Assembly: GCA_011523635.1 (NCBI GenBank)
Contig: WTGI01000067.1
Coordinates: forward strand, 1-64,000
Reading direction: 5' to 3'
Origin: Acidimicrobiia bacterium
Lineage (GTDB): Bacteria > Actinomycetota > Acidimicrobiia > Spongiisociales > Spongiisociaceae
DNA length: 64,000 nucleotides
In this document: piece after piece, positions 1-64,000 of the stretch
Position numbering within the stretch: the stretch's first letter is position 1
Layout of the letters: each line of letters starts with the position of its first letter
Made by a program: the position numbers and the translations under genes
Notes under the pieces: model-generated
Told to the model about the DNA's origin: nothing
The model's input: the letters and a program-made list of their open reading frames with translations, nothing else
Databases searched by the model: none

Positions 1-1179
1 GCCGAGTTCCGACTCGAAGCGGATCGCCCGGGCGCCGTTCTCCGCCGCGGCTCGCAGCACGGCCTCCGAATCGAGGCGTCCGACCTCGAGCAATCCCGGC
101 GTTCTCTGCAGGTAGGCGGCGAGGCGCAGCTCCTGCAAGAAGTCGCCGGAGTCGGAGAAGGAGATGTTGTCGGTGCCGAAGCACACCCGCCCGCCGCGGT
201 CCATGATGTCCCTCACCCGGGCTATCCCGGTGCTGAGCCGGAGGTTGGAGCCGGGATTGTTGACGGCCACCGCACCCGTGTCGGCGAGTATCGAGATGTC
301 CTCGTCGGTCGCCCAGACGAAATGAGAACACGACACGTCGGGCCCGAGCACGCCGAGATCCACCAGGCGGCGCATAGCCGTCTTGCCGTCGCTCTCCAGC
401 GCGTACATCATCTCGGAGCGGGTCTCGAGCACGTGCGTCATGATCCCCGTTCCGAACTCATCGGCCAGGCGCCGGTTCCGGACGTAGAGCTCGTCCGAGC
501 ACGCCGGCGTCCAGTCCGGGGCGAGCAGTATCCGGATGCGGCCGTCCCGGTGATCCCACCGCGAGACCAGGTCCCGGTAGGTGGCGAACACCTCTCCGAT
601 CGGCCATGCATAACCCATCGCCGATGCGCGCACGCGAGCAGCCAGATCCTCCGGGAGCATGGCGAGGAACGACTCGTCGTCGGCATGGACCAGGGTGTTC
701 CGGTCTCTCGTCACCACGCCGAGGGCCACGCGCACTCCGAGGTCCTCGTAGGCGGCCAGAATGGCGTCGTACCCGAAGTTGGGCAGACCCGACCGGCCGT
801 AGTTGAGGTCGACGAACCCGGTCTGGCCTCCCCGCACATCGTTCATGACGTTGGCCAGCACCGCGTGGTAGAGGTCTTCCTCGGTGACAGGGCTCCACAT
901 GCCATGCAAGTGGACGTTGGCCCGCTCGAAGATGTACTGGGCCATGCCCCTGCTCAGGGCCGAACCCGAGTGGTAGTGACCGTTGATGAAGCCCGGAAGG
1001 ACTGCATGGCGGGGAGATCCGACCCGCCGGTCGAACGGACCGAGGCCCTCCAGATCGCTCCTCTTTCCGATCCTTACTACGGTCCGATCCTCGACGACGA
1101 GCGCGCCGTCCCGGATATACCCCGGGGAAGCATCACCAAGGACGACGAGGGGATCTCCCATCACCAGCGTCCGGCTCAC
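1..1179 (-). CDS. Amidohydrolase family protein (ATZ/TRZ-like), C-terminus beyond window
   Basis: A cytosolic metal-dependent hydrolase of the amidohydrolase superfamily, whose members deaminate or dechlorinate N-heterocycles. The gene runs off the left edge, and 393 codons are visible. The metal-binding HYH lies at residues 68-70 (context FINGHYHSG). Further on come a conserved histidine in SHFVW, a VNNPGSN block and the GTDN aspartate, in the usual family order. I chose the GTG at 1179 because AGAGG sits just upstream and the family's first beta strand follows. An in-frame ATG at 1221 would add 14 residues. It is divergent from the acyl-CoA cassette, and a related hydrolase lies at 5443-6792. 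The substrate cannot be read from sequence. Confidence 0.85.
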   Translation of the reverse strand, partial: MSRTLVMGDPLVVLGDASPGYIRDGALVVEDRTVVRIGKRSDLEGLGPFDRRVGSPRHAVLPGFINGHYHSGSALSRGMAQYIFERANVHLHGMWSPVTEEDLYHAVLANVMNDVRGGQTGFVDLNYGRSGLPNFGYDAILAAYEDLGVRVALGVVTRDRNTLVHADDESFLAMLPEDLAARVRASAMGYAWPIGEVFATYRDLVSRWDHRDGRIRILLAPDWTPACSDELYVRNRRLADEFGTGIMTHVLETRSEMMYALESDGKTAMRRLVDLGVLGPDVSCSHFVWATDEDISILADTGAVAVNNPGSNLRLSTGIARVRDIMDRGGRVCFGTDNISFSDSGDFLQELRLAAYLQRTPGLLEVGRLDSEAVLRAAAENGARAIRFESELG

Positions 1180-1220
1180 CGTGGTCCTCTCACCCTGGTC
1201 CTCCTTCGGTGACCTGACCA

Positions 1221-1252
1221 TAGCCCTAATTATTCATGTTCCCAGCACACCA
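1221..1252. repeat. 32-bp dispersed repeat, copy A
   Basis: This stretch (core ATTCATGTTCCCAGCACACC) recurs in inverted orientation at 42285-42316 with about 30 of 32 positions identical. Here it lies between the start of the left amidohydrolase and the divergent ATP-grasp gene. Its left part, AATTATTCATG (1228-1238), is also one arm of a local inverted repeat ending at 1414. Function is unknown; a small mobile-element end or a conserved regulatory site would both fit. Confidence 0.6.
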
Positions 1253-1418
1253 ACGCGGAACGGCCACCTCAACCACATCATTGCGACGCGGCGCCCTCAC
1301 CCTCCGGGTGATCTCACACCCGGACGGAAGGAGCTGTCAAATAGCTATAACCGCAGGTCAGGAGCTGAAGCACCCACTCCCAGCACCCGCACAAACCCCC
1401 ATCCATGAATAATTGGGG
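1224..1418. repeat. Inverted-repeat-bounded intergenic segment (MITE-like)
   Basis: AATTATTCATG at 1228-1238 is the exact reverse complement of CATGAATAATT at 1404-1414, and the match extends outward to CCC/GGG on each side. The arms bound about 190 bp without a convincing gene. Inside, TCCCAGCAC occurs near both ends in direct orientation. The layout resembles a miniature inverted-repeat element, but no target duplication is obvious. It fills the divergent promoter region between the left amidohydrolase and the ATP-grasp gene, so it may also carry promoters; GATAAT at about 1419 lies 9 nt before the GTG start at 1433. Confidence 0.4.
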
Positions 1419-1432
1419 ATAATGCCACCGGA

Positions 1433-2581
1433 GTGAGGTTGCTGGAGCACGAGTCCAAGGCCCGCCTGGCCGGGGCCGGGGTGAGGGTTCCAAGAGGCGC
1501 CGTCGCCACCACACCGGAACAGGCCGGGTCTGCCGCGCCGGCGCTGGGCCACGAGGTCTTCGTCAAGGCGTTAGTCCCGGCGAACCGGCGGTCGAAGAAC
1601 AACGGCGTGATCGGCCCCATCGGGCCGGACGGCGTGGCGCGAGCGGCGCATGAGCTGCTCGACTCCCGGATCCTGGGCCATCGGTGCCGGTCGGTATACG
1701 TGGAGGAGGCTGTCGCCGTGGCCGGAGAGCTCTATGCCGCCTTCTCGTGGGGGCCTCGCGGTCCCCGGGTCACCGCATCCGGCGCAGGAGGCGTGGACAT
1801 CGAGAGTTCGGGCGATGCGCTGGTCCATCTTGACTTAGAGGGGTCGGCAGACCTTTCCAGAGGCCGGGCGGAGCGTCTCTGGCGGCGGGCGCTGGGCGAC
1901 TCCCGGGTCCCGACTGCCCTGGTCGACATGACCGTGTCCGCAGCCGGCGCCTTCTTCCACGATGCGCTGCTGGTGGAACTGAACCCGCTCGCCAGGTTCG
2001 CCGACGGGTCCTTCACCGCAGTCGGAGCGCTGATCGAAATGGACGGCAACGCACTCTTCAGACATCCGGAACTCCGTTGGCGTCCCGACGGGCTCAGCCA
2101 GCGGGAGGCCGTCGTGGCAGAGGCCGACCGCCGGCTTCCGGGCGCCTCTGTGCGTTACGTGGAACTGGCCGGCGATACGGGGCTGCTGGTGGGCGGGGGC
2201 GGCGCCGGGCTCTACCAGCACGATCTGCTGGTCCAAGCGGGTGTGCGGCCGGCCAACCACAGCGACCTGGGCGCCGGGGTATCGGCCGAGAAGCTGGACG
2301 TGCTGATCGAGGCCGTGCTCGGCCACCCCAACCTCTCGCGCCTGCTGGTCAGCTTCAACATCCTCCAGTTGGCCCCGTGCGACCTCATCATGGAGAGACT
2401 CCTGGTCGGGCTGGACCGGATGGGCGACCGGGACGGCCCGATCCCGGTGGTGGTGCGGCTTGAGGGCCTCAACGCCGATCGGGCCCGGAGGCTGGCGGCA
2501 GGATGCGCCGGTTTGCGGTACCTTCCGTCCGGAGCGAGCCTGGGAGAGGCGGTGGACACCCTGGTCAGGATCAGCCGGTGA
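1433..2581 (+). CDS. Succinyl-CoA synthetase beta-like ATP-grasp subunit
   Basis: This is the ATP-grasp subunit of an ADP- or GDP-forming acyl-CoA synthetase. The 382-aa length matches SucC. The N-terminus (LLEHESKARLAGAGV) is the SucC-type opening of the ATP-grasp fold. The C-terminal half has the CoA-ligase flavodoxin-like domain, with GAGLYQHDLL, a SFNILQLAPCD block where SucC has its NIFGG-type motif, and VVRLEGLNADRA. Start is GTG without a clear Shine-Dalgarno. The stop overlaps the GTG of the biotin carrier by 4 nt, and an alpha-like subunit follows. Together they probably form an acid-thiol ligase. The acid is unknown, and malate- or succinate-type thiokinase are alternatives. Confidence 0.82.
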   Translation: MRLLEHESKARLAGAGVRVPRGAVATTPEQAGSAAPALGHEVFVKALVPANRRSKNNGVIGPIGPDGVARAAHELLDSRILGHRCRSVYVEEAVAVAGELYAAFSWGPRGPRVTASGAGGVDIESSGDALVHLDLEGSADLSRGRAERLWRRALGDSRVPTALVDMTVSAAGAFFHDALLVELNPLARFADGSFTAVGALIEMDGNALFRHPELRWRPDGLSQREAVVAEADRRLPGASVRYVELAGDTGLLVGGGGAGLYQHDLLVQAGVRPANHSDLGAGVSAEKLDVLIEAVLGHPNLSRLLVSFNILQLAPCDLIMERLLVGLDRMGDRDGPIPVVVRLEGLNADRARRLAAGCAGLRYLPSGASLGEAVDTLVRISR

Positions 2582-2796
2582 TCGTCCGAGCCGACATGGC
2601 GTCGATCGTCTGGCGGATAACCGTCGCCGAAGGCGAACGGGTGCGAGCCGGACAGGAGCTCCTCATCCTCGAGTCGATGAAGATGGAGATGCCCGTCCTC
2701 GCTCCGGTGGCCGGGATGGTGGCCGATATCCCGGTGGCTGAGGGCGATGTCATCGAGGCGGGTGACGCGCTGGTGCGGATCGAACGCAGCCGGTGA
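2578..2796 (+). CDS. Biotin carboxyl carrier domain protein, 72 aa
   Basis: A stand-alone biotinyl (biotin/lipoyl attachment) domain. The biotinylation motif ESMKMEMP places the modified lysine at residue 35. The flanking hammerhead has GERVRAGQELLILE before it and EGDVIEAGDALVRIE after it. I chose the GTG at 2578 because it overlaps the upstream stop (GTGA) and gives exactly one domain. It overlaps the next gene by another GTGA, so translation of all three is probably coupled. It should carry carboxybiotin for the carboxyltransferase at 3796. No biotin carboxylase gene is visible in the window, so CO2 loading must be supplied elsewhere, or the module runs as a decarboxylase or transcarboxylase. 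Confidence 0.88.
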   Translation: MIVRADMASIVWRITVAEGERVRAGQELLILESMKMEMPVLAPVAGMVADIPVAEGDVIEAGDALVRIERSR

Positions 2797-3680
2797 GCAT
2801 CCTGGTCGACGAGCGGACCCGGATCCTGGTCCAGGGCATAACCGGCTCCGTAGGCCGGGTGGATACCCGGCTCTGCCTCGACTACGGATCCCGGATCGTG
2901 GCCGGCGTCACGCCCGGACGGGGCGGGGAATCGGTCTCGGGGGTTCCGGTCTTCGATACGGTGGCCGAAGCAGTCGAGCGGACCGGGGCCACCGCGGCGG
3001 TTCAGTACGTGCCCGCCCGCCATGCGGCCGGCGCGGTGGTGGAGGCGGCCTCATCCGGCCTGTCGCCGATCGTGGCCATTGCCGAGAACCTGCCCCGGCA
3101 TGATGCCTGGCAGGCCGCCGTCGCCGCCCGGGACGCCGGTTCGGTCCTGATCGGGTTCAATACCAACGGCATCATCTCACCGGGGAGGACGAAGCTGGGG
3201 GGTATCGGCGGGCCGAGGCCCGACGACCTGTTCCGCCCCGGAACCGTGGGTGTGTGCTCCCGGTCGGGGGGAATGTCCGCCGAGATCGCCCGCTCGCTTG
3301 CCAGCGCAGGCAGCGGCGTCTCGACCTGCGTGTCAATGGGTGGGGAGTCGATCACCGGAAGAACCATGGCCGAGTACGCCCGCTGGTTCGAGGCGGACGA
3401 AGCCACCCGCAGCATCGTGGTCTTCGGCGAGCCCGGATCCGAACATGAGGCCCAACTGGCCGCCGTCATGGAGCGCGGCGAGGTCACCAAACCGGTCGTG
3501 GCGATGGTCGTGGGCCGGTTCCAGGACGCCTACCCGGCCGGATCCTCATTCGGCCACCTTTCGGCGATGGTGCGGCTCGAGACCGACCGTGCGGTGGTGA
3601 AGCGTGACATGCTGGCGGCTGCCGGAGCTCTGATAGCGGAGCGTGTGGAGGACATCCCCGATCTGATAGAAAGGTGCTGA
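2793..3680 (+). CDS. Succinyl-CoA synthetase alpha-like subunit
   Basis: The CoA-binding and phosphohistidine subunit that pairs with 1433-2581. Its 295 aa equal SucD length. The N-terminal CoA-binding Rossmann part opens ILVQGITGSVGRVDT, and FNTNGIISPG matches the NCPGII-type segment. The ligase domain begins GTVGVCSRSGGM. A Gly-His in SSFGHLSAMV aligns with the SucD GHAGA histidine that is phosphorylated. GTG start is translationally coupled to the biotin carrier. The last codons and stop lie inside the left end of a 100-bp repeat (3672-3771), so the present C-terminus may have been set by that insertion. Confidence 0.82.
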   Translation: MSILVDERTRILVQGITGSVGRVDTRLCLDYGSRIVAGVTPGRGGESVSGVPVFDTVAEAVERTGATAAVQYVPARHAAGAVVEAASSGLSPIVAIAENLPRHDAWQAAVAARDAGSVLIGFNTNGIISPGRTKLGGIGGPRPDDLFRPGTVGVCSRSGGMSAEIARSLASAGSGVSTCVSMGGESITGRTMAEYARWFEADEATRSIVVFGEPGSEHEAQLAAVMERGEVTKPVVAMVVGRFQDAYPAGSSFGHLSAMVRLETDRAVVKRDMLAAAGALIAERVEDIPDLIERC

Positions 3681-3771
3681 AAGAGACGGGGATTGGTTGG
3701 CCTGCGACCCCTTTACCTGGGGGTTTGTTCCGACTATCGGCCCAACCGGACACTTTTCAGTACCCTCCTAG
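3672..3771. repeat. ~100-bp repeat with imperfect terminal inverted repeats, copy 1
   Basis: The segment from AGGTGCTGAAAGAGAC to TTTTCAGTACCCTCCTAG has a second copy at 19467-19567 with the same length and order. Blocks such as GGTGCTGAAA, GATYGGTTGG, ACCTGGGG and the TTTYAGTACCC end are shared. The ends form imperfect inverted repeats (GGTGCTGAAAAA against GGGTACTAAAAA). It carries no gene. Copy 1 provides the stop codon of the SCS alpha-like gene. I read it as a non-autonomous mobile element or REP-like repeat. Confidence 0.65.
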
Positions 3772-3795
3772 CGTCAGGACCGGGATGGATGCGGG

Positions 3796-5352
3796 ATGAT
3801 CTGGGATCCAGAACTCGAGGAGATGGAGCGCCGGAAGGCGTTCGCGCTCTCGATGGGCGGGGACGAGGCGGTGGCCCGCCAGCACGACGCCGGCCGGCTC
3901 ACCGCCAGGGAGAGGATCGCGCTCCTGCTCGACGAGGGCACCTGGCAGGAGATCGGGACCTTCACCGGTGCGGCCATCTACGATGCGGAGGGCCGGCTCG
4001 TCAGCGTCAAGCCGGCCAACACCATCATCGGCACCGGCCGGGTCCGCAGCCGCCGGGTAGCCATCGAAGCCGACGACTACACGATCAGGGGCGGCTCGAC
4101 GGAAGCGCAGATCTCGGAGAAGTGGGAGTTCATCAACCGGTATGCGCTGGAGATGCGGATGCCAATGATCCGTCTCGTGGAGAACGTCGGGGGAAGTGTC
4201 CGCCTGCTCGAGAAGATGGGGCGGACCAAGATCCCCGGATACCGCATGTGGCCCCTCGCCGGGATGCTCGGCTACGTACCCGTGGTGGCCCTGGTGCTGG
4301 GTCCGTCAGCGGGTCTCGGTCCTATGAAGGCCGCCAGCAGCCACTTCTCGGTGATGGTCCGCGGTACCAGCCAGGTGTTCGCGGCCGGTCCTCCGGTGGC
4401 GCGGGTCGCCCTGGGCCGGGACATCGACAAGGAGGAACTCGGAGGCGCCCACATCCACACCGAGGAAAGCGGAGTCATCGACAACGCGGCCGACTCGGAG
4501 GAGGAGGCGATCTGCCAGGCGCGCCAGTTCCTCTCCTACCTTCCGCAGAGCGTGTTCGAGCTGCCTCCCCACCGACCGTCCGACGATGCGCCCGACCGGG
4601 CCGAGGAGGAGTTGGCTTCGATCATCCCGCGTAACCAGCGCCGGGTCTACGACTCGCGGAGGCTCCTCTCGCTGGTCTTCGACCGTGGCACGCTCTTCGA
4701 GATCGCCCCCGCCTACGGACCTTCGTCCATCACGATGCTGGCCCGCCTCAACGGTTACCCGGTCGGGGTGATCGCCAACGATCCCTACCGGTTCGGGGGC
4801 GGCCTGACCCGAGCCGCTGCCGAGAAGGTCGAGACGTTCGTGGATCTGTGCGACACCTTCCACGTTCCGATAGTGAACTTCGTGGACCAGCCCGGCACCG
4901 TGATCGGGCTGGAAGCCGAGCGCGAAGGAGCGGTGCGGGGAACCATCCGCCTCATCTCGGCCATCGAGCAGTCGCGCGTTCCGTGGTGCGGCATGATCGT
5001 GCGGCGGCTCTTCGGTCTGGCGGGCACCAGCTACGGCCGGCTGCAGGGGCTGAACCTTCACTATGCATGGCCGTCCGCCCGGTGGGGTTCAATCCCGATC
5101 CAGGGCGGGGTGAGAGCGGCCTTCCGCCGGGAACTCGATGCCTTGCCCCCCGAGGATGCGGCGGAGCGGCTCGCCGTGTTGGAGGAGCAATACGACGCGC
5201 TGTCGTCACCATTCCGGACGGCGGAGGCCTTCGGGGTTCCGGAGATCATCGATCCCCGCCGGACCAGATCCGTCCTGTGCCAGTGGATCGAGGACGCGTA
5301 TGCCCTGCTCCCCGAGCAACTGGGGCCGACAACCCGTACCATGCGCCGGTAG
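3796..5352 (+). CDS. Acyl-CoA carboxyltransferase (biotin-dependent)
   Basis: Carboxyltransferase of the propionyl/acetyl-CoA carboxylase beta or methylmalonyl-CoA decarboxylase type. It moves a carboxyl group between biotin and an acyl-CoA in the cytosol. The 518-aa length is typical. The two crotonase-like halves are visible: N-terminal with GRLTARERIALLLDEGTW and IRLVENVGGSVR, C-terminal with NDPYRFGGGLTRAAAEK and VPIVNFVDQPG. Start is ATG at 3796, 25 bp after the 100-bp repeat. With the biotin carrier at 2578 it forms a two-protein carboxylase core missing only a biotin carboxylase. Linked to an acyl-CoA synthetase, it may process the CoA ester that enzyme makes. Confidence 0.88.
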   Translation: MIWDPELEEMERRKAFALSMGGDEAVARQHDAGRLTARERIALLLDEGTWQEIGTFTGAAIYDAEGRLVSVKPANTIIGTGRVRSRRVAIEADDYTIRGGSTEAQISEKWEFINRYALEMRMPMIRLVENVGGSVRLLEKMGRTKIPGYRMWPLAGMLGYVPVVALVLGPSAGLGPMKAASSHFSVMVRGTSQVFAAGPPVARVALGRDIDKEELGGAHIHTEESGVIDNAADSEEEAICQARQFLSYLPQSVFELPPHRPSDDAPDRAEEELASIIPRNQRRVYDSRRLLSLVFDRGTLFEIAPAYGPSSITMLARLNGYPVGVIANDPYRFGGGLTRAAAEKVETFVDLCDTFHVPIVNFVDQPGTVIGLEAEREGAVRGTIRLISAIEQSRVPWCGMIVRRLFGLAGTSYGRLQGLNLHYAWPSARWGSIPIQGGVRAAFRRELDALPPEDAAERLAVLEEQYDALSSPFRTAEAFGVPEIIDPRRTRSVLCQWIEDAYALLPEQLGPTTRTMRR

Positions 5353-5442
5353 GCGGAAGGAGGAGATGCTTCCGGCGCCGACGGCGCCATCCCACCGGCT
5401 TACCCGAGACCTGGAAACGCCCACTGCGAAAGCGAGGAGATA

Positions 5443-6792
5443 GTGGCCGATCGGATCATCATCGAGAACGCTGCCATCGTGACCATGAACGAAGAGGACG
5501 ATGTGATCTTCGACGGGTCGATGGTCATAGAGGGCAACCGGATAGTCGCCGTCGGGGGTTCCGAGGCGGCGTCCGGATATGACCGCGCCGGCGCGAAGGT
5601 CATCGACGCCGGCGGGAAGGCGGCCCTCCCGGGGTTCGTGGACCTCCACTACCACACCGCCATAGGGAAGGGATACTGCGACCATCTGGATCTGTGGGAG
5701 ATACTGCAGGCGTTCTGGTATCCGATGATCCGGGCCCTCAATCCCGAAGAGGCCTACTGGGCGGCCATGGCCAGCTACAGCGAGTCGTTGAAGGCCGGCG
5801 TCACCACCGCCAACGACATGTTCCGCCAACTCCCGGCGCTGGCGCGGGCGGCGGTCGATAGCGGGATCCGCGTGGTTCTCTCCAACGACATCGCTGACCC
5901 GGAGCACGACCTCGACGTGATCGAGGACAACGAATCGGCCTACCACGAGTGCCACGGGATGGGCGACGGGCGGGTGGAGGTCTACGTGGGTATCGAGTGG
6001 CTACCCCTCGCCTCCGAGCAACTGCTGGTGGACTGCCGGGCGCTGGCCGACCAGTTGGGGACCGGTATCCACATCCACCTGAACGAGTCCCTCGGCGAGG
6101 TCGAGATCTCCAAGCAGGCCTTCGGCGGGCGCCGGCCCACCGAGGTGGCGTACGACACCGGGATCCTGGGACCGGATTGCGTGGCCGCCCACTGCGTCCA
6201 CCTCTCGGACCGGGAGATCGGGCTCATGAGCGAGACAGGAACCCACATCTCCCACAACCCCACCTCCAACGCCAAGCTCGGCAACGGTATCGCCCGGCTT
6301 CCCGAGATGCTGGAGGCGGGACTCAACGTCGGCCTGGGTCACGACTCGGCGGAGGGCACCAATAGCTGCGACCTGTTCCAGGTGATGAAGTGGGCGTCGC
6401 TGGTGCATAGGGCCGAGCGCAAGGACGCCACGATCCTGCAAGCACCCGAGATCCTGCGGATGGCGACCAGGAACGGCGCGCGTGCCCTCGGCCATGAGAC
6501 GGGGGAGTTGAGCGTAGGGAAGGTGGCGGACGTGATACTGGTCAACATGCAGAACCACCACTTCACGCCATCGGTGCCGGGTAACAAGATCCATCTCATG
6601 TCACACCTGGTCTACAGCGCGGAGAGCGCTGCGGTCGACACCACCATCGTGGACGGCACGGTTGTGATGGAAGGGCGCGAGTTCCTGGCCTTCGACGAGG
6701 AGGAAGTGCTGGCGAAGGCGACCGAGAGCTTCTTCACCTGCACCGACCGGATGGAGGTTCCCGAGGAGTACGCTGGGCTCCTCGACCGGTAA
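5443..6792 (+). CDS. Amidohydrolase family protein (TRZ/ATZ, SAH-deaminase-like)
   Basis: A complete 449-aa amidohydrolase-superfamily enzyme likely to hydrolyse an amino or similar substituent on a heterocycle. Metal ligands are visible: HYH in VDLHYHTAIG near residue 70, a histidine in GIHIHLNES, a histidine in AAHCVHLSD, and the aspartate in LGHDSAEGTN. HNPTSNAKLGNG is the family's classic late block. Start is GTG, 5 nt after AGGAG. It follows the carboxyltransferase by 90 bp on the same strand and may share its transcript. It is related to, but not a duplicate of, the left-edge gene. Substrate is unresolved; guanine, triazine-like or creatinine-type rings are possible. Confidence 0.87.
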   Translation: MADRIIIENAAIVTMNEEDDVIFDGSMVIEGNRIVAVGGSEAASGYDRAGAKVIDAGGKAALPGFVDLHYHTAIGKGYCDHLDLWEILQAFWYPMIRALNPEEAYWAAMASYSESLKAGVTTANDMFRQLPALARAAVDSGIRVVLSNDIADPEHDLDVIEDNESAYHECHGMGDGRVEVYVGIEWLPLASEQLLVDCRALADQLGTGIHIHLNESLGEVEISKQAFGGRRPTEVAYDTGILGPDCVAAHCVHLSDREIGLMSETGTHISHNPTSNAKLGNGIARLPEMLEAGLNVGLGHDSAEGTNSCDLFQVMKWASLVHRAERKDATILQAPEILRMATRNGARALGHETGELSVGKVADVILVNMQNHHFTPSVPGNKIHLMSHLVYSAESAAVDTTIVDGTVVMEGREFLAFDEEEVLAKATESFFTCTDRMEVPEEYAGLLDR

Positions 6793-7135
6793 GGGACGCG
6801 CTCCGACGATGCCGAGCAGGTCAACATCGCCCAGGCCGACCAGCAGTTCGCTCATGTGAGTAGGATCAGTTTCGACAGGGGTTGTCCTGCCCCGGCAGTC
6901 TTTTCTCAACAACCGATTATGGAGAGTCCCTCCTCACTCTTGGTGGATGCCGACTTCCCCTCGTCACAGGTGCTACTCCCACTCATTTCCGACGAGCCAT
7001 ATCGATTCACGAAACGTGATACAGGTGTGTCTATTCACCCAGTCCTGTCTGTGGAAGGTTGACCGGTCCCTAGACCTATCCTACGCTGCGCACGTGACCA
7101 GGGTCCCCAGCCGGCAGGAATAGAGAGGTTCCATA
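6793..7135. other. Intergenic region with a short palindrome
   Basis: No gene is supported in these 343 bases. The second half is clearly less GC-rich than its surroundings and matches the atypical gene that follows. TCACG-AAA-CGTGA at 7007-7019 is a perfect 5-bp inverted repeat that could be an operator for that gene. AGAGAGG just before 7136 serves as its ribosome-binding site. Confidence 0.4.
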
Positions 7136-8935
7136 GTGGATGCGACGAGTCTGAAGCCAGACACCCGTGCGGCACTGTGGATGGGCGTTTCGGTGTTCTC
7201 GATGTCCTGGGTTCCCCTCGTGGTGGCCCTCGTCGGGGCGAGCGTTGGTCCGTTTGTATTTCAATTCTGGCTCAATTTGGTAATATCTATAGTCTGGTTC
7301 ATCTATCTGATGTGGACTTGCCCGAGCCTGATCAGGCGAAAAGACATATGGATTTGGATCATTCGCCGCGTTCTTACACGTGACGGCGTACGAGCAATGC
7401 TGAACGGATTCAATTCGGCGCTCTTTGTGTCGGCTACTCTGTTTCTCGACACTGCTTTAGTGACGGTTATTACCGGCGGTTGGCTTATCCTGTTCGTTGC
7501 TTATCAGAAACGACATGACACTCGGACGCGCTATAGAGTCATCGTCGTGCAAGACTGGTTGTTGATGGGTATGGCAATGGCAGGCATCGCGCTTGTTACG
7601 TTGTCACAGTCTGGCGGTATAACGACTGAGGGAGGTGGATGGAGGCTCTTATGGGGCCTTCTGTTGGCAGCGTCTACTGCCGTCTCCCTCTCTTGGATAT
7701 CGTTTAGGTTCCGACTAGGAATAGACCTATACCACAGCAAGTATACAGGAACGTCGGAGATGCGAGATGATCGAAAGGCCGAGCTAGCCTGCGTACTTGC
7801 TGTGTCTATAGTAACAAACTCCGCTGGTTTATTGAGTAGCCTTCTCATTGGCCTGACCTTCTTTCCTGGTTATAGGGGACCAGGTACATATTTGGGAGGG
7901 TTTGTATCAGCCACAATCATCTGGATAGTCCTTGTCGGGATAGTAAGTTCATTGGGAAATATCGCTTTCCGTTACGCGAACTTACAAACCAAGAATCTCG
8001 GTGTTAACACGATGCAGTATCTTCGTCCGGTTCTATCATTAGTATGGTTGGGGTCCTTTGCTACTGTGACCGTCTCCCGAACCGATTTCCTCTTGATCGG
8101 CGCCACTGCGGTGATCGCGGTCAACGTCCTCATCAACTTCCGGTCCGAGGAACGGACCGGTTTCAAGTGGCTCATCGTGAGTTTGCTCGGATTCGGGTTT
8201 GTCGTCTATATGCGCGACGAATGGTTCACTCACATTCCCGGATACGGATGGTTCCCAGCCTTCGGAGACTACTACGGGTTGTTGGGTGCGGGCGCAACTG
8301 TATTCGTTCTTATCCTGTCGTTCCGCACGTCACGTCTGAACCCTCGTACGATTGGTGAAGGACAGCAAGCCGACGCACTTTGGCGACAACTGGCTGGGCT
8401 TCCGGCAGACGGAGAGAACCGTATGACCATGCTGAACCACATTCGTACCATCGACACCACCAACGACGTCACCAGACTGACTGAGGCATACGAACACGTA
8501 AGGCATCAGATAGAGACGGCCGGATTAGCTCGTTCTGAGTCCGCGCGTCTGCAAGCCAACCTCGACACGTTGGTGAATAGCAGACAACGTGGCCGGAATA
8601 TCGCTGAACTGATAGTACTTGTCATGCTGGCGGTCGTAGTGGCGGGAATCGCAGTGTTCGCTCGCATCGAAGCGGAAGTATGGCCCACACTCCTAAACGA
8701 TGTACTCTCAATGCTGCTCGCATCGGTCGTGACCTTCATGACGATTCACCTGTTCGACCGGCGCTCCGAACGTGACAATCCCGTAATCACAGAAACCGGG
8801 TCGGTTCTGTTCCGTGACACCGCTCGCAGCGCGGAGCAGAACCCTAAGGTGGAACAAACGATCTCAATCGGGATAGGTGTCGCGATTGTCGGTGTGTACA
8901 TATACTTGATGACTATCAAGTGGCTACCGGTCTGA
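7136..8935 (+). CDS. EamA/DMT-like multi-spanning membrane protein with C-terminal extension
   Basis: An integral membrane protein of 599 aa, about twice the length of a usual EamA drug/metabolite transporter. The first ~330 residues hold about ten hydrophobic segments and a typical DMT end, with RYANLQTKNLGVNTMQYL then LRPVLSLVWLG. Two or three more helices follow. A soluble helical stretch (about residues 405-490) then leads into three further membrane segments at the C-terminus. Start is GTG with AGAGAGG upstream. Codon use is much more A/T-rich than in both neighbours, which suggests transfer. It stands alone with no co-oriented partner. Transported substrate is unknown; it could instead be a sensor or effector. 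Confidence 0.8.
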   Translation: MDATSLKPDTRAALWMGVSVFSMSWVPLVVALVGASVGPFVFQFWLNLVISIVWFIYLMWTCPSLIRRKDIWIWIIRRVLTRDGVRAMLNGFNSALFVSATLFLDTALVTVITGGWLILFVAYQKRHDTRTRYRVIVVQDWLLMGMAMAGIALVTLSQSGGITTEGGGWRLLWGLLLAASTAVSLSWISFRFRLGIDLYHSKYTGTSEMRDDRKAELACVLAVSIVTNSAGLLSSLLIGLTFFPGYRGPGTYLGGFVSATIIWIVLVGIVSSLGNIAFRYANLQTKNLGVNTMQYLRPVLSLVWLGSFATVTVSRTDFLLIGATAVIAVNVLINFRSEERTGFKWLIVSLLGFGFVVYMRDEWFTHIPGYGWFPAFGDYYGLLGAGATVFVLILSFRTSRLNPRTIGEGQQADALWRQLAGLPADGENRMTMLNHIRTIDTTNDVTRLTEAYEHVRHQIETAGLARSESARLQANLDTLVNSRQRGRNIAELIVLVMLAVVVAGIAVFARIEAEVWPTLLNDVLSMLLASVVTFMTIHLFDRRSERDNPVITETGSVLFRDTARSAEQNPKVEQTISIGIGVAIVGVYIYLMTIKWLPV

Positions 8936-8943
8936 TCCAATTG

Positions 8944-8966
8944 GGGCTGGGATATCCTGTCAGCCC
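8944..8966 (+). terminator. Possible hairpin terminator
   Basis: GGGCTG and CAGCCC (8944-8949 and 8961-8966) can pair around an 11-nt loop just 8 nt after the stop of the EamA-like gene. No U-run follows, so it may act as a 3' end stabiliser rather than a strong intrinsic terminator. Confidence 0.35.
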
Positions 8967-9077
8967 TCGCAGGATGTCGTTGCCCTGCCGGAGCGGATCA
9001 GGGGTGAGGACGCTTGCATGATGTGTCCGTATTGGCCCCCGCGAGGCGGACGAGCCTGATGCAGCGACCAGAACGGA

Positions 9078-9506
9078 CTAGCGACGGGTTTCTACCAACT
9101 CCACCAGCAGGCCGTCGAACTCGCGGGGATGGACGAATGCGATCATGGTGCCCATCCCGCCCGGGCGTGGCTGCTCGTCGATGAGTTGAACACCGAGGCT
9201 GCGGAGCCGCCGGAGATACTCCCCGAGATCCGGCACCTCGAAGGCGATATGGTGCAGCGCGGAGCCGCGCTTGTCCACAAACTTGCCGACCACCCCGGGT
9301 CCGGTCGCTTCCAGGGTCTGGACGAAGCCGTCCCCGACCGGGAGCATCCTCTCGGTGAATCCCGGTCCGCCTTCCTCGTGGCAGACGGGGACGCCAAGCA
9401 ACTCAGCGAACCGGTCGTGTGGAGCGGACGTCGGGGGGTGCGCGAAGGCGACGTGGTGGATCCTGAGCGGGGGTGGCCATGCGGAAGGGATCGGTTCGCG
9501 GGCCAT
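9078..9506 (-). CDS. VOC family protein, methylmalonyl-CoA epimerase-like
   Basis: A 142-aa vicinal-oxygen-chelate protein that probably interconverts the 2-epimers of methylmalonyl-CoA or a similar acyl-CoA. The metal-binding pattern of the epimerase is visible: His in RIHHVAFA, Gln in FVQTLEATG, His in ALHHIAFEV, and Glu near the end in LLVELVE. Start is ATG at 9506, sharing one base with the stop of the LLM gene (TAATG), so it is co-translated downstream of it. The mutase genes at 12787-14780 lie upstream in the same coupled array, which supports the assignment. Confidence 0.82.
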   Translation of the reverse strand: MAREPIPSAWPPPLRIHHVAFAHPPTSAPHDRFAELLGVPVCHEEGGPGFTERMLPVGDGFVQTLEATGPGVVGKFVDKRGSALHHIAFEVPDLGEYLRRLRSLGVQLIDEQPRPGGMGTMIAFVHPREFDGLLVELVETRR

Positions 9507-10489
9507 TACAGACGGGCGAAGACCCTGGAGAACGCCTCGATCGTCTCCCGGCGCCGGGAACCGAGCGGGAACACGGTCACCGAGTCCACTCCCAGATCGG
9601 CCAGGGTCCGGAGGTGGGCCAGCGCCTGGTCGCTGTCGCCGGCGAAGGCCATCTTCTCCACGAACCCCCGGGGCATGATCGAGGCCGCGGCCAGTGCCTC
9701 CTGGAACTCGCCTCCCGCGTAACGAACCTTGACGTCGGCCGAGATGGCGGGGTCCAGTCCGGCCAGCTCGCAGTAGACCGGCGCGGTCTGGGGGAACCAG
9801 GCCGCGATCGAGCGGGCGGCCTCCAAGGCGCCGGCGGGATCATCGTCGTCGATCGCTCCGTAGCCGAACACCGACACGTGGGGGCGGGACCGCCCTGCTC
9901 GTTCGGCGCCCCGGTCGATGTGCTCCAACCCGTAGGCGACTCCATCCCGGAACAGGCCGCCCAGGAAGATGACCCCGTCGGCTATCTCGCCGGCCAACTC
10001 GAGGGTCTTGGGCCCGCTCGCCGAGATGAACACCGGAATCCGGTAGGAGGCTTCGAACCGCAGGTGGGCGTCGTCCATCGTGAATCCCGCGCCCTCGTAG
10101 GTCACGTGTTCGCCGGCGAGGAGCCGGCGGATCACCTCGATCGACTGCCGCATCTCCAAGAGCCGGGCCGGCCGCAGGCCGAGCGAGCGGAGCGGACGGT
10201 CACCGGCGCCGATGCCGAGGACGGTCCTTCCGGGCGCCAGCTCCTCGAGGCTGGCCGCGTTGACGGCGACGATGCCGGGATGGCGGGTCTGCGGGTTGGT
10301 CACCGCGGTTCCCAGCACCATGCGGGTGGTCAACCTCGCGGCCAGGGTGAGGTGCATGTACGGGTTACGGGTGTGGAGGGAGGAGTCGGTGAGCCAGAGG
10401 TAGTCGTACCCGCACCGGTCCACCACCCGGACCATGTCCTCGAAAACGTGGGGAGGGTAACGACCCTGTAGGGCTACACCGGTCTGCAT
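9506..10489 (-). CDS. LLM-class (F420-type) oxidoreductase
   Basis: A luciferase-like TIM-barrel flavin or F420 oxidoreductase, 327 aa. Recognisable parts are GYDYLWLTDSSLH, PQTRHPGIVAVNAAS, the LGIGAGDRPLRSLGLRPA loop, and IPVFISASGPKTLELAGEIAD, which is the usual mer/F420-dependent pattern. It lies 4 bp after the M20 hydrolase gene and shares a base with the epimerase gene. The substrate is unknown. Its presence in an acyl-CoA and peptide-degrading array suggests it oxidises or reduces a pathway intermediate. F420 is a reasonable cofactor given the actinobacterial setting, but FMN cannot be excluded. Confidence 0.82.
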   Translation of the reverse strand: MQTGVALQGRYPPHVFEDMVRVVDRCGYDYLWLTDSSLHTRNPYMHLTLAARLTTRMVLGTAVTNPQTRHPGIVAVNAASLEELAPGRTVLGIGAGDRPLRSLGLRPARLLEMRQSIEVIRRLLAGEHVTYEGAGFTMDDAHLRFEASYRIPVFISASGPKTLELAGEIADGVIFLGGLFRDGVAYGLEHIDRGAERAGRSRPHVSVFGYGAIDDDDPAGALEAARSIAAWFPQTAPVYCELAGLDPAISADVKVRYAGGEFQEALAAASIMPRGFVEKMAFAGDSDQALAHLRTLADLGVDSVTVFPLGSRRRETIEAFSRVFARL

Positions 10490-10493
10490 ACGA

Positions 10494-11585
10494 TCATCCT
10501 GCCTTCCTGTCGTACCGGACGATGGTATCGGCCAGGGCGGCGAGCCCGGTTCCGATCGGCTCCGTCTCGATCCACTCCCCGGGGGTGTGCTCGCCGGATC
10601 CGAAGGTGATGCCGATAGTGACCGCCGGGATCCCGGCCGCGTAGGCCGCGTTGGCGTCGGTGCTGGCTGCGACGTGTTCCGGATCGATCCCGACGGCGGC
10701 CAGGGCCGCGTCGGCGGCCGCCACCAGGGGATGCGTCTCCGCGATCGATCCCGCCGGTCGCTTACCCAGTTCCTTGTAGGTGGTCGCCAGCTGTGTTCCA
10801 GAGTCCACCACGCGGCGCGCCGCGGAGTCGAGGTCGACCAGGACCGTCGGGTCGGCGGAGCGAATGTCCGTCCGAAGGGCGGCGCGGCGGGCGCGGGCGT
10901 TGATCGACTCGCCGCCCTCGATCTGCCCGACGTTGAGAGAAGACCGCGCTCGGGCCCTGGCGCCCGGTAGCAGGCCTTCCAGACTCACGATGATCCTCGC
11001 CAGGTCGTGGATGGCGCTGGGGGCGTCGGCGGCCTCCCAGGAATGCCCTCCCGGACCCTCGAGTTCGAGCAGCCAGCGGATCGATCCGACACCCACCGTC
11101 GCCACACGCCCGAGGTAGTTGCCCTCCAGGGCGATGAGAACGCCCATCCCGGCGGGAGGATGCCCCACGAGGTGAAGCGCTCCGGCGAGGTTGCCCAGGC
11201 CCTCCTCGGCGGTGGTGGCAGCTATCCACACGGGCCGCGACAGGTCCTTCGGAAGGAGGCGGTCGAGCAGAGATAGGGCTGCGACGGCCACGGTGTTGTC
11301 ACCGACCCCGATGCCGTAGAGCCGGCCGTCCCGCTGCTCGGTTCCATGTGGGATGTCCCGGCCGAAGACCGTGTCGAGGTGGGCGGCTACGAACGTTGCC
11401 GGACCTTCTCCCGTGCGGATTCGGGCGACAATATTCCCAACCCGGTCGACCTGCGGCCGCAGCCCGTCCGTGCGCCACCATCGGGCCACGACCGCCGCCC
11501 GGTCAGCCTCGTCGAGGGGAGGCGCCGGGACCGCCGCCAACTCGACGGTGCGGGCGAGGACGACCGCAGCTGCATCATCGGTCAT
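10494..11585 (-). CDS. M20 family metallohydrolase
   Basis: A 363-aa dizinc hydrolase of the M20 family (aminoacylase/ArgE/carboxypeptidase type). Metal ligands look intact: VAAHLDTVFG, YGIGVGDNT, the catalytic Glu pair in TTAEEGLGN, and a late His in GSGEHTPGEW. The lid domain contains GPGGHSWEA. I chose the ATG at 11585 because it overlaps the CoA-transferase stop (ATGA). Longer readings upstream run through that gene. It likely cleaves an N-acyl or peptide bond. It contrasts with the M20 homologue at 15736-16926, which lacks key residues. Confidence 0.84.
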   Translation of the reverse strand: MTDDAAAVVLARTVELAAVPAPPLDEADRAAVVARWWRTDGLRPQVDRVGNIVARIRTGEGPATFVAAHLDTVFGRDIPHGTEQRDGRLYGIGVGDNTVAVAALSLLDRLLPKDLSRPVWIAATTAEEGLGNLAGALHLVGHPPAGMGVLIALEGNYLGRVATVGVGSIRWLLELEGPGGHSWEAADAPSAIHDLARIIVSLEGLLPGARARARSSLNVGQIEGGESINARARRAALRTDIRSADPTVLVDLDSAARRVVDSGTQLATTYKELGKRPAGSIAETHPLVAAADAALAAVGIDPEHVAASTDANAAYAAGIPAVTIGITFGSGEHTPGEWIETEPIGTGLAALADTIVRYDRKAG

Positions 11586-12790
11586 CCCGGCTCGGCCGCC
11601 ATCCCGCCTGCGATGAGGGCATCGACGTAGGCCGGCTCCATTCCGGCCTGGAGGAGCGACTCCCGCGTGTGCTGGCCGAGCAGGGGTGCAGGCCCGGGGA
11701 TCGGCAGGGGTTCGCGGTCGATCCGGAGAGGGAGGCCGATCGCAGGGTAGGCGCCCGCCAAGTCGTGCACCAGCGTCTGCACCGAGCCGAGGGCCCGTGC
11801 CTGGGACCCGTCCAGCACCCCGCCGATGTCGTTGATACGGTCCGCGGGCACCTGAGCTTCTGCGAACAGGGCCAGCCACTCGGCGACGTCCTTACCGGTG
11901 GTGATCGACTCGATCTCGGCGGTCAGTTCATCACGAGCCGCCACCCGGGAGGCGTTATCGGCGAAGCGGGGGTCTTCCACCAGGTGCGCTGCGCCGAGCG
12001 TCTCGCAGAAACGCCGCCACAACGCCTCCGATCCGGCGCCGGCTGCCACGAAGTGCCCGTCGCGGGCGCGGAACGCTCCGTAGGGAGCGAAGGTGGGGGA
12101 GTGGCTGCCCAACAGGCCCGGCAGCTCGCCGTTCACGAGGTACGCCGTCGCTACCGTGGCCAGCGTGGCCAGCGAGAACTCGAGCAGCGACGTGGAGACC
12201 TGGCGCCCGAGGCCGGTTCGTTCCCGTTCGGCCAGCGCGGCGAGCACCCCGACGACGCAGGCGAGACCGGCGCCGATGTCGGTGACCGGGACCCCGATCT
12301 TGGCGGGGCCGGTGGATCGATGGCCGGTGACGCTCATCAGGCCGCCGGAGGCCTGGAGAATGAGATCGAACCCGCCCTTCCCGGCGTCGGGACCCACGTC
12401 CCCGAATCCGGAGACCGACCCGTAGACCAGGGAGGGGAAACGGGCGTGGACAGATGGGTAGTCGAGTCCGTACTTGGCGAGGCTGCCGGGCCGCCCGTTC
12501 TCCAGCAGGACATCCGCAGAGGCCAGCAGCGCATCCATCGCGGGGCGGGCATCCTCCGCCCGGAAGTCGAGAGCGACGCTCTTCTTGGCACTGTTGAGGG
12601 TCATGAACAGCACCGACTCGTCCCCCACGCGCGCCGTTCCCTGGTTCCGGTAGGGGTCGCCCCCGGCCGGGCCCTCGATCTTGAGAACCTCCGCGCCCAA
12701 GGTCGCCAGGATGAAGGAGGCGTATGCCCCCGAGACGAATCTGGTCAGGTCCACCACCCGGAGGCCGTCCAGCATGCCCCCTCCGCTCAC
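11582..12790 (-). CDS. CaiB/BaiF family CoA-transferase
   Basis: Type III CoA-transferase, 402 aa, moving CoA between carboxylic acids. N-terminal LDGLRVVDLTRFVSGAYAS and LGAEVLKIEGPAGGD are family hallmarks. The catalytic aspartate is probably the D in GVPVTDIGAG, aligned with Asp169 of formyl-CoA transferase, and ERERTGLGRQVSTSL follows it. It overlaps the mutase gene by 4 nt upstream and the M20 gene by 4 nt downstream. It may activate the substrate of the mutase with CoA, or move CoA from the product. Confidence 0.88.
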   Translation of the reverse strand: MSGGGMLDGLRVVDLTRFVSGAYASFILATLGAEVLKIEGPAGGDPYRNQGTARVGDESVLFMTLNSAKKSVALDFRAEDARPAMDALLASADVLLENGRPGSLAKYGLDYPSVHARFPSLVYGSVSGFGDVGPDAGKGGFDLILQASGGLMSVTGHRSTGPAKIGVPVTDIGAGLACVVGVLAALAERERTGLGRQVSTSLLEFSLATLATVATAYLVNGELPGLLGSHSPTFAPYGAFRARDGHFVAAGAGSEALWRRFCETLGAAHLVEDPRFADNASRVAARDELTAEIESITTGKDVAEWLALFAEAQVPADRINDIGGVLDGSQARALGSVQTLVHDLAGAYPAIGLPLRIDREPLPIPGPAPLLGQHTRESLLQAGMEPAYVDALIAGGMAAEPG

Positions 12791-14379
12791 CAGGGGCTCG
12801 GTTCCCGGAACTCGCCGAACTCGTCCCGCATCACGTCGCTCATCTCACCCAGCGTCACTCCGACCCTCGCGCAGTCCAAGATCGGGGGCATGGCGTTGGC
12901 TCCGCTGCGCAGAGCCTCCCGCAGGGCCGCGAGCGTCGTCCCGGCCGCCGGCTCGTCCCGGGCGGCCTTTCTCCGTTCCGTCCGAGCGATCTGGAGATCC
13001 CCGATCTCGGGATCCAGCGTGAACAGGCGGGGCTCATGCTGTGCCTGCGAGTCGTCCACGTAACGGTTCACGCCCACCCGAACCCTGGATCCGTCGGCGA
13101 TCTCCCGCTCCGTCCGGTAGGCCTCCGCCGCTATCCACCGCTGCGGTGTTCCCGACTCGAGTGCCTTGACCGCTCCTCCCAGTTCCTCGACGGCCGTCAT
13201 GACCTCGCGGGCCCGGCGCTCCACCTCGTCGGTGAGCGACTCGACGTAATAGGAACCCGCCAGGGCGTCGACCGTATCCGCGACCCCGGACTCGTGCGCC
13301 ACGATCTGCTGCGTCCGCAGGGACAGGGTGACGGCCTCCTCGGTGGGTAGTTCGTAGGCCTCGTCATAGCCCATCACGTGTATGGACTGGGCGCCCCCCA
13401 ACACCGCGCCCAGGCACTGGATAGTCGAGCGGATGATGTTGTTGAGCGGCTGCGCGGCGGTGAGGGTGGTTCCCGAGTTCCCGGAGAAGAAGCGAAGCCG
13501 TGCCGAGCGGGGGTCCTTGGCGCCGAAGCGGGTGGTGGCCGTGTCATGCCAGAGTCGCCGGGCCGCCCGCAGCTTGGCGACCTCCTCGAACAGGTTCATT
13601 GTGGTGGCGAAGTGGAATGAAAACCGGGGCGCGAAAGAGTCGAACGGGAGTCCTCGCGCCTCCAGTTCCTCGGCGTAGGCGATGGCGGATGACATGGTCA
13701 GGCCCAACTCCTGGACAGCATTGCATCCGGCCTCCCTGGCGTGATACCCGGTCACGGAGATCGGGTTGAAACGGGGCAGGTGTTCGGACGACCACTCGAC
13801 GATGTCCGCCACCAGCCGCATGGACGCTGCCGGCGGAAAGATGAAGGCCTTGCGGGCCAGGAACTCCTTGAGCAGATCGTTCTGGAGCGTCCCCGACAGG
13901 TCCGTATAGGACGCGCCCTGGCGTTCAGCCGTCACCAGGTAGAAGGCCAGGATGATCGGCGCCGTGGCATTGATGGTGAAGTTCACCGAGAGCTTGTCGA
14001 GGGGCAGACCTTCGAACAACCCCGCCATGTCGTCGGCGGTGTCGATGGCCACTCCCACCCGGCCGACCTCGGCGCGGGCCATGGGGTGCGAGGAGTCGTA
14101 GCCGAGTTGGGTCGGGAGGTCGAAGGCGACCGAGAGCGCGGTCTGGCCCTGTTCCAGCAGGAAGCGGAAGCGATCGTTGGCGTCCTCGGCGCTGCCGTAC
14201 CCGGCGAACTGGCGCATCGTCCAGAGGCGCCCCCGGTACATCGTCTCGTACGGCCCCCTGGTGAAGGGCGGGTGGCCCGGGAGACCCAGCTGTTCATCGG
14301 GCCGGAACCCCTCCAGATCGTCCTGCGTGTAGAGGGGAGCGACCGGGATGCCCGAGTCGGTACGGCGCTCGCCGGTCAT
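12787..14379 (-). CDS. Acyl-CoA mutase large subunit (methylmalonyl-CoA mutase-like, B12-less part)
   Basis: Substrate-binding TIM-barrel subunit of a split adenosylcobalamin-dependent mutase, 530 aa. Motifs include PFTRGPYETMYRGRLWTM, SVAFDLPTQLGYDS, SGTLQNDLLKEF (Gln166), PPAASMRLVADI (Arg188) and SVTGYHAREAG (His213). The residue after RQ is Phe58 (LWTMRQFAGYG), where methylmalonyl-CoA mutase has the carboxylate-contacting Tyr89. The equivalent of Arg207 is kept. The B12 subunit is encoded directly upstream with an ATGA overlap. The epimerase-like gene downstream favours a methylmalonyl-type reaction, but the Phe points to an altered substrate such as isobutyryl- or another branched acyl-CoA. 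Confidence 0.88.
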   Translation of the reverse strand: MTGERRTDSGIPVAPLYTQDDLEGFRPDEQLGLPGHPPFTRGPYETMYRGRLWTMRQFAGYGSAEDANDRFRFLLEQGQTALSVAFDLPTQLGYDSSHPMARAEVGRVGVAIDTADDMAGLFEGLPLDKLSVNFTINATAPIILAFYLVTAERQGASYTDLSGTLQNDLLKEFLARKAFIFPPAASMRLVADIVEWSSEHLPRFNPISVTGYHAREAGCNAVQELGLTMSSAIAYAEELEARGLPFDSFAPRFSFHFATTMNLFEEVAKLRAARRLWHDTATTRFGAKDPRSARLRFFSGNSGTTLTAAQPLNNIIRSTIQCLGAVLGGAQSIHVMGYDEAYELPTEEAVTLSLRTQQIVAHESGVADTVDALAGSYYVESLTDEVERRAREVMTAVEELGGAVKALESGTPQRWIAAEAYRTEREIADGSRVRVGVNRYVDDSQAQHEPRLFTLDPEIGDLQIARTERRKAARDEPAAGTTLAALREALRSGANAMPPILDCARVGVTLGEMSDVMRDEFGEFREPSPW

Positions 14380-14780
14380 GGCGCGACGGCCGCAGAGGCC
14401 TCGCGGAACATCCCGTCCACCACCTCATCCAGGGGGGATCCGACCGGAAAGACCCGGGAGATCCCGATCTCCCTCAGGGCGTCGGCGTCGGCCTCGGGAA
14501 TGGTCCCACCGATGACGATCGGAACGTCAGCAATGCCGGCCTTGCCTCGTTCCTCCACCAGTTGGCGGCCGAGGGCTAGGTGGGCTCCGGACAGCACCGA
14601 GATGCCGATCACGTCCGCGCTCTCCTCGATCGCCGCGGTGACAATCCGCTCCGGTGATTGCCGGAGGCCGAGAAAGATCACCTCGGCGCCGGCATCCCGG
14701 AGGGCCATCGCGATGACCTTCACGCCGCGGTCGTGGCCGTCGAGACCGGGCTTGGCCAGGAGGATCCGGGGCCTGCTCAT
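14376..14780 (-). CDS. Cobalamin-binding subunit of acyl-CoA mutase
   Basis: The small B12-binding subunit of the split mutase, 134 aa. The base-off cobalamin motif DxHxxG is present as GLDGHDRG, making His16 the cobalt ligand. The downstream SVLSGAH and VIGGTIPEADA segments are the usual nucleotide-tail contacts. ATG start overlaps the stop of the upstream hydrolase gene, and its own stop overlaps the large-subunit start, so stoichiometric coupled synthesis is likely. The length fits the independent B12 subunits seen in archaeal and actinobacterial mutases. Confidence 0.92.
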   Translation of the reverse strand: MSRPRILLAKPGLDGHDRGVKVIAMALRDAGAEVIFLGLRQSPERIVTAAIEESADVIGISVLSGAHLALGRQLVEERGKAGIADVPIVIGGTIPEADADALREIGISRVFPVGSPLDEVVDGMFREASAAVAP

Positions 14781-15739
14781 CCCGGCAACTCTCCATCGCT
14801 GATCACCACCTCGCCGTCGATCTCGAGTGTGGCGGCGGCCATCACGCAGTCCAGATGGGCGGTTGCGTCGACCGTCCCCCCGTAGGCGATGGAGTTGCCG
14901 AGGGCAATGTGGGCCGTCCCCAGCGCCGACTCGGTCTCCATGGGGACCCCGCAGATGGTTCCCAGCGGGTTGAGACCCATGGACACCTCGGCCAGGTTGC
15001 TCATCCGGTCGTCGTCACAGCGGGCGATCATCTCGAGGAGCCGGTTCCTGTGGGTGCCGTCGGTGCCCACCATCCGTCCGTTCTCGAAGTGCATCACGAC
15101 CGGCTCGGGGAGGGGTCCCCTGCCCATGAAGAGCAGGTCACCGTCGATCACGGCGGTTCCCGAGGTGGTCTCCTCGACCGGCGCGGTGCCGGCCTCGATG
15201 TCGGGCGGCGCCATGTACTGGCCGTCGGCCCTGGCTATCCCGTCCAGCACCCGCCCGGCCCGGTTCTCGATCGAGCCTTGCAGATCGGTCCCGGCCGGGC
15301 TGGTGAGCCTGAACCCGGAACCGCGGTCCCAAGCGGTTCCCACCTTGACGGCGACGGCGCGCTGGGAGTCGAAGTCGACGGTCAGGGGGCCACCGGAGCG
15401 GAAGGTGTCCAGCTCGACGCCGGGCATCGCCAGGTACCTGACCCCGGCCGCCGAGGCGCGCTGGCGGGCCCGGCTCGATCCGATGAATAGGCTGGTCAGC
15501 TCGATCGCGGCGCCGGCCGACAGGAGGGCGCCCGCCACGGCCCTGGGTGGCTCCGCGCCGGGTATGAAGGGCATGGGCATGGCGGCTATAACCGGGACGG
15601 CCCTCCGGGACGACACCCCCTCCACGAACCGGGCCACGACCTGCGCGTCTGTTCCCTCGTCGGTCAGCAGCAGCACTTCCTCGCCGGGCCGTACTCGCAG
15701 GCACGAGTCGAGCACGGTGTCGAAACCCGGGTACTTCAT
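14777..15739 (-). CDS. M29/NicX-like metal-dependent hydrolase or dioxygenase
   Basis: A 320-aa protein resembling the leucyl aminopeptidase (M29) / 2,5-dihydroxypyridine dioxygenase (NicX) fold. The N-terminus reads VLDSCLRVRPGEEVLLLTDE. The C-terminus holds the likely metal site, with GTAHIALGNSIAYGGTVD then AHLDCVM (His-x-Asp), followed by LEIDGEVVISDGEL. I chose the ATG at 15739 because it overlaps the upstream stop (ATGA); earlier in-frame starts read through the neighbour. Between two M20-type genes it may trim peptides, but the NicX relationship leaves open ring cleavage of a pyridine. The activity is not settled by sequence. Confidence 0.7.
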   Translation of the reverse strand: MKYPGFDTVLDSCLRVRPGEEVLLLTDEGTDAQVVARFVEGVSSRRAVPVIAAMPMPFIPGAEPPRAVAGALLSAGAAIELTSLFIGSSRARQRASAAGVRYLAMPGVELDTFRSGGPLTVDFDSQRAVAVKVGTAWDRGSGFRLTSPAGTDLQGSIENRAGRVLDGIARADGQYMAPPDIEAGTAPVEETTSGTAVIDGDLLFMGRGPLPEPVVMHFENGRMVGTDGTHRNRLLEMIARCDDDRMSNLAEVSMGLNPLGTICGVPMETESALGTAHIALGNSIAYGGTVDATAHLDCVMAAATLEIDGEVVISDGELPG

Positions 15740-16926
15740 GCCGAGAGAGCCAATGCTGCGAACGCGGCGTAGACCTTGGCGGCGTCGTGTATGTCCTCGA
15801 CGGAGAGGTTCTCGTCGGCCGCGTAGACAGGCTCGCCTCCGGGCCCGAAGATCACCGTCTCGACCAGCGGTCCGAAGCTGGAGGTGTCGCCCAGCCAACC
15901 CTCCACCCGCAACGAAGGTTCCTGTCCCGGCCGCGCCGCCCGGACGGCTTCCGTCATCAGCGTCACCACCTCGGAGTCACGGTCCACGAGATGGCCGGCC
16001 TTCTCGTCGGCGAGCACCACGTCGGCTCTGAACCGGGGATCCTTCTCCGCGGCGGCGGTCAGGGCCCGGTCGATCTCGGCCCGGACCGTCGCCTTGCTGA
16101 CGCCCGGCTGGGGGCGGCAGTCGACCCTGATCACGCACTCGTCGGGGATCATGGACGGGCCGCCCGGCGGTAGCCCGCCGTAGATCCGCCCGGGCGACAT
16201 GAACGTCTCGCTCCCGAACATCTCCGCCACCCAGGGCTCCAGGTGCGGCTCCAGCCGGGAGGCGTCCAACTCGATGACCGCCAGCGCGGCCAGATAGTTG
16301 GCGTTCACGGCGTCGTGCTTGTGGCAGGTGTGGGCGGAGCGCCCGTATACGTGGACGTCGAAGTAGTACCGGCCCCGGTGGCCCAGGCAGATGGTGCTCT
16401 CGCTCAACTCTCCAAGGACGCACAGGTCGGCCGGATGCGTCTCGAAGTATTCGATCGACCCCCGCTGGTCCCCCATGTGGTCCGACACCGCCGCGAAGGC
16501 GGCCGTACCGGAGAGCGGGAGGCCGGCATCCTTCAGTCCTGCCAGCGCCGCGATCTGGCAGGCGAGGGCCCCCTTCATGTCCATGATCCCGTGGCCGTAC
16601 ACGCGGTCATTCACGAGATCGCCCGAGTACGGTTCGGCGACCGTCCATCCGTGCGAGACCGGCTTGGTGTCCAGGTGGCCGGTGAGCACCACCCGCCGAC
16701 CCGGACCGAACGAGAGCTCCCCGATGGCGTTGGGCCGGTCGGCCAGGACGGGCTGGAGTTCCACCTGGTCGAACCCGAGGTGCCTGAGCGTGCCGGCGAT
16801 GAACTCTGCCAGGGGTCCCTCCTCGCCCAGGACGCTCGGGATGCGCGACACCTCCCGGCAGAGGTCGACGGCAAGATCGAGGTCCACCGATTCGATCGCC
16901 GCCCGGGCTATCGCCTTAGCGCCCAC
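15736..16926 (-). CDS. M20/ArgE-DapE-like protein lacking catalytic residues
   Basis: A 396-aa M20-family homologue with a full two-domain layout. The first metal motif (TGHLDTKPV) and the bridging Asp (GIMDMKGA) are present. Where active members have the Glu-Glu catalytic pair, this protein reads AVSDHMGDQRGS. Where the last His ligand belongs, it reads FGPGGEPVYAADENLS. So the general base and at least one zinc ligand appear missing. Start is GTG at 16926 with AAAGGAG upstream; frames running further 5' enter the neighbouring spacer. It may be a binding protein, a mono-metal enzyme with new chemistry, or a dead homologue kept for complex formation. Confidence 0.8.
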   Translation of the reverse strand: MGAKAIARAAIESVDLDLAVDLCREVSRIPSVLGEEGPLAEFIAGTLRHLGFDQVELQPVLADRPNAIGELSFGPGRRVVLTGHLDTKPVSHGWTVAEPYSGDLVNDRVYGHGIMDMKGALACQIAALAGLKDAGLPLSGTAAFAAVSDHMGDQRGSIEYFETHPADLCVLGELSESTICLGHRGRYYFDVHVYGRSAHTCHKHDAVNANYLAALAVIELDASRLEPHLEPWVAEMFGSETFMSPGRIYGGLPPGGPSMIPDECVIRVDCRPQPGVSKATVRAEIDRALTAAAEKDPRFRADVVLADEKAGHLVDRDSEVVTLMTEAVRAARPGQEPSLRVEGWLGDTSSFGPLVETVIFGPGGEPVYAADENLSVEDIHDAAKVYAAFAALALSA

Positions 16927-16960
16927 CCGTCTCCTTTCCCGCCGGCAGAACCGCTTCGGA

Positions 16961-17821
16961 TCATCCGGACGACGGGTCCTCGAGGGGCAGCGATGGGTCT
17001 CCCGTCCACTCGCCCATCGAGGCGTCGTAGATCGAGACCTGCTCGGCACCGAGGAGCGAGAGCGCGAAGGCCGTGCTGGCGGCTGAGATGCCTCCTCCGC
17101 AGTAGGCGATCTTCCGGCTGGACTCGGTCTCGAGTGCGGGGGCGGCCCGGCTTCTCAGCTCGTCGATGCCGGCATAGGCGTGGGTGTCGGGATCGACGAG
17201 GGAGCCGGCCGGTACGTTGACGGCGGTCGGGATGTGGCCGCGACGCTTGTAGAACTGGATCGTCCCGTTGAAATGGGCCGCCGGCAGGGCGTCGACTATG
17301 GCGACGTCTTCGTCCTCGATCGCCGCGAGCACTTCCTCCTTGCCGACAAAGGTGCCCGGTCGGGGCCGGACAGTGAATGAGCCCCTCGGATGCCGCGGCG
17401 CAGGATCACTGGTTACACGCCGGCCCTCCGATTTCCAGCGCCTCAGCCCGCCATCGAGGATCCCGGCCTCGTCGAAGCCCATGGAGTGGAGCATCCACCA
17501 CACCCTGGCGGCCCACATGTTGATGTCGAAGTCGTACAGGACGACCCTCGTTCCCTCGCCGACGCCGACCGACTCCATGACGGACACGAACTGATCGGTG
17601 GGCGGCATCATGAACAGGGTTTCCGCGGTCTGGTCGGCGAGTTCGGTCATGAGATCGACATGCGCACTTCCCGGTATGTGCTCCTGATCCCATCTCGGCC
17701 TGGCGCTCTCGATGTTGAGCACGCCACCCGGTCTCTCGAAGACCACCGAGCAGTCGAGGATGCGTAGATCGGGGGCCGACAGGTTCTCTTCGAGCCAGCC
17801 TGGTTGTACGAGCTTCTCCAC
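16961..17821 (-). CDS. Sulfurtransferase with two rhodanese domains
   Basis: Thiosulfate or 3-mercaptopyruvate sulfurtransferase, 286 aa, a tandem rhodanese. The inactive N-terminal domain has RILDCSVVFERPGG and HIPGSAHVDLM. The C-terminal domain has RRGHIPTAVNVPAG and the catalytic cysteine in IAYCGGGISAAS. I chose the GTG at 17821 because AAGGAGG lies 6 nt upstream; a longer in-frame reading adds an Arg-rich non-family stretch. It precedes the M20-like gene by a short gap and probably handles sulfur from amino-acid or thiol breakdown. Confidence 0.85.
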   Translation of the reverse strand: MEKLVQPGWLEENLSAPDLRILDCSVVFERPGGVLNIESARPRWDQEHIPGSAHVDLMTELADQTAETLFMMPPTDQFVSVMESVGVGEGTRVVLYDFDINMWAARVWWMLHSMGFDEAGILDGGLRRWKSEGRRVTSDPAPRHPRGSFTVRPRPGTFVGKEEVLAAIEDEDVAIVDALPAAHFNGTIQFYKRRGHIPTAVNVPAGSLVDPDTHAYAGIDELRSRAAPALETESSRKIAYCGGGISAASTAFALSLLGAEQVSIYDASMGEWTGDPSLPLEDPSSG

Positions 17822-17924
17822 CCCGAGCCTCCTTGTCCGCGGTCGTCCGGAACGATAGATGATCACCCCGCCGGGCGTCCGCGCGTACCCAGCCTGTCGA
17901 GGCAACCGGCCGCGCGGCTTCGGG

Positions 17925-19442
17925 TCAGCGCGAGATGCCCTGTCCCTGGGTCGGGATCACGGCCTCCGTGTCTATCCAGATCGACTTGGCCTGGAGGTAC
18001 GCGTCCAGCGCCTCCTCGCCCAGTTCACGTCCCCCGAAGCCCGACATCTTCTGGCCGCCGAACGGAACGGCCACGTCGAACATGCCGTAGGTGTTGATCC
18101 ACACCGTGCCGGCACGCACCGCGTCGGCGAACTTCAGCGCCTTGTTGACGTCGGATGTCCACACGCCGGAGGCGAGGCCATAGCTGACGTCGTTGGCCAT
18201 CGAGATGAGCTCGTCCCAATCGGAGAAGCGCAGGATCGACACCACGGGTCCGAAGATCTCCTCCTGGGCCACAGTCATGTCGTTGGTGACCCGGTCGATC
18301 ACCGTCGGTTCCAGGAAGTACCCGCGCTCGAGACCTTCCACGGTGGCGTCGCGCCCGCCGGCCACGATGTCGGCGCCCTCGTCGCCGGCGACCGTGACGA
18401 AGCCTCTCACCGTCTCCCGGTGGGACGCCGACACCAGGGGACCCATCTGGGAGTCAGGGTTCAGGCCCTGGCCGAGGCGCACGCCCTTGGCCTTCTCGGT
18501 CAGTTCCCCGGCGAATTCGTCGGCGATCGAGTCCTCCACGAACAGCCGGGATCCAGCTACGCAGGCCTGCCCCTGGTTGAAGAAGGCACCTCCGAAGGCG
18601 CCCGCCATGGCCGCTTCGCGGTGGGCGTCTGCGAAGACCACGTTGGGGCTCTTCCCGCCCAGTTCCAGGGAAACGCGTTTGAGGGTGGGAATGGTCTGTC
18701 GGAGGATCTCCTGGCCGGTACTGGTCTGACCGGTGAACGCCACCTTGTCGATCCCCGGATGGGACACGAGCGCTCCTCCGACCTCGGGACCCGAACCGGT
18801 CACGATGTTGATCACTCCCGGCGGGATACCGGCCTCGGTCACCAGCTCAGCGAAACGCAGTGTCGTGAGCGGCGTCCAGGTGGCGGGCTTCCCCACGACG
18901 GTGCATCCGGCCGCCAGCGCCGGCCCGAGCTTGTAGATGATCTCGAGCAGCGGGAAGTTCCAGGGTGCTATGGCCGCGACGACGCCGATCGGCTCCCGCT
19001 TGCGGATGCTGACCAACCCGGGAATGCTGTTCGGGAGCAGGTCGCCATGGATCTTGGTGGCCCAGCCCGCGTAGTAGCGGAGGATCTCGATCGACAGGGC
19101 GATGTCGACCAGTTCCGCCTCCCACAGGGGCTTTCCGTTGTCGAGGACCTCGAGCACGGCGAACTCGTCCTTGTGCTCGTCCAGCAGGTCGCCCAGACCC
19201 CAGATGAGCCGTTGGCGCTCCGTGGGCGCCATGTCGCGCCAACCGTTCTCGAAGGCTTGCGTCGCCGCCTCCACGGCCTGGTCGACCTGGTTCGGTCCGG
19301 CGACCGGTATCTCGGCGAGTACCTCCCCGGTGGCGGGGTCGGTGGTCAGGAATGTGTCGACTCCGTCCACCCATTCACCGCCGATGAAAAGGCGCTTGGG
19401 TCGGGTCAGGAAGTCGAGGCTGGGGCGTTCTATGACGGTCAT
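17925..19442 (-). CDS. NAD(P)-dependent aldehyde dehydrogenase
   Basis: Aldehyde dehydrogenase, 505 aa, oxidising an aldehyde to its acid in the cytosol. All hallmark residues are present: APWNFP (active-site Asn), ELGGKSPN (general-base Glu), NQGQACVAGSR (catalytic Cys) and EEIFGPVVSI (cofactor Glu). The C-terminus includes PFGGQKMSGFGGRELGEEAL, as in betaine or phenylacetaldehyde-type members. It pairs with the alcohol dehydrogenase upstream on the same strand, separated by the second copy of the 100-bp repeat, suggesting a two-step alcohol-to-acid conversion. Confidence 0.93.
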   Translation of the reverse strand: MTVIERPSLDFLTRPKRLFIGGEWVDGVDTFLTTDPATGEVLAEIPVAGPNQVDQAVEAATQAFENGWRDMAPTERQRLIWGLGDLLDEHKDEFAVLEVLDNGKPLWEAELVDIALSIEILRYYAGWATKIHGDLLPNSIPGLVSIRKREPIGVVAAIAPWNFPLLEIIYKLGPALAAGCTVVGKPATWTPLTTLRFAELVTEAGIPPGVINIVTGSGPEVGGALVSHPGIDKVAFTGQTSTGQEILRQTIPTLKRVSLELGGKSPNVVFADAHREAAMAGAFGGAFFNQGQACVAGSRLFVEDSIADEFAGELTEKAKGVRLGQGLNPDSQMGPLVSASHRETVRGFVTVAGDEGADIVAGGRDATVEGLERGYFLEPTVIDRVTNDMTVAQEEIFGPVVSILRFSDWDELISMANDVSYGLASGVWTSDVNKALKFADAVRAGTVWINTYGMFDVAVPFGGQKMSGFGGRELGEEALDAYLQAKSIWIDTEAVIPTQGQGISR

Positions 19443-19466
19443 GCTGCGGTGGCTCCCCTCTTAGGC

Positions 19467-19567
19467 AGGTGCTGAAAAAGACGAGGATCGGTTGGTCCGT
19501 GACGTCTTGACCTGGGGCTTCGGTTCGGGATATCGGGCCTACTGGACATTTTTTAGTACCCGCCTAG
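19467..19567. repeat. ~100-bp repeat with imperfect terminal inverted repeats, copy 2
   Basis: Second copy of the repeat at 3672-3771, from AGGTGCTGAAAAAGAC to TTTTTTAGTACCCGCCTAG. Length and block order agree. The ends pair as GGTGCTGAAAAA / GGGTACTAAAAA. It lies between the aldehyde and alcohol dehydrogenase genes and contributes the TAG stop (19564-19566) of the alcohol dehydrogenase, as copy 1 does for its neighbour. No coding capacity. Confidence 0.65.
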
Positions 19568-20598
19568 GCCAGGGCGAGGATCTGGCGGCCGAGCACCCGC
19601 CGTTGCCTCAGGTTCTCCAGTGCTTCGCCCGCTCCGTCGAGCGGGTAGGTGGCGGCCACCGGTACCGAGATGTGCCCGCCCGCGGCCAGGCGGATGGCGT
19701 CGTCCAGGTCGCGAACGGTGGCTGCGACGGTGGAGACCCAGACGGTCTCGGGCAGGATGAACTCGATCGGATGGACCTCCAGCGACTCGCCTGTGTACCC
19801 GGTGGAAACGAACCGGCCGTGCTTGGCCAGGGAGCGGAGGCCGGCCAGCATGGTCTTGGTCGTTCCAACCAACTCAAAGAACAGGTCGGTACCGCGGCCT
19901 CCCGTCAACTCACGGATCCGGTCGGGCAGGTCGTCGTAGCCCGCGGCGTCGGGCACCACCACCCCTCCGGAGGCGCCGTACGACCTGGCCATCTCCAGCT
20001 TGTCCTCGGTGTCGGCGACGGCGAGGACCCGGGCGCCGGCCAGGACGGCGACCTGCAGGACCATCGAGCCGACCCCGCCGATGCCGTTCACCACGGCCGT
20101 ATCGCCGACGCTCATGTTCGATAGCCGGGCCGCATGGACCGCGGTCATGCCGGCGCATGCGAGGACGGAGGCGGTTCCGAAGTCCACGCTGTCGGGAAGC
20201 GCCACGAGGTTGCGGGCAGGAGCGTTGATGTACTCCGCATACCCTCCGTCCAAGTTGAAGCCGAACTGCCCGGGCTCGTTGTCGCAGATGTTCTGGCGGC
20301 CGACCAGGCACTGCTCGCACGCACCGCAGAAGATCTTGTTGTAGACGGCCACCCGGTCGCCGACCGACACGGTCGATCCGTCACCGACCTCGACCACCAC
20401 TCCGGCCGCCTCATGTCCCACGGTCATCGGGTACTCGTCGGGCTGGATCATCCCTTCCAGAACATGCAGATCGGTGGCGCACACCCCCGCCGCATGGAGC
20501 CGGACCAGGGCCTCGCCCGGTCCCGGAGAGGACCTCTCCACATCGTTCACGTTCAGGCTCAGGTCTTCGTGAACCTGTGCGGCCTTCATCGTTGGCAT
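19564..20598 (-). CDS. Zinc-dependent alcohol dehydrogenase (MDR family)
   Basis: A medium-chain dehydrogenase, 344 aa. Catalytic zinc ligands are in GVCATDLHV and VGHEAAGVV. Structural zinc is bound by the four Cys of CGACEQCLVGRQNIC. The Rossmann motif is GIGGVGSMVLQVAV. I chose the ATG at 20598 because GGAGG stands 8 nt before it. The stop codon is supplied by the 100-bp repeat. It is likely to oxidise an alcohol whose aldehyde is the substrate of the downstream aldehyde dehydrogenase. Confidence 0.92.
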   Translation of the reverse strand: MPTMKAAQVHEDLSLNVNDVERSSPGPGEALVRLHAAGVCATDLHVLEGMIQPDEYPMTVGHEAAGVVVEVGDGSTVSVGDRVAVYNKIFCGACEQCLVGRQNICDNEPGQFGFNLDGGYAEYINAPARNLVALPDSVDFGTASVLACAGMTAVHAARLSNMSVGDTAVVNGIGGVGSMVLQVAVLAGARVLAVADTEDKLEMARSYGASGGVVVPDAAGYDDLPDRIRELTGGRGTDLFFELVGTTKTMLAGLRSLAKHGRFVSTGYTGESLEVHPIEFILPETVWVSTVAATVRDLDDAIRLAAGGHISVPVAATYPLDGAGEALENLRQRRVLGRQILALA

Positions 20599-20815
20599 TC
20601 TGCTGACCTCCGTACGTCCTGGTGGGGTGAGTCCTCTACCGCGCCCCGGACCTGCCGTCCAAGCCGAGCACACCAAGGCTCGGCCACTGCCTCGACCACC
20701 TAAGTTAGCTGCATCCTGGCGCGGCCCGCGGGCGGACCCGTTTCCAGACCCGGCGGTTCCCGGCGGTGCGGAAAATCAGGGAGGCCGGAACGGGTCCGCC
20801 GCGACGATCAGTCGA

Positions 20816-21337
20816 TCAGGCCAGTTCTATGTTCAGCGGTACCGGGTTGCTGAGCGTGTGCCCGACCGGGGAGCTGTTGACGACCTTGTCGTGAAGGTCG
20901 GCAAGTTGCTCCTCCGTGGCGTCGGACTCCAGGTGGACCTTCACAGACAGGCCGCCGTAGCCGGCATGGCCGGGCTTCAGACCCAGGAAGGTATGCAGGT
21001 CCAGATCGCCGCTGACTTCGATCTTGAGGTCGTTGATCTCGACTCCGGCCGCCGAGGCGTTGGCGGCGTATCCGACCGCCAAGCAATTGCCCAGCGCTCC
21101 GAGCACCTGCTCCGCCGGATTGGGGGCGGTGTCGGTTCCGCCGAGCCCGGCCGGCTCGTCGGAGGGGATCGGGTCGAAGTCCCGGATCGAGACCTCTGAA
21201 CGGAAAGCGCCCGTCCAGTTCACGGTGGCCTGCCACTCGGTCTGGCCCTGCTCCGGGTCGTCCGCCACGGCGGCGACCAGGGCGCCGACCGCCTGCAGGT
21301 CTACGTCATTGAGTTGCTGTTCGGTTTTGGTAGTCAT
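20816..21337 (-). CDS. OsmC family protein lacking the second cysteine
   Basis: A 173-aa OsmC/Ohr-fold protein, a family that reduces organic hydroperoxides with a pair of cysteines. The first (peroxidatic) Cys85 is in ALGNCLAVGYAANA on the central helix. At the usual resolving site, where the family reads CPV, this protein has SSPVGHTL with Ser156. It therefore cannot form the standard disulfide. ATG start. It is isolated between the alcohol dehydrogenase and the iron-type ABC operon, all on the minus strand. It may use an external thiol, or may have a binding role. Confidence 0.83.
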   Translation of the reverse strand: MTTKTEQQLNDVDLQAVGALVAAVADDPEQGQTEWQATVNWTGAFRSEVSIRDFDPIPSDEPAGLGGTDTAPNPAEQVLGALGNCLAVGYAANASAAGVEINDLKIEVSGDLDLHTFLGLKPGHAGYGGLSVKVHLESDATEEQLADLHDKVVNSSPVGHTLSNPVPLNIELA

Positions 21338-21786
21338 CCCATGTTCCTTTCGCTGTAGTACCCCGTCCGGGTGCGCGTAGGCACTCCGGAAGGGCAGATT
21401 CCTGACGCCGGCTATTGCTCTCGGGTGCTGGCGATCAGCGGGACAGGCCGAGCCGTCCCGGGCTACTCACCCGAGAGCACGAACACGCGCACATAGCCCA
21501 GACGGGGAGGGCGCGGGCCGGTATCGGGCCGAAGGAGGTTCCGTGAAAGGACATGGCTGGCAGTTCTCCTTCGTCGTTACGCGCTCCGTAGTGAGCGCCG
21601 ACAGCGGAGTCCGCCGCAGGCTGCCTCATCGATCAGGCATTGGCACCGAACGGATCGGTTGCCGCGGTTTCGCAGGGCCTGTCCCTCCACCGCTCTTGAT
21701 AAGCGCGTTGTTGACGGGATGTTTGCAGCCACCTCCGTTGGTGTCAAGGTGGGGGCCTAATCTCTCTTAGTCCCGGAGGCCGGTCC
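21338..21786. other. 449-bp intergenic region with a nested hairpin
   Basis: No gene is supported here: the open frames lack family features and good start sites. The region contains the strong nested stem described at 21417-21478. It lies after the ABC permease gene and before OsmC on the transcribed minus strand, so it holds the 3' end of the first operon and the 5' leader of the second. Confidence 0.5.
21417..21478 (-). ncRNA. Structured RNA element or terminator (nested stem)
   Basis: GCTCTCGGGTG (21417-21427) is the exact reverse complement of CACCCGAGAGC (21468-21478). Within this 11-bp outer stem a second hairpin forms from GGGAC-A-GGC and GCC-GTCCC (21440-21459). The predicted fold is very stable. 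It lacks a U-run on the minus strand, so it could be a terminator of the ABC operon, a processed leader of the OsmC transcript, or a protein-binding site. No known riboswitch core is recognised. Confidence 0.4.
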
Positions 21787-23394
21787 TCACACCTTCAACT
21801 CGCGACGAAGCACGAACATCCATGTCAGAAGGCCCGAGAGCAGGATGAGCACTAGCGAAGTTATTCCCACCTCGGCGAAGAACCCGTCCTCTGCTGCACT
21901 CCAGATCCTGGTGGCCAGCGTCTCGAACCCGATCGGGGCGAGTAGCAGCGTGGCTGGCAGTTCCTTGAGGGTGGACAGCAGGACCAGGCCTCCTCCGGTG
22001 ATCAGGCCCGGCATGACCAGCGGGAGATCGATGGTGAAGAAACGGCGGCTGGTGGTGACTCCGAGGGTGCGAGCGGCGTCCTCGTAGCGCGGGGGCACGT
22101 CGCTGATCGCCGCCTGGGAAGCCCTCATCGACTGGGCGCCGAAATGGAGCACGTAGGCCAGCACCAGCAGGGGGAACGTCTGGTACACGGCCGCCAGCGG
22201 GCCGGGCGCCCGGATGGCCCAGAAGACGATCGCCAGCGCGACCACCAGCCCGGGTAGGGCGAACACGGAGGTCACCGATGCGGCCGCTGAACTCGACAAC
22301 CAGTTCCGCCGTCTCGCCGCCGCGTACGCCACGGGCAGCGTGACGGCCACCGCGCAGGCACCGGCGGCGACCGATGCGACGGCCGAGTTGAGGATGGGCC
22401 GGATGAGAAATCCGAGCCCGTCCCCGATACCGGAGTAGCCGACCCCGACCGTGGTCGAGCCCCGGATCACCCAGAGCAAGAACACCGCGATGGGAGCTAC
22501 CAGGGCCACCCCGGCCACCCCGCCTGCAAGCACTGTGGCCGGGGCCGCCGACCTGCGTAGCCGGTACCGCACCTGCTCCCTCCCGATCCCCTTCCCGGGT
22601 TGGCGGCCAGGAGCGGCTGCGCGTTCGATCAGCGCCACGATCAGTGCCAGGACGGCGATCACCAGCCCGAGCGTCAGAGAGGTCGCCCGGTCGAACAGGC
22701 GGGAGGAGAAGATGGCCCGGGTGATGGTGTCGTAGCGCATCAGCGCCACCGCACCGAAGTCGCTCAGTCCGTAGAGGAATACCAGCATGGTTCCGGCGGC
22801 CACCGTGTCGCGGATGTTCGGAAGGACCACCCGGATCAGCGTGCGTCCGGGATGGCTGCCCAGGAGCCGCGCCGCCTCCTCCAGCGTCGGGACCGTGGTG
22901 GAGAGCCGGGCTAGGACGGGCAGGTATACGTAGGGATAGCTGAGTGCCGTCAAGACGATGAATGCTCCCCAGAACCCTTCGATCCTGGGGAGGAAGGGCA
23001 CCAATCCTCCCCGACCGAAGGCCGACAGCAGGGCGGTGGCGCCCACGAAGGAGGGGATCACCAGGGGCAGCGGCAGCACCACCCGCCAGAACCGCCGTGC
23101 GACCAGGTCGGTCCGGGCCACGAGCCAGGCAAGGGTGGTTCCCAGGAACATGCACGATATGGCCGTGGATGAGGCGATCAGCAGCGAGTTACGCAGGGGC
23201 CGCAGGGTGCGCTCGCTGGCGACCGTCGCCCAGAAGTCCCCCCCGAGGCTTAGGCTGCCCCACGCCAGGTAACCGATCGGGAAGAGGAAGAGAAGGCCCA
23301 GTAGGGCCACCGCCACCACTAGACCGGGGTGGTGGCGCTGACGACGGGCTATGGCTGGAGCCGTCGCATCAGGGGGACTCGAGCCCGCTTTCAT
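21787..23394 (-). CDS. ABC transporter permease, iron(III)/thiamine type (double-length)
   Basis: An inner-membrane permease of 535 aa made of two fused BPD_transp_1 units, as in FbpB and ThiP. The first unit begins after PGLVVAVALLGLLFLF and has its EAA-like loop near EEAARLLGSHPGRTLIRVV. The second unit's loop is YEDAARTLGVTTSRRFFTI, and about twelve hydrophobic segments can be counted in all. Its start overlaps the binding-protein gene by 26 nt, so the two are co-translated. No ATPase gene follows on this strand before OsmC, so an unlinked ATPase must energise it. Confidence 0.9.
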   Translation of the reverse strand: MKAGSSPPDATAPAIARRQRHHPGLVVAVALLGLLFLFPIGYLAWGSLSLGGDFWATVASERTLRPLRNSLLIASSTAISCMFLGTTLAWLVARTDLVARRFWRVVLPLPLVIPSFVGATALLSAFGRGGLVPFLPRIEGFWGAFIVLTALSYPYVYLPVLARLSTTVPTLEEAARLLGSHPGRTLIRVVLPNIRDTVAAGTMLVFLYGLSDFGAVALMRYDTITRAIFSSRLFDRATSLTLGLVIAVLALIVALIERAAAPGRQPGKGIGREQVRYRLRRSAAPATVLAGGVAGVALVAPIAVFLLWVIRGSTTVGVGYSGIGDGLGFLIRPILNSAVASVAAGACAVAVTLPVAYAAARRRNWLSSSAAASVTSVFALPGLVVALAIVFWAIRAPGPLAAVYQTFPLLVLAYVLHFGAQSMRASQAAISDVPPRYEDAARTLGVTTSRRFFTIDLPLVMPGLITGGGLVLLSTLKELPATLLLAPIGFETLATRIWSAAEDGFFAEVGITSLVLILLSGLLTWMFVLRRELKV

Positions 23395-24373
23395 CGATCA
23401 GTTCCTTGGTCCGCTCCAGCCCGCCTCCGAGCCGATCGAAATCGTAGGTGGCGACACCTATGCTCGAGAGAGGGGGCAGTGCGGAGGATGGTGCCACACC
23501 GGCCGCCAAGGGGTACTCGAAGGTCTGCGCGCTGTAGAAACTCTGCGCCTCTTCTCCGAGCATGAACTCGACGAGCTGATCGGCCAACTCGGGTACGTCG
23601 GTGGTGGAGAGTACCCCGATCGCCGTGACGATCAGCAGGGAGCCGATGTCGCGGTCGGGGAAGTAGTAGTTCTCCGAGGCGACACCCGGATCCTCGGCCT
23701 TGGCCCGGAGGTTGTAGTAGTGGTTCACGAGGCCCATCGGGACATCACCCCGGCCCACGGCCTGCACGATGGCCGTGTTACCGGCATAGGTACGGGCGTC
23801 GTTGGCCTCCAACCCCTTGAGCCACTCCAGCGTCAAATAGTCGCCGTGGATCTCCCGCATCGCAGTTACGAAGTCCTGGAACGAACTGTTGGCGGGCGCC
23901 ACCCCGACTCGTCCCCGGAATCGCTCGTCGGTCAATTCGAAGACCGAGGCGGGAAGCTCGGCGGGATCCACGAGATCGCGGTTGTAGACGATGACGCGGA
24001 CCCGGCCCGACATCCCCACCCACAGACCTCCGGCATTCCTGAACTCCCGGGGGACCGCCTGGAGGGCGTCTTGGTCGATGGGCCGGAGGTGGCCCTCGCC
24101 GGCCAGGAACCCCACCGCGCCCGGGCTCTGGGATATGAACACGTCAGCCGGGCTCCGTTCCCCTTCCTCGTCGATGAGCAGGGCCAGGTCGGCCGACTTG
24201 CCGTAGCGGACCTCCACCTCGATCCCGGTGGCCTCGGTGAAGTCCTCGAGGATCGGCCCGATCAGGTTCTCGGTCCGACCCGAGTACACCGTTACCGTCT
24301 CGTCCCCTCCACCGCAGGAGGCCCCCGCCAGTCCAAGGACCACCGCCGCCACCGCGACCGCAGATCGTCTCAC
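23369..24373 (-). CDS. ABC transporter substrate-binding lipoprotein, iron(III) type
   Basis: An extracellular binding protein of the FbpA/FutA group, 334 aa. A lipoprotein signal runs to the Cys in LGLAGASCGGG. The mature part starts VTVYSGRTENLIGPI, a typical ferric-binding opening, and MGLVNHYYNLRAKAED contains the tyrosine pair used to bind ferric iron. I chose the GTG at 24373 because GGAGG is 8 nt upstream and the signal peptide then has normal length; an earlier in-frame start at 24421 adds a poor leader. It is transcribed from the promoter at 24429-24458. A palindrome farther upstream suggests metal control. Confidence 0.9.
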   Translation of the reverse strand: MRRSAVAVAAVVLGLAGASCGGGDETVTVYSGRTENLIGPILEDFTEATGIEVEVRYGKSADLALLIDEEGERSPADVFISQSPGAVGFLAGEGHLRPIDQDALQAVPREFRNAGGLWVGMSGRVRVIVYNRDLVDPAELPASVFELTDERFRGRVGVAPANSSFQDFVTAMREIHGDYLTLEWLKGLEANDARTYAGNTAIVQAVGRGDVPMGLVNHYYNLRAKAEDPGVASENYYFPDRDIGSLLIVTAIGVLSTTDVPELADQLVEFMLGEEAQSFYSAQTFEYPLAAGVAPSSALPPLSSIGVATYDFDRLGGGLERTKELIDESGLESP

Positions 24374-24428
24374 GTCTGACCCTCCCGTCTTCGGGTTCTT
24401 GGCGAGCAGTCGACTCGCCACTCGCGAG

Positions 24429-24458
24429 AGAGTAGGCGAGCTATAGGCCAGATGTCAA
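24429..24458 (-). promoter_or_regulatory. Sigma-70-type promoter of the iron-type ABC operon
   Basis: On the minus strand TTGACA (24453-24458) is a perfect -35 box, followed by an 18-bp spacer and TACTCT (24429-24434) as -10. It lies about 55 bp before the GTG at 24373. This is the clearest vegetative promoter in the window. Confidence 0.7.
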
Positions 24459-24477
24459 GTTACCCAATGACTAGAAA

Positions 24478-24491
24478 TTAGGGTACCCTAA
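24478..24491. promoter_or_regulatory. 14-bp perfect palindrome, possible metalloregulator operator
   Basis: TTAGGGTACCCTAA is fully self-complementary and sits about 20 bp upstream of the -35 box of the iron-type ABC operon, in the divergent region shared with the helicase gene. The TTAGG...CCTAA ends recall DtxR/IdeR boxes, though the spacing is shorter than the 19-bp consensus. A half-matching GGTACCCT recurs near 24535. Operator function is inferred from symmetry and context only. Confidence 0.5.
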
Positions 24492-24634
24492 CCAGTAGCA
24501 GGCTGGCGGTACACGGGCCATGTCACGGTTGTTCGGTACCCTGCTCCGGACGCAAATGACCAGAGATTCGTAGAAGTGATGAGACAGGGGAATCCGACAA
24601 CTGACCACGGGCCGCTGGCCACCGACCACTGACC

Positions 24635-27600
24635 ATGCTGAAGCTGGAGAACATCGAGGCCGGCGCTCTTGTGGAGGGACTGCTGCCTGGCCGCCCGGTC
24701 ACCGTTATCGCCACCAAGTGGTACGGCGACAACGATTTGGAAGTCGTCTTCCAGGACTCCGAGAAGGCGCTGGACAGTACGCTCTTGTCCCGCAACGACG
24801 AGGACCGGCTGAGCTTGGCGGCTTCCGAGGACTCGTGGCCTCTGGACGGTGACGGGCGGCTGTTCAAGCTGGCGTCGGAGGCCCGGCGCATCAAGGCGGC
24901 TCACCTGTTCGACCCGTATGTAGCGGTAGAGGCCGCTGACATCGATCCGCTCCCACACCAGATCGAGGCCGTCTACCGCCAGATGATGCCCATCCAGCCC
25001 CTCCGATTCGTCCTAGCCGACGACCCTGGCGCCGGCAAGACCATCATGTCCGGCCTCTACATCCGGGAGCTGGCCATCCGCGGGGACGTCGAGCGGGTCC
25101 TGATCGTGGCGCCCGGCTCCCTGGTGGTTCAGTGGCAGGACGAGTTGTCGCAGCGGTTCCAGCTCCACTTCCGCATCCTCTCCAACGACATGGTGGAGAC
25201 CGCCCGCACCGGCAACCCGTTCACCGAGGAGAACCTCCTGATCGCCCGCCTCGACCAATTGGCGCGGCGTGACGATCTCCAGGAAAAGCTGTCCGCTTCA
25301 CGCTGGGATTTGGTGGTGGTGGACGAGGCCCACAAGATGTCGGCCCACTATTACGGGAGGAAGCTCAACAAGACCAAGCGCTACCAACTCGGCGAGCGCC
25401 TCCGCGACCTCACCCGCCACCTCCTGCTGCTCACCGCCACGCCGCACAGCGGCAAGCAGGAGAGCTACATGTTGTTCCTCGCCCTGCTGGATCAGGATAC
25501 GTTCGGGGGTCGGCTGAGAGGAGGTGAGGTGCCGGACGCCTCCCATCTGATGCGCCGCAATCTCAAGGAGAGATTGCTGACCTTCGACGGGAAGCCCCTG
25601 TTCCCCGAGCGGAGGGCGCATTCGGTCAAGTACGACCTCTCGCCGCCCGAACAGCATCTATACGACGAGGTGACCGACTACGTCCGCCACGGCATGGACC
25701 TGGCCAAGCAGATCGAGCAGAAGAACCGCCGCCGCGGCCTGGTGGTGGGCTTCGCCCTCGCCGCGCTACAGCGCCGGCTGGCATCTTCGCCCCACGCGAT
25801 CTACCGCTCGCTGCGCCGGCGCCGCGAACGACTCCAGAAACGCTTGGAGGAACTGGAGGCCATAGCCGAGGGTCGGGAGGTGGCCGATCCGCTGCTCAAA
25901 GGCCTGTCGGAGGATGACCTGGCCTTCTTCGACTACGACGACTTCGACGATGAGCAGATCGACGAGATGGAGACCGAGGTCATCGACCAGGCCACCGCGG
26001 CGGAGACCGTCCCTGAACTCCAGAAGGAGATCGAGACCCTCGGCCGTCTCGTGGCCATCGCCGCCGAGGTCCGCAGGGCCGGCACCGACACCAAATGGGA
26101 GGAACTGTCCACCGTCCTCCAATCGGAGCACATGAACGACCCCGGCGGGACGAGGCGCAAGATCATCGTGTTCACCGAACACAAGGACACCCTCGACTAC
26201 CTGGAGCACCGCATCGTGGGGTTGCTCGGCAGGCGGGAGCGGGTGGTGGTGATCCACGGCAGCGTCAACCGGGAGAACCGCCGCCACCGCCAGGACGCCT
26301 TCATCAACGACCCCGAGGTGCAGGTGATGGTGGCCACCGACGCCGCCGGGGAAGGCGTCAACCTGCAGCGGGCCAACCTGATGGTCAACTACGACCTTCC
26401 CTGGAATCCCAACCGGATCGAGCAGCGCTTCGGGCGCATCCACCGGATCGGCCAGACCGAGGTGTGCCACCTGTGGAACCTGGTGGCCCACAACACACGG
26501 GAGGGGGCGGTGTTCATCCGTCTCCTGGACAAGATCGAGGAGCAACGCAAGGCGCTCGGCGGCCAGGTCTACGACGTGCTCGGGGACTCGGTGATCGACC
26601 GCCAGCTGAGGGACCTGCTCATCGAGGCGATCCGCTACGGCGACCGTCCCGAGGTGAGAGCCCGCCGGGACCAGGTCATCAACAACGACATAGGGGAGCA
26701 GATCAGGAACCTGGTCGACGAGCGGGCCCTCGCCATCGGACGGATCGGGGACGGGGACATCCAGGAGATCCGGGACGACATGGAGCGCGCCAAGCTCCGC
26801 AAGCTACAGCCCGGGTTCATCTCGATGTTCTTCATCGAGGCGCTGCGGAGGTTCGGGGGACGCATCGTGGAGCGCGAGAAGGGTCGCTTCGAGATCACCC
26901 GCGTGCCCGGGATCGTCCGCCAACGCGCCAAAGAGACCGGATCGGGCATGGAGCTGCACCGCCGGTACGAGCGGGTCACCTTCGAGAAGCACCTGGCGGA
27001 TGTCCCCGGTCGGCCCAGGGCGGCGTTGCTGGCCCTTGGCCATCCCCTGCTCGAGGCCGTGGTTGACGCGGTCCTCGACCGTCACGGTTCGGTCCTCCAG
27101 CGGGGGACCGTGCTCGTGGATCCCCAGGCCACCGAAGGCCGGCTCCGGGCGCTGGTACAGATCGAGCACCTCATCAAGGACGGTTCGGGTCGGGACGTGT
27201 CGAGGCGCTACTGGACCGTCGAGATGCCCACCGAAGGCGAATCCGAAGAGACCGGCGCAGCCCGCCACCACGACCTCCGCCCGATCGAGGAAGACGAACG
27301 GGACCTCGTAGCGTCGCTCCTGGAGCAGAGCCGGATCGACACGATGCTGTCCGACCACGCCCGGCGCTTCGCCATCACTGATCTATGCGGCCCCCACCTC
27401 GACGAGATCAGGCGGTCGACCGAGCATCGGGTCGGGAAGGTACGGGCCGGCGTGGATCAACGCCTGAAGGAACGGATCCGCTACTGGGACACCTACCAGC
27501 ACGAGGTGAAACAGGCCCAGGGGACAAGGCCGAAAGGCGGCTTCACGGCCGGCCACGCCCAGAACTTCGCCGACGATCTGGCCGCGAGGCGGGAGCAACG

Positions 27601-28120
27601 GAATCTCGAACTCGACCGGGAACTCCAACTCTCCAGCCGACCGCCCGACATAGTGGGCGGCGCGATCGTGGTTCCCCAAGGCCTGCTGGACCGCCTCGCC
27701 GGAACACAGCAACCGGCCCCAACCGCCCACGCCCGAGACGTGGCCGAGGTCGACCGCCGGGCAGTAGATGCGGTCCTGGCAACCGAGCAGGCTCTCGGTC
27801 GGAAGCCGAAGGAGATGCCCCACAACAACGAGGGCTACGACATCGAGAGCCGCGACCCCGACACCGGCGACCTCTACTTCATAGAGGTCAAGGGCCGGAT
27901 CGAGAGCGCCGACACCGTCACGGTCAGCCGAAGCCAGATCATCCACTCCCAGAACTCACCCGACCGCTTCATCCTCGCCGTGATCGAAGTCCCCGAAGAT
28001 CGCACCGCCCAGCCGACCGTCCGCTACGTACGCCGTCCCTTCGAGGGTGTGGAGGTCGGCTACCGCAAGTACTCGATCAACTTCGCCCTGTCCGAGTTCA
28101 CCTTCGAGGTTCCGTCATAG
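24635..28120 (+). CDS. SNF2-family helicase with C-terminal DUF3883-like nuclease fold (defence)
   Basis: A 1161-aa superfamily 2 helicase/translocase. Walker A is DDPGAGKT at about residue 130, the DEAH box is VVDEAHKMS near 229, and TATPHSGK is motif III. The C-terminal lobe ends with ATDAAGEGVNLQRA and RFGRIHRIGQ near 600. The last ~100 residues resemble DUF3883: NNEGYDIESRD then FIEVKGRI, a possible D...ExK nuclease-like core. Start is ATG. It opens the accessory island and, with the methylase at 34898 and the DUF499 ATPase at 37676, matches DISARM-related defence arrays, but the three genes are separated here by 6.8 kb. It is GC-rich like the host. Confidence 0.88.
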   Translation: MLKLENIEAGALVEGLLPGRPVTVIATKWYGDNDLEVVFQDSEKALDSTLLSRNDEDRLSLAASEDSWPLDGDGRLFKLASEARRIKAAHLFDPYVAVEAADIDPLPHQIEAVYRQMMPIQPLRFVLADDPGAGKTIMSGLYIRELAIRGDVERVLIVAPGSLVVQWQDELSQRFQLHFRILSNDMVETARTGNPFTEENLLIARLDQLARRDDLQEKLSASRWDLVVVDEAHKMSAHYYGRKLNKTKRYQLGERLRDLTRHLLLLTATPHSGKQESYMLFLALLDQDTFGGRLRGGEVPDASHLMRRNLKERLLTFDGKPLFPERRAHSVKYDLSPPEQHLYDEVTDYVRHGMDLAKQIEQKNRRRGLVVGFALAALQRRLASSPHAIYRSLRRRRERLQKRLEELEAIAEGREVADPLLKGLSEDDLAFFDYDDFDDEQIDEMETEVIDQATAAETVPELQKEIETLGRLVAIAAEVRRAGTDTKWEELSTVLQSEHMNDPGGTRRKIIVFTEHKDTLDYLEHRIVGLLGRRERVVVIHGSVNRENRRHRQDAFINDPEVQVMVATDAAGEGVNLQRANLMVNYDLPWNPNRIEQRFGRIHRIGQTEVCHLWNLVAHNTREGAVFIRLLDKIEEQRKALGGQVYDVLGDSVIDRQLRDLLIEAIRYGDRPEVRARRDQVINNDIGEQIRNLVDERALAIGRIGDGDIQEIRDDMERAKLRKLQPGFISMFFIEALRRFGGRIVEREKGRFEITRVPGIVRQRAKETGSGMELHRRYERVTFEKHLADVPGRPRAALLALGHPLLEAVVDAVLDRHGSVLQRGTVLVDPQATEGRLRALVQIEHLIKDGSGRDVSRRYWTVEMPTEGESEETGAARHHDLRPIEEDERDLVASLLEQSRIDTMLSDHARRFAITDLCGPHLDEIRRSTEHRVGKVRAGVDQRLKERIRYWDTYQHEVKQAQGTRPKGGFTAGHAQNFADDLAARREQRNLELDRELQLSSRPPDIVGGAIVVPQGLLDRLAGTQQPAPTAHARDVAEVDRRAVDAVLATEQALGRKPKEMPHNNEGYDIESRDPDTGDLYFIEVKGRIESADTVTVSRSQIIHSQNSPDRFILAVIEVPEDRTAQPTVRYVRRPFEGVEVGYRKYSINFALSEFTFEVPS

Positions 28121-28476
28121 GCCGACACGAGGACCTGGCCTGACCGGGGAAGCACCTGCCAGGATCCATTCAAGTTCTAATCCCGCTCTACTCCCGTCGA
28201 TCAAAACGCACCCTGACCTGGGAGTTTGCTGGCCTCAAGTCCTTAGCTCGTACTAATCGGGTTCTATTTGAGGGGGTACCAGACACTAGGAGGCACCCAT
28301 GACCACGACCACGGCCAGCTGACTTATGAGGAGATTATCCGTGATCTACATAAACTCCATAACTTGAGGTAAGCCCTGTTGATATGGACCGTTTCGACAC
28401 TCGTAAGGACACTTGCCTGCCTGACCCCTAGCCCCACCGAAGCAGCCCTCCCCGCATGGCCGTGGAATCTGCGGTC
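28121..28476. other. Intergenic stretch with a possible gene remnant
   Basis: These 356 bases contain no complete gene. A perfect AGGAGG (28288-28293) precedes an ATG at 28299 that encodes only MTTTTAS before a stop at 28322. In the frame shifted by one base, a protein-like tail (HDHDHGQLTYEEIIRDLH, ending at TAA 28370-28372) is open but lacks a start codon. This looks like a small gene broken by a frameshift. A leader peptide is less likely because no plus-strand gene follows. Confidence 0.35.
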
Positions 28477-28725
28477 TCAAAGCAGCCACTTGTAGCGACG
28501 CAACCCGGGTTCCGAGTGGAATGCCAGGTTCTCGAACCGGTCCACGAACAAGACGAGGGGTTCTCCGGACGTGTCGTATCCGGCGTACAGGTCGACATTG
28601 GGGCGCTCAGGTTGATCCCTGTGTATCGACAGTCTCATCACCTTCTCCGGGAACCGCAGCCCGGTCCACATCATGGAAGGCGACGCCGCGGTTGCATGCC
28701 GAGGTGCGATATGGGGCCTTGCCAA
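28477..28725 (-). CDS. Small hypothetical protein, 82 aa
   Basis: Unrecognised. A TTG start 10 bp after the upstream 95-aa gene gives 82 residues; internal ATG codons in SMMWTGLRF could shorten it to about 65. The core (VMRLSIHRDQPERPNVDLY then GEPLVLFVDRFENLAF) is predicted to be mainly beta strand and is charged like a soluble protein. It is co-oriented and closely spaced with 28736-29023, so the two probably form one unit. The two-small-gene layout inside a defence island resembles toxin-antitoxin pairs, but no toxin family is recognised. Confidence 0.5.
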   Translation of the reverse strand: MARPHIAPRHATAASPSMMWTGLRFPEKVMRLSIHRDQPERPNVDLYAGYDTSGEPLVLFVDRFENLAFHSEPGLRRYKWLL

Positions 28726-28735
28726 TCAGAGTCAC

Positions 28736-29023
28736 CTATGCGGTAACGGTCAGCAACCTCTGCACTTCGACCCGGCGGTTCGAATGGACCAGTTCCAGGA
28801 GGTGGTGGCAATCGTCGGGAGGCCGGGAGAGTATGTGCTGAGCCGCCCTGGACGGAGTCAGTCGGTTGAGAATGGTCCGCCAGTCCTCGTCCGTGTAGCT
28901 GTCGGCGATCGCATCCGCCATGCGCCTACCGCGTTCCCACGCCTCGGGGCCGGCAGGTCGCCAGTTGTTCGGGTCGCGACCCAACTCGGCGATGCGCTTG
29001 ATCTCTTCTTCTGTATGCGGCAC
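28736..29023 (-). CDS. Small hypothetical protein, 95 aa
   Basis: Unrecognised 95-aa acidic, mostly helical protein (EEEIKRIAELGRDPNNW, then YTDEDWRTILNRLTPSRAAQ). The GTG start has no Shine-Dalgarno. A -10-like TACAAT ends 6 nt before it, so the mRNA is probably leaderless. It is followed after 10 bp by the 82-aa gene. It may be the first gene of a two-gene module of unknown role. Confidence 0.6.
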   Translation of the reverse strand: MPHTEEEIKRIAELGRDPNNWRPAGPEAWERGRRMADAIADSYTDEDWRTILNRLTPSRAAQHILSRPPDDCHHLLELVHSNRRVEVQRLLTVTA

Positions 29024-29029
29024 GAGAAG

Positions 29030-29035
29030 ATTGTA
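29030..29035 (-). promoter_or_regulatory. -10 box of a probable leaderless promoter
   Basis: TACAAT on the minus strand ends exactly 6 nt before the GTG at 29023, and no ribosome-binding site is present. The same geometry recurs at 41126 and 44423. Confidence 0.45.
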
Positions 29036-29074
29036 GCCCGCGCCCGTACCGACGATCAGGCCGAGGACTCGGTT

Positions 29075-29749
29075 CTAGTTGATGAGTACGGCTGCCAACA
29101 AAGCTGTTCCGGTCGCGACGAGAGCGCGTGCTACATCGTGGATGGCTGACTCCGTCAGGTTGGACTGTTGGATGCTTGCCGCTCGGTTTGCTCTCGTGGC
29201 TCTCACCAGAGCAGCGCCCGCCCTTTCCAGCGGAACCACGTCCTCCGCACCCAAAAGGTGCCGTCTCCTGGGCTTATCGGCGTAGAGGGCCGCCCCGACC
29301 GCAGCAGCTCCATACACCAGCGAAGCGATAACCAACAAGACCACGACGACTCGCCAGATTCCGCGAGATGGTGCGAGGACAAGGGTGACGGCGTTCCCTG
29401 CTAGCACCAAGGCGGCGGTCTGCGCGACACCGCGTGCCTTCGATTCCAATCCCCGGACACGGTCCTGGTCGGTCTCGAACACGGCATAGAGCAGGTGTAC
29501 GATCGCGGCACGTTCTTCAGCGGCTTGCTTCTTCAGTCTCTTGTGCCACTGCTCTTCCCCGGCCTCCAACTCCTCGGTTGTGTCTTGGGGAACTCTCGGA
29601 TTGGCGCGCAGGGCCGGGATCAACGTGGGACGGATAAGCCTCCAGCACCACGAACAGATCGACCTGCTGACCGACCATAACTGCTGTAACGGTAGGTTCC
29701 AGTCTGACCTACCGGTGTTCTCTCTCGGACGCCCCCTATCGCCTGACAT
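29075..29749 (-). CDS. Membrane protein in RiPP cluster
   Basis: Unrecognised 224-aa protein with three likely membrane segments at about residues 108-127, 132-156 and 205-223. A soluble, charged helical region (about 56-105) precedes them. The ATG start lies within the last codons of the ATP-grasp gene (14-nt overlap), so expression is tied to the RiPP genes. It lacks ABC-transporter or protease motifs. In this position it may export the peptide, give immunity, or be a membrane target of the product. The N-terminal 50 residues carry several Trp and Cys and could be over-extended. Confidence 0.68.
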   Translation of the reverse strand: MSGDRGRPRENTGRSDWNLPLQQLWSVSRSICSWCWRLIRPTLIPALRANPRVPQDTTEELEAGEEQWHKRLKKQAAEERAAIVHLLYAVFETDQDRVRGLESKARGVAQTAALVLAGNAVTLVLAPSRGIWRVVVVLLVIASLVYGAAAVGAALYADKPRRRHLLGAEDVVPLERAGAALVRATRANRAASIQQSNLTESAIHDVARALVATGTALLAAVLIN

Positions 29750-30683
29750 CGGAAACGAGACCAGCTAGTGCACGACCGATCAACTGCGAGGGCATCCGTT
29801 CCAGTACATCGTCGAGAAACCCGAACTCACCGGATGGATTGCACTCCAGGAACACGGGACCGCCGTGTTCACGTGACCCGAGAATAAAGTCGAACGCTCC
29901 GTAATCAAGCCCGAATTCGCGCACGAAGGCCACGGCAAGCTGGGTGGTTCGCTGATCCGGGTACCAACGAGACCACTCGCCAGCGCTGTCTGTGCGCCAG
30001 TCCAAGGCACTTCTGGGACGCATCGCCGCCACCACCGAGTCTCCGATCACGAACAACCGTGCGTCATGTGTCCCCTCTATCCGCTGCTGCACCAGAACAG
30101 GCTGGCTCTGCCAGGATCCGGGGTCGGCGGCGAGGGCTTGCTGTGCGTCCATCGTGAAGACGAATGATTGATCCGAAAACTCCCAGAATGCCGCTGCGGC
30201 AGACTTCACCACGCAAGGCCCATGTGCGGCGTCGAACGCTACTGCACGATCCCGATCCGTCGTCAGCAGGGTCAGGGGCACATCGAACCCGAGGCGTCCG
30301 GCAAGGGCCAACTGCCGTACCTTCGACTCGGCGTGGTAGGTACGGGCGGGGTCGTTGAACCAGCGCGTCCGCACATGTTCAAAGAGATGGAGCCAGGTGA
30401 GCCACTGACGACGGGCAACCAGAATGTCGTCGATCTCTCCCGCGGTCGGCGAATGGCCGAAGGGATCCCGTTCCGGGAGGAACTGTCTCAGCCACGCCAC
30501 GCGCGGGGCTTCTCGAACCTGCCACTTGAGTTGATCCAACGTGGCCGACATGTCCCCGATCGAGGCCAGGCTCTCGCGGTTCACCCGCTTGATACGGGTC
30601 TGGGGCTCGTTCTCACCGAGCCACCTGATCACCCGGTCGATCGAGTAGTCCCGCTCGTTCGTCAGCACGAGCAGGTCGGTCAT
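29736..30683 (-). CDS. ATP-grasp RiPP maturase (graspetide synthetase-like)
   Basis: An ATP-grasp ligase of 315 aa of the MvdD/RimK-like type. In known graspetides these enzymes form ester or amide links between Ser/Thr/Lys and Asp/Glu side chains of a precursor. It opens with MTDLLVLTNERDYSIDRVI and has PCVVKSAAAAFWEF (ATP-binding lysine strand), QQRIEGTHDARLFVIGD, and the Mg-binding end YGAFDFILG...PVFLECNPSGEFGF. The ATG at 30683 overlaps the stop of the 64-aa precursor gene (ATGA), which fixes the start. No methyltransferase is adjacent, unlike some actinobacterial graspetide loci. Confidence 0.85.
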   Translation of the reverse strand: MTDLLVLTNERDYSIDRVIRWLGENEPQTRIKRVNRESLASIGDMSATLDQLKWQVREAPRVAWLRQFLPERDPFGHSPTAGEIDDILVARRQWLTWLHLFEHVRTRWFNDPARTYHAESKVRQLALAGRLGFDVPLTLLTTDRDRAVAFDAAHGPCVVKSAAAAFWEFSDQSFVFTMDAQQALAADPGSWQSQPVLVQQRIEGTHDARLFVIGDSVVAAMRPRSALDWRTDSAGEWSRWYPDQRTTQLAVAFVREFGLDYGAFDFILGSREHGGPVFLECNPSGEFGFLDDVLERMPSQLIGRALAGLVSDVRR

Positions 30684-30874
30684 GTGCCCTTCTGGTCCTC
30701 GCCGGTCTCGATGTCGCACTTCTTGGTTTCCCCGATGAGTGGGGAGTCCCAGGAGTCCTGCCATACACCGTCATCGAGTATCTGGGAGGTCTGGGTGTTT
30801 TCCTGATACCGGGAGATGGGCGGTGTGGTGGCGTCGCGCCTTGTGCGAAGCTCCTTGAGCAGATCCGCATGCAT
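30680..30874 (-). CDS. Putative graspetide precursor peptide, 64 aa
   Basis: A short hydrophilic peptide encoded immediately before the ATP-grasp gene with an ATGA overlap. A near-ideal GGAGGTG lies 5 nt before its ATG. The N-terminus (MHADLLKELRTRRDATTPP) looks like a leader. From about residue 25 the peptide is packed with acceptors and donors: Thr27, Thr29, Ser30, Ser41, Ser44, Thr50, Thr57 and Lys51/52/62 against Glu25, Asp34/35/40/43, Glu49, Asp54, Glu56, Glu59 and Asp60, plus one Cys53. That composition is what side-chain macrocyclisation by an ATP-grasp ligase needs. The exact leader/core boundary cannot be seen. Confidence 0.8.
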   Translation of the reverse strand: MHADLLKELRTRRDATTPPISRYQENTQTSQILDDGVWQDSWDSPLIGETKKCDIETGEDQKGT

Positions 30875-30883
30875 GGTTTCACC

Positions 30884-31443
30884 TCCTAGCCGCCGCTCTC
30901 CGAGAGATCACGGATGCGTCGAGGGGATCCGCACGGCCCCAGCAACCGTAGCACGGCGGCGGTTGTTAATCCTTTGATAGGGATAGACACCATATAGCGT
31001 AGTGTAGTGTGCGGGATGATCTGAGGGAGGGCGTACGATCTCTCCCACCGCCGGACACACCAGGACGATTATTGCACTCTCGCATCCCGGCGTGCGGCCA
31101 GCGACCAGGGAGCCGCGCTCTTTGTTCTCATCACGTAGACGCCCGGACGTTAGGGACGCCCGAAGACAAGGGAGCATTCCTATCGTCGTTGGTCTAGCAC
31201 CGACCGCATGGGACGTTGGCGGCGGAGGCGGGAGTTTAGCGGTAGCAACCGGATACACCGCCGCCTCATCACCATTCTCGGGTCTACGGCGCCCCGGCTA
31301 TGAGTCCGAGGGGTTGCCACGTGCAGGAAGCGAGAGACCGCCTGCAGCCGACTGTGTAGTAGCATCCACAACATTGCGGCAATCCGCCGGATGACCTTGC
31401 CTAACCCGTTCAGAGCATACCGCGAGCCCCTGGAGAACCCCTC
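30884..31443. other. 560-bp divergent intergenic region
   Basis: No gene is supported between the RiPP precursor and the SIR2 gene; open frames here have no start sites or family features. A lower-GC patch at about 30960-31010 (TTGTTAATCC, TATAGCGTAGTG) is the best place for the RiPP promoter. The divergent SIR2-HerA promoter should lie in the right half, but no consensus boxes are convincing. Confidence 0.4.
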
Positions 31444-32643
31444 TTGATTTCGATTCACAATCCCGATCGCTACATGGCCGACCTACGACAAATCCTGTCC
31501 CAAGGTCGCAAGCGTATTGGCATCTTGATCGGTGCAGGTGCGCCAACAGCCATTCGTGTTGATGAACACAACCGGCTCACTGAGTTGGATGGCCATCCAC
31601 TAATACCGGACATAGCCGGCCTGACGGATGCCGTAATCGACGCCCTAACTGAAAAGGATCGGACAACCATCGATAGCCTGAGAGACGAAATCGACGAGCC
31701 TATCAATATCGAGGTCATCCTGACACGAGTTCGGCGCCTCGCTCAGGTGGTCGGAGACTCGCGGATCCATGGTCTAACCGGCAACGACTACGAACAGTTG
31801 GGACAGGCCATCTGCCAGGCGATCGGCGATAAGGTGCGCGTATCACTTCCTAAGGGTCCCAATCCGTTTTCACAACTTGTAGCGTGGATAGCAGGCACTC
31901 ACAGGGCACACGCTGTCGAAATCTTCACTCCCAACTACGATCTACTGATTGAGGAGGCCTTTGAACGAGCGCGCGTTCCTTACTTCGACGGCTTCGCAGG
32001 TGCCCATCAACCTTTCTTTGACGCTGCAGGTGTTTCGTCGGATGAACTACCTGCTCGGTGGTCGCGAGTGTGGAAGCTACACGGTTCACTTGGGTGGAGA
32101 ATAGTCAATAGCCTTGTTGTTAGAAGTGGGGGCCGAGACACTACCGAACTAATCTATCCTGATCATCTCAAGTATGACCAAGTGACACGCCTACCCTACT
32201 CTGCGCTATTCGAGCGGCTTCGTCAGTTTGTAAGCACCCCCGATACTCTTCTCTTGAGTTCTGGTTTCTCGTTCAGAGATGCCCATATATGTGCTATCCT
32301 TGATGAGGCGTTAGCGGTAAATACCCACACTGCGATACTCGCATTTCAACACCTTCCGATTACCGATGAAGAGCCAGCATCTGAGTTGGCGTATGCGCGC
32401 CCTAACATGAGCGTGTACGCGCGCGATGGCGCAATAATCTCTGGTGTCGGTGGTGTTTGGAGGCCTGGGCAACATGCGAATGTAGATTGGCTTGATATTC
32501 GGCGCACGTTTTGGCGTGATTTCAAGGCAGATGGATCTGGCGGTTTCCTACTCGGTGACTTCAATATGCTGGCCCAGTTTCTCGCTCTGACTCAAGCACA
32601 GCAGGTCGTGTCGCAACTTCCGGACGAGGAGTCGGATGGCTGA
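31444..32643 (+). CDS. SIR2-domain defence protein (partner of HerA)
   Basis: A 399-aa SIR2-fold protein of the kind that degrades NAD+ on phage infection. The nucleotide loop is GILIGAGAP (residues 26-34). The conserved Asn-Asp is in FTPNYDLLIE (161-170), the catalytic histidine is His213 in WKLHGSLGW, and SGFSFRDAHI (273-282) closes the site. Start is TTG with GGAG upstream. It overlaps the HerA gene by 8 nt, giving the known two-gene SIR2-HerA (Nezha-type) arrangement, in which HerA and SIR2 form a large complex. Base composition is lower in GC than in the host-like flanks, which suggests acquisition. Confidence 0.9.
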   Translation: MISIHNPDRYMADLRQILSQGRKRIGILIGAGAPTAIRVDEHNRLTELDGHPLIPDIAGLTDAVIDALTEKDRTTIDSLRDEIDEPINIEVILTRVRRLAQVVGDSRIHGLTGNDYEQLGQAICQAIGDKVRVSLPKGPNPFSQLVAWIAGTHRAHAVEIFTPNYDLLIEEAFERARVPYFDGFAGAHQPFFDAAGVSSDELPARWSRVWKLHGSLGWRIVNSLVVRSGGRDTTELIYPDHLKYDQVTRLPYSALFERLRQFVSTPDTLLLSSGFSFRDAHICAILDEALAVNTHTAILAFQHLPITDEEPASELAYARPNMSVYARDGAIISGVGGVWRPGQHANVDWLDIRRTFWRDFKADGSGGFLLGDFNMLAQFLALTQAQQVVSQLPDEESDG

Positions 32644-34510
32644 CACACCGGGCAAAGAACGCCTATACGAGGCTCCAGGCCTGAACTACGATCCAACCTA
32701 TCTGGGTGAGATCGCGTCCGTGTCCGGTGCGGCGATTACTGTTCGCCTAGCGCGGTCGGTTGCGTCGGGTCTGTCAATCATACGTGGTCGTACCTATAAG
32801 ATAGGGCAGGTCGGCAGCTTCGTACGTGTACCACAGGGGTATCAAGATTTGTTCGGCATCGTGTCTCAGGTTGGCGCATCGGCAGCTCCGGAGCAGGTCG
32901 AGATGACAGTTGACTCTGGACGATGGATGAAGGTGGAGATGGTAGGAGAGACCATCGGTGGAGCCTTCGAGCGAGGCGTTAGTCAGTATCCGAATATCGG
33001 CGATTCCGTTCATCTAGCCGTTGAGGAGCATCTACGAAGAATATACGCAGGACCAGGCCGAGGATCGGTCGCGATCGGGACTATGTCAAGTGCTGAGGGT
33101 ATATCAGCACAGGTGTCTCTCAATGAATTGGTAACCCGGCACTCTGCGGTCTTTGGATCCACCGGATCTGGAAAATCAACAACAATAGCGAGCCTCCTCA
33201 GGGCAATTACTAACACAACAGATGGTAACACCTTATATCCGAATGCTCGAGTGGTAATATTAGACATACATGGTGAGTATACATCTCCACTAGCCGATGT
33301 TGCACAAGTGTTCAGTATTGAACCACAACATGGTGAACATCGTCTGGTCATTCCCTACTGGGCAGTCAATACAGATGATCTTCTTGATTTCTTGACAGGA
33401 GGCGTGAAGGACAATCAAAGAACGGCCTTCACGGACAAGATATTTGATCTTCGTAAAGCTTCTCACGACAATCAGTGCTTTCCCGGAGTCAATACGGCGT
33501 CTATAACAGTTGATACACCGTTGCCGTTTAGCTTGAAGCGGCTGTGGTATGACCTTATTGACTTCGAGATTATGACGTTCGACGGTCCGGACCGTGATCA
33601 GCCTACACGTCAGGACGCCGGTGATGCCGAAAAATTGGTAAGACCTACTTATAGGCCACATGCTATGGGGACAGCTGGACCGTTCCTGAATCAACATGCG
33701 TTTGGTATTCAACGGCCACTGAACCTTCTACGCTCACGGCTCCTCGATCGTCGTTATGACTTTCTTCTTCGACCAGGGTGTTGGGAACCGGATCTCGACG
33801 GACTTGCAGAAGAAGATCTAGACGGCCTTCTAAAGGCGTGGTTGGGTGGCGCGAATCCAATTACGATCTTGGATTTGTCGGGAGTGCCTAGTAGCGTTCT
33901 AGAACGGCTGGTGGGGTCGATACTCAACATCGTATACGAGGCCCTATTCTGGAGTCGTGAAAAGACTGAAGGCGGGGTGGAGCGGCCGCTACTGATTGTA
34001 ATGGAGGAAGCACATCGGTATCTGTCACAGAAGTCAGGGTCACTGGCCTCAGAGGTCGTTCAAAGGATAGCAAAGGAAGGCCGTAAGTATGGAGTTGGCG
34101 CGATGGTGGTGAGCCAGCGTCCGTCTGAAGTTGACGAGACCATATTGTCACAATGTGGCACCTTCTTCGCACTAAGACTGACCAATCCTAAAGACCGGCA
34201 GCGGGTGCAAGGCACGCTTCCCGATGGTTTAGCTGGACTTCATGACGTTTTGCCAATACTCAAGACTGGTGAAGCCATCGTGTCAGGTGAGGCAGCACAG
34301 CTACCTATGCGTTGTAGAGTCACGTTGCCGATCAAGAAGTACCGTCCGAAGAGTGAGGACCCAGAAGTGAGCGTGAAGTGGTCACTAGAAAAGCGCGACG
34401 AAGGGTACGATCGGGTAGTAGCGTCTTGGCGAGCACAGAATCCTCTGGCAGTAGTCGAGGACCTAGGCTTAGTTCGCGTACCTGTTGAGGATGAAGGAAC
34501 CGAAGACTGA
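32636..34510 (+). CDS. herA: HerA-like hexameric ATPase of SIR2-HerA system
   Basis: A HerA/FtsK-superfamily ATPase, 624 aa. An N-terminal HAS-barrel-like region (about 20-130) precedes Walker A GSTGSGKST (174-182). Walker B is LLIVMEEAHRYL (452-463), followed by QRIAKEGRKYGV and VSQRPSEVDETILSQ typical of HerA. It starts inside the SIR2 gene and is followed 10 nt later by the KTSC gene. It should assemble as a hexamer that controls the SIR2 NADase. Codon use is A/T-rich like SIR2. Confidence 0.93.
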   Translation: MADTPGKERLYEAPGLNYDPTYLGEIASVSGAAITVRLARSVASGLSIIRGRTYKIGQVGSFVRVPQGYQDLFGIVSQVGASAAPEQVEMTVDSGRWMKVEMVGETIGGAFERGVSQYPNIGDSVHLAVEEHLRRIYAGPGRGSVAIGTMSSAEGISAQVSLNELVTRHSAVFGSTGSGKSTTIASLLRAITNTTDGNTLYPNARVVILDIHGEYTSPLADVAQVFSIEPQHGEHRLVIPYWAVNTDDLLDFLTGGVKDNQRTAFTDKIFDLRKASHDNQCFPGVNTASITVDTPLPFSLKRLWYDLIDFEIMTFDGPDRDQPTRQDAGDAEKLVRPTYRPHAMGTAGPFLNQHAFGIQRPLNLLRSRLLDRRYDFLLRPGCWEPDLDGLAEEDLDGLLKAWLGGANPITILDLSGVPSSVLERLVGSILNIVYEALFWSREKTEGGVERPLLIVMEEAHRYLSQKSGSLASEVVQRIAKEGRKYGVGAMVVSQRPSEVDETILSQCGTFFALRLTNPKDRQRVQGTLPDGLAGLHDVLPILKTGEAIVSGEAAQLPMRCRVTLPIKKYRPKSEDPEVSVKWSLEKRDEGYDRVVASWRAQNPLAVVEDLGLVRVPVEDEGTED

Positions 34511-34520
34511 GGAGGTAGGC

Positions 34521-34733
34521 GTGCTAAAGCACGGAGTGGTGTCTTCAAATATAAGTGCAATCGGGTACGATCCAGCTACGGAAACTCTTGAAGTTGAGTT
34601 CCTAAGCGGAGCAGTCTATCAATACTATGGCGTTCCACAATATCTACATGACGAGATAATGAAGGCACCATCGAAGGGCCAGTTCCTCAATATGTACATT
34701 AAGAATAGCTACGCATATTCACGAGTCGGATAG
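34521..34733 (+). CDS. KTSC domain small protein, 70 aa
   Basis: A one-domain KTSC-family protein. The pattern VVSSNISAIGYDPATETL, EVEFLSGAVYQYYGVP and SKGQFLNMYIKNSYAY is typical of the family, whose biochemical role is poorly known and which has been linked to RNA or nucleic-acid binding. I chose the GTG at 34521 because AGGAGG sits 5 nt upstream; an in-frame ATG at 34485 would overlap HerA and lacks a site. It is the third gene of the SIR2-HerA operon and may be an accessory or regulator. Confidence 0.85.
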   Translation: MLKHGVVSSNISAIGYDPATETLEVEFLSGAVYQYYGVPQYLHDEIMKAPSKGQFLNMYIKNSYAYSRVG

Positions 34734-34897
34734 CGTAACGGGAAGGAATGCAGCCCTGCCCGACACGGCCGATTAGTAATGAAGATCACGAGAAGGTGTT
34801 TGTGTTGGTGCGGTGATGGATTTACAGAGTTCTAGTATAACAGAGTGTTGTATCAGAAACTGTTTGATAGCCCGGTAGCCGATAGTTAGGTGAATGG

Positions 34898-37672
34898 ATG
34901 AACTACAAGAAGAAGCTGATTGAGGTGGCGTTACCGCTGGACGCAATCAGTCGAGCGTCGGTTCGAGAGAAGCAGATCCGGCATGGACATCCTTCGTCAT
35001 TGCATCAATGGTGGGCACGACGCCCCCTGGTAGCGGCTCGAGCGGTCTTGTGGGCGTCCATGGTAGATGATCCATCCGCCCATCCGGACCGTTTCCCGAC
35101 AGCGGAAGAGCAGGAGGCTGAGCGTCGGCGACTGTTCGGGATCCTTGAGAGGCTCGTAGTGTGGGAGGACTCCAATGATCCTCAGGTTCTGCGTGATGCT
35201 CGGGCCGAGATCTCGGGATCGTGTGGCGTTGAGATTCCCAAAGTGCTGGATCCCTTCTGCGGAGGCGGTGCGATTCCGCTTGAGGCACGTCGTCTGGGCC
35301 TGCCTGCTTACGGTGGTGATCTGAATCCGGTGGCTGTATTGCTGTCTAAGGCATTGGTGGAGATTCCTTCTCGATTTGACACAAGCTATCCCGTTAACCC
35401 AGGTTCAGGGTCCATGTCTGGGACAACCCTATGGGAACGTTCTCAGGGACTTGCCGAAGATATCATTTTTTATGGTCAATGGATAAGAGATCAGGTGTCG
35501 GAGCGAATCGGTCACCTATATCCGAAGCCTAGATTACCTCTCGAAGAGGGTGGTGGAGAGGCGGATGTGATCGCCTGGATCTGGGCACGTACCGTGCGGT
35601 CTCCTGATCCGTCGTGGAATAGTTATGTTCCGCTGGTTCGTTCCTGGGTACTTCGCAAAGGAAATCGAAAGAGGCCTGTAGCCTGGATCGAGCCACAGCT
35701 TGATCGTTCAAGTCGGGAGGTAAGCTACCGTATAAGAGAGGGTGGCGATCCTATAGCAGGAACGGTAGACCGAAGGGGAGCGACATGTCTGGCTACTGGA
35801 TCGTCGATCGGGTTCAAGTATATACGACAGCAGGGTCTGTCGGGGCTTCTGCGCAGACAGTTGATCGCCGTGGCGGTAAAGGGTAGGCAGGGTCGCTTTT
35901 ACATGGCACCAAGTCCACAACCCCATCCACCTCCGCCACGGTGGGCGCCTCATGCTGCACTCCCCAGACGGACCCTAGGTTTCCGGGTACAGCAGTATGG
36001 AATGCTTGAATGGGCGGACTTATTCACTGATCGTCAACTTGTAGCAATCTCCGATTTCTCTCACATGTTGATAGAGGTTCACGCGGTGGTTGAGCGACAT
36101 GCTCACGAAGCAGGGATGGTCGACGATGAGATCCGACTCCGAGATGGCGGTTCCGGCGCGACCGCCTATGCAGACGCAGTCGTTACCTATCTGGCGCTTG
36201 CTCTAGGTAAGTTGGCGGACCTAAATAACTCGCTGGTTCGCTGGGGATCGGTTACGCAATGCCCTCATCAATTGTTCGGTAGGCAGTCAATCCCTATGGT
36301 CTGGGACTTTGCTGAGGCAAATCCGTTAGGCTTATCGTCGGGTTCATGGGATGTAATACTGAGAGGTGTGATGAGAACGTTCCAATCTAAGGCTTGGCCT
36401 TTGGAAGGTATAGAATCATACGTCCGTATAGCTCAGCGGGATGCGGTGAAGCGGATCGGGGAAGTCGATTCCCCGGTAATTTGTACCGATCCCCCATATT
36501 ATGACAATATCTCATATGCTGATCTATCAGATTTCTTCTACGTTTGGCTACGGCATAGTCTCGCTAAAGTATATCCTGAGGAGATGGCGACAGTATTAAC
36601 ACCGAAGTCTGAAGAACTTATAGCAAATCCATATCGGATCGGATCACGTGAGAAGGCGAAGCTACACTTCGAGGACGGAATCGCCACGGTCCTGCAACAC
36701 GTTGCTAAAGGACAAAACCCAGGGTATCCGGCTACGATCTTCTACGCCTTCAAGCAGCAGGAGACTAGAAAGGGAGCAACAGCCTCGACAGGCTGGGAAA
36801 CCTTCCTGCAAGGATTGGTCGACGCGGGACTGCAGGTTACAGCCACTTGGCCTATAAGAACCGAGAGAGGAGCAAGGCTTGTGGCACAGGGCACCGCTGC
36901 GCTCGCGTCTTCGGTCCTGGTGGCCTGTCGCCCACGCAACGAGGGTGCCCATTTGGCGACTCGGCGTGAGTTCTTGGATGCTCTAGCAACCGAACTACCC
37001 CCGGCTATTCGTCTCCTGCAGAGTCAGTCGATTGCTCCAGTGGACATGGCACAGTCCGCGATCGGACCTGGTATGCAAGTGTTTTCGCGCTATGCCAGGG
37101 TATTGGAAGCCGACGGGACACCGATGCCGGTCCGGACTGCGCTCGCTCTGATCAACGACCGTTTGGAGGAGGTCCTGTCGTCAGAGGAGACCGAGTTCGA
37201 CGGTGACACGCGCTGGGCGCTGACTTGGTATGAGCAGTTTGCCCGTGACCATGGTCCGTTCGGGGATGCAGAAACGCTCGCCAAGGCGAAGAATACGTCG
37301 GTGGCCGGGGTGGTTCAGGCTGGCATCGCGGACTTGAAGGCTGGCAAGGTTCGGTTGGTCGAACGGGATGAACTGGATGAGGGGTGGGATCCACTTGCGG
37401 ACAGACGGATCACTGTGTGGGAGGTGGCGCAGCATTTGATCGCTCGCCTGGATAGCTCCGAGGCCGCCGCTGCAGACCTCCTGCAAAAGGTCGGCGGCGG
37501 TATGGGAGATCGCGCCCGCCGTCTCACCTACCTGCTGTACCAGATCGCTGACCGTAAGGGCCGGTCCCGCGATGCGGTGGCTTACAACGGGCTGATTCAA
37601 GCCTGGCACGACATTGAACGCCATGCAGCGAGGAGCGAGGGTCCTGTGGCGCAGACTTTCGAAGGGATGTAG
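34898..37672 (+). CDS. DUF1156-type adenine DNA methyltransferase (defence)
   Basis: A large 924-aa DNA methylase. The DUF1156-like N-terminus reads LIEVALPLDAISRASVREK then HQWWARRPLVAARAV. SAM motif I is VLDPFCGGGAIPLEARRLG (117-134), and the catalytic motif TDPPYYDNISYADLSDFF starts near residue 529. The C-terminal ~250 residues are helical and probably recognise target or partner. ATG start with AGGTGA upstream. It ends 3 nt before the DUF499 gene. The first two-thirds of the gene is much lower in GC than the last third, hinting at a recombination joint. It should modify host DNA within a restriction-like system. Confidence 0.9.
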   Translation: MNYKKKLIEVALPLDAISRASVREKQIRHGHPSSLHQWWARRPLVAARAVLWASMVDDPSAHPDRFPTAEEQEAERRRLFGILERLVVWEDSNDPQVLRDARAEISGSCGVEIPKVLDPFCGGGAIPLEARRLGLPAYGGDLNPVAVLLSKALVEIPSRFDTSYPVNPGSGSMSGTTLWERSQGLAEDIIFYGQWIRDQVSERIGHLYPKPRLPLEEGGGEADVIAWIWARTVRSPDPSWNSYVPLVRSWVLRKGNRKRPVAWIEPQLDRSSREVSYRIREGGDPIAGTVDRRGATCLATGSSIGFKYIRQQGLSGLLRRQLIAVAVKGRQGRFYMAPSPQPHPPPPRWAPHAALPRRTLGFRVQQYGMLEWADLFTDRQLVAISDFSHMLIEVHAVVERHAHEAGMVDDEIRLRDGGSGATAYADAVVTYLALALGKLADLNNSLVRWGSVTQCPHQLFGRQSIPMVWDFAEANPLGLSSGSWDVILRGVMRTFQSKAWPLEGIESYVRIAQRDAVKRIGEVDSPVICTDPPYYDNISYADLSDFFYVWLRHSLAKVYPEEMATVLTPKSEELIANPYRIGSREKAKLHFEDGIATVLQHVAKGQNPGYPATIFYAFKQQETRKGATASTGWETFLQGLVDAGLQVTATWPIRTERGARLVAQGTAALASSVLVACRPRNEGAHLATRREFLDALATELPPAIRLLQSQSIAPVDMAQSAIGPGMQVFSRYARVLEADGTPMPVRTALALINDRLEEVLSSEETEFDGDTRWALTWYEQFARDHGPFGDAETLAKAKNTSVAGVVQAGIADLKAGKVRLVERDELDEGWDPLADRRITVWEVAQHLIARLDSSEAAAADLLQKVGGGMGDRARRLTYLLYQIADRKGRSRDAVAYNGLIQAWHDIERHAARSEGPVAQTFEGM

Positions 37673-37675
37673 ACA

Positions 37676-40600
37676 ATGGCTGTGACCAACCACGAGCGGG
37701 TGGGTAAGGCGCTGACGTTGGTGCGGGATGCCATCCGTCCCGAGGTGGAGAAGATCTGGCGGTCACGGTATGGGATGCGGTGGCTGGATCGAGTGAACCA
37801 GCGGTTGCACCATCAGGACCGTTTCGGCGATCCGGATGATCTGGTCTTCTTGCTTAAGGGTATGGATGCCACGTGGGATCAATTCTTCCGTGACACTCTG
37901 TCGCGGTCGACCCGGAGCTACCTGCACCTGTTGTGGGATGCCCGCAACGATTGGGCGCATAACAAGAGGTTCAGTTCGGAGCACACGCTGCGCGTCCTGG
38001 ACCACTGCGAGATGATGCTCGAGGCGTTCCGGGCAAGCGAGTCCGCTAAACAGGTTCAGGAACTCAAGCAGAGCCTTCGGCGGCAGGTGTTTGCGGAGGA
38101 GCGGCGTACGGCGGAGCGTCGGGCGGCCGCCGAGGCGACGAAGGGCGAACCGCTGGCGGGTCTCAAGCCGTGGCGGGAGGTGGTGACGCCACATCGCGAC
38201 GTGCGGGAGGGCCGCTTCGCACAGGCGGAGTTCGCGGCTGATCTTCGCCAGGTGGTGAGGGGCGAGGCCGCTCCCGAGTATGGCGATCCGGTGAGCTTCT
38301 TTGAGCGCACGTTTATCACCGACGGTCTGGGGGACTTGATACGCACCGCGGCGAGGCGGCTGTCAGGAAAGGGTGGCGATCCCGTTGTGGAGCTCCAGAC
38401 CGGGTTCGGTGGTGGTAAGACCCACAGCCTCATTGCTCTGTATCACCTTGCGTCAGATACTTCCCGGTTGAGGGGTGTCGACGAAGCGCTCGCCGAGGAC
38501 GATCTCTCGGTTCCGTCCGGAGTGCGGCGGGCGGTCTTCACCGGGCAGTGGGCCGAATCGGCGTCGGTCCACAAGAAGGAGGACGGAGTCGAGGTTCACA
38601 CCATGTGGGGGGACATCGCCTACCAGTTGGGTGGCGCCGAGGCGTACCGGATGGTGGAGGATGCCGACCGCAACGCGGCCAATCCCGGCGAGAGCCTCGT
38701 GGACCTCTTCAAGCGGTACGGGCCGGTCATGATCCTCATCGACGAGTGGGTGGCTTACGCACGCGGTCTGCCGATGTCTCCCGAGGAGGGGCGGCGTCCG
38801 GCCGGTGACTTCGACACCCAGTTCACCTTTGCTCAAGCGCTTACTGAGGCGGTGGCCGCGGTCGACAACGCGCTCCTGGTGGTTTCCGTTCCCGAGTCGA
38901 GCGATCCCAGCCACGACAGTATGGAAGTCGGGGGAGAGAAGGGCCGGAAGGCGCTCGAGCGGTTGCGCCACGTGCTGGGTCGCAAGGCTGCGCAATGGCG
39001 CCCGGCATCATCCGAGGAGTCCTTCGAGATCGTCCGGCGTCGCCTGTTCGAACCCATAGAGCCGTCGCTGGCCCGTCATCGGGACGCGGTGGTCAAGGCG
39101 TACCACAACCTGTACATAGACAATGTCGGGGAGTTCCCGTCGGAGACCAGGGAACGCGACTATGAGCGGCGCATGAACGCCGCCTACCCGATCCATCCCG
39201 AGCTGTTCGACCGCCTCTACCAGGACTGGTCGACGCTGGAACGGTTCCAGCGGACCCGCGGGGTGCTGCGGTTGATGGCGAGCGTCATCTCGGTGCTGTG
39301 GGACAGGGACGACCGGTCGCTGATGATCATGCCCGGGGTGGTCCCGATGGACTCGGCCAAAGTGGTTCCCGAGCTGACCCGGTATCTGACCGACCAGTGG
39401 AAACCGATCATCGACGCCGATGTCGACGGTTCCGGGTCGCTTCCGCAGCGCTTCGACCGGGACCGCAAGAACCTGGGGAGGTACGGGGCCTGTCGCCGGG
39501 TGGCCCGATCCACCTACCTCGGATCCGCGCCTCTGCCCACCAATCAGAGGGGTATAGACCGGACCCGCATCGTGCTGGGGTGCGTGCAGCCGGGGGAGAG
39601 GCCCGGCGTGTTCGGGGATGCGCTCCGCCACCTGGCTGACGAGGCCACCTACCTCTACAACCAGCAACTGCGCTACTGGTACGACACCAAGCCGTCGCTG
39701 ACCCGGCTGGCAGCGGACCGGGCATTGTCCCGCTTCGGCGACGACGATGCCGATGAGTACTTGCGCTTGCACATCCAGAAGATGCGGCGGGCCAACCCGC
39801 TCGGCGGGGTTCACGTGTTCCCGGACAGCCCCGGCGACGTGCCGGACGAGGACGACTCGGTCCGGCTGGTGGTCGTCCATCCGGAGAGCCCTTTCGAGCG
39901 GGGCGACACATCTCCTGCCATCGAGACTGCCCAAACCATCCTGGACGAGCGGAGGGGCGGGCGGCGGATCAACCGCAACATGCTGGTCTTCCTTGCCGCC
40001 GAGAAGGCCCGCGTGCCCGAGTTGCGCCAGGCGATCCGCAGCCGGCTGGCCTGGCAATCGATCCTCGACGAGCAAGGAGAGCACGACCTCAACCTCACCC
40101 CCGCCGACGTCAACCAGGCGAAGACCAGACTTGAGGAGTCCGACCGGACCGTGGATCTGCGGATCGGAGAGACCTTCTCCCAGGTGCTCTACCCAGTCCA
40201 GTCCCCGGGACAAGCCGACATCCGGTGGTCGTCGGTCCGGGTGAGCGGATCGGCCGGCCTCTTCGAACGGGTGGCCAACAAGCTGGAGTCGTCGCAGCAT
40301 CTGATCGGCGCCTATGCAGGCACGCTCGTACGGCGCGACCTCGACCGTCCCGAAGCTCCACTTTGGGACGGAGACCACATCGGTGTCCGAACGCTCTGGT
40401 CCTACTACTGCCGCTACCTCTACATGCCTCGCCTGGCCGGCTTCGGCGTGCTCGCCGCAGCCATCGCCCGGGGAGTGGCCGACCTGAACTGGCAACACGA
40501 CACCTTCGCCTACGCCGACACCCACGACCCCGAAGGGGACCGATACCCGGGCCTCGTGACCGCCGCCCAGGTGGAGGTGGCCCAAAGCCTCACCGCAGTG

Positions 40601-40960
40601 CTGGTCCGCCCGGACAGGGCCATGGCCCAACTGGACGCCGAGTCACCATCCGAAGAAGAAGACGAGGTCCCCGATGACTTCGGGGACGCCTGGCACCCCG
40701 GACCCGACCCGCCCCGACCTCCAGCCAGGCAACAACCCACCCGGTTCTACGGCCGCAAGGAACTGGACACGGTCCGCGCCATCCGCGACCTCGGCACCAT
40801 CCTCGAAGAGGTCACCAAACACCTGGACGGAACAGGCAAGGAAGTCACCCTCACCTTGGAGATCAACGCCAGCTCCGACGGCTACGACACCCGCACCCAA
40901 CGCATAGTCAAGGAAAACGCCACCCAACTCGGCTTCGACTCCCACGAGTTCGAGGATTGA
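37676..40960 (+). CDS. DUF499 ATPase with HEPN/Swt1-like N-terminus (defence)
   Basis: A 1094-aa ATPase of the DUF499 family found beside DUF1156 methylases. Walker A is TGFGGGKTHS at about residue 242, and MILIDEWVAYARG near 350 is a Walker B-like strand. The first ~150 residues form a separate helical domain containing ARNDWAH (Arg90 to His95), an Rx4H pattern seen in HEPN ribonucleases and Swt1-like domains. The C-terminal tail from about 990 is acidic and proline-rich before a final beta-rich segment. It is translationally adjacent to the methylase. It may gate an effector or be a motor with its own RNase toxin. Confidence 0.88.
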   Translation: MAVTNHERVGKALTLVRDAIRPEVEKIWRSRYGMRWLDRVNQRLHHQDRFGDPDDLVFLLKGMDATWDQFFRDTLSRSTRSYLHLLWDARNDWAHNKRFSSEHTLRVLDHCEMMLEAFRASESAKQVQELKQSLRRQVFAEERRTAERRAAAEATKGEPLAGLKPWREVVTPHRDVREGRFAQAEFAADLRQVVRGEAAPEYGDPVSFFERTFITDGLGDLIRTAARRLSGKGGDPVVELQTGFGGGKTHSLIALYHLASDTSRLRGVDEALAEDDLSVPSGVRRAVFTGQWAESASVHKKEDGVEVHTMWGDIAYQLGGAEAYRMVEDADRNAANPGESLVDLFKRYGPVMILIDEWVAYARGLPMSPEEGRRPAGDFDTQFTFAQALTEAVAAVDNALLVVSVPESSDPSHDSMEVGGEKGRKALERLRHVLGRKAAQWRPASSEESFEIVRRRLFEPIEPSLARHRDAVVKAYHNLYIDNVGEFPSETRERDYERRMNAAYPIHPELFDRLYQDWSTLERFQRTRGVLRLMASVISVLWDRDDRSLMIMPGVVPMDSAKVVPELTRYLTDQWKPIIDADVDGSGSLPQRFDRDRKNLGRYGACRRVARSTYLGSAPLPTNQRGIDRTRIVLGCVQPGERPGVFGDALRHLADEATYLYNQQLRYWYDTKPSLTRLAADRALSRFGDDDADEYLRLHIQKMRRANPLGGVHVFPDSPGDVPDEDDSVRLVVVHPESPFERGDTSPAIETAQTILDERRGGRRINRNMLVFLAAEKARVPELRQAIRSRLAWQSILDEQGEHDLNLTPADVNQAKTRLEESDRTVDLRIGETFSQVLYPVQSPGQADIRWSSVRVSGSAGLFERVANKLESSQHLIGAYAGTLVRRDLDRPEAPLWDGDHIGVRTLWSYYCRYLYMPRLAGFGVLAAAIARGVADLNWQHDTFAYADTHDPEGDRYPGLVTAAQVEVAQSLTAVLVRPDRAMAQLDAESPSEEEDEVPDDFGDAWHPGPDPPRPPARQQPTRFYGRKELDTVRAIRDLGTILEEVTKHLDGTGKEVTLTLEINASSDGYDTRTQRIVKENATQLGFDSHEFED

Positions 40961-41125
40961 TCGCCTCCAACTGTGATGGGAACTTCCGATCCGCCACGAA
41001 GGCCTTCACAGCAGGGTCAGGACGCCGACGCTCCTGGGCCAATCCCGAGTTGGGTACATCGGCGTCGCCAGGGTGGATGGATCCCCCGGTCACACGAAAG
41101 ACGTTCCCTTTGCTGAGACGCTTCG

Positions 41126-41131
41126 TAAACT
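41126..41131 (+). promoter_or_regulatory. -10 box of a probable leaderless promoter (TIR gene)
   Basis: TAAACT fits the actinobacterial -10 pattern (TANNNT) and ends 6 nt before the ATG at 41138. No Shine-Dalgarno is present. The -35 region is not convincing. Confidence 0.4.
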
Positions 41132-41137
41132 CATGAC

Positions 41138-42034
41138 ATGCAGCCCGGTCAGCGCGTAGATGCCATTAGGCGCGTCGCCACGCGGCTCGCTTCCACGGAC
41201 GACTGGTTAGAAGTCGACCTTGTCCTTGAGCAATTCGGCTTTCCTACTACGGACTTTTGGCAAGGAGACATGAGGTCCTACATCGTTGATTCCCTAAAGG
41301 ACGAAGACGACGACAAACTCGCTGCGATTGACCAATACCTCATGGGCCACTCTCGTCCAGGCGACGTGCCCTGGGAGGATGAGAGATTTCGACTATTCCT
41401 AACCCACGTAGCCACTCAGAAACAAGCGGCACACGAGTTGAAGTCCAATCTTCGCTTTTACGGCGTGGATGCCTTTGTCGCACACGAAGACATTCAGCCG
41501 GCAAAGGAGTGGCTGGTCGTCGTCGAGTCAGCGCTTCACTCCTGCGACGCCCTAGCTGGGCTCCTTCACAAGGGCTTCCGTGCGAGCGATTGGTGTGACC
41601 AGGAGGTCGGCATCGCTCTGGGCCGCAGAGTAGCCGTTGTCCCGATTCAGTTCGATCTCCTCCCGTACGGGTTTTTCGGCTCGGTGCAGGCGGTGAAGAA
41701 CGCTGCCATCCAGGAGCCGGGAACGCTCGCATTGAATCTCATCAACGTTCTGCTCAAGGACAAGAGGACATCGGAAAAACTCGCCGGGGCAATCGTCGAT
41801 GAACTCGCTGGTGCCACCTCGTTCGATCAGGCCAACAGGCTGTCTCGAATACTCGCTCAGAACGCCGCCTTGCTGTCGAAGGAGCAGACCGAGCAGTTGC
41901 GCAAAGCCGAGAGGGAGAACGATCAACTGCAGCGGTCCTACGACTTTGACAAGCACCTCTCATCCATCGAGGCCAAGATCGACGCCACTTCCGGGTTCAG
42001 CCGGCCATCCACGAGCGACGAAGCACCGTTCTAG
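41138..42034 (+). CDS. TIR-domain protein with N-terminal adaptor-like domain
   Basis: A 298-aa protein with a TIR domain at about residues 84-172. FRLFLTHVATQKQAAHELK is the betaA-alphaA start, GVDAFVAHEDIQPAKEW the BB-loop region, and SDWCDQEVGIALGR holds the expected catalytic Glu156 of NAD+-cleaving TIRs. The first 80 residues form a helical domain (FGFPTTDFW then RSYIVDSLKDEDDDKLAAI) like effector-associated adaptor domains. The C-terminus is coiled-coil-like (LSKEQTEQLRKAERENDQL). It sits 177 bp after DUF499 and is likely an abortive-infection effector. Expression appears leaderless. Confidence 0.87.
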   Translation: MQPGQRVDAIRRVATRLASTDDWLEVDLVLEQFGFPTTDFWQGDMRSYIVDSLKDEDDDKLAAIDQYLMGHSRPGDVPWEDERFRLFLTHVATQKQAAHELKSNLRFYGVDAFVAHEDIQPAKEWLVVVESALHSCDALAGLLHKGFRASDWCDQEVGIALGRRVAVVPIQFDLLPYGFFGSVQAVKNAAIQEPGTLALNLINVLLKDKRTSEKLAGAIVDELAGATSFDQANRLSRILAQNAALLSKEQTEQLRKAERENDQLQRSYDFDKHLSSIEAKIDATSGFSRPSTSDEAPF

Positions 42035-42284
42035 GTCAACTCATTCCGTCCGTACTTCTGGGGTCCGGCAAGCGGTGAGGTCATCAGCAGCCGGAGCCAG
42101 TCGCGTACCACTAGCGACCGGGTGCCCTTTTGGCTAAGCGGCAAACGAGCCATGTCCGACGGCTGCTGCGATGCACTGAGTGGGTTGGTCACCTGGCATA
42201 TCCGGCTGCCTTGTGAATCGCCCCGGCTCTCCCGGAGACTCTGATGGTCATCCAGTCTTGTGGAGTCGGAATACTTGAATCTGG

Positions 42285-42316
42285 TGGTGTGCTGGGAACA
42301 TGAATGATCAGGGCTA
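42285..42316. repeat. 32-bp dispersed repeat, copy B
   Basis: Reverse-orientation match to 1221-1252 (30 of 32 bases). It includes the TAG stop codon (42314-42316) of the AAA_14 ATPase gene. The further flanks of the two copies are unrelated, so only this short unit is shared. Confidence 0.6.
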
Positions 42317-43567
42317 GTGCCAGAGGATGCTGATCGGGGCGGCCCAGACTCGGTCGGTCTCTTGGCTTCGGATGTTGCTGATGTGGGTGCCGGTGGTGAG
42401 CACCAATCCTAGCTTGAATCGGTCGCCGACCTTTTGGGATAGCCACTCGATGTGGCGGATGTCGCCGGGCCGGTGCCGGTTGGCCGACTTGACTTCGATG
42501 GCCACGACGCCGCCGTCTTCGGTCTCGATCACGGCATCGATTTCGCGGGCGCCTTTGTGGGTGCGGAGGTGGCTCAGCGCATCTCGCCTGCCGAGCGCTT
42601 CTAGCTCGGCGCGGATCTGGTTGAGGGCGAACGTCTCGAGGACCCGGCCGTAGAGGTCGCCGTTCAGCTTGAGGCGGGGCAGGGGCACGTTCATCGCCGC
42701 GATCAGCAGCCCGGTGTCGCTGAACAGCATCTTGGGGGATTTGGCGAGATTGGGGATGTCCTCGCCGGTGAACGCGGGCACTTCGACGGTCATGTCCATG
42801 TCGAGCAGGATGTGGCGGTAGTCGCGGTGGGTCCCGGGGTTGACCCCGGCGGCGTTTCGCAGGCTTCCGTCCTCGGGCGAGCGTGCGGTGTGGAGGGCGG
42901 CGGCGGTGAGGTATCGGCGGAAGAGGGAGGCTGAGCGGCGTGTTCCGAACAGGGGCAGGTCTCGTCGCAACAGGACGCTCAGGTAGTCCTGGCTCCACTG
43001 CTGCGAGTGGTCTGGAGAGCCTTGTGGCGCGCATTCGGGGAAGCCGCCGACCGCGGCCATGTCCAGGTATCCGAATATGTTCGGTGTGTGCCCCGGTGGG
43101 GCTTGGGGTGGGGTTCCCGACAGCAACCCAGCGACTGTCGGGGGATGACGCGGTTCCGCAACGCGTCCGCTCAGTTCCCTGACGTTCATCGGGTTGAGCC
43201 GTACGACCGCCGCCCGGCCGGTCAGCGCTTGGAACTCGGACCGGCTCCGTGGATCGGGTGAGCCGGTGAGTACGAATCGTCCGGGTCTTCGGTCCCGGTC
43301 GACGGTGCGTTTGATCGCTAGCACGGCCTCGGGGACCCGCTGCCACTCGTCTATCAGGAGCGGCTCCTGATATTGGGCGAGGGCGGCCTCGGGGTTGTCC
43401 CAGAAGACGGTGCGGGTGGCCGAATCGTCGAGAAACGCAGTGGACCTCACCGACCGAAGGGCTGTAGTGGTCTTTCCCACGGCCCTGGCGCCTGTTACCA
43501 ACACGACGGGATGGGTGCTACGAGCTCGCGCCAACTGTGCGTCCACAAGGCGGGGGATGTATCTCAC
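42314..43567 (-). CDS. AAA_14/DUF4143 family ATPase
   Basis: A 417-aa ATPase of the AAA_14 plus DUF4143 architecture. Walker A is VTGARAVGKTTTA near residue 30, Walker B is LLIDEWQRVPEAV, and FVLTGSPDPR is the sensor 1 strand. The C-terminal DUF4143 part ends in a PD-(D/E)xK-like segment (KGAREIDAVIETEDG then VVAIEVKSANRH). GTG start is immediately preceded by the 23-bp phased repeats, which probably autoregulate it. Many such genes behave as stand-alone accessory loci. Role unknown; defence or DNA handling is plausible from the nuclease-like end. Confidence 0.87.
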   Translation of the reverse strand: MRYIPRLVDAQLARARSTHPVVLVTGARAVGKTTTALRSVRSTAFLDDSATRTVFWDNPEAALAQYQEPLLIDEWQRVPEAVLAIKRTVDRDRRPGRFVLTGSPDPRSRSEFQALTGRAAVVRLNPMNVRELSGRVAEPRHPPTVAGLLSGTPPQAPPGHTPNIFGYLDMAAVGGFPECAPQGSPDHSQQWSQDYLSVLLRRDLPLFGTRRSASLFRRYLTAAALHTARSPEDGSLRNAAGVNPGTHRDYRHILLDMDMTVEVPAFTGEDIPNLAKSPKMLFSDTGLLIAAMNVPLPRLKLNGDLYGRVLETFALNQIRAELEALGRRDALSHLRTHKGAREIDAVIETEDGGVVAIEVKSANRHRPGDIRHIEWLSQKVGDRFKLGLVLTTGTHISNIRSQETDRVWAAPISILWH

Positions 43568-43573
43568 GTTTCG

Positions 43574-43658
43574 CAGCGTAGCAGTGTTCGGAGAAATAGT
43601 GTATCAACCTTAGGAGCTACAGCGTAACAGTGCTCAGGGCTACAGCGTAGCAGTGTTC
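43574..43658 (-). promoter_or_regulatory. Operator array: 16-bp unit repeated with a 23-bp period
   Basis: CAGCGTARCAGTGYTC occurs at 43574, 43620 and 43643, with a degenerate unit in phase at 43597. All start points are multiples of 23 bp apart, about two helical turns, so bound proteins would line up on one face. On the minus strand each unit contains TACGCT, a -10-like sequence, and the first lies 7 nt before the GTG of the AAA_14 gene. A likely autoregulatory operator or iteron set. Confidence 0.6.
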
Positions 43659-43749
43659 TCCAATTGGGACTCCGGGAAACCGGGGCGAAAGCAGACTCTG
43701 GCGTTTCTTGGAGGCAGGGGATCTCCACCGAGAAGTCAAACGAGCAGCG

Positions 43750-44310
43750 TCAATCCTCCTCAACACGCTGGTCGAGGAGGCTCAGCAGCTTGGTCGTTGT
43801 CCTCCAGTTTCGGATGGTCATGCTCTGATAGAGCGGGCTGCCGGCGATCCGGCTCATCCGGCTCCGCGACAACCGCTCGCTGAGGCGCGAGAAGTAGAGC
43901 ACCCCTTCGCCCGGCCAGACTTGGTCAACGCCGTCACGCGGATCTACGACCCGCATGGCTTCACGGCTCGACAGGGGCGCCTTCAGGAAGATCACATCCG
44001 AGTGATAGATGTCCGGCTCGGTGCCGAATCCTTCCGGCGCCCTGTCGACCACGTCGCGGTACTGCCGATGCGAACGCACCACAACGACAACCGACAGCCC
44101 GAATCTGTCAGCGAGCACTCTCTCGATGTCAAACTCCAACGATGTTGGGGGTACGGCGGATTCGAACAGCACGTTGCCGGACTGGATGTATGTTCCGACC
44201 GCCTCGTACCCGGCGTCTTCGAAGGCGGCGCGCAAGTCGGCCATGCGGACAACATTCCTGCCGCCGACATTGATCCCCCGCAGCAACGCCACATACCCGG
44301 CTCCCGCCAT
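43750..44310 (-). CDS. DUF1697 family protein
   Basis: A 186-aa DUF1697 protein. The family's opening is clear (YVALLRGINVGGRNVVRM), as are YIQSGNVLFESA and an SRMSRIAGSPLYQSMTIRNW tail typical of the family. The function of DUF1697 is unknown. It is a single gene between the AAA_14 ATPase and the VapBC-like pair and is common in actinobacterial accessory regions. Confidence 0.9.
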   Translation of the reverse strand: MAGAGYVALLRGINVGGRNVVRMADLRAAFEDAGYEAVGTYIQSGNVLFESAVPPTSLEFDIERVLADRFGLSVVVVVRSHRQYRDVVDRAPEGFGTEPDIYHSDVIFLKAPLSSREAMRVVDPRDGVDQVWPGEGVLYFSRLSERLSRSRMSRIAGSPLYQSMTIRNWRTTTKLLSLLDQRVEED

Positions 44311-44422
44311 GGCGGGGGACCCTAGTGACCGTTTCTCCGGCAGACGCAGTCACTGGTGCAAGTGGCCCTTCCAGCTTCGCTATGAGTCAGTGGCCTCGCA
44401 TGCATATCGGTGTCACAGCCAT

Positions 44423-44428
44423 TAAGAT
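44423..44428 (+). promoter_or_regulatory. -10 box of a probable leaderless promoter (antitoxin gene)
   Basis: TAAGAT ends 6 nt before the ATG at 44435 without a Shine-Dalgarno in between, the same spacing as at 29030 and 41126. Confidence 0.45.
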
Positions 44429-44434
44429 GCTGTC

Positions 44435-44671
44435 ATGGCTGTCCAGATCACGATCAGAGGGGTGCCTGAGGACGTCCGCGACGAGTTGGCCGCCCAAGCC
44501 GCGCTCAGCCGCCAGTCCATGCAGGAGTACCTACGTGGCGAACTGGAGCGGATCGCCGCCCGGCCACCTGTCAATGTCTGGCTGCAGGAAGTGCGGCGCC
44601 GCACTGCTGCGGCAGGGACCGTTGTCCCGGCCTCTCTCATCCTCGAAGCCCGCAACTCTGACCGGAGGTGA
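44435..44671 (+). CDS. VapB/FitA-type antitoxin
   Basis: A 78-aa ribbon-helix-helix-type antitoxin. The DNA-binding N-terminus reads VQITIRGVPEDVRDELAAQA then SRQSMQEYLRGELERIA, as in FitA-like proteins. The C-terminal ~25 residues should wrap the toxin. It overlaps the toxin gene by 4 nt. It is expected to neutralise the PIN toxin and repress the pair's own promoter, whose -10 is at 44423. Confidence 0.88.
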   Translation: MAVQITIRGVPEDVRDELAAQAALSRQSMQEYLRGELERIAARPPVNVWLQEVRRRTAAAGTVVPASLILEARNSDRR

Positions 44672-45072
44672 GTGGCGTCATCGACGCGTCGGCGCTCGTC
44701 GCGGCGCTGGTCGATTCCGGTCATGATGGTATCTGGGCCAGGAGCGCCATCTTGGAAGGCCCTCTCGCCGCGCCGGAATTGGCCCTCGTCGAGACCAGCA
44801 ACGTCCTGCGCAGGCTGGAACTGTCCGGATCGGTCTCACGCCTGGAAGCCACTGCTGCCCACCGGGACCTGCTCCGGCTGAAACTCGATGTCTATCCATT
44901 CGCGCCCTTTGCCGAACGCGTATGGGAACTCCGCTCGAATCTGACCAGCTACGACGCCTGGTACGTGGCCGTGGCCGAGGCTCTCGACTGGCCATTGCTG
45001 ACACTGGACCGGCGCATCGGCCGAGCCGGCGCACCACGGTGCGAAGTACTGGTTCCTCCGCTCCTCGGCTAG
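44668..45072 (+). CDS. vapC: VapC-like PIN-domain toxin
   Basis: A 134-aa PIN-domain ribonuclease toxin. The four acidic metal-binding positions are visible in VIDASALV, ETSNVLRR, TSYDAWYVAVAE and LLTLDRRIG. GTG start with GGAGG overlapping the antitoxin end. It forms a two-gene toxin-antitoxin module. PIN toxins of this type usually cut tRNA or rRNA at specific sites; the target here is unknown. Confidence 0.92.
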   Translation: MSGVIDASALVAALVDSGHDGIWARSAILEGPLAAPELALVETSNVLRRLELSGSVSRLEATAAHRDLLRLKLDVYPFAPFAERVWELRSNLTSYDAWYVAVAEALDWPLLTLDRRIGRAGAPRCEVLVPPLLG

Positions 45073-45229
45073 CCCGGCTGGGCATGACACGGCGACCCTC
45101 AGACCGCAGGGTCCACGTACAGCCGGGTAGGGTCCAGCTTGTGTTCGATGTTTCCGGCTACCGGGGCAACGCCTGGCTGTCCACCCTCTCTCAAGGCGGT
45201 ACCGGGGTTGTCGGGGTAGGGCACCGCCC

Positions 45230-45349
45230 ATGATCGGATGGATACTGGGGATCCTGGTGGCGGTGTGGATAATTGTCCTGCTCGGGGTGATTCTGCTGGG
45301 TGCATGGACGCTGATCCAGAAGTGGCGTAGCAAGAGGCGACAGGAGTGA
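45230..45349 (+). CDS. Very small membrane protein, 39 aa
   Basis: A short frame encoding one strongly hydrophobic helix (MIGWILGILVAVWIIVLLG...) followed by a basic tail (KWRSKRRQE). Composition is that of a single-span small membrane protein with a cytosolic C-terminus. Ribosome-binding sequence is weak (GGGTAGGG). It stands alone downstream of the VapBC pair. It could be a type I toxin-like peptide or an unrelated small protein; no family is recognised. Confidence 0.42.
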   Translation: MIGWILGILVAVWIIVLLGVILLGAWTLIQKWRSKRRQE

Positions 45350-45509
45350 GACGCTGATCGGTACGTTCATGACGGAAGCAGTCACGTGGCGGTTCGGCCG
45401 TTCTCATCGGGTCCATCCCGGACCGGAAACGAGCAGCGGAGGAAGTGGCCACCGGGTCGATGGACGCGGCCTGCTGAAGGCGGTGCGCGCTTCGAACCAA
45501 GAAATCCGG

Positions 45510-45977
45510 CTACAGTGCCTGCTGCGATTCGTAAGGTCCCGGTAGTCGCGTAGCCGGGTCGACTTCCAACCCTGGGCCATCTTGGCCGTCGACCTTGACC
45601 TGATCCGGAGACAAGGTCACGATCAGCCGCCAGCCGTCAAGTCGTCCCATCAGCCACCGCAGAGCCCGATCTGCCTCCTCATAGTCGCGGTGGTCGTCGA
45701 TCCAAAGCTCAATCTCGGCTATTGCCGTAGCAGTCTCAAATCGAGCTACAAACTCCTGATCAGTCTCTGCCCGGACCCAGACCGGCGGCTGCCCGTCAAT
45801 CAGAACATTCGGACCGTCACCGCAGATGTCGATTCGTGCTGTTGGCCTCACCCCTGACCTTGAACCCTGATAGTGGTCGCACGGCATCCAGGATCGTGTT
45901 CCGAGTTCGGCGCACCACCACGAAGAGGTGGCAATCTGATGGCAGTCAGCGGGAGTTATCGGCTCTAGACCCGTCAT
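45510..45977 (-). CDS. Hypothetical protein, 155 aa
   Basis: Unrecognised acidic soluble protein. The ATG at 45977 has GAGAG upstream and begins MTGLEPITPADCHQIATSS; a GTG 27 codons earlier is possible but lacks a site. It carries a WWCAEL...WMPCDHYQG Trp/Cys segment, a beta-rich middle (ARIDICGDGPNVLIDGQPP), and a helical stretch with ELWIDDHRDYEEADRALRW. No partner gene is evident, since neighbours face the other way. Coding nature is supported by codon bias more than by homology. Confidence 0.55.
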   Translation of the reverse strand: MTGLEPITPADCHQIATSSWWCAELGTRSWMPCDHYQGSRSGVRPTARIDICGDGPNVLIDGQPPVWVRAETDQEFVARFETATAIAEIELWIDDHRDYEEADRALRWLMGRLDGWRLIVTLSPDQVKVDGQDGPGLEVDPATRLPGPYESQQAL

Positions 45978-46136
45978 CCGGTCACTCTCAGGCTCTCGGC
46001 GTCCTCTTATGCAGCCGTGCTTCCACGTCGCATTGTCCGTCGGGTCGATCCAGACCACTCTGGATGCGTACCCTCATGGTAGTTGTCAATCCTCGGGCTA
46101 CAGTGACGCGCCTAGGGCCGACCTCGTGAGGGCTGG

Positions 46137-46955
46137 ATGGGCAAGAAGATGAAGATCGTGCGGATCAACGGCTTCCGTATCCCGGGTCTGAAGTATCCGA
46201 GCAAGCCGCTGCCCGACCTGCTGGCGCTCAAGAACGACGACACCGAGTTGGAGGTCCGGGACGCCCCCGACGCGTTCGTTCACTTCGTGGAGCAGAACTA
46301 CGAGAACGAGATGGTGGCGGTGCTCCATGCCCGGGAGGCTTGGAAGGTCGAGAGCGAGGGCGACGCGGACGCCATGATCATCCGCTGCAACGGCGAGCCG
46401 GGTGTCAAGGCGGCCCGGGAGCTCTGTGACACGCTGGTGATGGGATCGGCGTGCGCGGTCCAGCACGTTGCCTCGATGCTGGGTCGCAAGTTCTCCTACG
46501 TGATTGCCGGCAAGGAGGAGGGCGACGACGGGATCGACATCGACCACACCAAGGACACGCTGATCACCGCCGCCCAGCACTACGGCCTCGAGCACAAGCT
46601 GGCGTCCATCCGCAACGTCAACGTGCCGCCCACCGGCTTCAACGAGTTGATCGCCACCGACGAGGAGCTGGAGCCGGTCTTCACCGCGGCCTTGGAAGAG
46701 GCCAAGAAGGCGGTCTTCGAGGACGGCGCCGACGTGATCATCGGATACGGCGGCCCCCGCCTCCACGACTACCTGGTGAAGCACCTGGCTCCCTACGGGG
46801 TCCCGGTGCTCAGCACGGATCACACCCTGCTCAAGGTGACCGAAATGCTGGTGCAGCTAGGCCTGTCCCAGAGCAAGCGGACCTATCCGAAGCCGCGCCA
46901 GATCTACGACTTCCACGTGACAGCCGAGGTGGTCAGTCCCGACCTACCGGCCTGA
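46137..46955 (+). CDS. Asp/Glu/hydantoin racemase homologue lacking one catalytic Cys
   Basis: A 272-aa protein of the aspartate/glutamate/hydantoin racemase fold. The first catalytic cysteine is kept as Cys84 in IIRCNGEPGVKAA. At the second site, where the family reads LGC, it has VIIGYGGPRLHD with Tyr204. The closing segment PVLSTDHTLLKVTEMLVQLG is normal. ATG start with GAGGG upstream. Two-base racemisation is therefore unlikely; a one-base isomerase, decarboxylase (compare arylmalonate decarboxylase, which also has a single Cys) or lyase is possible. Confidence 0.8.
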   Translation: MGKKMKIVRINGFRIPGLKYPSKPLPDLLALKNDDTELEVRDAPDAFVHFVEQNYENEMVAVLHAREAWKVESEGDADAMIIRCNGEPGVKAARELCDTLVMGSACAVQHVASMLGRKFSYVIAGKEEGDDGIDIDHTKDTLITAAQHYGLEHKLASIRNVNVPPTGFNELIATDEELEPVFTAALEEAKKAVFEDGADVIIGYGGPRLHDYLVKHLAPYGVPVLSTDHTLLKVTEMLVQLGLSQSKRTYPKPRQIYDFHVTAEVVSPDLPA

Positions 46956-46973
46956 CAATCGCAGGAACCGGAT

Positions 46974-47480
46974 GTGACTACGACGTTGTCGGAGGAGATT
47001 GCCTCCTGGGACGGTAAGTCCGCCGCCGTGTTGGAGTCGACATATGAGCGCCATGGCGCTCATGACGATTTCGTTGCGACGATCCTGGCCCATCTTTCGG
47101 ATGTCGAATTGCAACGGGCGGCAACCTGGCTGCTGAAGAGACATCTAGAGGTGGGGAACTCACTATCCGTTGCCGAATGCCGTGCCGTCTTCGGCGGACT
47201 CTCCGTCCAGGAGCACTGGGAAAGCAAACTGCATATCCTCCAGTGTCTGCCCTATCTGGACATTCCCGAGGACGACATTGTGGGTCTCGAGCGGTTCCTG
47301 GATGCCTGTCTCGAGAGCGAGCGCAAGTTCGTCAGGGCGTGGGCCTACAACGGTTTCAACGAACTGGCGCTTCGCTTCCCGCGCTACCGGGAGAAGGTAG
47401 ACGGCATGCTTGCCCGGGCTGCTGAATCGGAGTCAGCGTCGGTTCGCGCAAGGATTCGCAACATGCGGAAAGGGCGCTGA
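46974..47480 (+). CDS. HEAT-like helical repeat protein
   Basis: A 168-aa all-helical protein with HEAT-like pairs (VELQRAATWLLKRHLEVG; HWESKLHILQCLPYLDI; RKFVRAWAYNGFNELALRF). The KFVRAWAYNG pattern resembles repeats of DNA-alkylation-repair or scaffold proteins, but it is too short for a glycosylase. GTG start 18 bp after the racemase homologue, so probably one transcript. Function unknown; likely protein-protein binding. Confidence 0.68.
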   Translation: MTTTLSEEIASWDGKSAAVLESTYERHGAHDDFVATILAHLSDVELQRAATWLLKRHLEVGNSLSVAECRAVFGGLSVQEHWESKLHILQCLPYLDIPEDDIVGLERFLDACLESERKFVRAWAYNGFNELALRFPRYREKVDGMLARAAESESASVRARIRNMRKGR

Positions 47481-47567
47481 TTTATCCGCCTCATCTTGTA
47501 TTGGTCGGGAGCGACGGCCGCGAGTAGGTCCCAGATGGGTTTGCCTGCGTAGAGGACGCCCGTTACG

Positions 47568-47957
47568 TCACTCCTCGAGGACGGCGGTCATCAGGACGTG
47601 GATGATCATCCCGAAGCCGAGGTCGACCAGGTGGGTGTTCCGGGCCGGGCGGTCCCCGTCATCGGGGAACATCTTGAGCCACTCTTCGTTGACGAGTGGG
47701 CGGTAGGCGTTGTCCTTGATGTTGAAGATCACCAGGGCGATGTCGTCGGTGGAGCCGCCGGCGTTCTCGACGATGGTGCGCATGTGCGCGAAGACCAGCT
47801 CGACCTGGCGCCTGGGGTCCTCCGGGATGGTTCCGGTCTCGGGGTCCATGGCGTGGATACCGCTCGAGAACACCATGTTGCCCACCTTGGTGGCCATGGG
47901 GATGGGCATGTCGCCGTGGCTGACCCCCGGCACCTCGATGTTGACTCGTCTCGCCAT
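47568..47957 (-). CDS. RidA family deaminase-like protein
   Basis: A 129-aa RidA/YjgF-family protein (GNMVFSSGIHAMDPETGT; PRRQVELVFAHMRTIVENAGGS). The family's usual active-site Arg motif near the C-terminus (RpArt) is represented by DRPARNTHLVDLGF. The start at 47957 follows AAGGAG. It is the last gene of a minus-strand set with the M24 peptidase and LigJ-like genes. It may hydrolyse an enamine/imine or a pathway intermediate, as some catabolic RidA paralogues do. Confidence 0.87.
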   Translation of the reverse strand: MARRVNIEVPGVSHGDMPIPMATKVGNMVFSSGIHAMDPETGTIPEDPRRQVELVFAHMRTIVENAGGSTDDIALVIFNIKDNAYRPLVNEEWLKMFPDDGDRPARNTHLVDLGFGMIIHVLMTAVLEE

Positions 47958-47980
47958 GGCGCTCCTTCCGAACGTTCGGG

Positions 47981-49117
47981 TCAGACCGCGACCAGGTCCC
48001 GGCTGTAGGTGTTCAGACACTCGGCCCCTCCGGGCCGGCAGACGAACATGTCCTCCACCCGCACCCCCACGGTGCCCGGCCAGAAGATCGACGGCTCGAT
48101 GGTGAACGTCATGCCCTCCTCGAGGACGGTCGTGTCCTCCTCGGAGATGAAGGGCCGCTCGTGGGTATCGAGGCCGATGCAGTGGCCGGTGCGGTGGCGG
48201 AACCAGTCCCCGTACCCGGCCTCTTCGATCACAGCCCGGGTGGCGGCGTTGACCTCCGATGCGGTCGTCCCCGGTACGGCGGCCCGGCGGCCCGCCTCCT
48301 GGGCGGCCACCACCAGGCCGTAAGCCTCCCGGTAGCGGTCGTCGGGCTCGCCGATGTGGATGGTGCGACCGAAGTCCGAGCAGTAGCCGTCCACCACGGT
48401 CCCGAAGTCGAACGACACCCCCAACCCCTCCACCAGGGGCTCGGCAGTCAGGCGGGTGGACGCGTCCCGGTCCAGGGCAGGACCCATTGCGAACACGCCC
48501 GTGTCGAACGAGGGGTACTTCCCGCCGTGCTTCCTCATCAGGTACTCGACCCGGCTGGAGATTTCGAACTCGGTGACCCCCGCCGCCACCGAGGAGGTGA
48601 TCTCGCCCATGGTCAGGTCGCAGATCCGCCCCGACCGGCGCATGGCGTCCAGTTCCACCGGTTCCTTGACCCGCCGCAGGGCGTTGATCTCATCGTCGAG
48701 GTCCACCAGTTCCGCCCCGCCGGTCAACTCCACCATGCGTACCGCGGTCCGGGAGAACGTTCGGGCCGACAGGCCGATCCGCCGGATGCGGCCGAACCGG
48801 GCCAGGGTGCGGGCGAACACCTCCACGCCGTCGTCCAGGTTGCGGACCTGCACCACGTCGCCCTCCACGCCGCCGGGCAGGTTGAAGGACGAATAGCCCT
48901 GGGGAACCACGAAGACCGGCTCGCCCTCGGGACGTAACAGAGCCCCCGTTGTCCACTGGTGGGCGTACTCGATGTTGCCGAACGAGGGTGCCCTGCGTGG
49001 GAAACCGGTCAGGTACTCCAGGTCACCGGAGGGGAGGCACATGGCGACATCGACGGACAGTTCGGCGAGCCGAGCCTGGAAGCGGGCCCGCCGGGAGTCG
49101 TGATCGAAGCCGCTCAC
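47981..49117 (-). CDS. M24 family metallopeptidase (Xaa-Pro dipeptidase-like)
   Basis: A 378-aa creatinase/prolidase-fold enzyme. The five metal ligands are visible: two Asp in SFDFGTVVDGYCSDFGRT, His in HRTGHCIGLDTHE, Glu in TFTIEPSIFW, and Glu in VRVEDMFVCR. The N-terminal creatinase-like domain spans residues 1-150. I chose the GTG at 49117 because it overlaps the upstream stop (GTGA). It may cleave Xaa-Pro dipeptides or a related C-N bond; location in an aromatic-catabolic cluster leaves the true substrate open. Confidence 0.87.
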   Translation of the reverse strand: MSGFDHDSRRARFQARLAELSVDVAMCLPSGDLEYLTGFPRRAPSFGNIEYAHQWTTGALLRPEGEPVFVVPQGYSSFNLPGGVEGDVVQVRNLDDGVEVFARTLARFGRIRRIGLSARTFSRTAVRMVELTGGAELVDLDDEINALRRVKEPVELDAMRRSGRICDLTMGEITSSVAAGVTEFEISSRVEYLMRKHGGKYPSFDTGVFAMGPALDRDASTRLTAEPLVEGLGVSFDFGTVVDGYCSDFGRTIHIGEPDDRYREAYGLVVAAQEAGRRAAVPGTTASEVNAATRAVIEEAGYGDWFRHRTGHCIGLDTHERPFISEEDTTVLEEGMTFTIEPSIFWPGTVGVRVEDMFVCRPGGAECLNTYSRDLVAV

Positions 49118-50121
49118 GCAGGATCGGAGGCGCCGGCTCCCTCCCAGCGGGTGAAGACCTTCTCGGCGTTGCGGTAGAAGACGGCGTCCTTCTGGTCCTG
49201 CGACAGGAAGTCGATGCTGTCGATCACCGGGCCCAGATCGTCCATGTACTTGCCGGTCTTGCGGTCGATACCCGACCCGATGCCAGGGGTCTCGGTGCCG
49301 AACAGGCAGTGCTCGGGACCGACGATCTTGAACAGCAACTCCAGCGAATCCTTGTTGTAGAGCACCGTGTCGAACCACAGCTTCCGGAGGTCCTCCTCGA
49401 AGTCCACCTTGCCCTTCTGGACCCGCTGGGCCTGCCAGCGCCCGTACTGGTAGGGGACCGAGCCGCCTCCGTGGGAGATGATCAGTTTCAGGTTCGGGAA
49501 GTCCTCGAACACGTGGGAGTCCATCAGCGACATGACCGCGATGCCCTCCTCGGTGATGAAGTGGTTGGAGTAGGACTCTCGCGGGTTCTGGCACGACGTG
49601 GCGTGGACCAGGCCGGGCACGTCGAGTTCAACCATCTTCTCCCACAGCGGGTACCACCACTCGTCGCCCAGTCCGGGGGTGGCGTTGTCACCCTCGCCGG
49701 GATCGGGGTTGACCACGCAGCCCACGAAACCGAGTTCGGTCACGCAGCGCTCGAGTTCCTCCACCGCGTTGGCCGGGCTGACACCGGCGCTCTGCGGCAG
49801 GCCGGCGACCCCCACGAAGGCCTCGGGGTACTCGGCCACCTGGGCGGCGATGATGTCGTTGACCGTCTCGATGAACCAGTGCACGATGATCTCCGGCTTG
49901 CGGGAGTGCATCATCGAGTAGGGCCGCGGCGAGATGAACTGCCGGTCGATTCCGTGGCCCCGGAGGCGGTCGATGTGCCAGAGGCACGATTCGAGGATCT
50001 CCTCCTTGGTCGCCCGGATCTTGCCCTTGCCGTGGAACTTCCCGGCGGCGATCAGTCCCGCCTGGTAGGCGTAAAGGGCTAATGGTGCTGTTACATGGCC
50101 GTGAACGTCTATATAAGGCAT
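49114..50121 (-). CDS. LigJ-like amidohydrolase (4-oxalomesaconate hydratase family)
   Basis: An amidohydro_2 (ACMSD-related) protein of 335 aa with strong LigJ character. It begins PYIDVHGHVTAPLAL (HGH metal motif) and has VAGLPQSAGVSPANAVEELE, GFVGCVVNPDPGEGD, WWYPLWEKMVELDVPGL and ISHGGGSVPYQYGRWQAQ. LigJ hydrates 4-oxalomesaconate in the protocatechuate 4,5-cleavage route. The start is the ATG at 50121. It is divergent from the HpaB-type gene and coupled to the M24 gene. A second candidate for the same reaction, GalB-like, lies at 53508. Confidence 0.85.
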   Translation of the reverse strand: MPYIDVHGHVTAPLALYAYQAGLIAAGKFHGKGKIRATKEEILESCLWHIDRLRGHGIDRQFISPRPYSMMHSRKPEIIVHWFIETVNDIIAAQVAEYPEAFVGVAGLPQSAGVSPANAVEELERCVTELGFVGCVVNPDPGEGDNATPGLGDEWWYPLWEKMVELDVPGLVHATSCQNPRESYSNHFITEEGIAVMSLMDSHVFEDFPNLKLIISHGGGSVPYQYGRWQAQRVQKGKVDFEEDLRKLWFDTVLYNKDSLELLFKIVGPEHCLFGTETPGIGSGIDRKTGKYMDDLGPVIDSIDFLSQDQKDAVFYRNAEKVFTRWEGAGASDPA

Positions 50122-50329
50122 AGGCCGCAAGATACGACGAGCATCGCCCGACCGTCAAACCGGACTCTGGATCGAAAAGGATCCGTCAATGTTCTATCGG
50201 TGAAGCCGATGGATCGGTTCGGAAATCATCGTTGGACACCTGCTCGCATTTCCCTTACCTTCGGGCTACGACCACTAATGGAACGGGCCAGGCGTCCTGG
50301 CCTTCACCGATCAGGAGGCTGTTGAAACC

Positions 50330-51805
50330 GTGATCCGCACCGGCGCCCAGTACATCGAGGGTCTCGAGGCCCCCCGCGAAGCCTACGTCGACGGCGAACG
50401 GGTCGAGGACGTGACCAAGTTCCCCGCGTTCCGCCGTCCGATCGAGTCGTACGCCCGGGTCTACGACATGAAGCACATGGACGAGTTCCAGGACCGCATG
50501 ACCTACGTGGAGGACGGGGAGCGGTTCGATCTCAGCTTCCTCGTTCCCAAGACCCACGACCAGTTGCGCGCCAAGGGCCTGGCGTACAAGACCTTCTCGG
50601 AGGCGTCCTACGGGTGTCTCGGTCGGGGGCCCGAGTCGATGGCCGCCCTGGTGGCGGGCCTGAGCGTCAGCGCCGACTGGTTCGACCAGTTCGAGAAGGG
50701 CGGGTCGCAGCGGATCACCGACTACTACAACCACGTCAAGGACAATGACCTCTTCGTCACCCACGCCCTCGGCAATCCGCAGTCGGACCGCTCCAAGCCC
50801 TCCCACCAGCAGGAGAACCCCTACCTGCACCTGCGCATCAAGGAGAAGACCTCCAAGGGTCTGGTGGTCCGGGGCGCCAAGCAGTTGGCCACCGCGGCGC
50901 CCTTCGCCGACGAGGTGCTCGTGTTTCCCAACGGGCGCCAGTTCGTGCCCGGCGACGAGGCCTACTGCCTGTGCTTCAGCATCCCCACCACCACCCCCGG
51001 CCTCAAGCTGCTCTGCCGGGAACCGCTGGTGAAGGACGACCGGCTCAACGTCTACGACTCGCCCCTCAGCTCGCGCTACGAGGAGATCGACGCGCTCCTG
51101 GTCTTCGACGACGTGCTGGTCCCGTGGGACCGGGTCTTCTTCCACAGCAGCAAGGAGGCGGCCAACAACATGCGGTTCATGACCGCGGTGGCCGCCTTCT
51201 CGGGCCACCTGTCGATCCAGAGGGCCATCGTGCGCTCCGGTCTGACGGTGGCGGTGGCCATGGCCCAGTGCGCCTCCGTCAAGACCAACGTGTTCCCCAA
51301 CGTGGGCGAGCTGCTGGGGCGGATCGCCGCCATGCACAAGGCCGCCGAGGCATTGCTGTTCAGGGCTGAGGAGGAGCCACGGGTCGGGGACGACGGGGTC
51401 TACTACCTGAACGCCGACGCCCTCACGGCCCACGGCCTGCTCTTCCCCGACTTCTACAACACCATGCTGGAGACCATCAAGCGGACCGGGGCGGCCGGGC
51501 TGATGCTCACCCCCACAGCAGGTGAGTTCCGGGGCGAGGTGGCCGAGTTCGCCAACACCTACTTCGCAGGCGCCGACAACATGCCCGGCGAGGAGCGGGT
51601 GCAGATCGCCAAGCTGGCGTGGGAGCTGGCCGGGGGTCCCATCGGCCAGCGCCTCGCCCACTACGAGCGTTTCTACATCGGCGAGCCCATGTTCGTGGCC
51701 TCCTTCTTCGCCCGGGCGGTCCAGATGGGCGACGGCCAGGCCCTGCTCGACCGCCTGATCGAGGAAGGTCGCAGGTACCTGGACGAGGGCCCCTTCGGGC
51801 TGTGA
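50330..51805 (+). CDS. 4-hydroxyphenylacetate 3-hydroxylase family monooxygenase (HpaB-like)
   Basis: FADH2-using phenol hydroxylase of the HpaB/4-hydroxybutyryl-CoA dehydratase fold, 491 aa. It opens RTGAQYIEGLEAPREAYVDG, and has YDSPLSSRYEEIDALLVFDD and VLVPWDRVFF, family hallmarks that shape the flavin site. No dehydratase iron-sulfur ligand set is obvious, so monooxygenase is preferred. GTG start with AGGAGG 11 nt upstream. The flavin reductase gene follows at once, as expected for a two-component enzyme. It probably makes a catechol-type substrate for the LigB dioxygenase downstream. Confidence 0.9.
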   Translation: MIRTGAQYIEGLEAPREAYVDGERVEDVTKFPAFRRPIESYARVYDMKHMDEFQDRMTYVEDGERFDLSFLVPKTHDQLRAKGLAYKTFSEASYGCLGRGPESMAALVAGLSVSADWFDQFEKGGSQRITDYYNHVKDNDLFVTHALGNPQSDRSKPSHQQENPYLHLRIKEKTSKGLVVRGAKQLATAAPFADEVLVFPNGRQFVPGDEAYCLCFSIPTTTPGLKLLCREPLVKDDRLNVYDSPLSSRYEEIDALLVFDDVLVPWDRVFFHSSKEAANNMRFMTAVAAFSGHLSIQRAIVRSGLTVAVAMAQCASVKTNVFPNVGELLGRIAAMHKAAEALLFRAEEEPRVGDDGVYYLNADALTAHGLLFPDFYNTMLETIKRTGAAGLMLTPTAGEFRGEVAEFANTYFAGADNMPGEERVQIAKLAWELAGGPIGQRLAHYERFYIGEPMFVASFFARAVQMGDGQALLDRLIEEGRRYLDEGPFGL

Positions 51806-51821
51806 GCCTGCCGGACGGTCC

Positions 51822-52415
51822 ATGAACGGCATGAATCCGGCCCTGCAGACGGACGCCCGGCTCACGGCGCTCGACGCCGCCGACCCGCGCGCTTACCGGG
51901 ACACGATGGGCCTGTTCGCCACCGGGGTAACGGTCATCACGATGGCGTCCGGCGACGAGTACCACGGGATGACGGCGAACGCGGTCATGTCCGTGTCCCT
52001 GACGCCCCCTCTGGTGGCCGTGTCGATCGCCCTCGACACCTTCAGCAACCGGTTCATAAGGAAGGCGCGAGGGTTCTCGGTGAACATCCTCGGACAGGAC
52101 GACGTGGGCGTGGCGCTCGGATTCGCCCGCCCGGCGGCCCGGGGGAAGGAGCTGTTCGGAGAGGAAATCGTGCTCGGGCCGACGGGCGACCCCGTTCTCG
52201 AGGGCTCCATCGGCCACGTGGGTTGCTCGCTGCGGTCGGTCTACGAGGAGGGGGACCACGCGATCGTCGTCGGCCACGTCGATGCCCTGCTACGGGACGA
52301 ACGGTCGCCCCGCCCGCTCGTGTTCTACGGGGGTCGCTTCTCGTCGACGACCTGCCATGCGTGCGTGGTGGACGGCGATCTGACCGAAGTACTCCACTCG
52401 CTGCACCTGGTCTGA
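51822..52415 (+). CDS. Flavin reductase (HpaC-like)
   Basis: A 197-aa FMN/FAD reductase. It has YRDTMGLFATGVTVITMAS, GMTANAVMSVSLTPPLVAVS, and RGFSVNILGQDD, all standard for the HpaC split-barrel family. It lies 16 bp after the HpaB-like gene and supplies reduced flavin to it using NAD(P)H. The last ~25 residues (CHACVVDGDLTEVLHSLH) extend slightly beyond the usual end. Confidence 0.92.
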   Translation: MNGMNPALQTDARLTALDAADPRAYRDTMGLFATGVTVITMASGDEYHGMTANAVMSVSLTPPLVAVSIALDTFSNRFIRKARGFSVNILGQDDVGVALGFARPAARGKELFGEEIVLGPTGDPVLEGSIGHVGCSLRSVYEEGDHAIVVGHVDALLRDERSPRPLVFYGGRFSSTTCHACVVDGDLTEVLHSLHLV

Positions 52416-52520
52416 AGGGGGTGTGATGGTCACAGCTGAGACGATCGGCGGCAGGCGTTCCACCGGGTGTCCACCGATAAGATCATCCGGCGGCGTAGCG
52501 GCACGACAGGAGAGCTAGAG

Positions 52521-53504
52521 ATGGCGGAACTGGTACTGGGACTCGGTGTCTCGCACACTCCCCAGATGAGCATGTCCAGCGACCATTGGGCGGAGTACGC
52601 GTCGAGGGACGCCACCGCCTTCCCCCTGATCTGGAAGCGCGAGCGGTGGGACTACCAGGACCTGGTGGAGGCGCGGGCCTCCGAGGGTGTCGCCGAGCAG
52701 GTCAACGACGAGGTGTGGGCCGAGAAGTACGAGCGGATCAACGCCGGGGTGGCTCGCCTGGCGGCCGCTCTGGCCGAGGCTCGGCCCGACGTGGTGGTGA
52801 TCGTGGGGGACGACCACCACGAGCTCTTCTCAGAGCAGAGCATGCCCACCATCGCCGTCTACTGGGGGGAGACCATCGATGCCTTCCCGCCCGAGTGGAT
52901 CTTCCCGGCGGTGGAACCCGCCGCGTGGGCACTGTTCGGGGAACGGCCCGAGACCTACCCGTGCGACTCCGAACTGGGAAAGTTCCTGATCACCGACCTC
53001 AACCGCCGCGGCTTCGACGTGGCCCAGGTGAACGCGGCCCCCGAGGGGCAGTCTGCAGGCCATCCCTTCATCGCCATCCGCAACCGCCTGATGGACCGTG
53101 ACCGGGATCCGATCCCCATGGTCCCGGTGGTCCTGAACACCTACTTCCCGCCCAACACCCCCACGCCTGTCCGGTGCTGGGAGCTCGGCAAGGCGTTGGC
53201 GGCGTCCATCGCCGCCTACCCGGAGGACATCCGGGTGGCTGTGGTGGCCTCGGGGGGGCTGAGCCACTTCGTCATCGACGAGTCGATAGACCGCCGCATG
53301 CTCGAGGCCGTGGCGTCGGGGGACGAACGGCGGATCGCCGAGCTCGAGGCCGAGGACTTCGTGTCCGGGACGTCCGAGGGTCTGTGCTGGATCGCGGTCG
53401 GCGGCGCCTGCGAGAGCCTCGACATGGAACTGGTGGCCTACGTACCCGGCTACCGCACCGAGGCGGGCACCGGCACCGCCATGTGCGCCACCATCTGGAG
53501 CTGA
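52521..53504 (+). CDS. Class III extradiol ring-cleavage dioxygenase (LigB-like)
   Basis: LigB-family Fe(II) extradiol dioxygenase of 327 aa, opening the ring of a catechol-type compound. LGVSHTPQM carries the first iron His, VVIVGDDHHELF the second region, and GGLSHFVIDESID the catalytic His. The ATG at 52521 follows AGGAGAG; an in-frame start 18 codons earlier lacks this. No LigA-type small subunit is adjacent, as in single-chain gallate or homoprotocatechuate relatives. The next gene encodes a GalB-like hydratase, which suggests gallate- or protocatechuate-like flux. Confidence 0.9.
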   Translation: MAELVLGLGVSHTPQMSMSSDHWAEYASRDATAFPLIWKRERWDYQDLVEARASEGVAEQVNDEVWAEKYERINAGVARLAAALAEARPDVVVIVGDDHHELFSEQSMPTIAVYWGETIDAFPPEWIFPAVEPAAWALFGERPETYPCDSELGKFLITDLNRRGFDVAQVNAAPEGQSAGHPFIAIRNRLMDRDRDPIPMVPVVLNTYFPPNTPTPVRCWELGKALAASIAAYPEDIRVAVVASGGLSHFVIDESIDRRMLEAVASGDERRIAELEAEDFVSGTSEGLCWIAVGGACESLDMELVAYVPGYRTEAGTGTAMCATIWS

Positions 53505-53507
53505 TCC

Positions 53508-54224
53508 GTGGCCCGTTCGATGCTGGTGATCAGTGCCCATGCCGCCGACTTCGTGTGGCGGGCCTCGGGGGCTGTCGCCATGCACACCGGCGCCGGCGGG
53601 AGGGCCACCGTGGTCTCCCTCTCCTACGGGGAGCGCGGTGAGTCCGGCGCCCTGTGGAGCCGGCCCGGCCAGACGCTGGAGGCGGTGAGGCGGATAAGGA
53701 GGGAGGAGGCCGTCGCGGCCGCTTCCATCCTCGATGCCGATTTCGTGGCCCTCGACCTGGGCGACTACCCGCTGGTGATCGACGAGCAGGCCACGCAGCG
53801 CCTGGTGGACCTCTTCATCGAGACCGTGCCCGACGTGGTGCTGATCCATGCGCCGAAGGATCCCTTCAATCCGGACCACCCGGTCGCCTCCCAGGCGTCG
53901 CAGCGGGTCCGGCTGCTCGCCATGGGCGCGGGCGGGGTCCCCGCCGCGTTCCCGACCATCCCCCCGCCGGCCATGTACGCGTTCGAGCCCCATCAGCCCG
54001 ACCTGTGCGACTTCAAACCCGACACCTTCGTCGACATCACCCCGGTGTGGCCCGTCAAGGCCAAGGCCCTGGAGGCGATGGGCGCCCAGACGTACCTGCG
54101 GGACCACTACACGGAGCGGGCCCGGCAGCGGGCCTTCCAGGCTTGCTACATCGGCGCCGGCCCGGACGTGGAGTACGTGGAGGCCTTCCAGCGCCTGACG
54201 CCCGAGATGAGGGGCTCCCTGTGA
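53508..54224 (+). CDS. PIG-L family hydratase, GalB-like (4-oxalomesaconate hydratase)
   Basis: A 238-aa PIG-L/LmbE-fold protein. Instead of the deacetylase AHPDD motif it reads VISAHAADFVWRASG, as in GalB, the 4-oxalomesaconate hydratase of gallate degradation. Other shared blocks are SYGERGESGALW and LIHAPKDPFNPDHPVAS. GTG start 3 bp after the dioxygenase gene. Its stop overlaps hyuA (GTGA). It most likely hydrates the ring-cleavage product. It would then duplicate the role of the LigJ-like gene at 49114, unless the two act on different intermediates. Confidence 0.84.
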   Translation: MARSMLVISAHAADFVWRASGAVAMHTGAGGRATVVSLSYGERGESGALWSRPGQTLEAVRRIRREEAVAAASILDADFVALDLGDYPLVIDEQATQRLVDLFIETVPDVVLIHAPKDPFNPDHPVASQASQRVRLLAMGAGGVPAAFPTIPPPAMYAFEPHQPDLCDFKPDTFVDITPVWPVKAKALEAMGAQTYLRDHYTERARQRAFQACYIGAGPDVEYVEAFQRLTPEMRGSL

Positions 54225-56260
54225 GCGGACCCGCCGCCGATCCGGGTGTGCGCGTCGCCGTCGACATCGGCGGCACCTTCACCGACGCCGTCGCCACCTG
54301 GCCCGACGGTAGGACCGAGAGCGCCAAGACGCTCTCCATCGCCGGTGCCCAGGATGCCGGGGTCATGCAGGCTGTCTCCCTGATGGACGTATCTCTTCCC
54401 GAGGTGAGGGACTTCATCCACGGGACCACCACCGCCCTGAACGCACTGCTCCAGCGCAACGGGGCCTCGATGGCGCTGGTGGTCACAGGCGGGTTCCGCG
54501 ACGTGTACGAGATCGGACGGGCCAGCCGGCCCGAGATGTACAACATCCACTACCGGCGCCCCGAGATGCTCCTCCGGCGCCGGGACATCTTCGAGGTCGA
54601 GGAGCGGACCCTGGCCGACGGGACGGTCCGCACCTCGCTGGACAGCACCGGGATCCGTGAACTGGCCGAGCAGTTGCGGGGGCGCTACGAGTCGGTGGCG
54701 GTCTGCTTCATCCACTCGTTCCGGTGGCCCGCTCACGAGCAGGAGGCCGCCGCCATCCTGCGGGAAGCCCTTCCCGGCGCCAGCGTGGTGGCCTCTCACG
54801 AGGTCACGGCCGAATGGAGGGAGTACGAGCGCTGGTCCACCACCCTGGTGTCCGCCTATGTGACCCCACGGATCAGGGACTACCTGGAGGCGTTGGAGTT
54901 GCGCCTGGCCGAAGGCGGGCTCAGGTCGCCGCTGCACGTGATGCAGTCGAACGGTGGGGTGATGACCGCCCAGACCGGGCTCCGTAGAGCCGCCCAGACC
55001 TTGTTCTCCGGGCCCGTGGGCGGCACGGTGGCTTCGGAGGCCATCGGCGGGGCCATCGAGTCGGACCAGTTGATCTGTGTCGACATGGGCGGAACCTCCT
55101 TCGATGTCTCGCTGGTGGTCGACGGCCGCGCCGACATCGAGAGCGAGGTGGAGATAGAGGGCCACCCGGTGCTCACCCCTTCGGTGGCCATCCACTCTCT
55201 GGGCGCCGGCGGGGGATCCAAAATCTGGGTCGAGGCGGGAGGTCTCCGGGTGGGACCGGCGTCGGCCGGCGCCATGCCCGGCCCGGCCTGCTACGGGCAC
55301 GGCGGGGTGAGCGCAACCATCACCGACGCCAATGCACTGCTCGGGCGGATTCCCGAGATAGCCAGGTTCGCCGGTGCGCTCGAGTTGGACCTCGAGGCGG
55401 CCGAGGCCGCTCTGGAGAAGGTCGCGGCCGAACTGGGACTCGATGCCCGCGAGCTGGCGCTGGGCGCCATAGAGGTCGTCAACGCCATGATGGCCGACGG
55501 CATCCGCGAGCTCACCGTGGGGCGGGGTATCGACCCTCGTGACTTCGACCTGCTGGCCTTCGGTGGGGCAGGGCCGCTCCATGCCGCCGCCCTGGCCGAG
55601 GAGATGGGCATGTCGCGGGTGATCGTGCCCCATGCTCCGGGGGTCCTGTCGGCATGGGGGATGCTCCAGGCGGACGTGCGCCACGACCTGGCGCGGTCGC
55701 TCTACGGACGCTTCGATTCCCTCGACCACGCCGCGGTCGGGTCCGCCTTCGAGGACCTGCGGACCGAAGGCCGGGAGTTGCTCGCGGAGGATGGGGTCGA
55801 GGTATCCGACATGGACTTCCGGCCCTCTGTGGACCTGCGCTACTTCGGGCAGGAGTACACGCTGACCGTGCCCATCCACGATGCTCTGGGGCTCGATGAC
55901 CCGGCCCGGGTGGCCGCCGACTTCCATGCCGCCTACCAGGCCAGGTACGGGCACTCCAACCCGGGGGAGACCGTGGAGCTCGTGAGCGTGCGCATCTCGG
56001 CGGTCGGCCTGCGCCGCCCGGCCGATCTTCCCCTCCTGCCCGGATCGTCTCCCGCCCGGGCTTTGACCACCCTTCCGGCCGACTTCGGAAACGGACCGGA
56101 GCCGACGGACGTGTACCGGCGGGCCGGCATCGGCCGCAACCAGGAGATCGACGGTCCCGCCATCGTGCTGGAATCGGGTTGCACCACGCTGGTGCCGCCC
56201 GGATGGCGGGCCACCACGTCGGAGCGGGGCCACCTGCTGATGGAGCGGGGCGGCAGCTGA
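54221..56260 (+). CDS. hyuA: Hydantoinase/oxoprolinase subunit A (HyuA)
   Basis: ATP-dependent hydantoinase A subunit, 679 aa, full length. The two actin-fold phosphate loops are RVAVDIGGTFTDAVATW and ICVDMGGTSFDVSLVVD. FIHGTTTALNALLQRNGA and PVGGTVASEAIGG are also family standards. I chose the GTG at 54221 because it overlaps the GalB-like stop; an open frame further 5' is shadow. With HyuB it hydrolyses a cyclic amide or carboxylates a ketone in an ATP-dependent way. Here it may act on a lactam- or imide-type catabolite. Confidence 0.92.
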   Translation: MSGPAADPGVRVAVDIGGTFTDAVATWPDGRTESAKTLSIAGAQDAGVMQAVSLMDVSLPEVRDFIHGTTTALNALLQRNGASMALVVTGGFRDVYEIGRASRPEMYNIHYRRPEMLLRRRDIFEVEERTLADGTVRTSLDSTGIRELAEQLRGRYESVAVCFIHSFRWPAHEQEAAAILREALPGASVVASHEVTAEWREYERWSTTLVSAYVTPRIRDYLEALELRLAEGGLRSPLHVMQSNGGVMTAQTGLRRAAQTLFSGPVGGTVASEAIGGAIESDQLICVDMGGTSFDVSLVVDGRADIESEVEIEGHPVLTPSVAIHSLGAGGGSKIWVEAGGLRVGPASAGAMPGPACYGHGGVSATITDANALLGRIPEIARFAGALELDLEAAEAALEKVAAELGLDARELALGAIEVVNAMMADGIRELTVGRGIDPRDFDLLAFGGAGPLHAAALAEEMGMSRVIVPHAPGVLSAWGMLQADVRHDLARSLYGRFDSLDHAAVGSAFEDLRTEGRELLAEDGVEVSDMDFRPSVDLRYFGQEYTLTVPIHDALGLDDPARVAADFHAAYQARYGHSNPGETVELVSVRISAVGLRRPADLPLLPGSSPARALTTLPADFGNGPEPTDVYRRAGIGRNQEIDGPAIVLESGCTTLVPPGWRATTSERGHLLMERGGS

Positions 56261-57957
56261 TGGAACGCGGGACGGAACTCCTCGGCGGCCCGGCCGGTTC
56301 CCCCGATCGGGAGCTGGTCGATCCGGTGACCACCGAGGTCATCCGCAACGCCTTCCTGTCGATCGCCCGCCAGATGAACAAGAACCTGTTCAGGTCCGCC
56401 TACACCCCGATCATCTACGAGATGAAGGACTGCTCGGTGGGCATCTTCGACCGCCGGGGCCGCCTGCTGGGCCAGTCGCCGGGCCTCCCGATGTTCCTCG
56501 GCAACCTGGAGTTGGGTATCAAGGTCACCACGGAGTTCCTGGGCGGGCCGGAGGGTTACGTGCCCGGCGACGTGTACATGGTCAATGACCCGTACCTGGT
56601 GGGTAGCCACACGTACGACGTCAACATCTTCTCGCCGGTATTCCTAGAGGACCGGCTGATCGGTTTCGGGGCCACCAAGGCTCATTGGCTGGACATCGGG
56701 GCCAAGGAGGCGGGCCGGCCGGTGGACACCACCGAGATCTACCAGGAGGGCTACCGCTTCGGCCCCACGGCCGTGTACCGGGCGGGCGAGCCCGTGCGGG
56801 AGGTCATCGACTACATAACCCGCAACAGCCGCCTGCCCCGCTCGGTCTGGGGCGACCTCCATGCCCAGATCGCCGCCTGCCGCACTGGCGAGCACCAGCT
56901 GGTGGCCCTGCACGAGCGCTTCGGGACCGAGACCGTGGAGCGGGCCGCCGACCAGATCTTCGCCCAGTGCGAACACCTGGACCGCGAGGCGGTGCAGGCC
57001 ATTCCCGACGGTGTCTACCGGGCCGCCGCCCACATGGACTCCGGAGGACCCGGTCTCCCGCCGGTCGACGTGTGCGTGGCGGTGCGGATCGAGGGTGACC
57101 GGATGACCATCGACCTCGACGGGTCGAGCGGTCCGACGCACGGGCCGGTCAACTCGCCGATGCCCGGAACCCTCGCCGGGGCGCGTCTCGCCTACAAGTG
57201 CCTCATCAACCCCGACGTGCCGGTGACGGGCGGGACCTTCCGGAATCTGGAGGTCGCGGCGCCCGAGAACACCGTGTTCAACGTCTCCGAGCCCCACGGG
57301 ACCATCTACTACTACCCGCCCCTAGGTCTGATGATCGACCTCGTCATCAGGGCGCTGGCCGACGTGCTTCCCGACGAGGTGGTGGCGGGCCAGACGGCCG
57401 ACCCGATGAACGTCACCTTCGTGGGGCGCCGCGAGGACGGCTCGCAGTTCGTCACCGCCGACGCCACCGCGGTCGGTTGGGGCGCATCATCCCGGTCCGA
57501 CGGCGCCAACGGGATGATCAACTACGGCGCCGGGGACCTCAAGAACATCCCGGTGGAGGTGGTGGAGACCAAGTACCCCCTGATGGTCCGGCGCTACGGC
57601 CTCAGGGAGGATTCGGGCGGTAGGGGCAAGCACCGCGGAGGGCTCGGGATCGTCCGCGAGTACGAGACCCTGGCTGACGGGATGAACCTGACCCTGTGGC
57701 TGGAGCGGTCGCAGGTGCCGGCCTGGGGACTGCACGGAGGGCGCCCCGGCCAGGCCACCACGGGCACGCTGACGGTCGGCGGCACGTCCGAGACGGTCCT
57801 CAAGACGCCGCCGCGCCGGCTTCCGGTTCACAGCGTGCTGGTGGTGGAGACCGGTGGGGGCGGGGGTTACGGGGATCCGTCCAAGCGCGATCCGGAGGCG
57901 GTGGCGGACGACCTCACCGACGGCTATTTCTCATCCTGGATGGATGTGCAAGAATGA
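56260..57957 (+). CDS. hyuB: Hydantoinase/oxoprolinase subunit B (HyuB)
   Basis: Partner of HyuA, 565 aa. It has DPVTTEVIRNAFLSIARQMN, the metal-site region VNDPYLVGSHTYDVNIFSP, VNSPMPGTLAG, and GGRGKHRGGLGIVREYE, all HyuB hallmarks. The ATG overlaps the HyuA stop by one base (TGATG). An ABC peptide-type transporter follows, so uptake and hydrolysis of the same N-containing substrate are plausible. Confidence 0.92.
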   Translation: MERGTELLGGPAGSPDRELVDPVTTEVIRNAFLSIARQMNKNLFRSAYTPIIYEMKDCSVGIFDRRGRLLGQSPGLPMFLGNLELGIKVTTEFLGGPEGYVPGDVYMVNDPYLVGSHTYDVNIFSPVFLEDRLIGFGATKAHWLDIGAKEAGRPVDTTEIYQEGYRFGPTAVYRAGEPVREVIDYITRNSRLPRSVWGDLHAQIAACRTGEHQLVALHERFGTETVERAADQIFAQCEHLDREAVQAIPDGVYRAAAHMDSGGPGLPPVDVCVAVRIEGDRMTIDLDGSSGPTHGPVNSPMPGTLAGARLAYKCLINPDVPVTGGTFRNLEVAAPENTVFNVSEPHGTIYYYPPLGLMIDLVIRALADVLPDEVVAGQTADPMNVTFVGRREDGSQFVTADATAVGWGASSRSDGANGMINYGAGDLKNIPVEVVETKYPLMVRRYGLREDSGGRGKHRGGLGIVREYETLADGMNLTLWLERSQVPAWGLHGGRPGQATTGTLTVGGTSETVLKTPPRRLPVHSVLVVETGGGGGYGDPSKRDPEAVADDLTDGYFSSWMDVQE

Positions 57958-58077
57958 GCAGGCCGGACAGCTCGATGCGGCACCGACCCTGCCCGGATCC
58001 CTAGCAGGATCAAGAAAGCGGTACAGGACACCCCGCCGCGTCATTCGCGTCGGGCAATCGAACAGGGAGGACAGAAC

Positions 58078-59910
58078 ATGAAGATAGGCACTTACCGGCT
58101 CAGGCCTCTCAAGTGGGTGGCGATCCTGGCCGTGCTCGCCATGGTCGCCACGGCATGCGGCGGCGATGACGCGGACGAGGCGCCGGCTACCCAGGCGACC
58201 CAGGCACCCGCCACCGAGGCCACCCAGGCCGCGACCACCACCGAAGCCATGATGGAAGAGCCCGACGAGGAGATGGCCGAGGAGGACGCCACCGAGGAGA
58301 TGACCGAGGAGATGGACGAGGAGGAACCGGAGTCTGCTCTCGCTACGGAGGGCACCACCACCACCGTGGCGCCGGGACTGGTGCGGCCCCAGGTCCTCGA
58401 GGACATACCGTTCGTGTTCTCGAACATCGCCCAGACCGCCAGCCTCGACCCGGCCGTCGCCTGGTCGTCCGACGGAATGCTGTTCGTCCGCAGTGCCTAC
58501 GACACGCTGCTCGAGTACCCGCCCGGCTCCCAGCCGGCCATCGTCCAGCCTGCGCTGGCCAGCGAGTGGTCGACGGAGGACGGTCTCACCTATACCTTCA
58601 CCCTGCGTGACGACGTGAATTTCCACGACGGCAACCCCTTCGACTCCACCGACGTGGTGAAGAGCCTGGAGCGGATCCAGGCCATCGGTCAGGGTCCATC
58701 CACCCCGCTGCGGAACGTGGTCAGCTACGAGGCGACCGGGCCCTACGAGGTCCAGATCACCCTCGGCCAGCCCGACACGTTCTTCACCGGTCTGTTGCCG
58801 AAGGTGCCGATCGTCTCGGCCGAGGCCATCGAGGCCAACGCCACCGCCGACGATCCGTGGGCCGAAGCGTGGTTCGCCGAGAACGAAGCGGGCTCCGGTC
58901 CCTACGTGCTCGACACGCTGGCGGCGGACATGATCACGCTCAACGGATTCACCGACTACTGGCGGCCGTTCGAGCCGGGCACGCCCACGAGGGTCACCCT
59001 CCGGACCGACCCGGATGCCTCCACCGCCGTGCTCCTCATGTGCCAGGGCGAGGTCGACTCGATCGGTGGTATCGGCCCCGACCTCGTGGACCAGGCGGTC
59101 GCCTGCGATGGCGTCAAGGCGCTGATCCAGCCCCGCTTCGGGTTGGGGACGGTGGTCTTCAACCAGCTGGCGGACGGGCCGATCTCCGACGTGCGGGTTC
59201 GCAAGGCCATCGCGCTGGCCATCGACTATGACGGGTGGATCGCCTACCTCAATGGAAGGGCCGAGCCCACCACCGGGCCCCTGCCCCCCAACGCCGAGAT
59301 AGGACCGGTTCCCGACGTGATCCGCCAGGATCTCGACCAGGCCAAGGCGCTGCTGGCTGAGGCCGGTTATGGGGGCGGCGGTCCCGACAACATCCTGTTC
59401 ACCATCAGCTACGCAGGCCTCGCGTTCCTCTCCTACGAGGCGTTCTTCGGGACGCTGCTCACGGAGAACCTGAAGGAGCTCGGCATCGGCGTGGACGTGC
59501 AGCTGGTCGGATGGCCGGAGCTGGTCCAGCTGACCAAGAGCCCCGAAACGACCACCGACCTGGCGTACCTGATCCTCAACATGACGTCGACCGACCCGTC
59601 CACGGTGCTCAAGTCGGCGTACGTGACCGAGTCCTGGGCTGACCAGGGCGGCTACAACTGGGCCTACTACTCGAACGAGATGGTGGACGAGTTGACTGCC
59701 GGCGTGTCGGGCATCACCGACGATGAGGAGCGGGGTCTCGTCCTGCGTCAGATCTCGGACCAGATCATCGCCGACCAGGTGGCCATCTGGATGCCGCAGC
59801 CGATCATCTACCAGCCGGTTCTCGAGAAGTGGGACCTGCTCTTCGAGCCGCTCGACTTCGTGGTCCAGACCCGGTTCTTCCACGCTCGCAACACTGAAAT
59901 GGGCGGGTGA
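58078..59910 (+). CDS. ABC transporter substrate-binding lipoprotein (family 5, oligopeptide type)
   Basis: A 610-aa extracellular binding protein of the DppA/OppA family. The signal ends at a lipobox Cys in LAMVATACGGDD, followed by a long Glu/Thr-rich low-complexity linker (about residues 35-105, with repeats of EEM and TEE). The binding domain begins PFVFSNIAQTASLDP and has TYTFTLRDDVNFHDGNPF, the family signature. The linker is unusually long and acidic. The stop overlaps the permease gene by 4 nt. Confidence 0.93.
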   Translation: MKIGTYRLRPLKWVAILAVLAMVATACGGDDADEAPATQATQAPATEATQAATTTEAMMEEPDEEMAEEDATEEMTEEMDEEEPESALATEGTTTTVAPGLVRPQVLEDIPFVFSNIAQTASLDPAVAWSSDGMLFVRSAYDTLLEYPPGSQPAIVQPALASEWSTEDGLTYTFTLRDDVNFHDGNPFDSTDVVKSLERIQAIGQGPSTPLRNVVSYEATGPYEVQITLGQPDTFFTGLLPKVPIVSAEAIEANATADDPWAEAWFAENEAGSGPYVLDTLAADMITLNGFTDYWRPFEPGTPTRVTLRTDPDASTAVLLMCQGEVDSIGGIGPDLVDQAVACDGVKALIQPRFGLGTVVFNQLADGPISDVRVRKAIALAIDYDGWIAYLNGRAEPTTGPLPPNAEIGPVPDVIRQDLDQAKALLAEAGYGGGGPDNILFTISYAGLAFLSYEAFFGTLLTENLKELGIGVDVQLVGWPELVQLTKSPETTTDLAYLILNMTSTDPSTVLKSAYVTESWADQGGYNWAYYSNEMVDELTAGVSGITDDEERGLVLRQISDQIIADQVAIWMPQPIIYQPVLEKWDLLFEPLDFVVQTRFFHARNTEMGG

Positions 59911-61004
59911 CGCAAGGGCGTTACCCCGAGGTAACAGGACCGGCGCCGGGGCTTCGCTTCGGCGCCGGTCGCTTGGCGCGGTTCGCCAAGGGCGTCGTGT
60001 GGCTGCTGGTAGTTGTCCTGGTGGCCGTCTCCATCACCTTCGCCCTCTCCAGGATCGTGCCCGCCGATCCCGCCCGGTTGGCGGCGGGACTCGAGGCGGG
60101 TCCGGAGCAGGTGGAACGGGTGCGCCAGGACATGGGCCTGGACGATCCGGTGATGGTGCAGTACGTGCGCTACATAACCGGTCTGGTCAGGGGGGACTTC
60201 GGCGACTCTATCCGGACCCGGGGGCCGATCCTCGATGACGTAGTCGAGGCCCTACCCGCCTCCATCGAGCTCATCGTGGTGTCCTTCACCATCTTCGCCG
60301 CGCTGGGCATCCTGGCGGGCGCCGCATGGGCCTACTGGCCGAGAGGCGTCCATGCCGTCCTGCTGCGGGTCGTGGCGGTGGCCGGCTCCGCCGTGCCCGT
60401 CTTCTGGGTGGGGCTGTTGCTGCAGATATTTCTCGCCGCCCGGCCCGACTGGTTCCCGCTCGTCGCGCGCCTCGACTTCCCGGTGGCCGGGAACCTCAAC
60501 CATGAGGCGGCCGGGATCGCCGAGGTCACCGGCGCCGGCCTGCTCGACGCCCTGATCGCCCGCAGCCCTCCGGCCATGTGGGAGGCGGCCCGGGTGCTGT
60601 TCCTCCCGGTTATGACCATCGTGCTCCACAACATCGCCCTCACCATCGCGCTCATGCGTTCGTCCCTCGCCGACCAACTCGACCGCGAATACGTGCGCGC
60701 GGCGCGGGCCCGGGGCCTGTCCGAGTGGCGCGTGGTGTTGGTCGACGCCCTGCGCAATGCCCTCAACCCGGTGGTGACAATGCTCGGTCTGCAGCTGGGA
60801 TGGCTGCTGGGCGGGGTGGTGATCGTGGAAGTGATCTTCTCGTGGCCCGGGATCGGTCTCTACGCCTTCAGTTCGTTCCAGTCGTTCGACTACAACGCCA
60901 TCATGGCCATAACCGTGCTGGCCACGGCCGGGTTCGTCCTGGTCAACGCGCTGGTCGGCCAGATCTACCCGCTGCTCGATCCCCGCATCAAGGAAGCCCG
61001 ATGA
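59907..61004 (+). CDS. ABC transporter permease, DppB-like
   Basis: A 365-aa inner-membrane permease of the oligopeptide/dipeptide/nickel group. The family start is seen in VAVSITFALSRIVPADPAR. The EAA loop is REYVRAARARGLSEWRVVL. The end ALVGQIYPLLDPRIK is typical of DppB. Start is GTG at 59907, overlapping the binding-protein stop. Six membrane spans are evident. It pairs with 61001-61849. Confidence 0.93.
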   Translation: MTQGRYPEVTGPAPGLRFGAGRLARFAKGVVWLLVVVLVAVSITFALSRIVPADPARLAAGLEAGPEQVERVRQDMGLDDPVMVQYVRYITGLVRGDFGDSIRTRGPILDDVVEALPASIELIVVSFTIFAALGILAGAAWAYWPRGVHAVLLRVVAVAGSAVPVFWVGLLLQIFLAARPDWFPLVARLDFPVAGNLNHEAAGIAEVTGAGLLDALIARSPPAMWEAARVLFLPVMTIVLHNIALTIALMRSSLADQLDREYVRAARARGLSEWRVVLVDALRNALNPVVTMLGLQLGWLLGGVVIVEVIFSWPGIGLYAFSSFQSFDYNAIMAITVLATAGFVLVNALVGQIYPLLDPRIKEAR

Positions 61005-61849
61005 CCGTCGCCGAGCTTCCGGCCGCACCTGATACGGCATCCCGGACCCGAAGGGCGGGGCGAGGCGTCATGTGGTGGTCGGTGGCCACTGTCGTGGTCC
61101 TGGCGGCCCTGGTGTTCATCCCCGGCCTGCTGGCCCCCGGCGACCCGTACAAGCTGGACATCATCAACCGCTTCACCCCTCCGGGTGCCGGCAACCTGTT
61201 CGGCACCGACGACTCCGGTCGTGACATCCTGTCCCGGGTCATCCACGGAGCCCGTTACTCGATCGGCTCCGCCGTGTTGATCATCACGGTCGCGGCGCTG
61301 GTGGGGACGATCTACGGGTCGCTGGCCGCCTGGTACGGGGGCATCCTCGACCGCCTGTTGATGAGGACCGTGGACGTCTTCCTGGCCTTCCCCTACCTGG
61401 TGTTCGCCATGGCGGTGGCGGCATCGATGGGGCGAGGTCTCACTTCCACGATCGTGGCCCTGTCGCTGCTGTGGTGGCCGAGCTATGCCCGGATGATCCG
61501 GGGTCAGGTCAAGTCGATCCTCAACGACTACCACATCAGGGCGGCCACCACGCTGGGAGCGAAACGGGGCCAGATACTGCGCTGGCACGTCATTCCCCAC
61601 ACCTACAACCAGCTTCTGGTCCGTTTCACCCTCGACATCGGCAACGCGCTGGTGGCGCTGACCGGGCTGGCCTTCCTCGGGTTGGGCGCCACCCCGCCCC
61701 TGCCGGAGTGGGGACGCATGGTGGCCGACTCCAAGCAGTTCGCCCTGCTGGCCTGGTGGTACGCGGTGTTCCCGGGCATTGTCATCTTCGTCACCGTGCT
61801 CAACTTCGTGCTGCTGGGCGAAGCGCTGCGGAAGCGGTCGACGTCGTGA
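61001..61849 (+). CDS. ABC transporter permease, DppC-like
   Basis: A 282-aa permease, partner of DppB-like 59907-61004. It has NLFGTDDSGRDILSRVIHGA (family signature), the EAA loop NDYHIRAATTLGAKRGQIL and the C-terminal FVTVLNFVLLGEALRKR. The ATG overlaps the upstream stop, and its own stop overlaps the ATPase GTG, so translation is coupled throughout the operon. Confidence 0.93.
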   Translation: MTVAELPAAPDTASRTRRAGRGVMWWSVATVVVLAALVFIPGLLAPGDPYKLDIINRFTPPGAGNLFGTDDSGRDILSRVIHGARYSIGSAVLIITVAALVGTIYGSLAAWYGGILDRLLMRTVDVFLAFPYLVFAMAVAASMGRGLTSTIVALSLLWWPSYARMIRGQVKSILNDYHIRAATTLGAKRGQILRWHVIPHTYNQLLVRFTLDIGNALVALTGLAFLGLGATPPLPEWGRMVADSKQFALLAWWYAVFPGIVIFVTVLNFVLLGEALRKRSTS

Positions 61850-62799
61850 GCCTGCTCGCGGTCGAGGACCTCACCGTCACCTATCCGGGCGGCCGGCGCC
61901 CGGCGGTCAAAGGCGTGTCGCTGGAGATCGAGTCCGGTCGCACCCTGGCGGTGGTGGGGGAGTCGGGAAGCGGCAAGACCACCCTCGCCCTTGCCCTGGC
62001 CGGGTTGCTCGACCGCCGAGCCCGGAGACACGCCTCCCGGCTGGAGATCAACGGCGAGGACCTGCTCGCAGCGGGAAGGCGGAGGTGGCGGCAGTTGCGC
62101 CGTACCGACATCTCGTTCATCTTCCAGTCCCCGATCAACTCCTGGAATCCCACCCGCACCATGATCGCCCAGGTTCGGGACGCGATGTCAGCGGCGGGTC
62201 ATGCCGGACGGATGCCCGAGCTGATGGACCTGCTGGCCCGGGTGGGCTTCGAGGATCCCGAGAGGCGCCTGGCGGACCTACCCCACCAGCTCAGCGGGGG
62301 GATGTTGCAGAGGGTCTCCATCGCCGTCGCGGTCATCATCGAGCCGGCCCTGCTCATCGCCGACGAGCCGACCAGCGCCCTCGACAGCACCGTCCAGTCC
62401 GAGATTCTGGCGATCCTGGGGGAACTGCGGTCCGAAGCGGACCTGGCGATGCTGATCATCAGCCACGACCTGAGCGTGGTGGCGAGGGTGGCCGACGATG
62501 TGATGGTCCTCTACGGGGGGAAGGTGGTGGAGCAGGGCGCCCGGGCCGCCGTCCTCGGCTCGGCTGTCCACCCCTACACGCGGGGTTTGCTGGACTCGGT
62601 GCCCCGTCTCGACGGGGATCGCAAGATCCTGCTCCCGTCGATGGAGCCGGGGCATCTCCCTGCCTCCGGATGTCCCTTCGCTCCCAGGTGCCGCCTGGTC
62701 GTGGACGAATGCCGCCGGGTCGAACCGGATCTGATACCGATCAATGACACCCTGGCGGCTTGCCCTCCCGCCGCATCCTCTGCGTTGATAACGACATGA
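61846..62799 (+). CDS. ABC transporter ATPase, DppD-like
   Basis: A 317-aa ATP-binding subunit. Walker A is GESGSGKTT, the signature loop is PHQLSGGMLQRVSIAVA, Walker B is LLIADEPTSALD. The C-terminal oligopeptide/dipeptide tail contains FAPRCRLVVDECRR. GTG start at 61846 overlaps the DppC stop. It works with the DppF-like ATPase as a heterodimer. Confidence 0.94.
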   Translation: MSLLAVEDLTVTYPGGRRPAVKGVSLEIESGRTLAVVGESGSGKTTLALALAGLLDRRARRHASRLEINGEDLLAAGRRRWRQLRRTDISFIFQSPINSWNPTRTMIAQVRDAMSAAGHAGRMPELMDLLARVGFEDPERRLADLPHQLSGGMLQRVSIAVAVIIEPALLIADEPTSALDSTVQSEILAILGELRSEADLAMLIISHDLSVVARVADDVMVLYGGKVVEQGARAAVLGSAVHPYTRGLLDSVPRLDGDRKILLPSMEPGHLPASGCPFAPRCRLVVDECRRVEPDLIPINDTLAACPPAASSALITT

Positions 62800-63752
62800 C
62801 CTCCCTGCTCGAACTGACCGGAGTGGACAAGACGTTCGTGACCGACCGCGGCCCGGTCCGCGCCGTTCGGAGGATGTCGATGACGATCGGTGAGGGCGAG
62901 GTGGTCGGCCTCGTAGGGGAGTCAGGGTCCGGGAAGTCCACCATCGCCAACCTGGTGCTCGGTCTGGAGCAGGCAGACGGGGGCCGGATCCGCTTCCGGG
63001 GCCGCGACGTGGGGGAGTGGCTGGACGGCGAGGAGGCCGGTTACAGGCAGGCCGTGCAAGCGGTCTTCCAGCATCCCTTCCAGGCGCTCGACAGCCGCAA
63101 GAGGGTGGGGTGGCTGGTTGCCGAGCCCCTGGTGATCCACCGCCGCGGGAACTCCCGGGAGCGTGCCGAGCGGGTGCGGGATCTGATGGCGGATGTCCAC
63201 CTCGACCCCTCCCTGGTGGACCGCTACCCACACCAGTTGTCGGGCGGCCAGGCGCAGCGGGTGAACATCGCCAGAGCTCTGGCGCTCGAACCCTCGCTGC
63301 TGGTCTGTGACGAGCCCGTGTCGGCCCTCGACGTGTCGGTCCAGGCCCAGATACTCAACCTGCTGCTCGAGATCAACCGGGAGCGGTCGATGGCCATGCT
63401 GTTCATCAGCCACTCGCTACCAGTGGTGCGGCACCTCTCCGACCGGATCGTGGTCATGTACGCGGGTACGGCGGTCGAGGAGGGTCCGGGCGGCGAAGTC
63501 TCCGACCGGCCCACCCATCCCTACACGCAGTTGCTCGTATCGGCGGCGTCGGTGATCACCGGTGACCGCGGGCCGGGGCGAGGCACGATGCGGGAGGCAA
63601 TCCCTTCGGAGGGTTGCCGCTTCGTCCCCCGGTGCCCGGTGGCCATCGAGCGGTGCTCGACCGAGGAGCCGTCCCTGGACGAACTGCAGGAAGGGCACTC
63701 CTCGCGCTGCTGGCTGGCCTCGGATCCGGCCCTGCGCGGGTTGGGGGATTGA
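62796..63752 (+). CDS. ABC transporter ATPase, DppF-like
   Basis: A 318-aa second ATPase. Walker A is GESGSGKST, the signature loop is PHQLSGGQAQRVNIARAL, Walker B is LLVCDEPVSALD. The tail again has RFVPRCPVAIERCS. The ATG overlaps the preceding stop; upstream in-frame codons read through the neighbouring gene. It ends in a TTGA overlap with the next gene. Confidence 0.94.
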   Translation: MTSLLELTGVDKTFVTDRGPVRAVRRMSMTIGEGEVVGLVGESGSGKSTIANLVLGLEQADGGRIRFRGRDVGEWLDGEEAGYRQAVQAVFQHPFQALDSRKRVGWLVAEPLVIHRRGNSRERAERVRDLMADVHLDPSLVDRYPHQLSGGQAQRVNIARALALEPSLLVCDEPVSALDVSVQAQILNLLLEINRERSMAMLFISHSLPVVRHLSDRIVVMYAGTAVEEGPGGEVSDRPTHPYTQLLVSAASVITGDRGPGRGTMREAIPSEGCRFVPRCPVAIERCSTEEPSLDELQEGHSSRCWLASDPALRGLGD

Positions 63753-64000
63753 AGGGTTTGGACGGACCGTCCCCGGGCATCCGGAGAAGTGGGCATCGAT
63801 TCACCGGAGGCCTGAGCGCCGTGGCCCTGCTGGTGGCTGTCGCTCTGGTGATACCGCCCGCCGCCGCGTACGGCGCGCCCGCGGACGGGCCAGCACCGGT
63901 GGCCCAGGAGGAGCGGGATCGTCTGGCGAGGGAGTTCTCGGCCGTACTCTCCCTTCGGGAGGCTCCCGACTCGATGTGCCTGTCGGTGATCCTCGATGGC
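63749..64000 (+). CDS. Secreted or membrane-anchored protein, N-terminus only
   Basis: The window ends inside this gene; 84 codons are visible. TTG at 63749 overlaps the DppF-like stop (TTGA). After a basic start (GIRRSGHRFTGG) there is a hydrophobic signal segment (LSAVALLVAVALVIPPAAA) with a likely cleavage after AYGA, then an acidic region. It is coupled to the peptide transporter operon. Too little is present to assign a family. Confidence 0.6.
   Translation, partial: MKGLDGPSPGIRRSGHRFTGGLSAVALLVAVALVIPPAAAYGAPADGPAPVAQEERDRLAREFSAVLSLREAPDSMCLSVILDG

Follow-up and report, generated by a model that had tools for sequence, protein, structure and literature searches.

We found that positions 1433-5352 of the window, by which we mean the whole 64,000-nucleotide stretch of an Acidimicrobiia genome that was analysed and which begins with base 1 of contig C91, encode a four-gene cassette in the order synthetase beta subunit, 72-codon biotin carrier, synthetase alpha subunit and carboxyltransferase (CT). 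Together with its neighbours, this gene set has the appearance of a hitherto undescribed sister of the methylmalonyl-CoA (propionate) pathway, marked by a CoA ligase subfamily and a CT subfamily of its own and by a B12 mutase of the Phe/Arg type. We regard it as an even prospect that the cassette provides the opening two reactions of a methylmalonyl-CoA-type pathway that runs parallel to the canonical one and handles another short organic acid. The features concerned are the following.

1..1221, minus strand: divergent amidohydrolase that runs off the contig, also upstream of the cassette in loci L046, L047, L050 and L069
1433..2581, plus strand: SCS-like ADP-forming acyl-CoA synthetase, beta subunit, 382 aa, GTG start (ATP-grasp_2, E 8e-20)
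2578..2796, plus strand: free-standing biotin carboxyl carrier protein, 72 codons, GTG start, with the biotinylation motif ESMKMEMP (Biotin_lipoyl, E 3e-18)
2793..3680, plus strand: SCS-like acyl-CoA synthetase, alpha subunit, 295 aa, GTG start (CoA_binding and Ligase_CoA)
3684..3790, no strand: dispersed repeat of ~107 bp, between alpha and CT in genomes G000, G272 and G290
3796..5352, plus strand: carboxyltransferase of the CT-B subfamily, 518 aa (Carboxyl_trans, 296 bits)
5443..6792, plus strand: TRZ/ATZ-type amidohydrolase (aminohydrolase/deaminase-like), the last gene of the operon (Amidohydro_1, E 8e-62)
9078..9506, minus strand: methylmalonyl-CoA-epimerase-like VOC protein (TIGR03081, 88.1 bits, cut-off 114.95)
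11582..12790, minus strand: class III CoA-transferase, CaiB/BaiF type (CoA_transf_3, E 2e-113)
12787..14379, minus strand: B12-dependent acyl-CoA mutase, large subunit, Phe/Arg active-site type (TIGR00641, 647 bits)
14376..14780, minus strand: B12-binding small subunit of the mutase (TIGR00640, 143 bits, above cut-off)

The order, sizes, coordinates and GTGA overlaps of the four genes agree with the first-pass annotation of this DNA, and the operon runs on past the CT gene into the amidohydrolase gene at 5443-6792, which that annotation had omitted. It had proposed to look for the same order elsewhere, and this recurs in six further genomes (G176, G272, G290, G317, G325 and G367; 70-97% identity), i.e., in seven genomes from two genera of one Acidimicrobiia family. 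The closest relatives are MAGs that appear to be sponge-associated. In the window, as in L046, L047, L050 and L069, both the beta/carrier and the carrier/alpha junctions are GTGA overlaps, while L048 has a longer overlap and a TTGA. The ~107-bp repeat, of which further copies lie at 19479-19581 of the window and on contig C55, is absent from the other cassette genomes, where alpha overlaps or abuts the CT gene. Beyond this family, no cassette turned up when the whole phylum was searched with beta (best match 39%), and searches of plasmids gave no matches with beta and SucD-like matches only (~40%) with alpha. A literature search of open-access papers found no account of such a cassette. Chance adjacency of the cassette genes was ruled out by their conservation in the seven genomes and the recurrence of the association in another phylum.

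The alpha and beta subunits are a predicted ADP-forming acyl-CoA synthetase in which the catalytic residues are kept and the substrate loops are unlike those of SucCD. The pair has the SCS fold, with the phosphohistidine in alpha and the ATP-grasp in beta: the alpha model matches E. coli SucD with Z 40 and rmsd 1.7, the AlphaFold model of beta matches SCS beta with Z about 29 and rmsd about 7, and sucC models align over beta residues 1-357. The CoA-binding motif of alpha, the phosphohistidine and the ATP-grasp lysines of beta are all conserved; alpha H255, E213 and E98 are invariant, as are beta K45, R53, K55, E182 and N184, the counterparts of E. coli K46, R54, K56, E197 and N199. Nevertheless, the pair lies outside SucCD, both by equivalog cut-offs (beta 163.6 vs. 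370 bits for SucC, alpha 251.5 vs. 336 bits for SucD) and in the alpha tree, where alpha forms its own clade with that of the alphaproteobacterium G439, outside all SucD (branch 2.49, support 100/100). Compared to SucCD, the beta GGIV region becomes LQLAP, alpha TPG becomes TNG and alpha SGTLTYE becomes SGGMSAE; we take the GGIV and TPG regions to be the succinate-binding loops, and the alpha SRSGGMS motif is, in our view, reminiscent of ATP-citrate lyase. ATP use by the pair is predicted, with two changes counting against it: the Mg ligand D213 of E. coli is a Gly in this beta subfamily, and the beta GGRGKAGG loop reads NRRSKNNG in the window's family. A canonical SCS is encoded separately in the same genome, on contig C36.

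The small carrier scores above the NCBIfam PRK05889 cut-off (80.8 vs. 75 bits), and the cassette combines a CT domain with a biotinyl carrier bearing the MKM motif, as expected of an acyl-CoA carboxylase of the PCC/ACC type, but no biotin carboxylase (BC) is encoded alongside the CT. The first-pass annotation had seen no BC in the window, which was borne out: in a family search of the whole genome, the sole true BC lies on contig C55, where it is fused to its own carrier and where a canonical propionyl-CoA carboxylase and mutase set is also found, and the other two strong ATP-grasp matches (contigs C24 and C70) are pieces of carbamoyl-phosphate synthase (CarB). Nor does a BC gene lie just outside the operon, one of the findings that the first-pass annotation had named as jointly fatal to its reading; the genes flanking the cassette are both for amidohydrolases, the divergent one (1-1221) upstream and the other downstream. 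Since this divergent gene precedes the cassette, a BC gene has not simply been cut off upstream, even though the contig ends there.

In the CT tree, the window's CT falls into a clade with those of Reyranella and G439 (support 99/96). In G439, the same synthetase pair lies ~7 kb from the related CT (identities to the window: alpha 61%, beta 42%, CT 63%), and the carrier gene adjoins another CT gene, about 5-7 kb from the synthetase genes. In Reyranella (L049) and on two Variovorax plasmids (L112 and L172), CT-B is found beside a class III CoA-transferase, with carrier and BC. The Reyranella module and the first Variovorax module have a dedicated BC, and the second Variovorax module, with CT-A, CT-B and carrier, has none of its own and lies directly beside the BC-bearing module. 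A 59% identical CT in G309 (L051) groups nearer to the Variovorax CT-B. Relatives with 42-52% identity in about 40 other Acidimicrobiia were rejected as cassettes, those inspected being orphans in unrelated neighbourhoods and in a separate clade. The co-occurrence of the synthetase and CT subfamilies in two phyla supports a functional link between them, and as CT-B elsewhere adjoins a CoA-transferase, the succession of CoA activation and carboxylation would hold despite the swapped activating enzyme. Hence, of the coupled machine proposed in the first-pass annotation, the functional pairing of synthetase and biotin-dependent CT stands, and a special physical machine is not supported: because the carrier gene does not lie between the subunit genes in G439, the interleaving is a local rearrangement, limited to one bacterial family, which gives translational coupling and is not evidence for a single physical complex. 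These associations of CT-B, with the ligase subfamily in two phyla and with a CoA-transferase elsewhere, pose a concrete and testable substrate question.

In the pathway that we propose, alpha and beta would act as an ADP-forming acid-CoA ligase via the phosphohistidine, probably on a substrate other than succinate. The 72-residue carrier and CT-B would then carboxylate the resulting acyl-CoA to a malonyl-type CoA ester, the biotin presumably being recharged by the one BC of the genome, on C55. Such sharing is plausible, as the BC-less Variovorax module adjoins a BC-bearing one and the genome has the C55 BC, though the fusion of this BC to its own carrier would speak against it. Conversion of this product to a succinyl-type CoA ester would fall to the VOC protein and the second B12 mutase, whose genes lie on the other strand at a distance of 4-9 kb; their family, location and co-occurrence suggest this role. 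The acid itself is probably freed by hydrolases of the same cluster, and no transporter or substrate clue points to a particular one.

In support of this pathway, the mutase, the amidohydrolase and the cassette occur in the same seven genomes and in none of eight relatives: homologues of the 5443-6792 amidohydrolase at 89-99% identity and of the mutase at at least 83% are confined to the cassette genomes, and the mutase lies within about 9 kb of the cassette in six of the seven. This co-occurrence may in part reflect the gain of one linked island, and since no mutase was found near CT-B in the stretches read of G439, Reyranella and Variovorax, the link between mutase and cassette rests on one bacterial family. 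All seven cassette mutases carry RQFAGYG and LARKAFIFPP, i.e., Phe and Arg, and so differ from methylmalonyl-CoA mutases (Tyr in RQYAGF, Arg in KEF..R) and from the genome's own C55 mutase (Tyr and Arg). Among solved structures, the nearest is that of 2-hydroxyisobutyryl-CoA mutase (510 vs. 440 bits). With the Arg kept and the active-site Tyr replaced by Phe, a dicarboxylyl-CoA other than methylmalonyl-CoA would fit as substrate. The VOC proteins of the window and of L050 (84.3 bits) both stay below the methylmalonyl-CoA epimerase cut-off, and the best model for the window's CoA-transferase is succinate-glutarate CoA-transferase (275 vs. a cut-off of 750). A point that would count against the pathway is that the CT-B motifs at the presumed biotin and CoA sites are unlike PccB, with GGSV in the N-domain and FGLAG in the C-domain instead of SGGAR and FGGAY.

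It is possible, if rather doubtful, that the same parts work in the reverse direction, as the first-pass annotation had also envisaged, the ligase activating a dicarboxylate of the malonyl type (or, via the mutase, of the succinyl type) and CT-B with the carrier decarboxylating it, so that the carboxybiotin would be hydrolysed, passed to another CT as in a transcarboxylase, or used by a BC in reverse. The operon's hydrolases suggest an input of free dicarboxylate, and the best-matching CT model is mmdA (methylmalonyl-CoA decarboxylase alpha), but its score is far under the cut-off (300 vs. 999 bits). The cassette has no BC, and the ~50 kb read of G439 hold two CT types, one carrier and no BC; however, the operon genes include no 5S-type second CT for a keto acid, and no integral-membrane decarboxylase subunit of the MmdABCD or GcdABCD type is present in the operon and its 20-kb surroundings. 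The G439 set and the BC-less Variovorax module are what a two-CT transcarboxylase would need, yet the partner CT-A is missing from the window's family, whose only other CT groups with PccB, and the dedicated BCs of the Reyranella and first Variovorax modules count against this direction. As the genome has the C55 BC and the BC-less module adjoins one with a BC, a transcarboxylase is not needed.

We consider it highly improbable that the SCS-like pair and the interleaved carrier form one unit that couples acyl-CoA synthesis directly to carboxybiotin chemistry, with the energy released on decarboxylation driving CoA activation or with biotin being charged by the ATP-grasp pair instead of a BC; if true, either form of coupling would make this a biotin enzyme of an unprecedented type. 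A pair acting on the carrier itself, its ATP-grasp and phosphohistidine charging or discharging carboxybiotin in place of BC, is very improbable too. The position of the carrier gene, overlapping both subunit genes, would suit it, but the G439 carrier is not so placed; BC is missing from the operon and from the G439 cluster read, but the genome already has one. BC is itself an ATP-grasp enzyme, both the Mg ligand and the nucleotide loop have changed, and the SCS-like fold has been re-used in FdrA/AllF, part of the oxamic transcarbamylase in E. coli (PMC11326118); against this, the CoA-binding domain and motifs and the phosphohistidine with its glutamates are fully kept, and charging would not need CoA. 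Finally, ordinary SucCD and propionyl-CoA carboxylase genes joined by chance rearrangement deserve hardly any credence: every gene does come from a well-known superfamily, but the genome has a separate canonical SCS (C36) and propionyl-CoA carboxylase and mutase (C55), alpha and CT fall into their own clades, the scores are well under the SucC, SucD and mmdA cut-offs, and a second phylum shows the same association.

The proposed parallel pathway, which could be a source of new carboxylases and ligases of use in designing synthetic routes of carbon fixation, resembles propionate assimilation by the methylmalonyl-CoA pathway (acyl-CoA synthetase, propionyl-CoA carboxylase, epimerase and methylmalonyl-CoA mutase) in CoA activation, a biotin-dependent CT with carrier, a VOC epimerase-like protein and a two-subunit B12 mutase. 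It differs in its ADP-forming SCS-like ligase, CT-B in place of PccB, a free 72-aa carrier, a locus without BC and the Phe/Arg mutase, and the canonical set coexists on C55. With SucCD, malate-CoA ligase, citryl-CoA synthetase and ATP-citrate lyase, the pair shares fold, phosphohistidine, ATP-grasp and CoA-binding domain, but it has its own clade, sub-cut-off NCBIfam scores, changed loops and a Gly for beta D213. The cassette shares with the transcarboxylase of Propionibacterium (12S, 5S and 1.3S) a 12S-like CT, a biotin carrier that is small and free, and the lack of a BC, but in place of a 5S-type pyruvate/oxaloacetate subunit there is an acyl-CoA synthetase. The CaiB, CT-A, CT-B, carrier and BC modules of Reyranella and Variovorax share with the cassette an orthologous CT-B (65% and 52% identical), a free carrier and a CoA-activating enzyme; unlike the cassette, they use a CoA-transferase instead of a ligase, have an extra CT-A and BC, and come with an ABC transporter in Reyranella and tripartite tricarboxylate binding proteins in Variovorax.

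The interleaving of the two subunits of a succinyl-CoA synthetase (SCS)-like enzyme with a biotin carrier, followed by a carboxyltransferase (CT), was confirmed on the sequence at the coordinates reported by the first-pass annotation, as were the 72 codons of the carrier and its GTGA overlap with the neighbouring gene on each side. The genes of this region are:

1-1221, divergent from the operon, second amidohydrolase
1433-2581, operon strand, beta subunit, ATP-grasp_2 (Pfam)
2578-2796, operon strand, biotin carrier, Biotin_lipoyl (Pfam), GTG start
2793-3680, operon strand, alpha subunit, CoA_binding and Ligase_CoA (Pfam)
3796-5352, operon strand, CT, Carboxyl_trans (Pfam)
5443-6792, operon strand, amidohydrolase, into which the operon continues
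9078-14780, opposite strand, methylmalonyl-CoA-epimerase-like VOC protein, LLM oxidoreductase, M20 hydrolase, class III CoA-transferase, B12 mutase and B12-binding subunit

The cassette is real and conserved, and is made of known families; no description of such a cassette was found in the open-access literature searched, and it is apparently undescribed. The same four-gene order is present in seven of the 395 genomes of the class, all from two genera of one family, with 70-97% identity for every gene, and a phylum-wide search with beta gave no further cassette. Of the 15 genomes in the family, exactly these seven have the downstream amidohydrolase (at least 89% identity) and the second B12 mutase (at least 83%); the other eight have neither. 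The mutase is no more than about 9 kb from the cassette in six of the seven genomes and on a different contig in G367, so that all three may belong to a single island that was acquired or lost as a whole. In the second genus (L048 and L050), the operon has two further genes immediately upstream of beta, for a second epimerase-like VOC protein and for an AMP-forming ligase. A dispersed intergenic repeat of about 107 bp (window 3684-3790 and 19479-19581, L136 6079-6165; copies 76-82% identical) separates alpha from CT in three of the seven cassette genomes, where it alters the alpha C-terminus and abolishes the alpha/CT overlap; it also lies between CT and biotin carboxylase (BC) on contig C55. 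A 599-aa multi-pass membrane protein without a Pfam match (7136-8935) is present in one other cassette locus (L046) and absent from the corresponding position in two (L069 and L050).

We compared the active sites of alpha and beta with those of E. coli SucCD. In alpha, the phosphohistidine, its glutamates and the CoA-binding motif are all kept, and in beta the counterparts of K46, R54, K56, E197 and N199 (E. coli numbering) are kept. The counterpart of D213, a Mg ligand in E. coli, is Gly in the window's family and in the alphaproteobacterium G439; in both, a Glu four residues further along is conserved. Three loops that we take to be substrate-binding differ from E. coli (beta GGIV to LQLAP, alpha TPG to TNG and alpha SGTLTYE to SGGMSAE). 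The AlphaFold model of alpha matches SCS alpha (Z 40, rmsd 1.7) and that of beta matches SCS beta (Z about 29), the rmsd of about 7 going with differing domain positions. Hence, judged by predicted fold and catalytic residues, the pair is an ADP-forming acyl-CoA synthetase, and its substrate is probably not succinate.

The alpha sequences of G439 and of the seven cassette genomes group in one clade, separate from every SucD (support 100/100, branch of 2.49 changes per column). For the cassette CT subfamily (CT-B), the sequences from the window, Reyranella and G439 likewise form a clade (99/96), adjacent to Variovorax CT-B. CT-A, a second CT type, falls in a family of its own. Outside the bacterial family, the closest CT is that of Reyranella (65% identity), followed by those of another alphaproteobacterium, G439 (63%), and of Variovorax plasmids (52%). 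About 40 other Acidimicrobiia have CTs at 42-52% identity; those inspected form a further clade and have none of the cassette neighbours around them. The closest relatives of alpha (61%) and beta (42%) are likewise in G439, about 7 kb away from its CT-B, in a cluster with CT-A and a free carrier, and no BC was seen in the approximately 50 kb read around them. There, the carrier follows CT-A and does not separate beta from alpha. Thus, the interleaving, flagged in the first-pass annotation as unusual, is specific to one family, and the pairing of these synthetase and CT subfamilies with a carrier recurs in another phylum and is old or co-transferred. Other genes of the G439 cluster, named by eye (fdrA, a DUF1116/ylbE-like gene, carbamate kinase, an AtzF-like amidase, a nucleobase permease, hydantoinase-type hyuA/hyuB, LeuCD-like dehydratases and an isocitrate-lyase-family gene), suggest nitrogen-heterocycle breakdown. 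The Reyranella CT neighbours are two class III CoA-transferases, CT-A, a carrier and a BC. The Variovorax plasmids carry two side-by-side modules, each with a CoA-transferase, CT-A, CT-B and carrier, and with a BC in one only; the function of this double module is apparently undescribed. A module carrier there has 73 codons, and the modules are mixed with tripartite tricarboxylate binding proteins.

The window's genome (a 3.1-Mb assembly, 97% complete, with the window at the start of contig C91) has as its nearest public records MAGs labelled Acidimicrobiia or bacterium, whose isolate names suggest a sponge origin. It encodes two CTs, that of the cassette and one on C55, which groups with PccB and lies beside a BC-carrier fusion and a canonical mutase; together, these C55 genes make up an ordinary propionyl-CoA pathway. 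The other strong BC-like matches, on C24 and C70, are pieces of carbamoyl-phosphate synthase. C36 carries the canonical succinyl-CoA synthetase. A third SCS-like pair, which has no carrier, is on C1 (L101 7312-9392; beta 37% identical to cassette beta, long branch in the alpha tree) and is shared with relatives that lack the cassette. On C49, a truncated fragment of a third mutase (L135 695-1513) aligns only to family positions 265-510 of MM_CoA_mutase, its C-terminal half, and a second catabolic cluster, recognized by eye at window 49114-57957, has predicted aromatic 3-monooxygenase-like, flavin reductase, extradiol-dioxygenase-like and hydantoinase-like genes.

Starting from what is directly observed, namely the genes, their conservation, the clades and the kept catalytic residues, we propose that the ligase would form the CoA ester of a short acid, that CT-B and the carrier would carboxylate this ester with the BC from C55, and that the VOC protein (9078-9506) and the mutase would process the product. 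We favour carboxylation, because a BC accompanies two of the CT-B modules elsewhere and the BC-less Variovorax module adjoins a BC-bearing one; decarboxylation or transcarboxylation is a less likely alternative, most plausible in G439, which has both CT types. That the SCS-like pair acts directly on carboxybiotin is very improbable, since its CoA-binding domain is intact and the order of the genes in G439 speaks against it. The recruitment of SCS-like folds to other transfer reactions has a precedent in FdrA/AllF (PMC11326118).

The mutase (12787-14379) scored highest with 2-hydroxyisobutyryl-CoA mutase, and its diagnostic positions are Phe and Arg in all seven cassette genomes. Since this Arg, the residue that binds the free carboxylate of the substrate, is kept, the residues make a dicarboxylyl-CoA the likely substrate. 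This Phe/Arg pair differs both from the Tyr/Arg of the canonical methylmalonyl-CoA mutases and from the Phe/Gln of the isobutyryl-CoA-mutase-like enzyme in the same search.

Follow-up and report, generated by a model that had tools for sequence, protein, structure and literature searches.

The three coupled genes on the minus strand at 29075–30874 of the window (the whole 64,000-nucleotide stretch of Acidimicrobiia DNA analysed here) encode, in this order, a short peptide, an ATP-grasp ligase and a three-span membrane protein, and they form a cassette of about 2.3 kb that is horizontally mobile and moves as one unit. The gene families involved make it highly probable that the locus is of the graspetide type, for which ring formation is predicted. 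Taken as a whole, it may be a mobile three-gene graspetide module whose cyclised peptide acts together with the coupled membrane protein, a member of a set related to PycTM; to this complete reading we give slightly less than even weight. Beyond the original prediction, the module proved to be mobile, present in different phyla and carried on plasmids and a phage contig, and its set includes PycTM-like membrane proteins.

Organisation of the locus

The precursor gene (30680–30874, minus strand) encodes a peptide of 64 aa, MHADLLKELRTRRDATTPPISRYQENTQTSQILDDGVWQDSWDSPLIGETKKCDIETGEDQKGT, with a leader of approximately residues 1–49 and a predicted core of residues 50–64, TKKCDIETGEDQKGT (30683–30727, minus strand). 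Its Shine-Dalgarno sequence AGGAGGTGA lies on the same strand at 30887–30879, with 7 nt between AGGAGG and the ATG. The precursor TGA (30682–30680) overlaps an ATG at 30683–30681, and because of this overlap the ligase is assigned to 29736–30683 (minus strand, 315 aa); a longer ORF starting at 30764 was rejected in favour of this start. The membrane protein of 224 aa, with three predicted spans, is encoded at 29075–29749 (minus strand), and its ORF shares 14 nt with the end of the ligase gene. The ORFs and coordinates bear out the predicted peptide, its Shine-Dalgarno sequence, the ATGA coupling to the ATP-grasp gene and the coupled three-span protein. No sigma-70-like promoter or convincing terminator was found at the module. 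Just downstream of it, a 95-aa minus-strand ORF (28736–29023) gave no family match above cut-off.

The ATP-grasp ligase

Profiles, structures and the ligase tree all place the enzyme among the MvdC/MvdD/SAV_5884-type ATP-grasp ligases. Its nearest NCBIfam model is TIGR04187 (GRASP_SAV_5884; 4e-36), where its 124.8 bits fall short of the curated cut-off of 350 bits, and further family matches are MvdC (7.5e-24) and MvdD (3.7e-23). The closest graspetide synthetases in the PDB are 5ig8 (4.6e-20), listed as an ATP grasp ligase, and CdnC (1.1e-18), with an MvdD-like protein also among the best structures. These matches, TIGR04187 and 5ig8 above all, uphold the assignment to the graspetides; the original description of the ligase as MvdD-like holds in the broad sense of MvdC/MvdD-like enzymes, but its nearest model is a different one. 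The ligases have in common invariant catalytic-type residues such as DWR and an acidic F-x-E-x-N region. As had been predicted, no isoaspartyl (PIMT) methyltransferase was found among the adjacent genes scanned in the window and in the loci of its relatives. In the ligase tree the clade with tandem TKTxxxxExDD cores (the TKT set) stands next to both groups with ETGED cores; each group is starred, and the union of the two ETGED groups is weak (38/95). One of the genomes, G001, has on a separate contig (L036, 1401–2327) another ATP-grasp gene, which is distantly related (about 28% identity).

The ATP-grasp family RimK is related (its Pfam model matches the ligase at 1.9e-8) and the PHROG annotation reads ribosomal protein S6 glutaminyl transferase, so that the enzyme might be imagined to add amino acids or a small molecule to the peptide with no cyclisation at all. 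We consider this extremely unlikely: the graspetide synthetases outscore the RimK models by far, and both donor and acceptor residues are kept in the core.

The precursor and its core

Neither the Pfam nor the NCBIfam scans returned a model matching the window's precursor. The peptide is nevertheless a real conserved gene and no chance ORF, because its profile matches peptides in other genomes (8e-39 to 5e-20), its dN/dS is below 1 and its C-terminus is invariant in 15 homologues. In four close pairs dN/dS was 0.05–0.43 for the peptide, the ligase and the membrane protein, and purifying selection acts on all three genes. The 15 homologues come from Actinobacteria, Alpha- and Gammaproteobacteria and one Mu-like phage contig, and in every one of their loci the ATP-grasp gene or its remains directly follow the precursor, as the original prediction had required of a true precursor–ligase pair. 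The first relatives found (ligase identity 37–91%) have directly upstream a peptide of 61–67 aa, a range that counts L034 from an internal GTG, ending in TKKxDxETGEDQKG.

The precursor profile gave five true matches in 395 genomes of the class and, in 396 genomes across the phylum, one further match outside the class (G418); matches in G093, G081, G489 and G628 were weak, did not cover the whole core and were dropped. The window's precursor had no tblastn match among plasmids or phages, and the rhizobial relatives surfaced via the ligase: searches of plasmids with it turned up Rhizobium, Agrobacterium, Martelella, Azospirillum and Mesorhizobium. Xenorhabdus was added with a rhizobial precursor as the query, and one viral contig (L058/L070) came to light through a DNA pattern for ETGEDQKG. 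The same gene order recurs in two phyla. Two of the plasmids, CP070278.1 (Dysgonomonadaceae zrk40) and NZ_CP066788.1 (Martelella lutilitoris), carry the same module and are of nearly equal length; the organism label of the former looks wrong.

Apart from the sister genome, the homologues are 33–63% identical to the window's peptide overall and weakly conserved outside a few landmarks. In the first part M1, L6, Y23 and W38 are invariant, the conserved leader landmarks being PPIxRY and W, and all 15 homologues end in [ST]KKxDxETGEDQK: residue 50 is always Ser or Thr, and K51, K52, D54, E56, T57, G58, E59, D60, Q61 and K62 do not vary. A conserved precursor with a leader and a core rich in donors and acceptors therefore adjoins the ligase in 15 loci. 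The claim of a new precursor type stands for the core sequence, which has no family model, but not for the class, which is not new. In register with TKTxxxxExDD, T50 and K52 fall at donor positions and E56, E59 and D60 near acceptor positions. By this register two nested links would be the likeliest ring pattern: T50 would be esterified to D60 or E59, and K52 would form an amide with E56, with a mass loss of 36 Da as the simplest prediction.

Mobility of the cassette

The cassette is mobile, because its flanks are unrelated, its GC3 departs from that of its neighbours in several hosts, and it occupies plasmid sites and a site in a phage head operon. Between G034 and G089, which belong to different families, the DNA is 89% identical over 7425–9713 of L034, that is the module with short flanks; beyond this common block of only 2.3 kb the flanks do not align, bar one distant segment at 64%. 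The module's GC3 is about 0.50–0.55 against mostly 0.76–0.94 in the neighbours in L002, L054 and the phage contig L070, and transposases or integrases adjoin some other module loci. The window and its sister genome G001 have the module in common (29123–31011, 93%) and, as a separate block, HmaBC (86% over its best part), and the SIR2-HerA pair is missing from the G001 stretch. As dS between the two is lower for the module (0.11–0.18) than for HmaC (0.38), the module and HmaBC have different histories.

In the phage contig L070 the cassette lies in the operon running from portal to major-head, with a neck gene (phrog_26) on one side and a head maturation protease gene (phrog_328) on the other. 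Another gene of this contig (3485–4885) encodes a minor head protein whose C-terminal part resembles ADP-ribosyltransferases (phrog_802, phrog_3895).

Broken genes

Six of the 15 loci have a broken ATP-grasp gene. Nonsense codons interrupt it in L002 (TAG at codon 108) and in G089 (TAA at codon 57), and in both of these the membrane gene is intact; it is truncated in G013 and G418 and has suffered the insertion of an IS630 element in Xenorhabdus and of an IS66 element in Mesorhizobium. In Martelella it is the membrane gene that is frameshifted, with the peptide and ligase genes intact. Loss on either side therefore appears to be tolerated, bearing in mind that MAG errors could account for some of the single-base breaks. 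In G418 (L048, 3674–8267) the ligase gene stops short where the ORF of an RHS/YD-repeat protein begins.

The tight coupling of the genes, their location on mobile elements and the PycTM-related membrane proteins of the sister clade would all suit a toxin-antitoxin pair in which a toxic membrane protein is restrained by the modified peptide. The nonsense codons in L002 and G089 speak against such an arrangement: with the membrane gene intact, loss of the modification must be tolerated there, unless the unmodified peptide suffices. We regard this explanation as quite improbable. More generally, the tolerated losses mildly disfavour an immunity protein as well as a toxin that nothing but the modified peptide keeps in check, and they fit an activated effector or a dispensable product.

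The membrane protein

The hydrophobic segments of the 224-aa protein lie near residues 108–126, 134–152 and 205–223. R97 and K104 are the only residues common to the aligned homologues, an R-x6-K pair just before the first span. Scans with Pfam, NCBIfam and PADLOC gave no model for this protein. Its AlphaFold model is all-helical (pLDDT 71.9), and a Foldseek comparison of this model with the PDB and with viral structures returned coiled-coil or helical noise but nothing at E<=0.001. The window-type membrane-protein profile found no further match in the 296 genomes of the phylum sampled.

The membrane proteins of the sister clade are another matter. The PADLOC model of PycTM, whose members are described as pore formers in the membrane that cyclic pyrimidines activate in the course of phage infection (PMC11224242), matches those of L062 (3e-5, residues 63–193), L052 (9.8e-5) and L071 (1.1e-4), and that of L090 at 9e-4. 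The nearest direct match among the window-type proteins is the homologue in L002 (E=0.011). In profile comparison with PycTM the membrane proteins of the TKT set reached 89.9%, the best of 31 decoys 0.5%, whereas the window-type proteins alone reached 2.2%, no better than decoys; a direct identification of the window's protein as PycTM was not upheld in this decoy test. Because of this difference, the case for a relationship to PycTM is good for the sister clade and indirect for the window's protein. The latter case runs through the TKT set, with which the window type agrees in position and topology, the profile comparison of the two giving 80.7% or 4.6% depending on the alignment.

Among 42 ligase loci of viral contigs, a downstream protein with R-x6-K and at least two spans occurs in L071–L074 (tandem TKTxxxxExDD), L080 (ETGED core) and L090; in none of the other loci was such a membrane gene found, and their precursors are mostly tgmA-like or unrecognised. 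Related graspetide-type ligases followed by membrane proteins, several matching PycTM, were seen in L052, L061, L062, L071–L074 and L090, with tandem TKTxxxxExDD cores wherever a precursor was seen. L061 is a Leptospira phage, and L074 has the same genes.

Discussion

In the window the three Hma genes are split (24635–40960): HmaA, the helicase of this defence system (24635–28120, plus strand; PDLC00659, 1381.6 bits), is separated by the graspetide module and a SIR2-HerA pair (SIR2 defence protein, 31444–32643, plus strand, 1.2e-152; HerA ATPase, 32636–34510, plus strand, 6.6e-159) from the DUF1156 methylase HmaB (34898–37672, plus strand, 5.5e-299) and the DUF499 ATPase HmaC (37676–40960, plus strand, 2.9e-289). 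Directly after HmaC, a TIR-domain protein (41138–42034; PF13676, 3.3e-9) is probably another defence gene. The defence-island position originally proposed is thus borne out by all of these genes. Across the module loci the defence neighbours include Hma/SIR2-HerA, HmaBC, SIR2, ABC-three-component and AbiE systems; they adjoin only about one third of the loci, and the neighbours in L002 are ordinary by the look of the genes. Defence islands also gather unrelated cargo. The pyrimidine cyclase PycC was not found among the neighbour genes of the window that were scanned.

The mechanism that we propose begins when the ATP-grasp ligase binds the leader in the region of its conserved PPIxRY and W. 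The ligase would then spend ATP in activating core Asp/Glu side chains and join them to Ser/Thr or Lys side chains. The cyclised peptide would work with the membrane protein, one of a set that is related to PycTM, the effector by which Pycsar disrupts membranes, and in the favoured version would control that protein in conflict with phages or other mobile elements. A mobile conflict or defence function has, in our judgement, a little more for it than against it, and control of a membrane effector by the peptide is a tentative, less probable refinement. A conflict module with an intracellular role is favoured, though unproven, because the cassette has no exporter, the core is invariant, phages and plasmids carry the module and its neighbourhoods are rich in defence genes. 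What this model explains least well is the fixed core beside membrane proteins that have diverged to 15–36% identity, as co-variation would be predicted if the membrane protein were the sole target of the peptide; the invariance of the core may reflect a target that is universal, or strict demands made by the ligase.

The peptide might instead be exported after cyclisation and inhibit competitors or a protease, as a bacteriocin would, the membrane protein being its exporter or an immunity protein. Bacteriocins are often found in mobile gene neighbourhoods. All graspetides characterised up to Makarova et al. 2022 were protease inhibitors, and the same authors suggested that the cluster 18 membrane protein of the thuringinin loci serves in transport (PMC8939145). 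The cassette, however, has no ABC transporter, peptidase or signal sequence, and its core stays the same from phylum to phylum, whereas diversification is the rule for arms-race peptides. The Martelella plasmid, with a frameshifted membrane gene beside intact peptide and ligase genes, is also hard to reconcile with immunity if the producer itself is targeted. An exported product of this kind is therefore somewhat unlikely in our view; the toxin suggested by the original prediction is possible as a secreted product but is not favoured, given the missing exporter and peptidase and a core that does not diversify.

The precedent of protease inhibition (PMC8939145) would equally allow an intracellular role for the modified peptide as inhibitor of a protease of phage or host, for example a capsid maturation protease, with the membrane protein ancillary. 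The head maturation protease gene beside the cassette in L070 invites this thought, but that neighbour may just mark a tolerated insertion site; the core has no conserved specificity residue of the Phe/Leu/Tyr type, and the strict tie to a membrane protein would be left unexplained. We hold this explanation to be very unlikely.

Thousands of graspetide clusters have been predicted and few functions are known. As the module is small, mobile, present in different phyla and near-invariant in its core, work on one cassette could uncover the ring chemistry, the partner and the function together. If the membrane protein is an effector controlled by the peptide, ribosomal peptides of the RiPP class would be linked to effector-based phage defence, and a function would be offered for the uncharacterised membrane proteins of thuringinin-type loci. 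The boldest form of this idea, which we think doubtful, is that of a class of systems for conflict with phages or between mobile elements, spread across phyla by plasmids and phages, in which a side-chain-cyclised ribosomal peptide, and not a cyclic nucleotide, serves as the intracellular signal switching a PycTM-like membrane effector.

Comparison with known systems

The closest known systems are the tandem-TKTxxxxExDD graspetides, the neighbouring clade in the ligase tree, which probably correspond to the thuringinin-like groups of Makarova et al. 2022 (cluster 13 with the cluster 18 membrane protein; PMC8939145). As in the window module, a precursor, a single ATP-grasp ligase and a small membrane protein are all directly adjacent, and the leader has P and Y/W landmarks followed by Thr/Lys donors before Glu/Asp acceptors. 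They differ in having two to four variable repeats of the tandem T-x-T...E-x-D-D kind where the window type has one invariant [ST]KKxDxETGEDQK core, and the window-type membrane proteins are the more divergent.

The TIGR04187/tgmAB graspetides of actinobacteria, including the PIMT-associated graspimiditides (group 13), supply the closest NCBIfam ligase model and also have their precursor upstream of the ligase, and a RYxxxTQ-like leader segment is, by eye, common to them and the actinobacterial window-type members. Unlike them, the window module reaches 125 of the 350 bits, has another core and has no PIMT methyltransferase in the cluster; next to the tgmA-type loci of viral contigs, for their part, no such membrane gene was found. 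A near-invariant core in distant hosts is known from the RiPP cofactors mycofactocin and PQQ, from which the module differs in its chemistry, its lack of nearby redox enzymes and its sporadic, mobile occurrence.

The graspetide class was already known, and it is the core type, its spread and the PycTM link that appear to be undescribed. The core type is absent from the NCBIfam and Pfam models, and neither a description of the module nor a PycTM partner for graspetides was found in the main texts of the openly searchable literature; Carter et al. 2026 or Ramesh et al. 2021 may already include this core.

Pycsar (PycC with PycTM) resembles the module in its effector side, as the sister-clade membrane proteins match PycTM and are similar in span order and size. 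The module differs in having no cyclase, the window's protein has no direct match, and a modified peptide stands at the membrane protein's side; judged by gene position, the graspetide would take the place that the cyclase holds in Pycsar.
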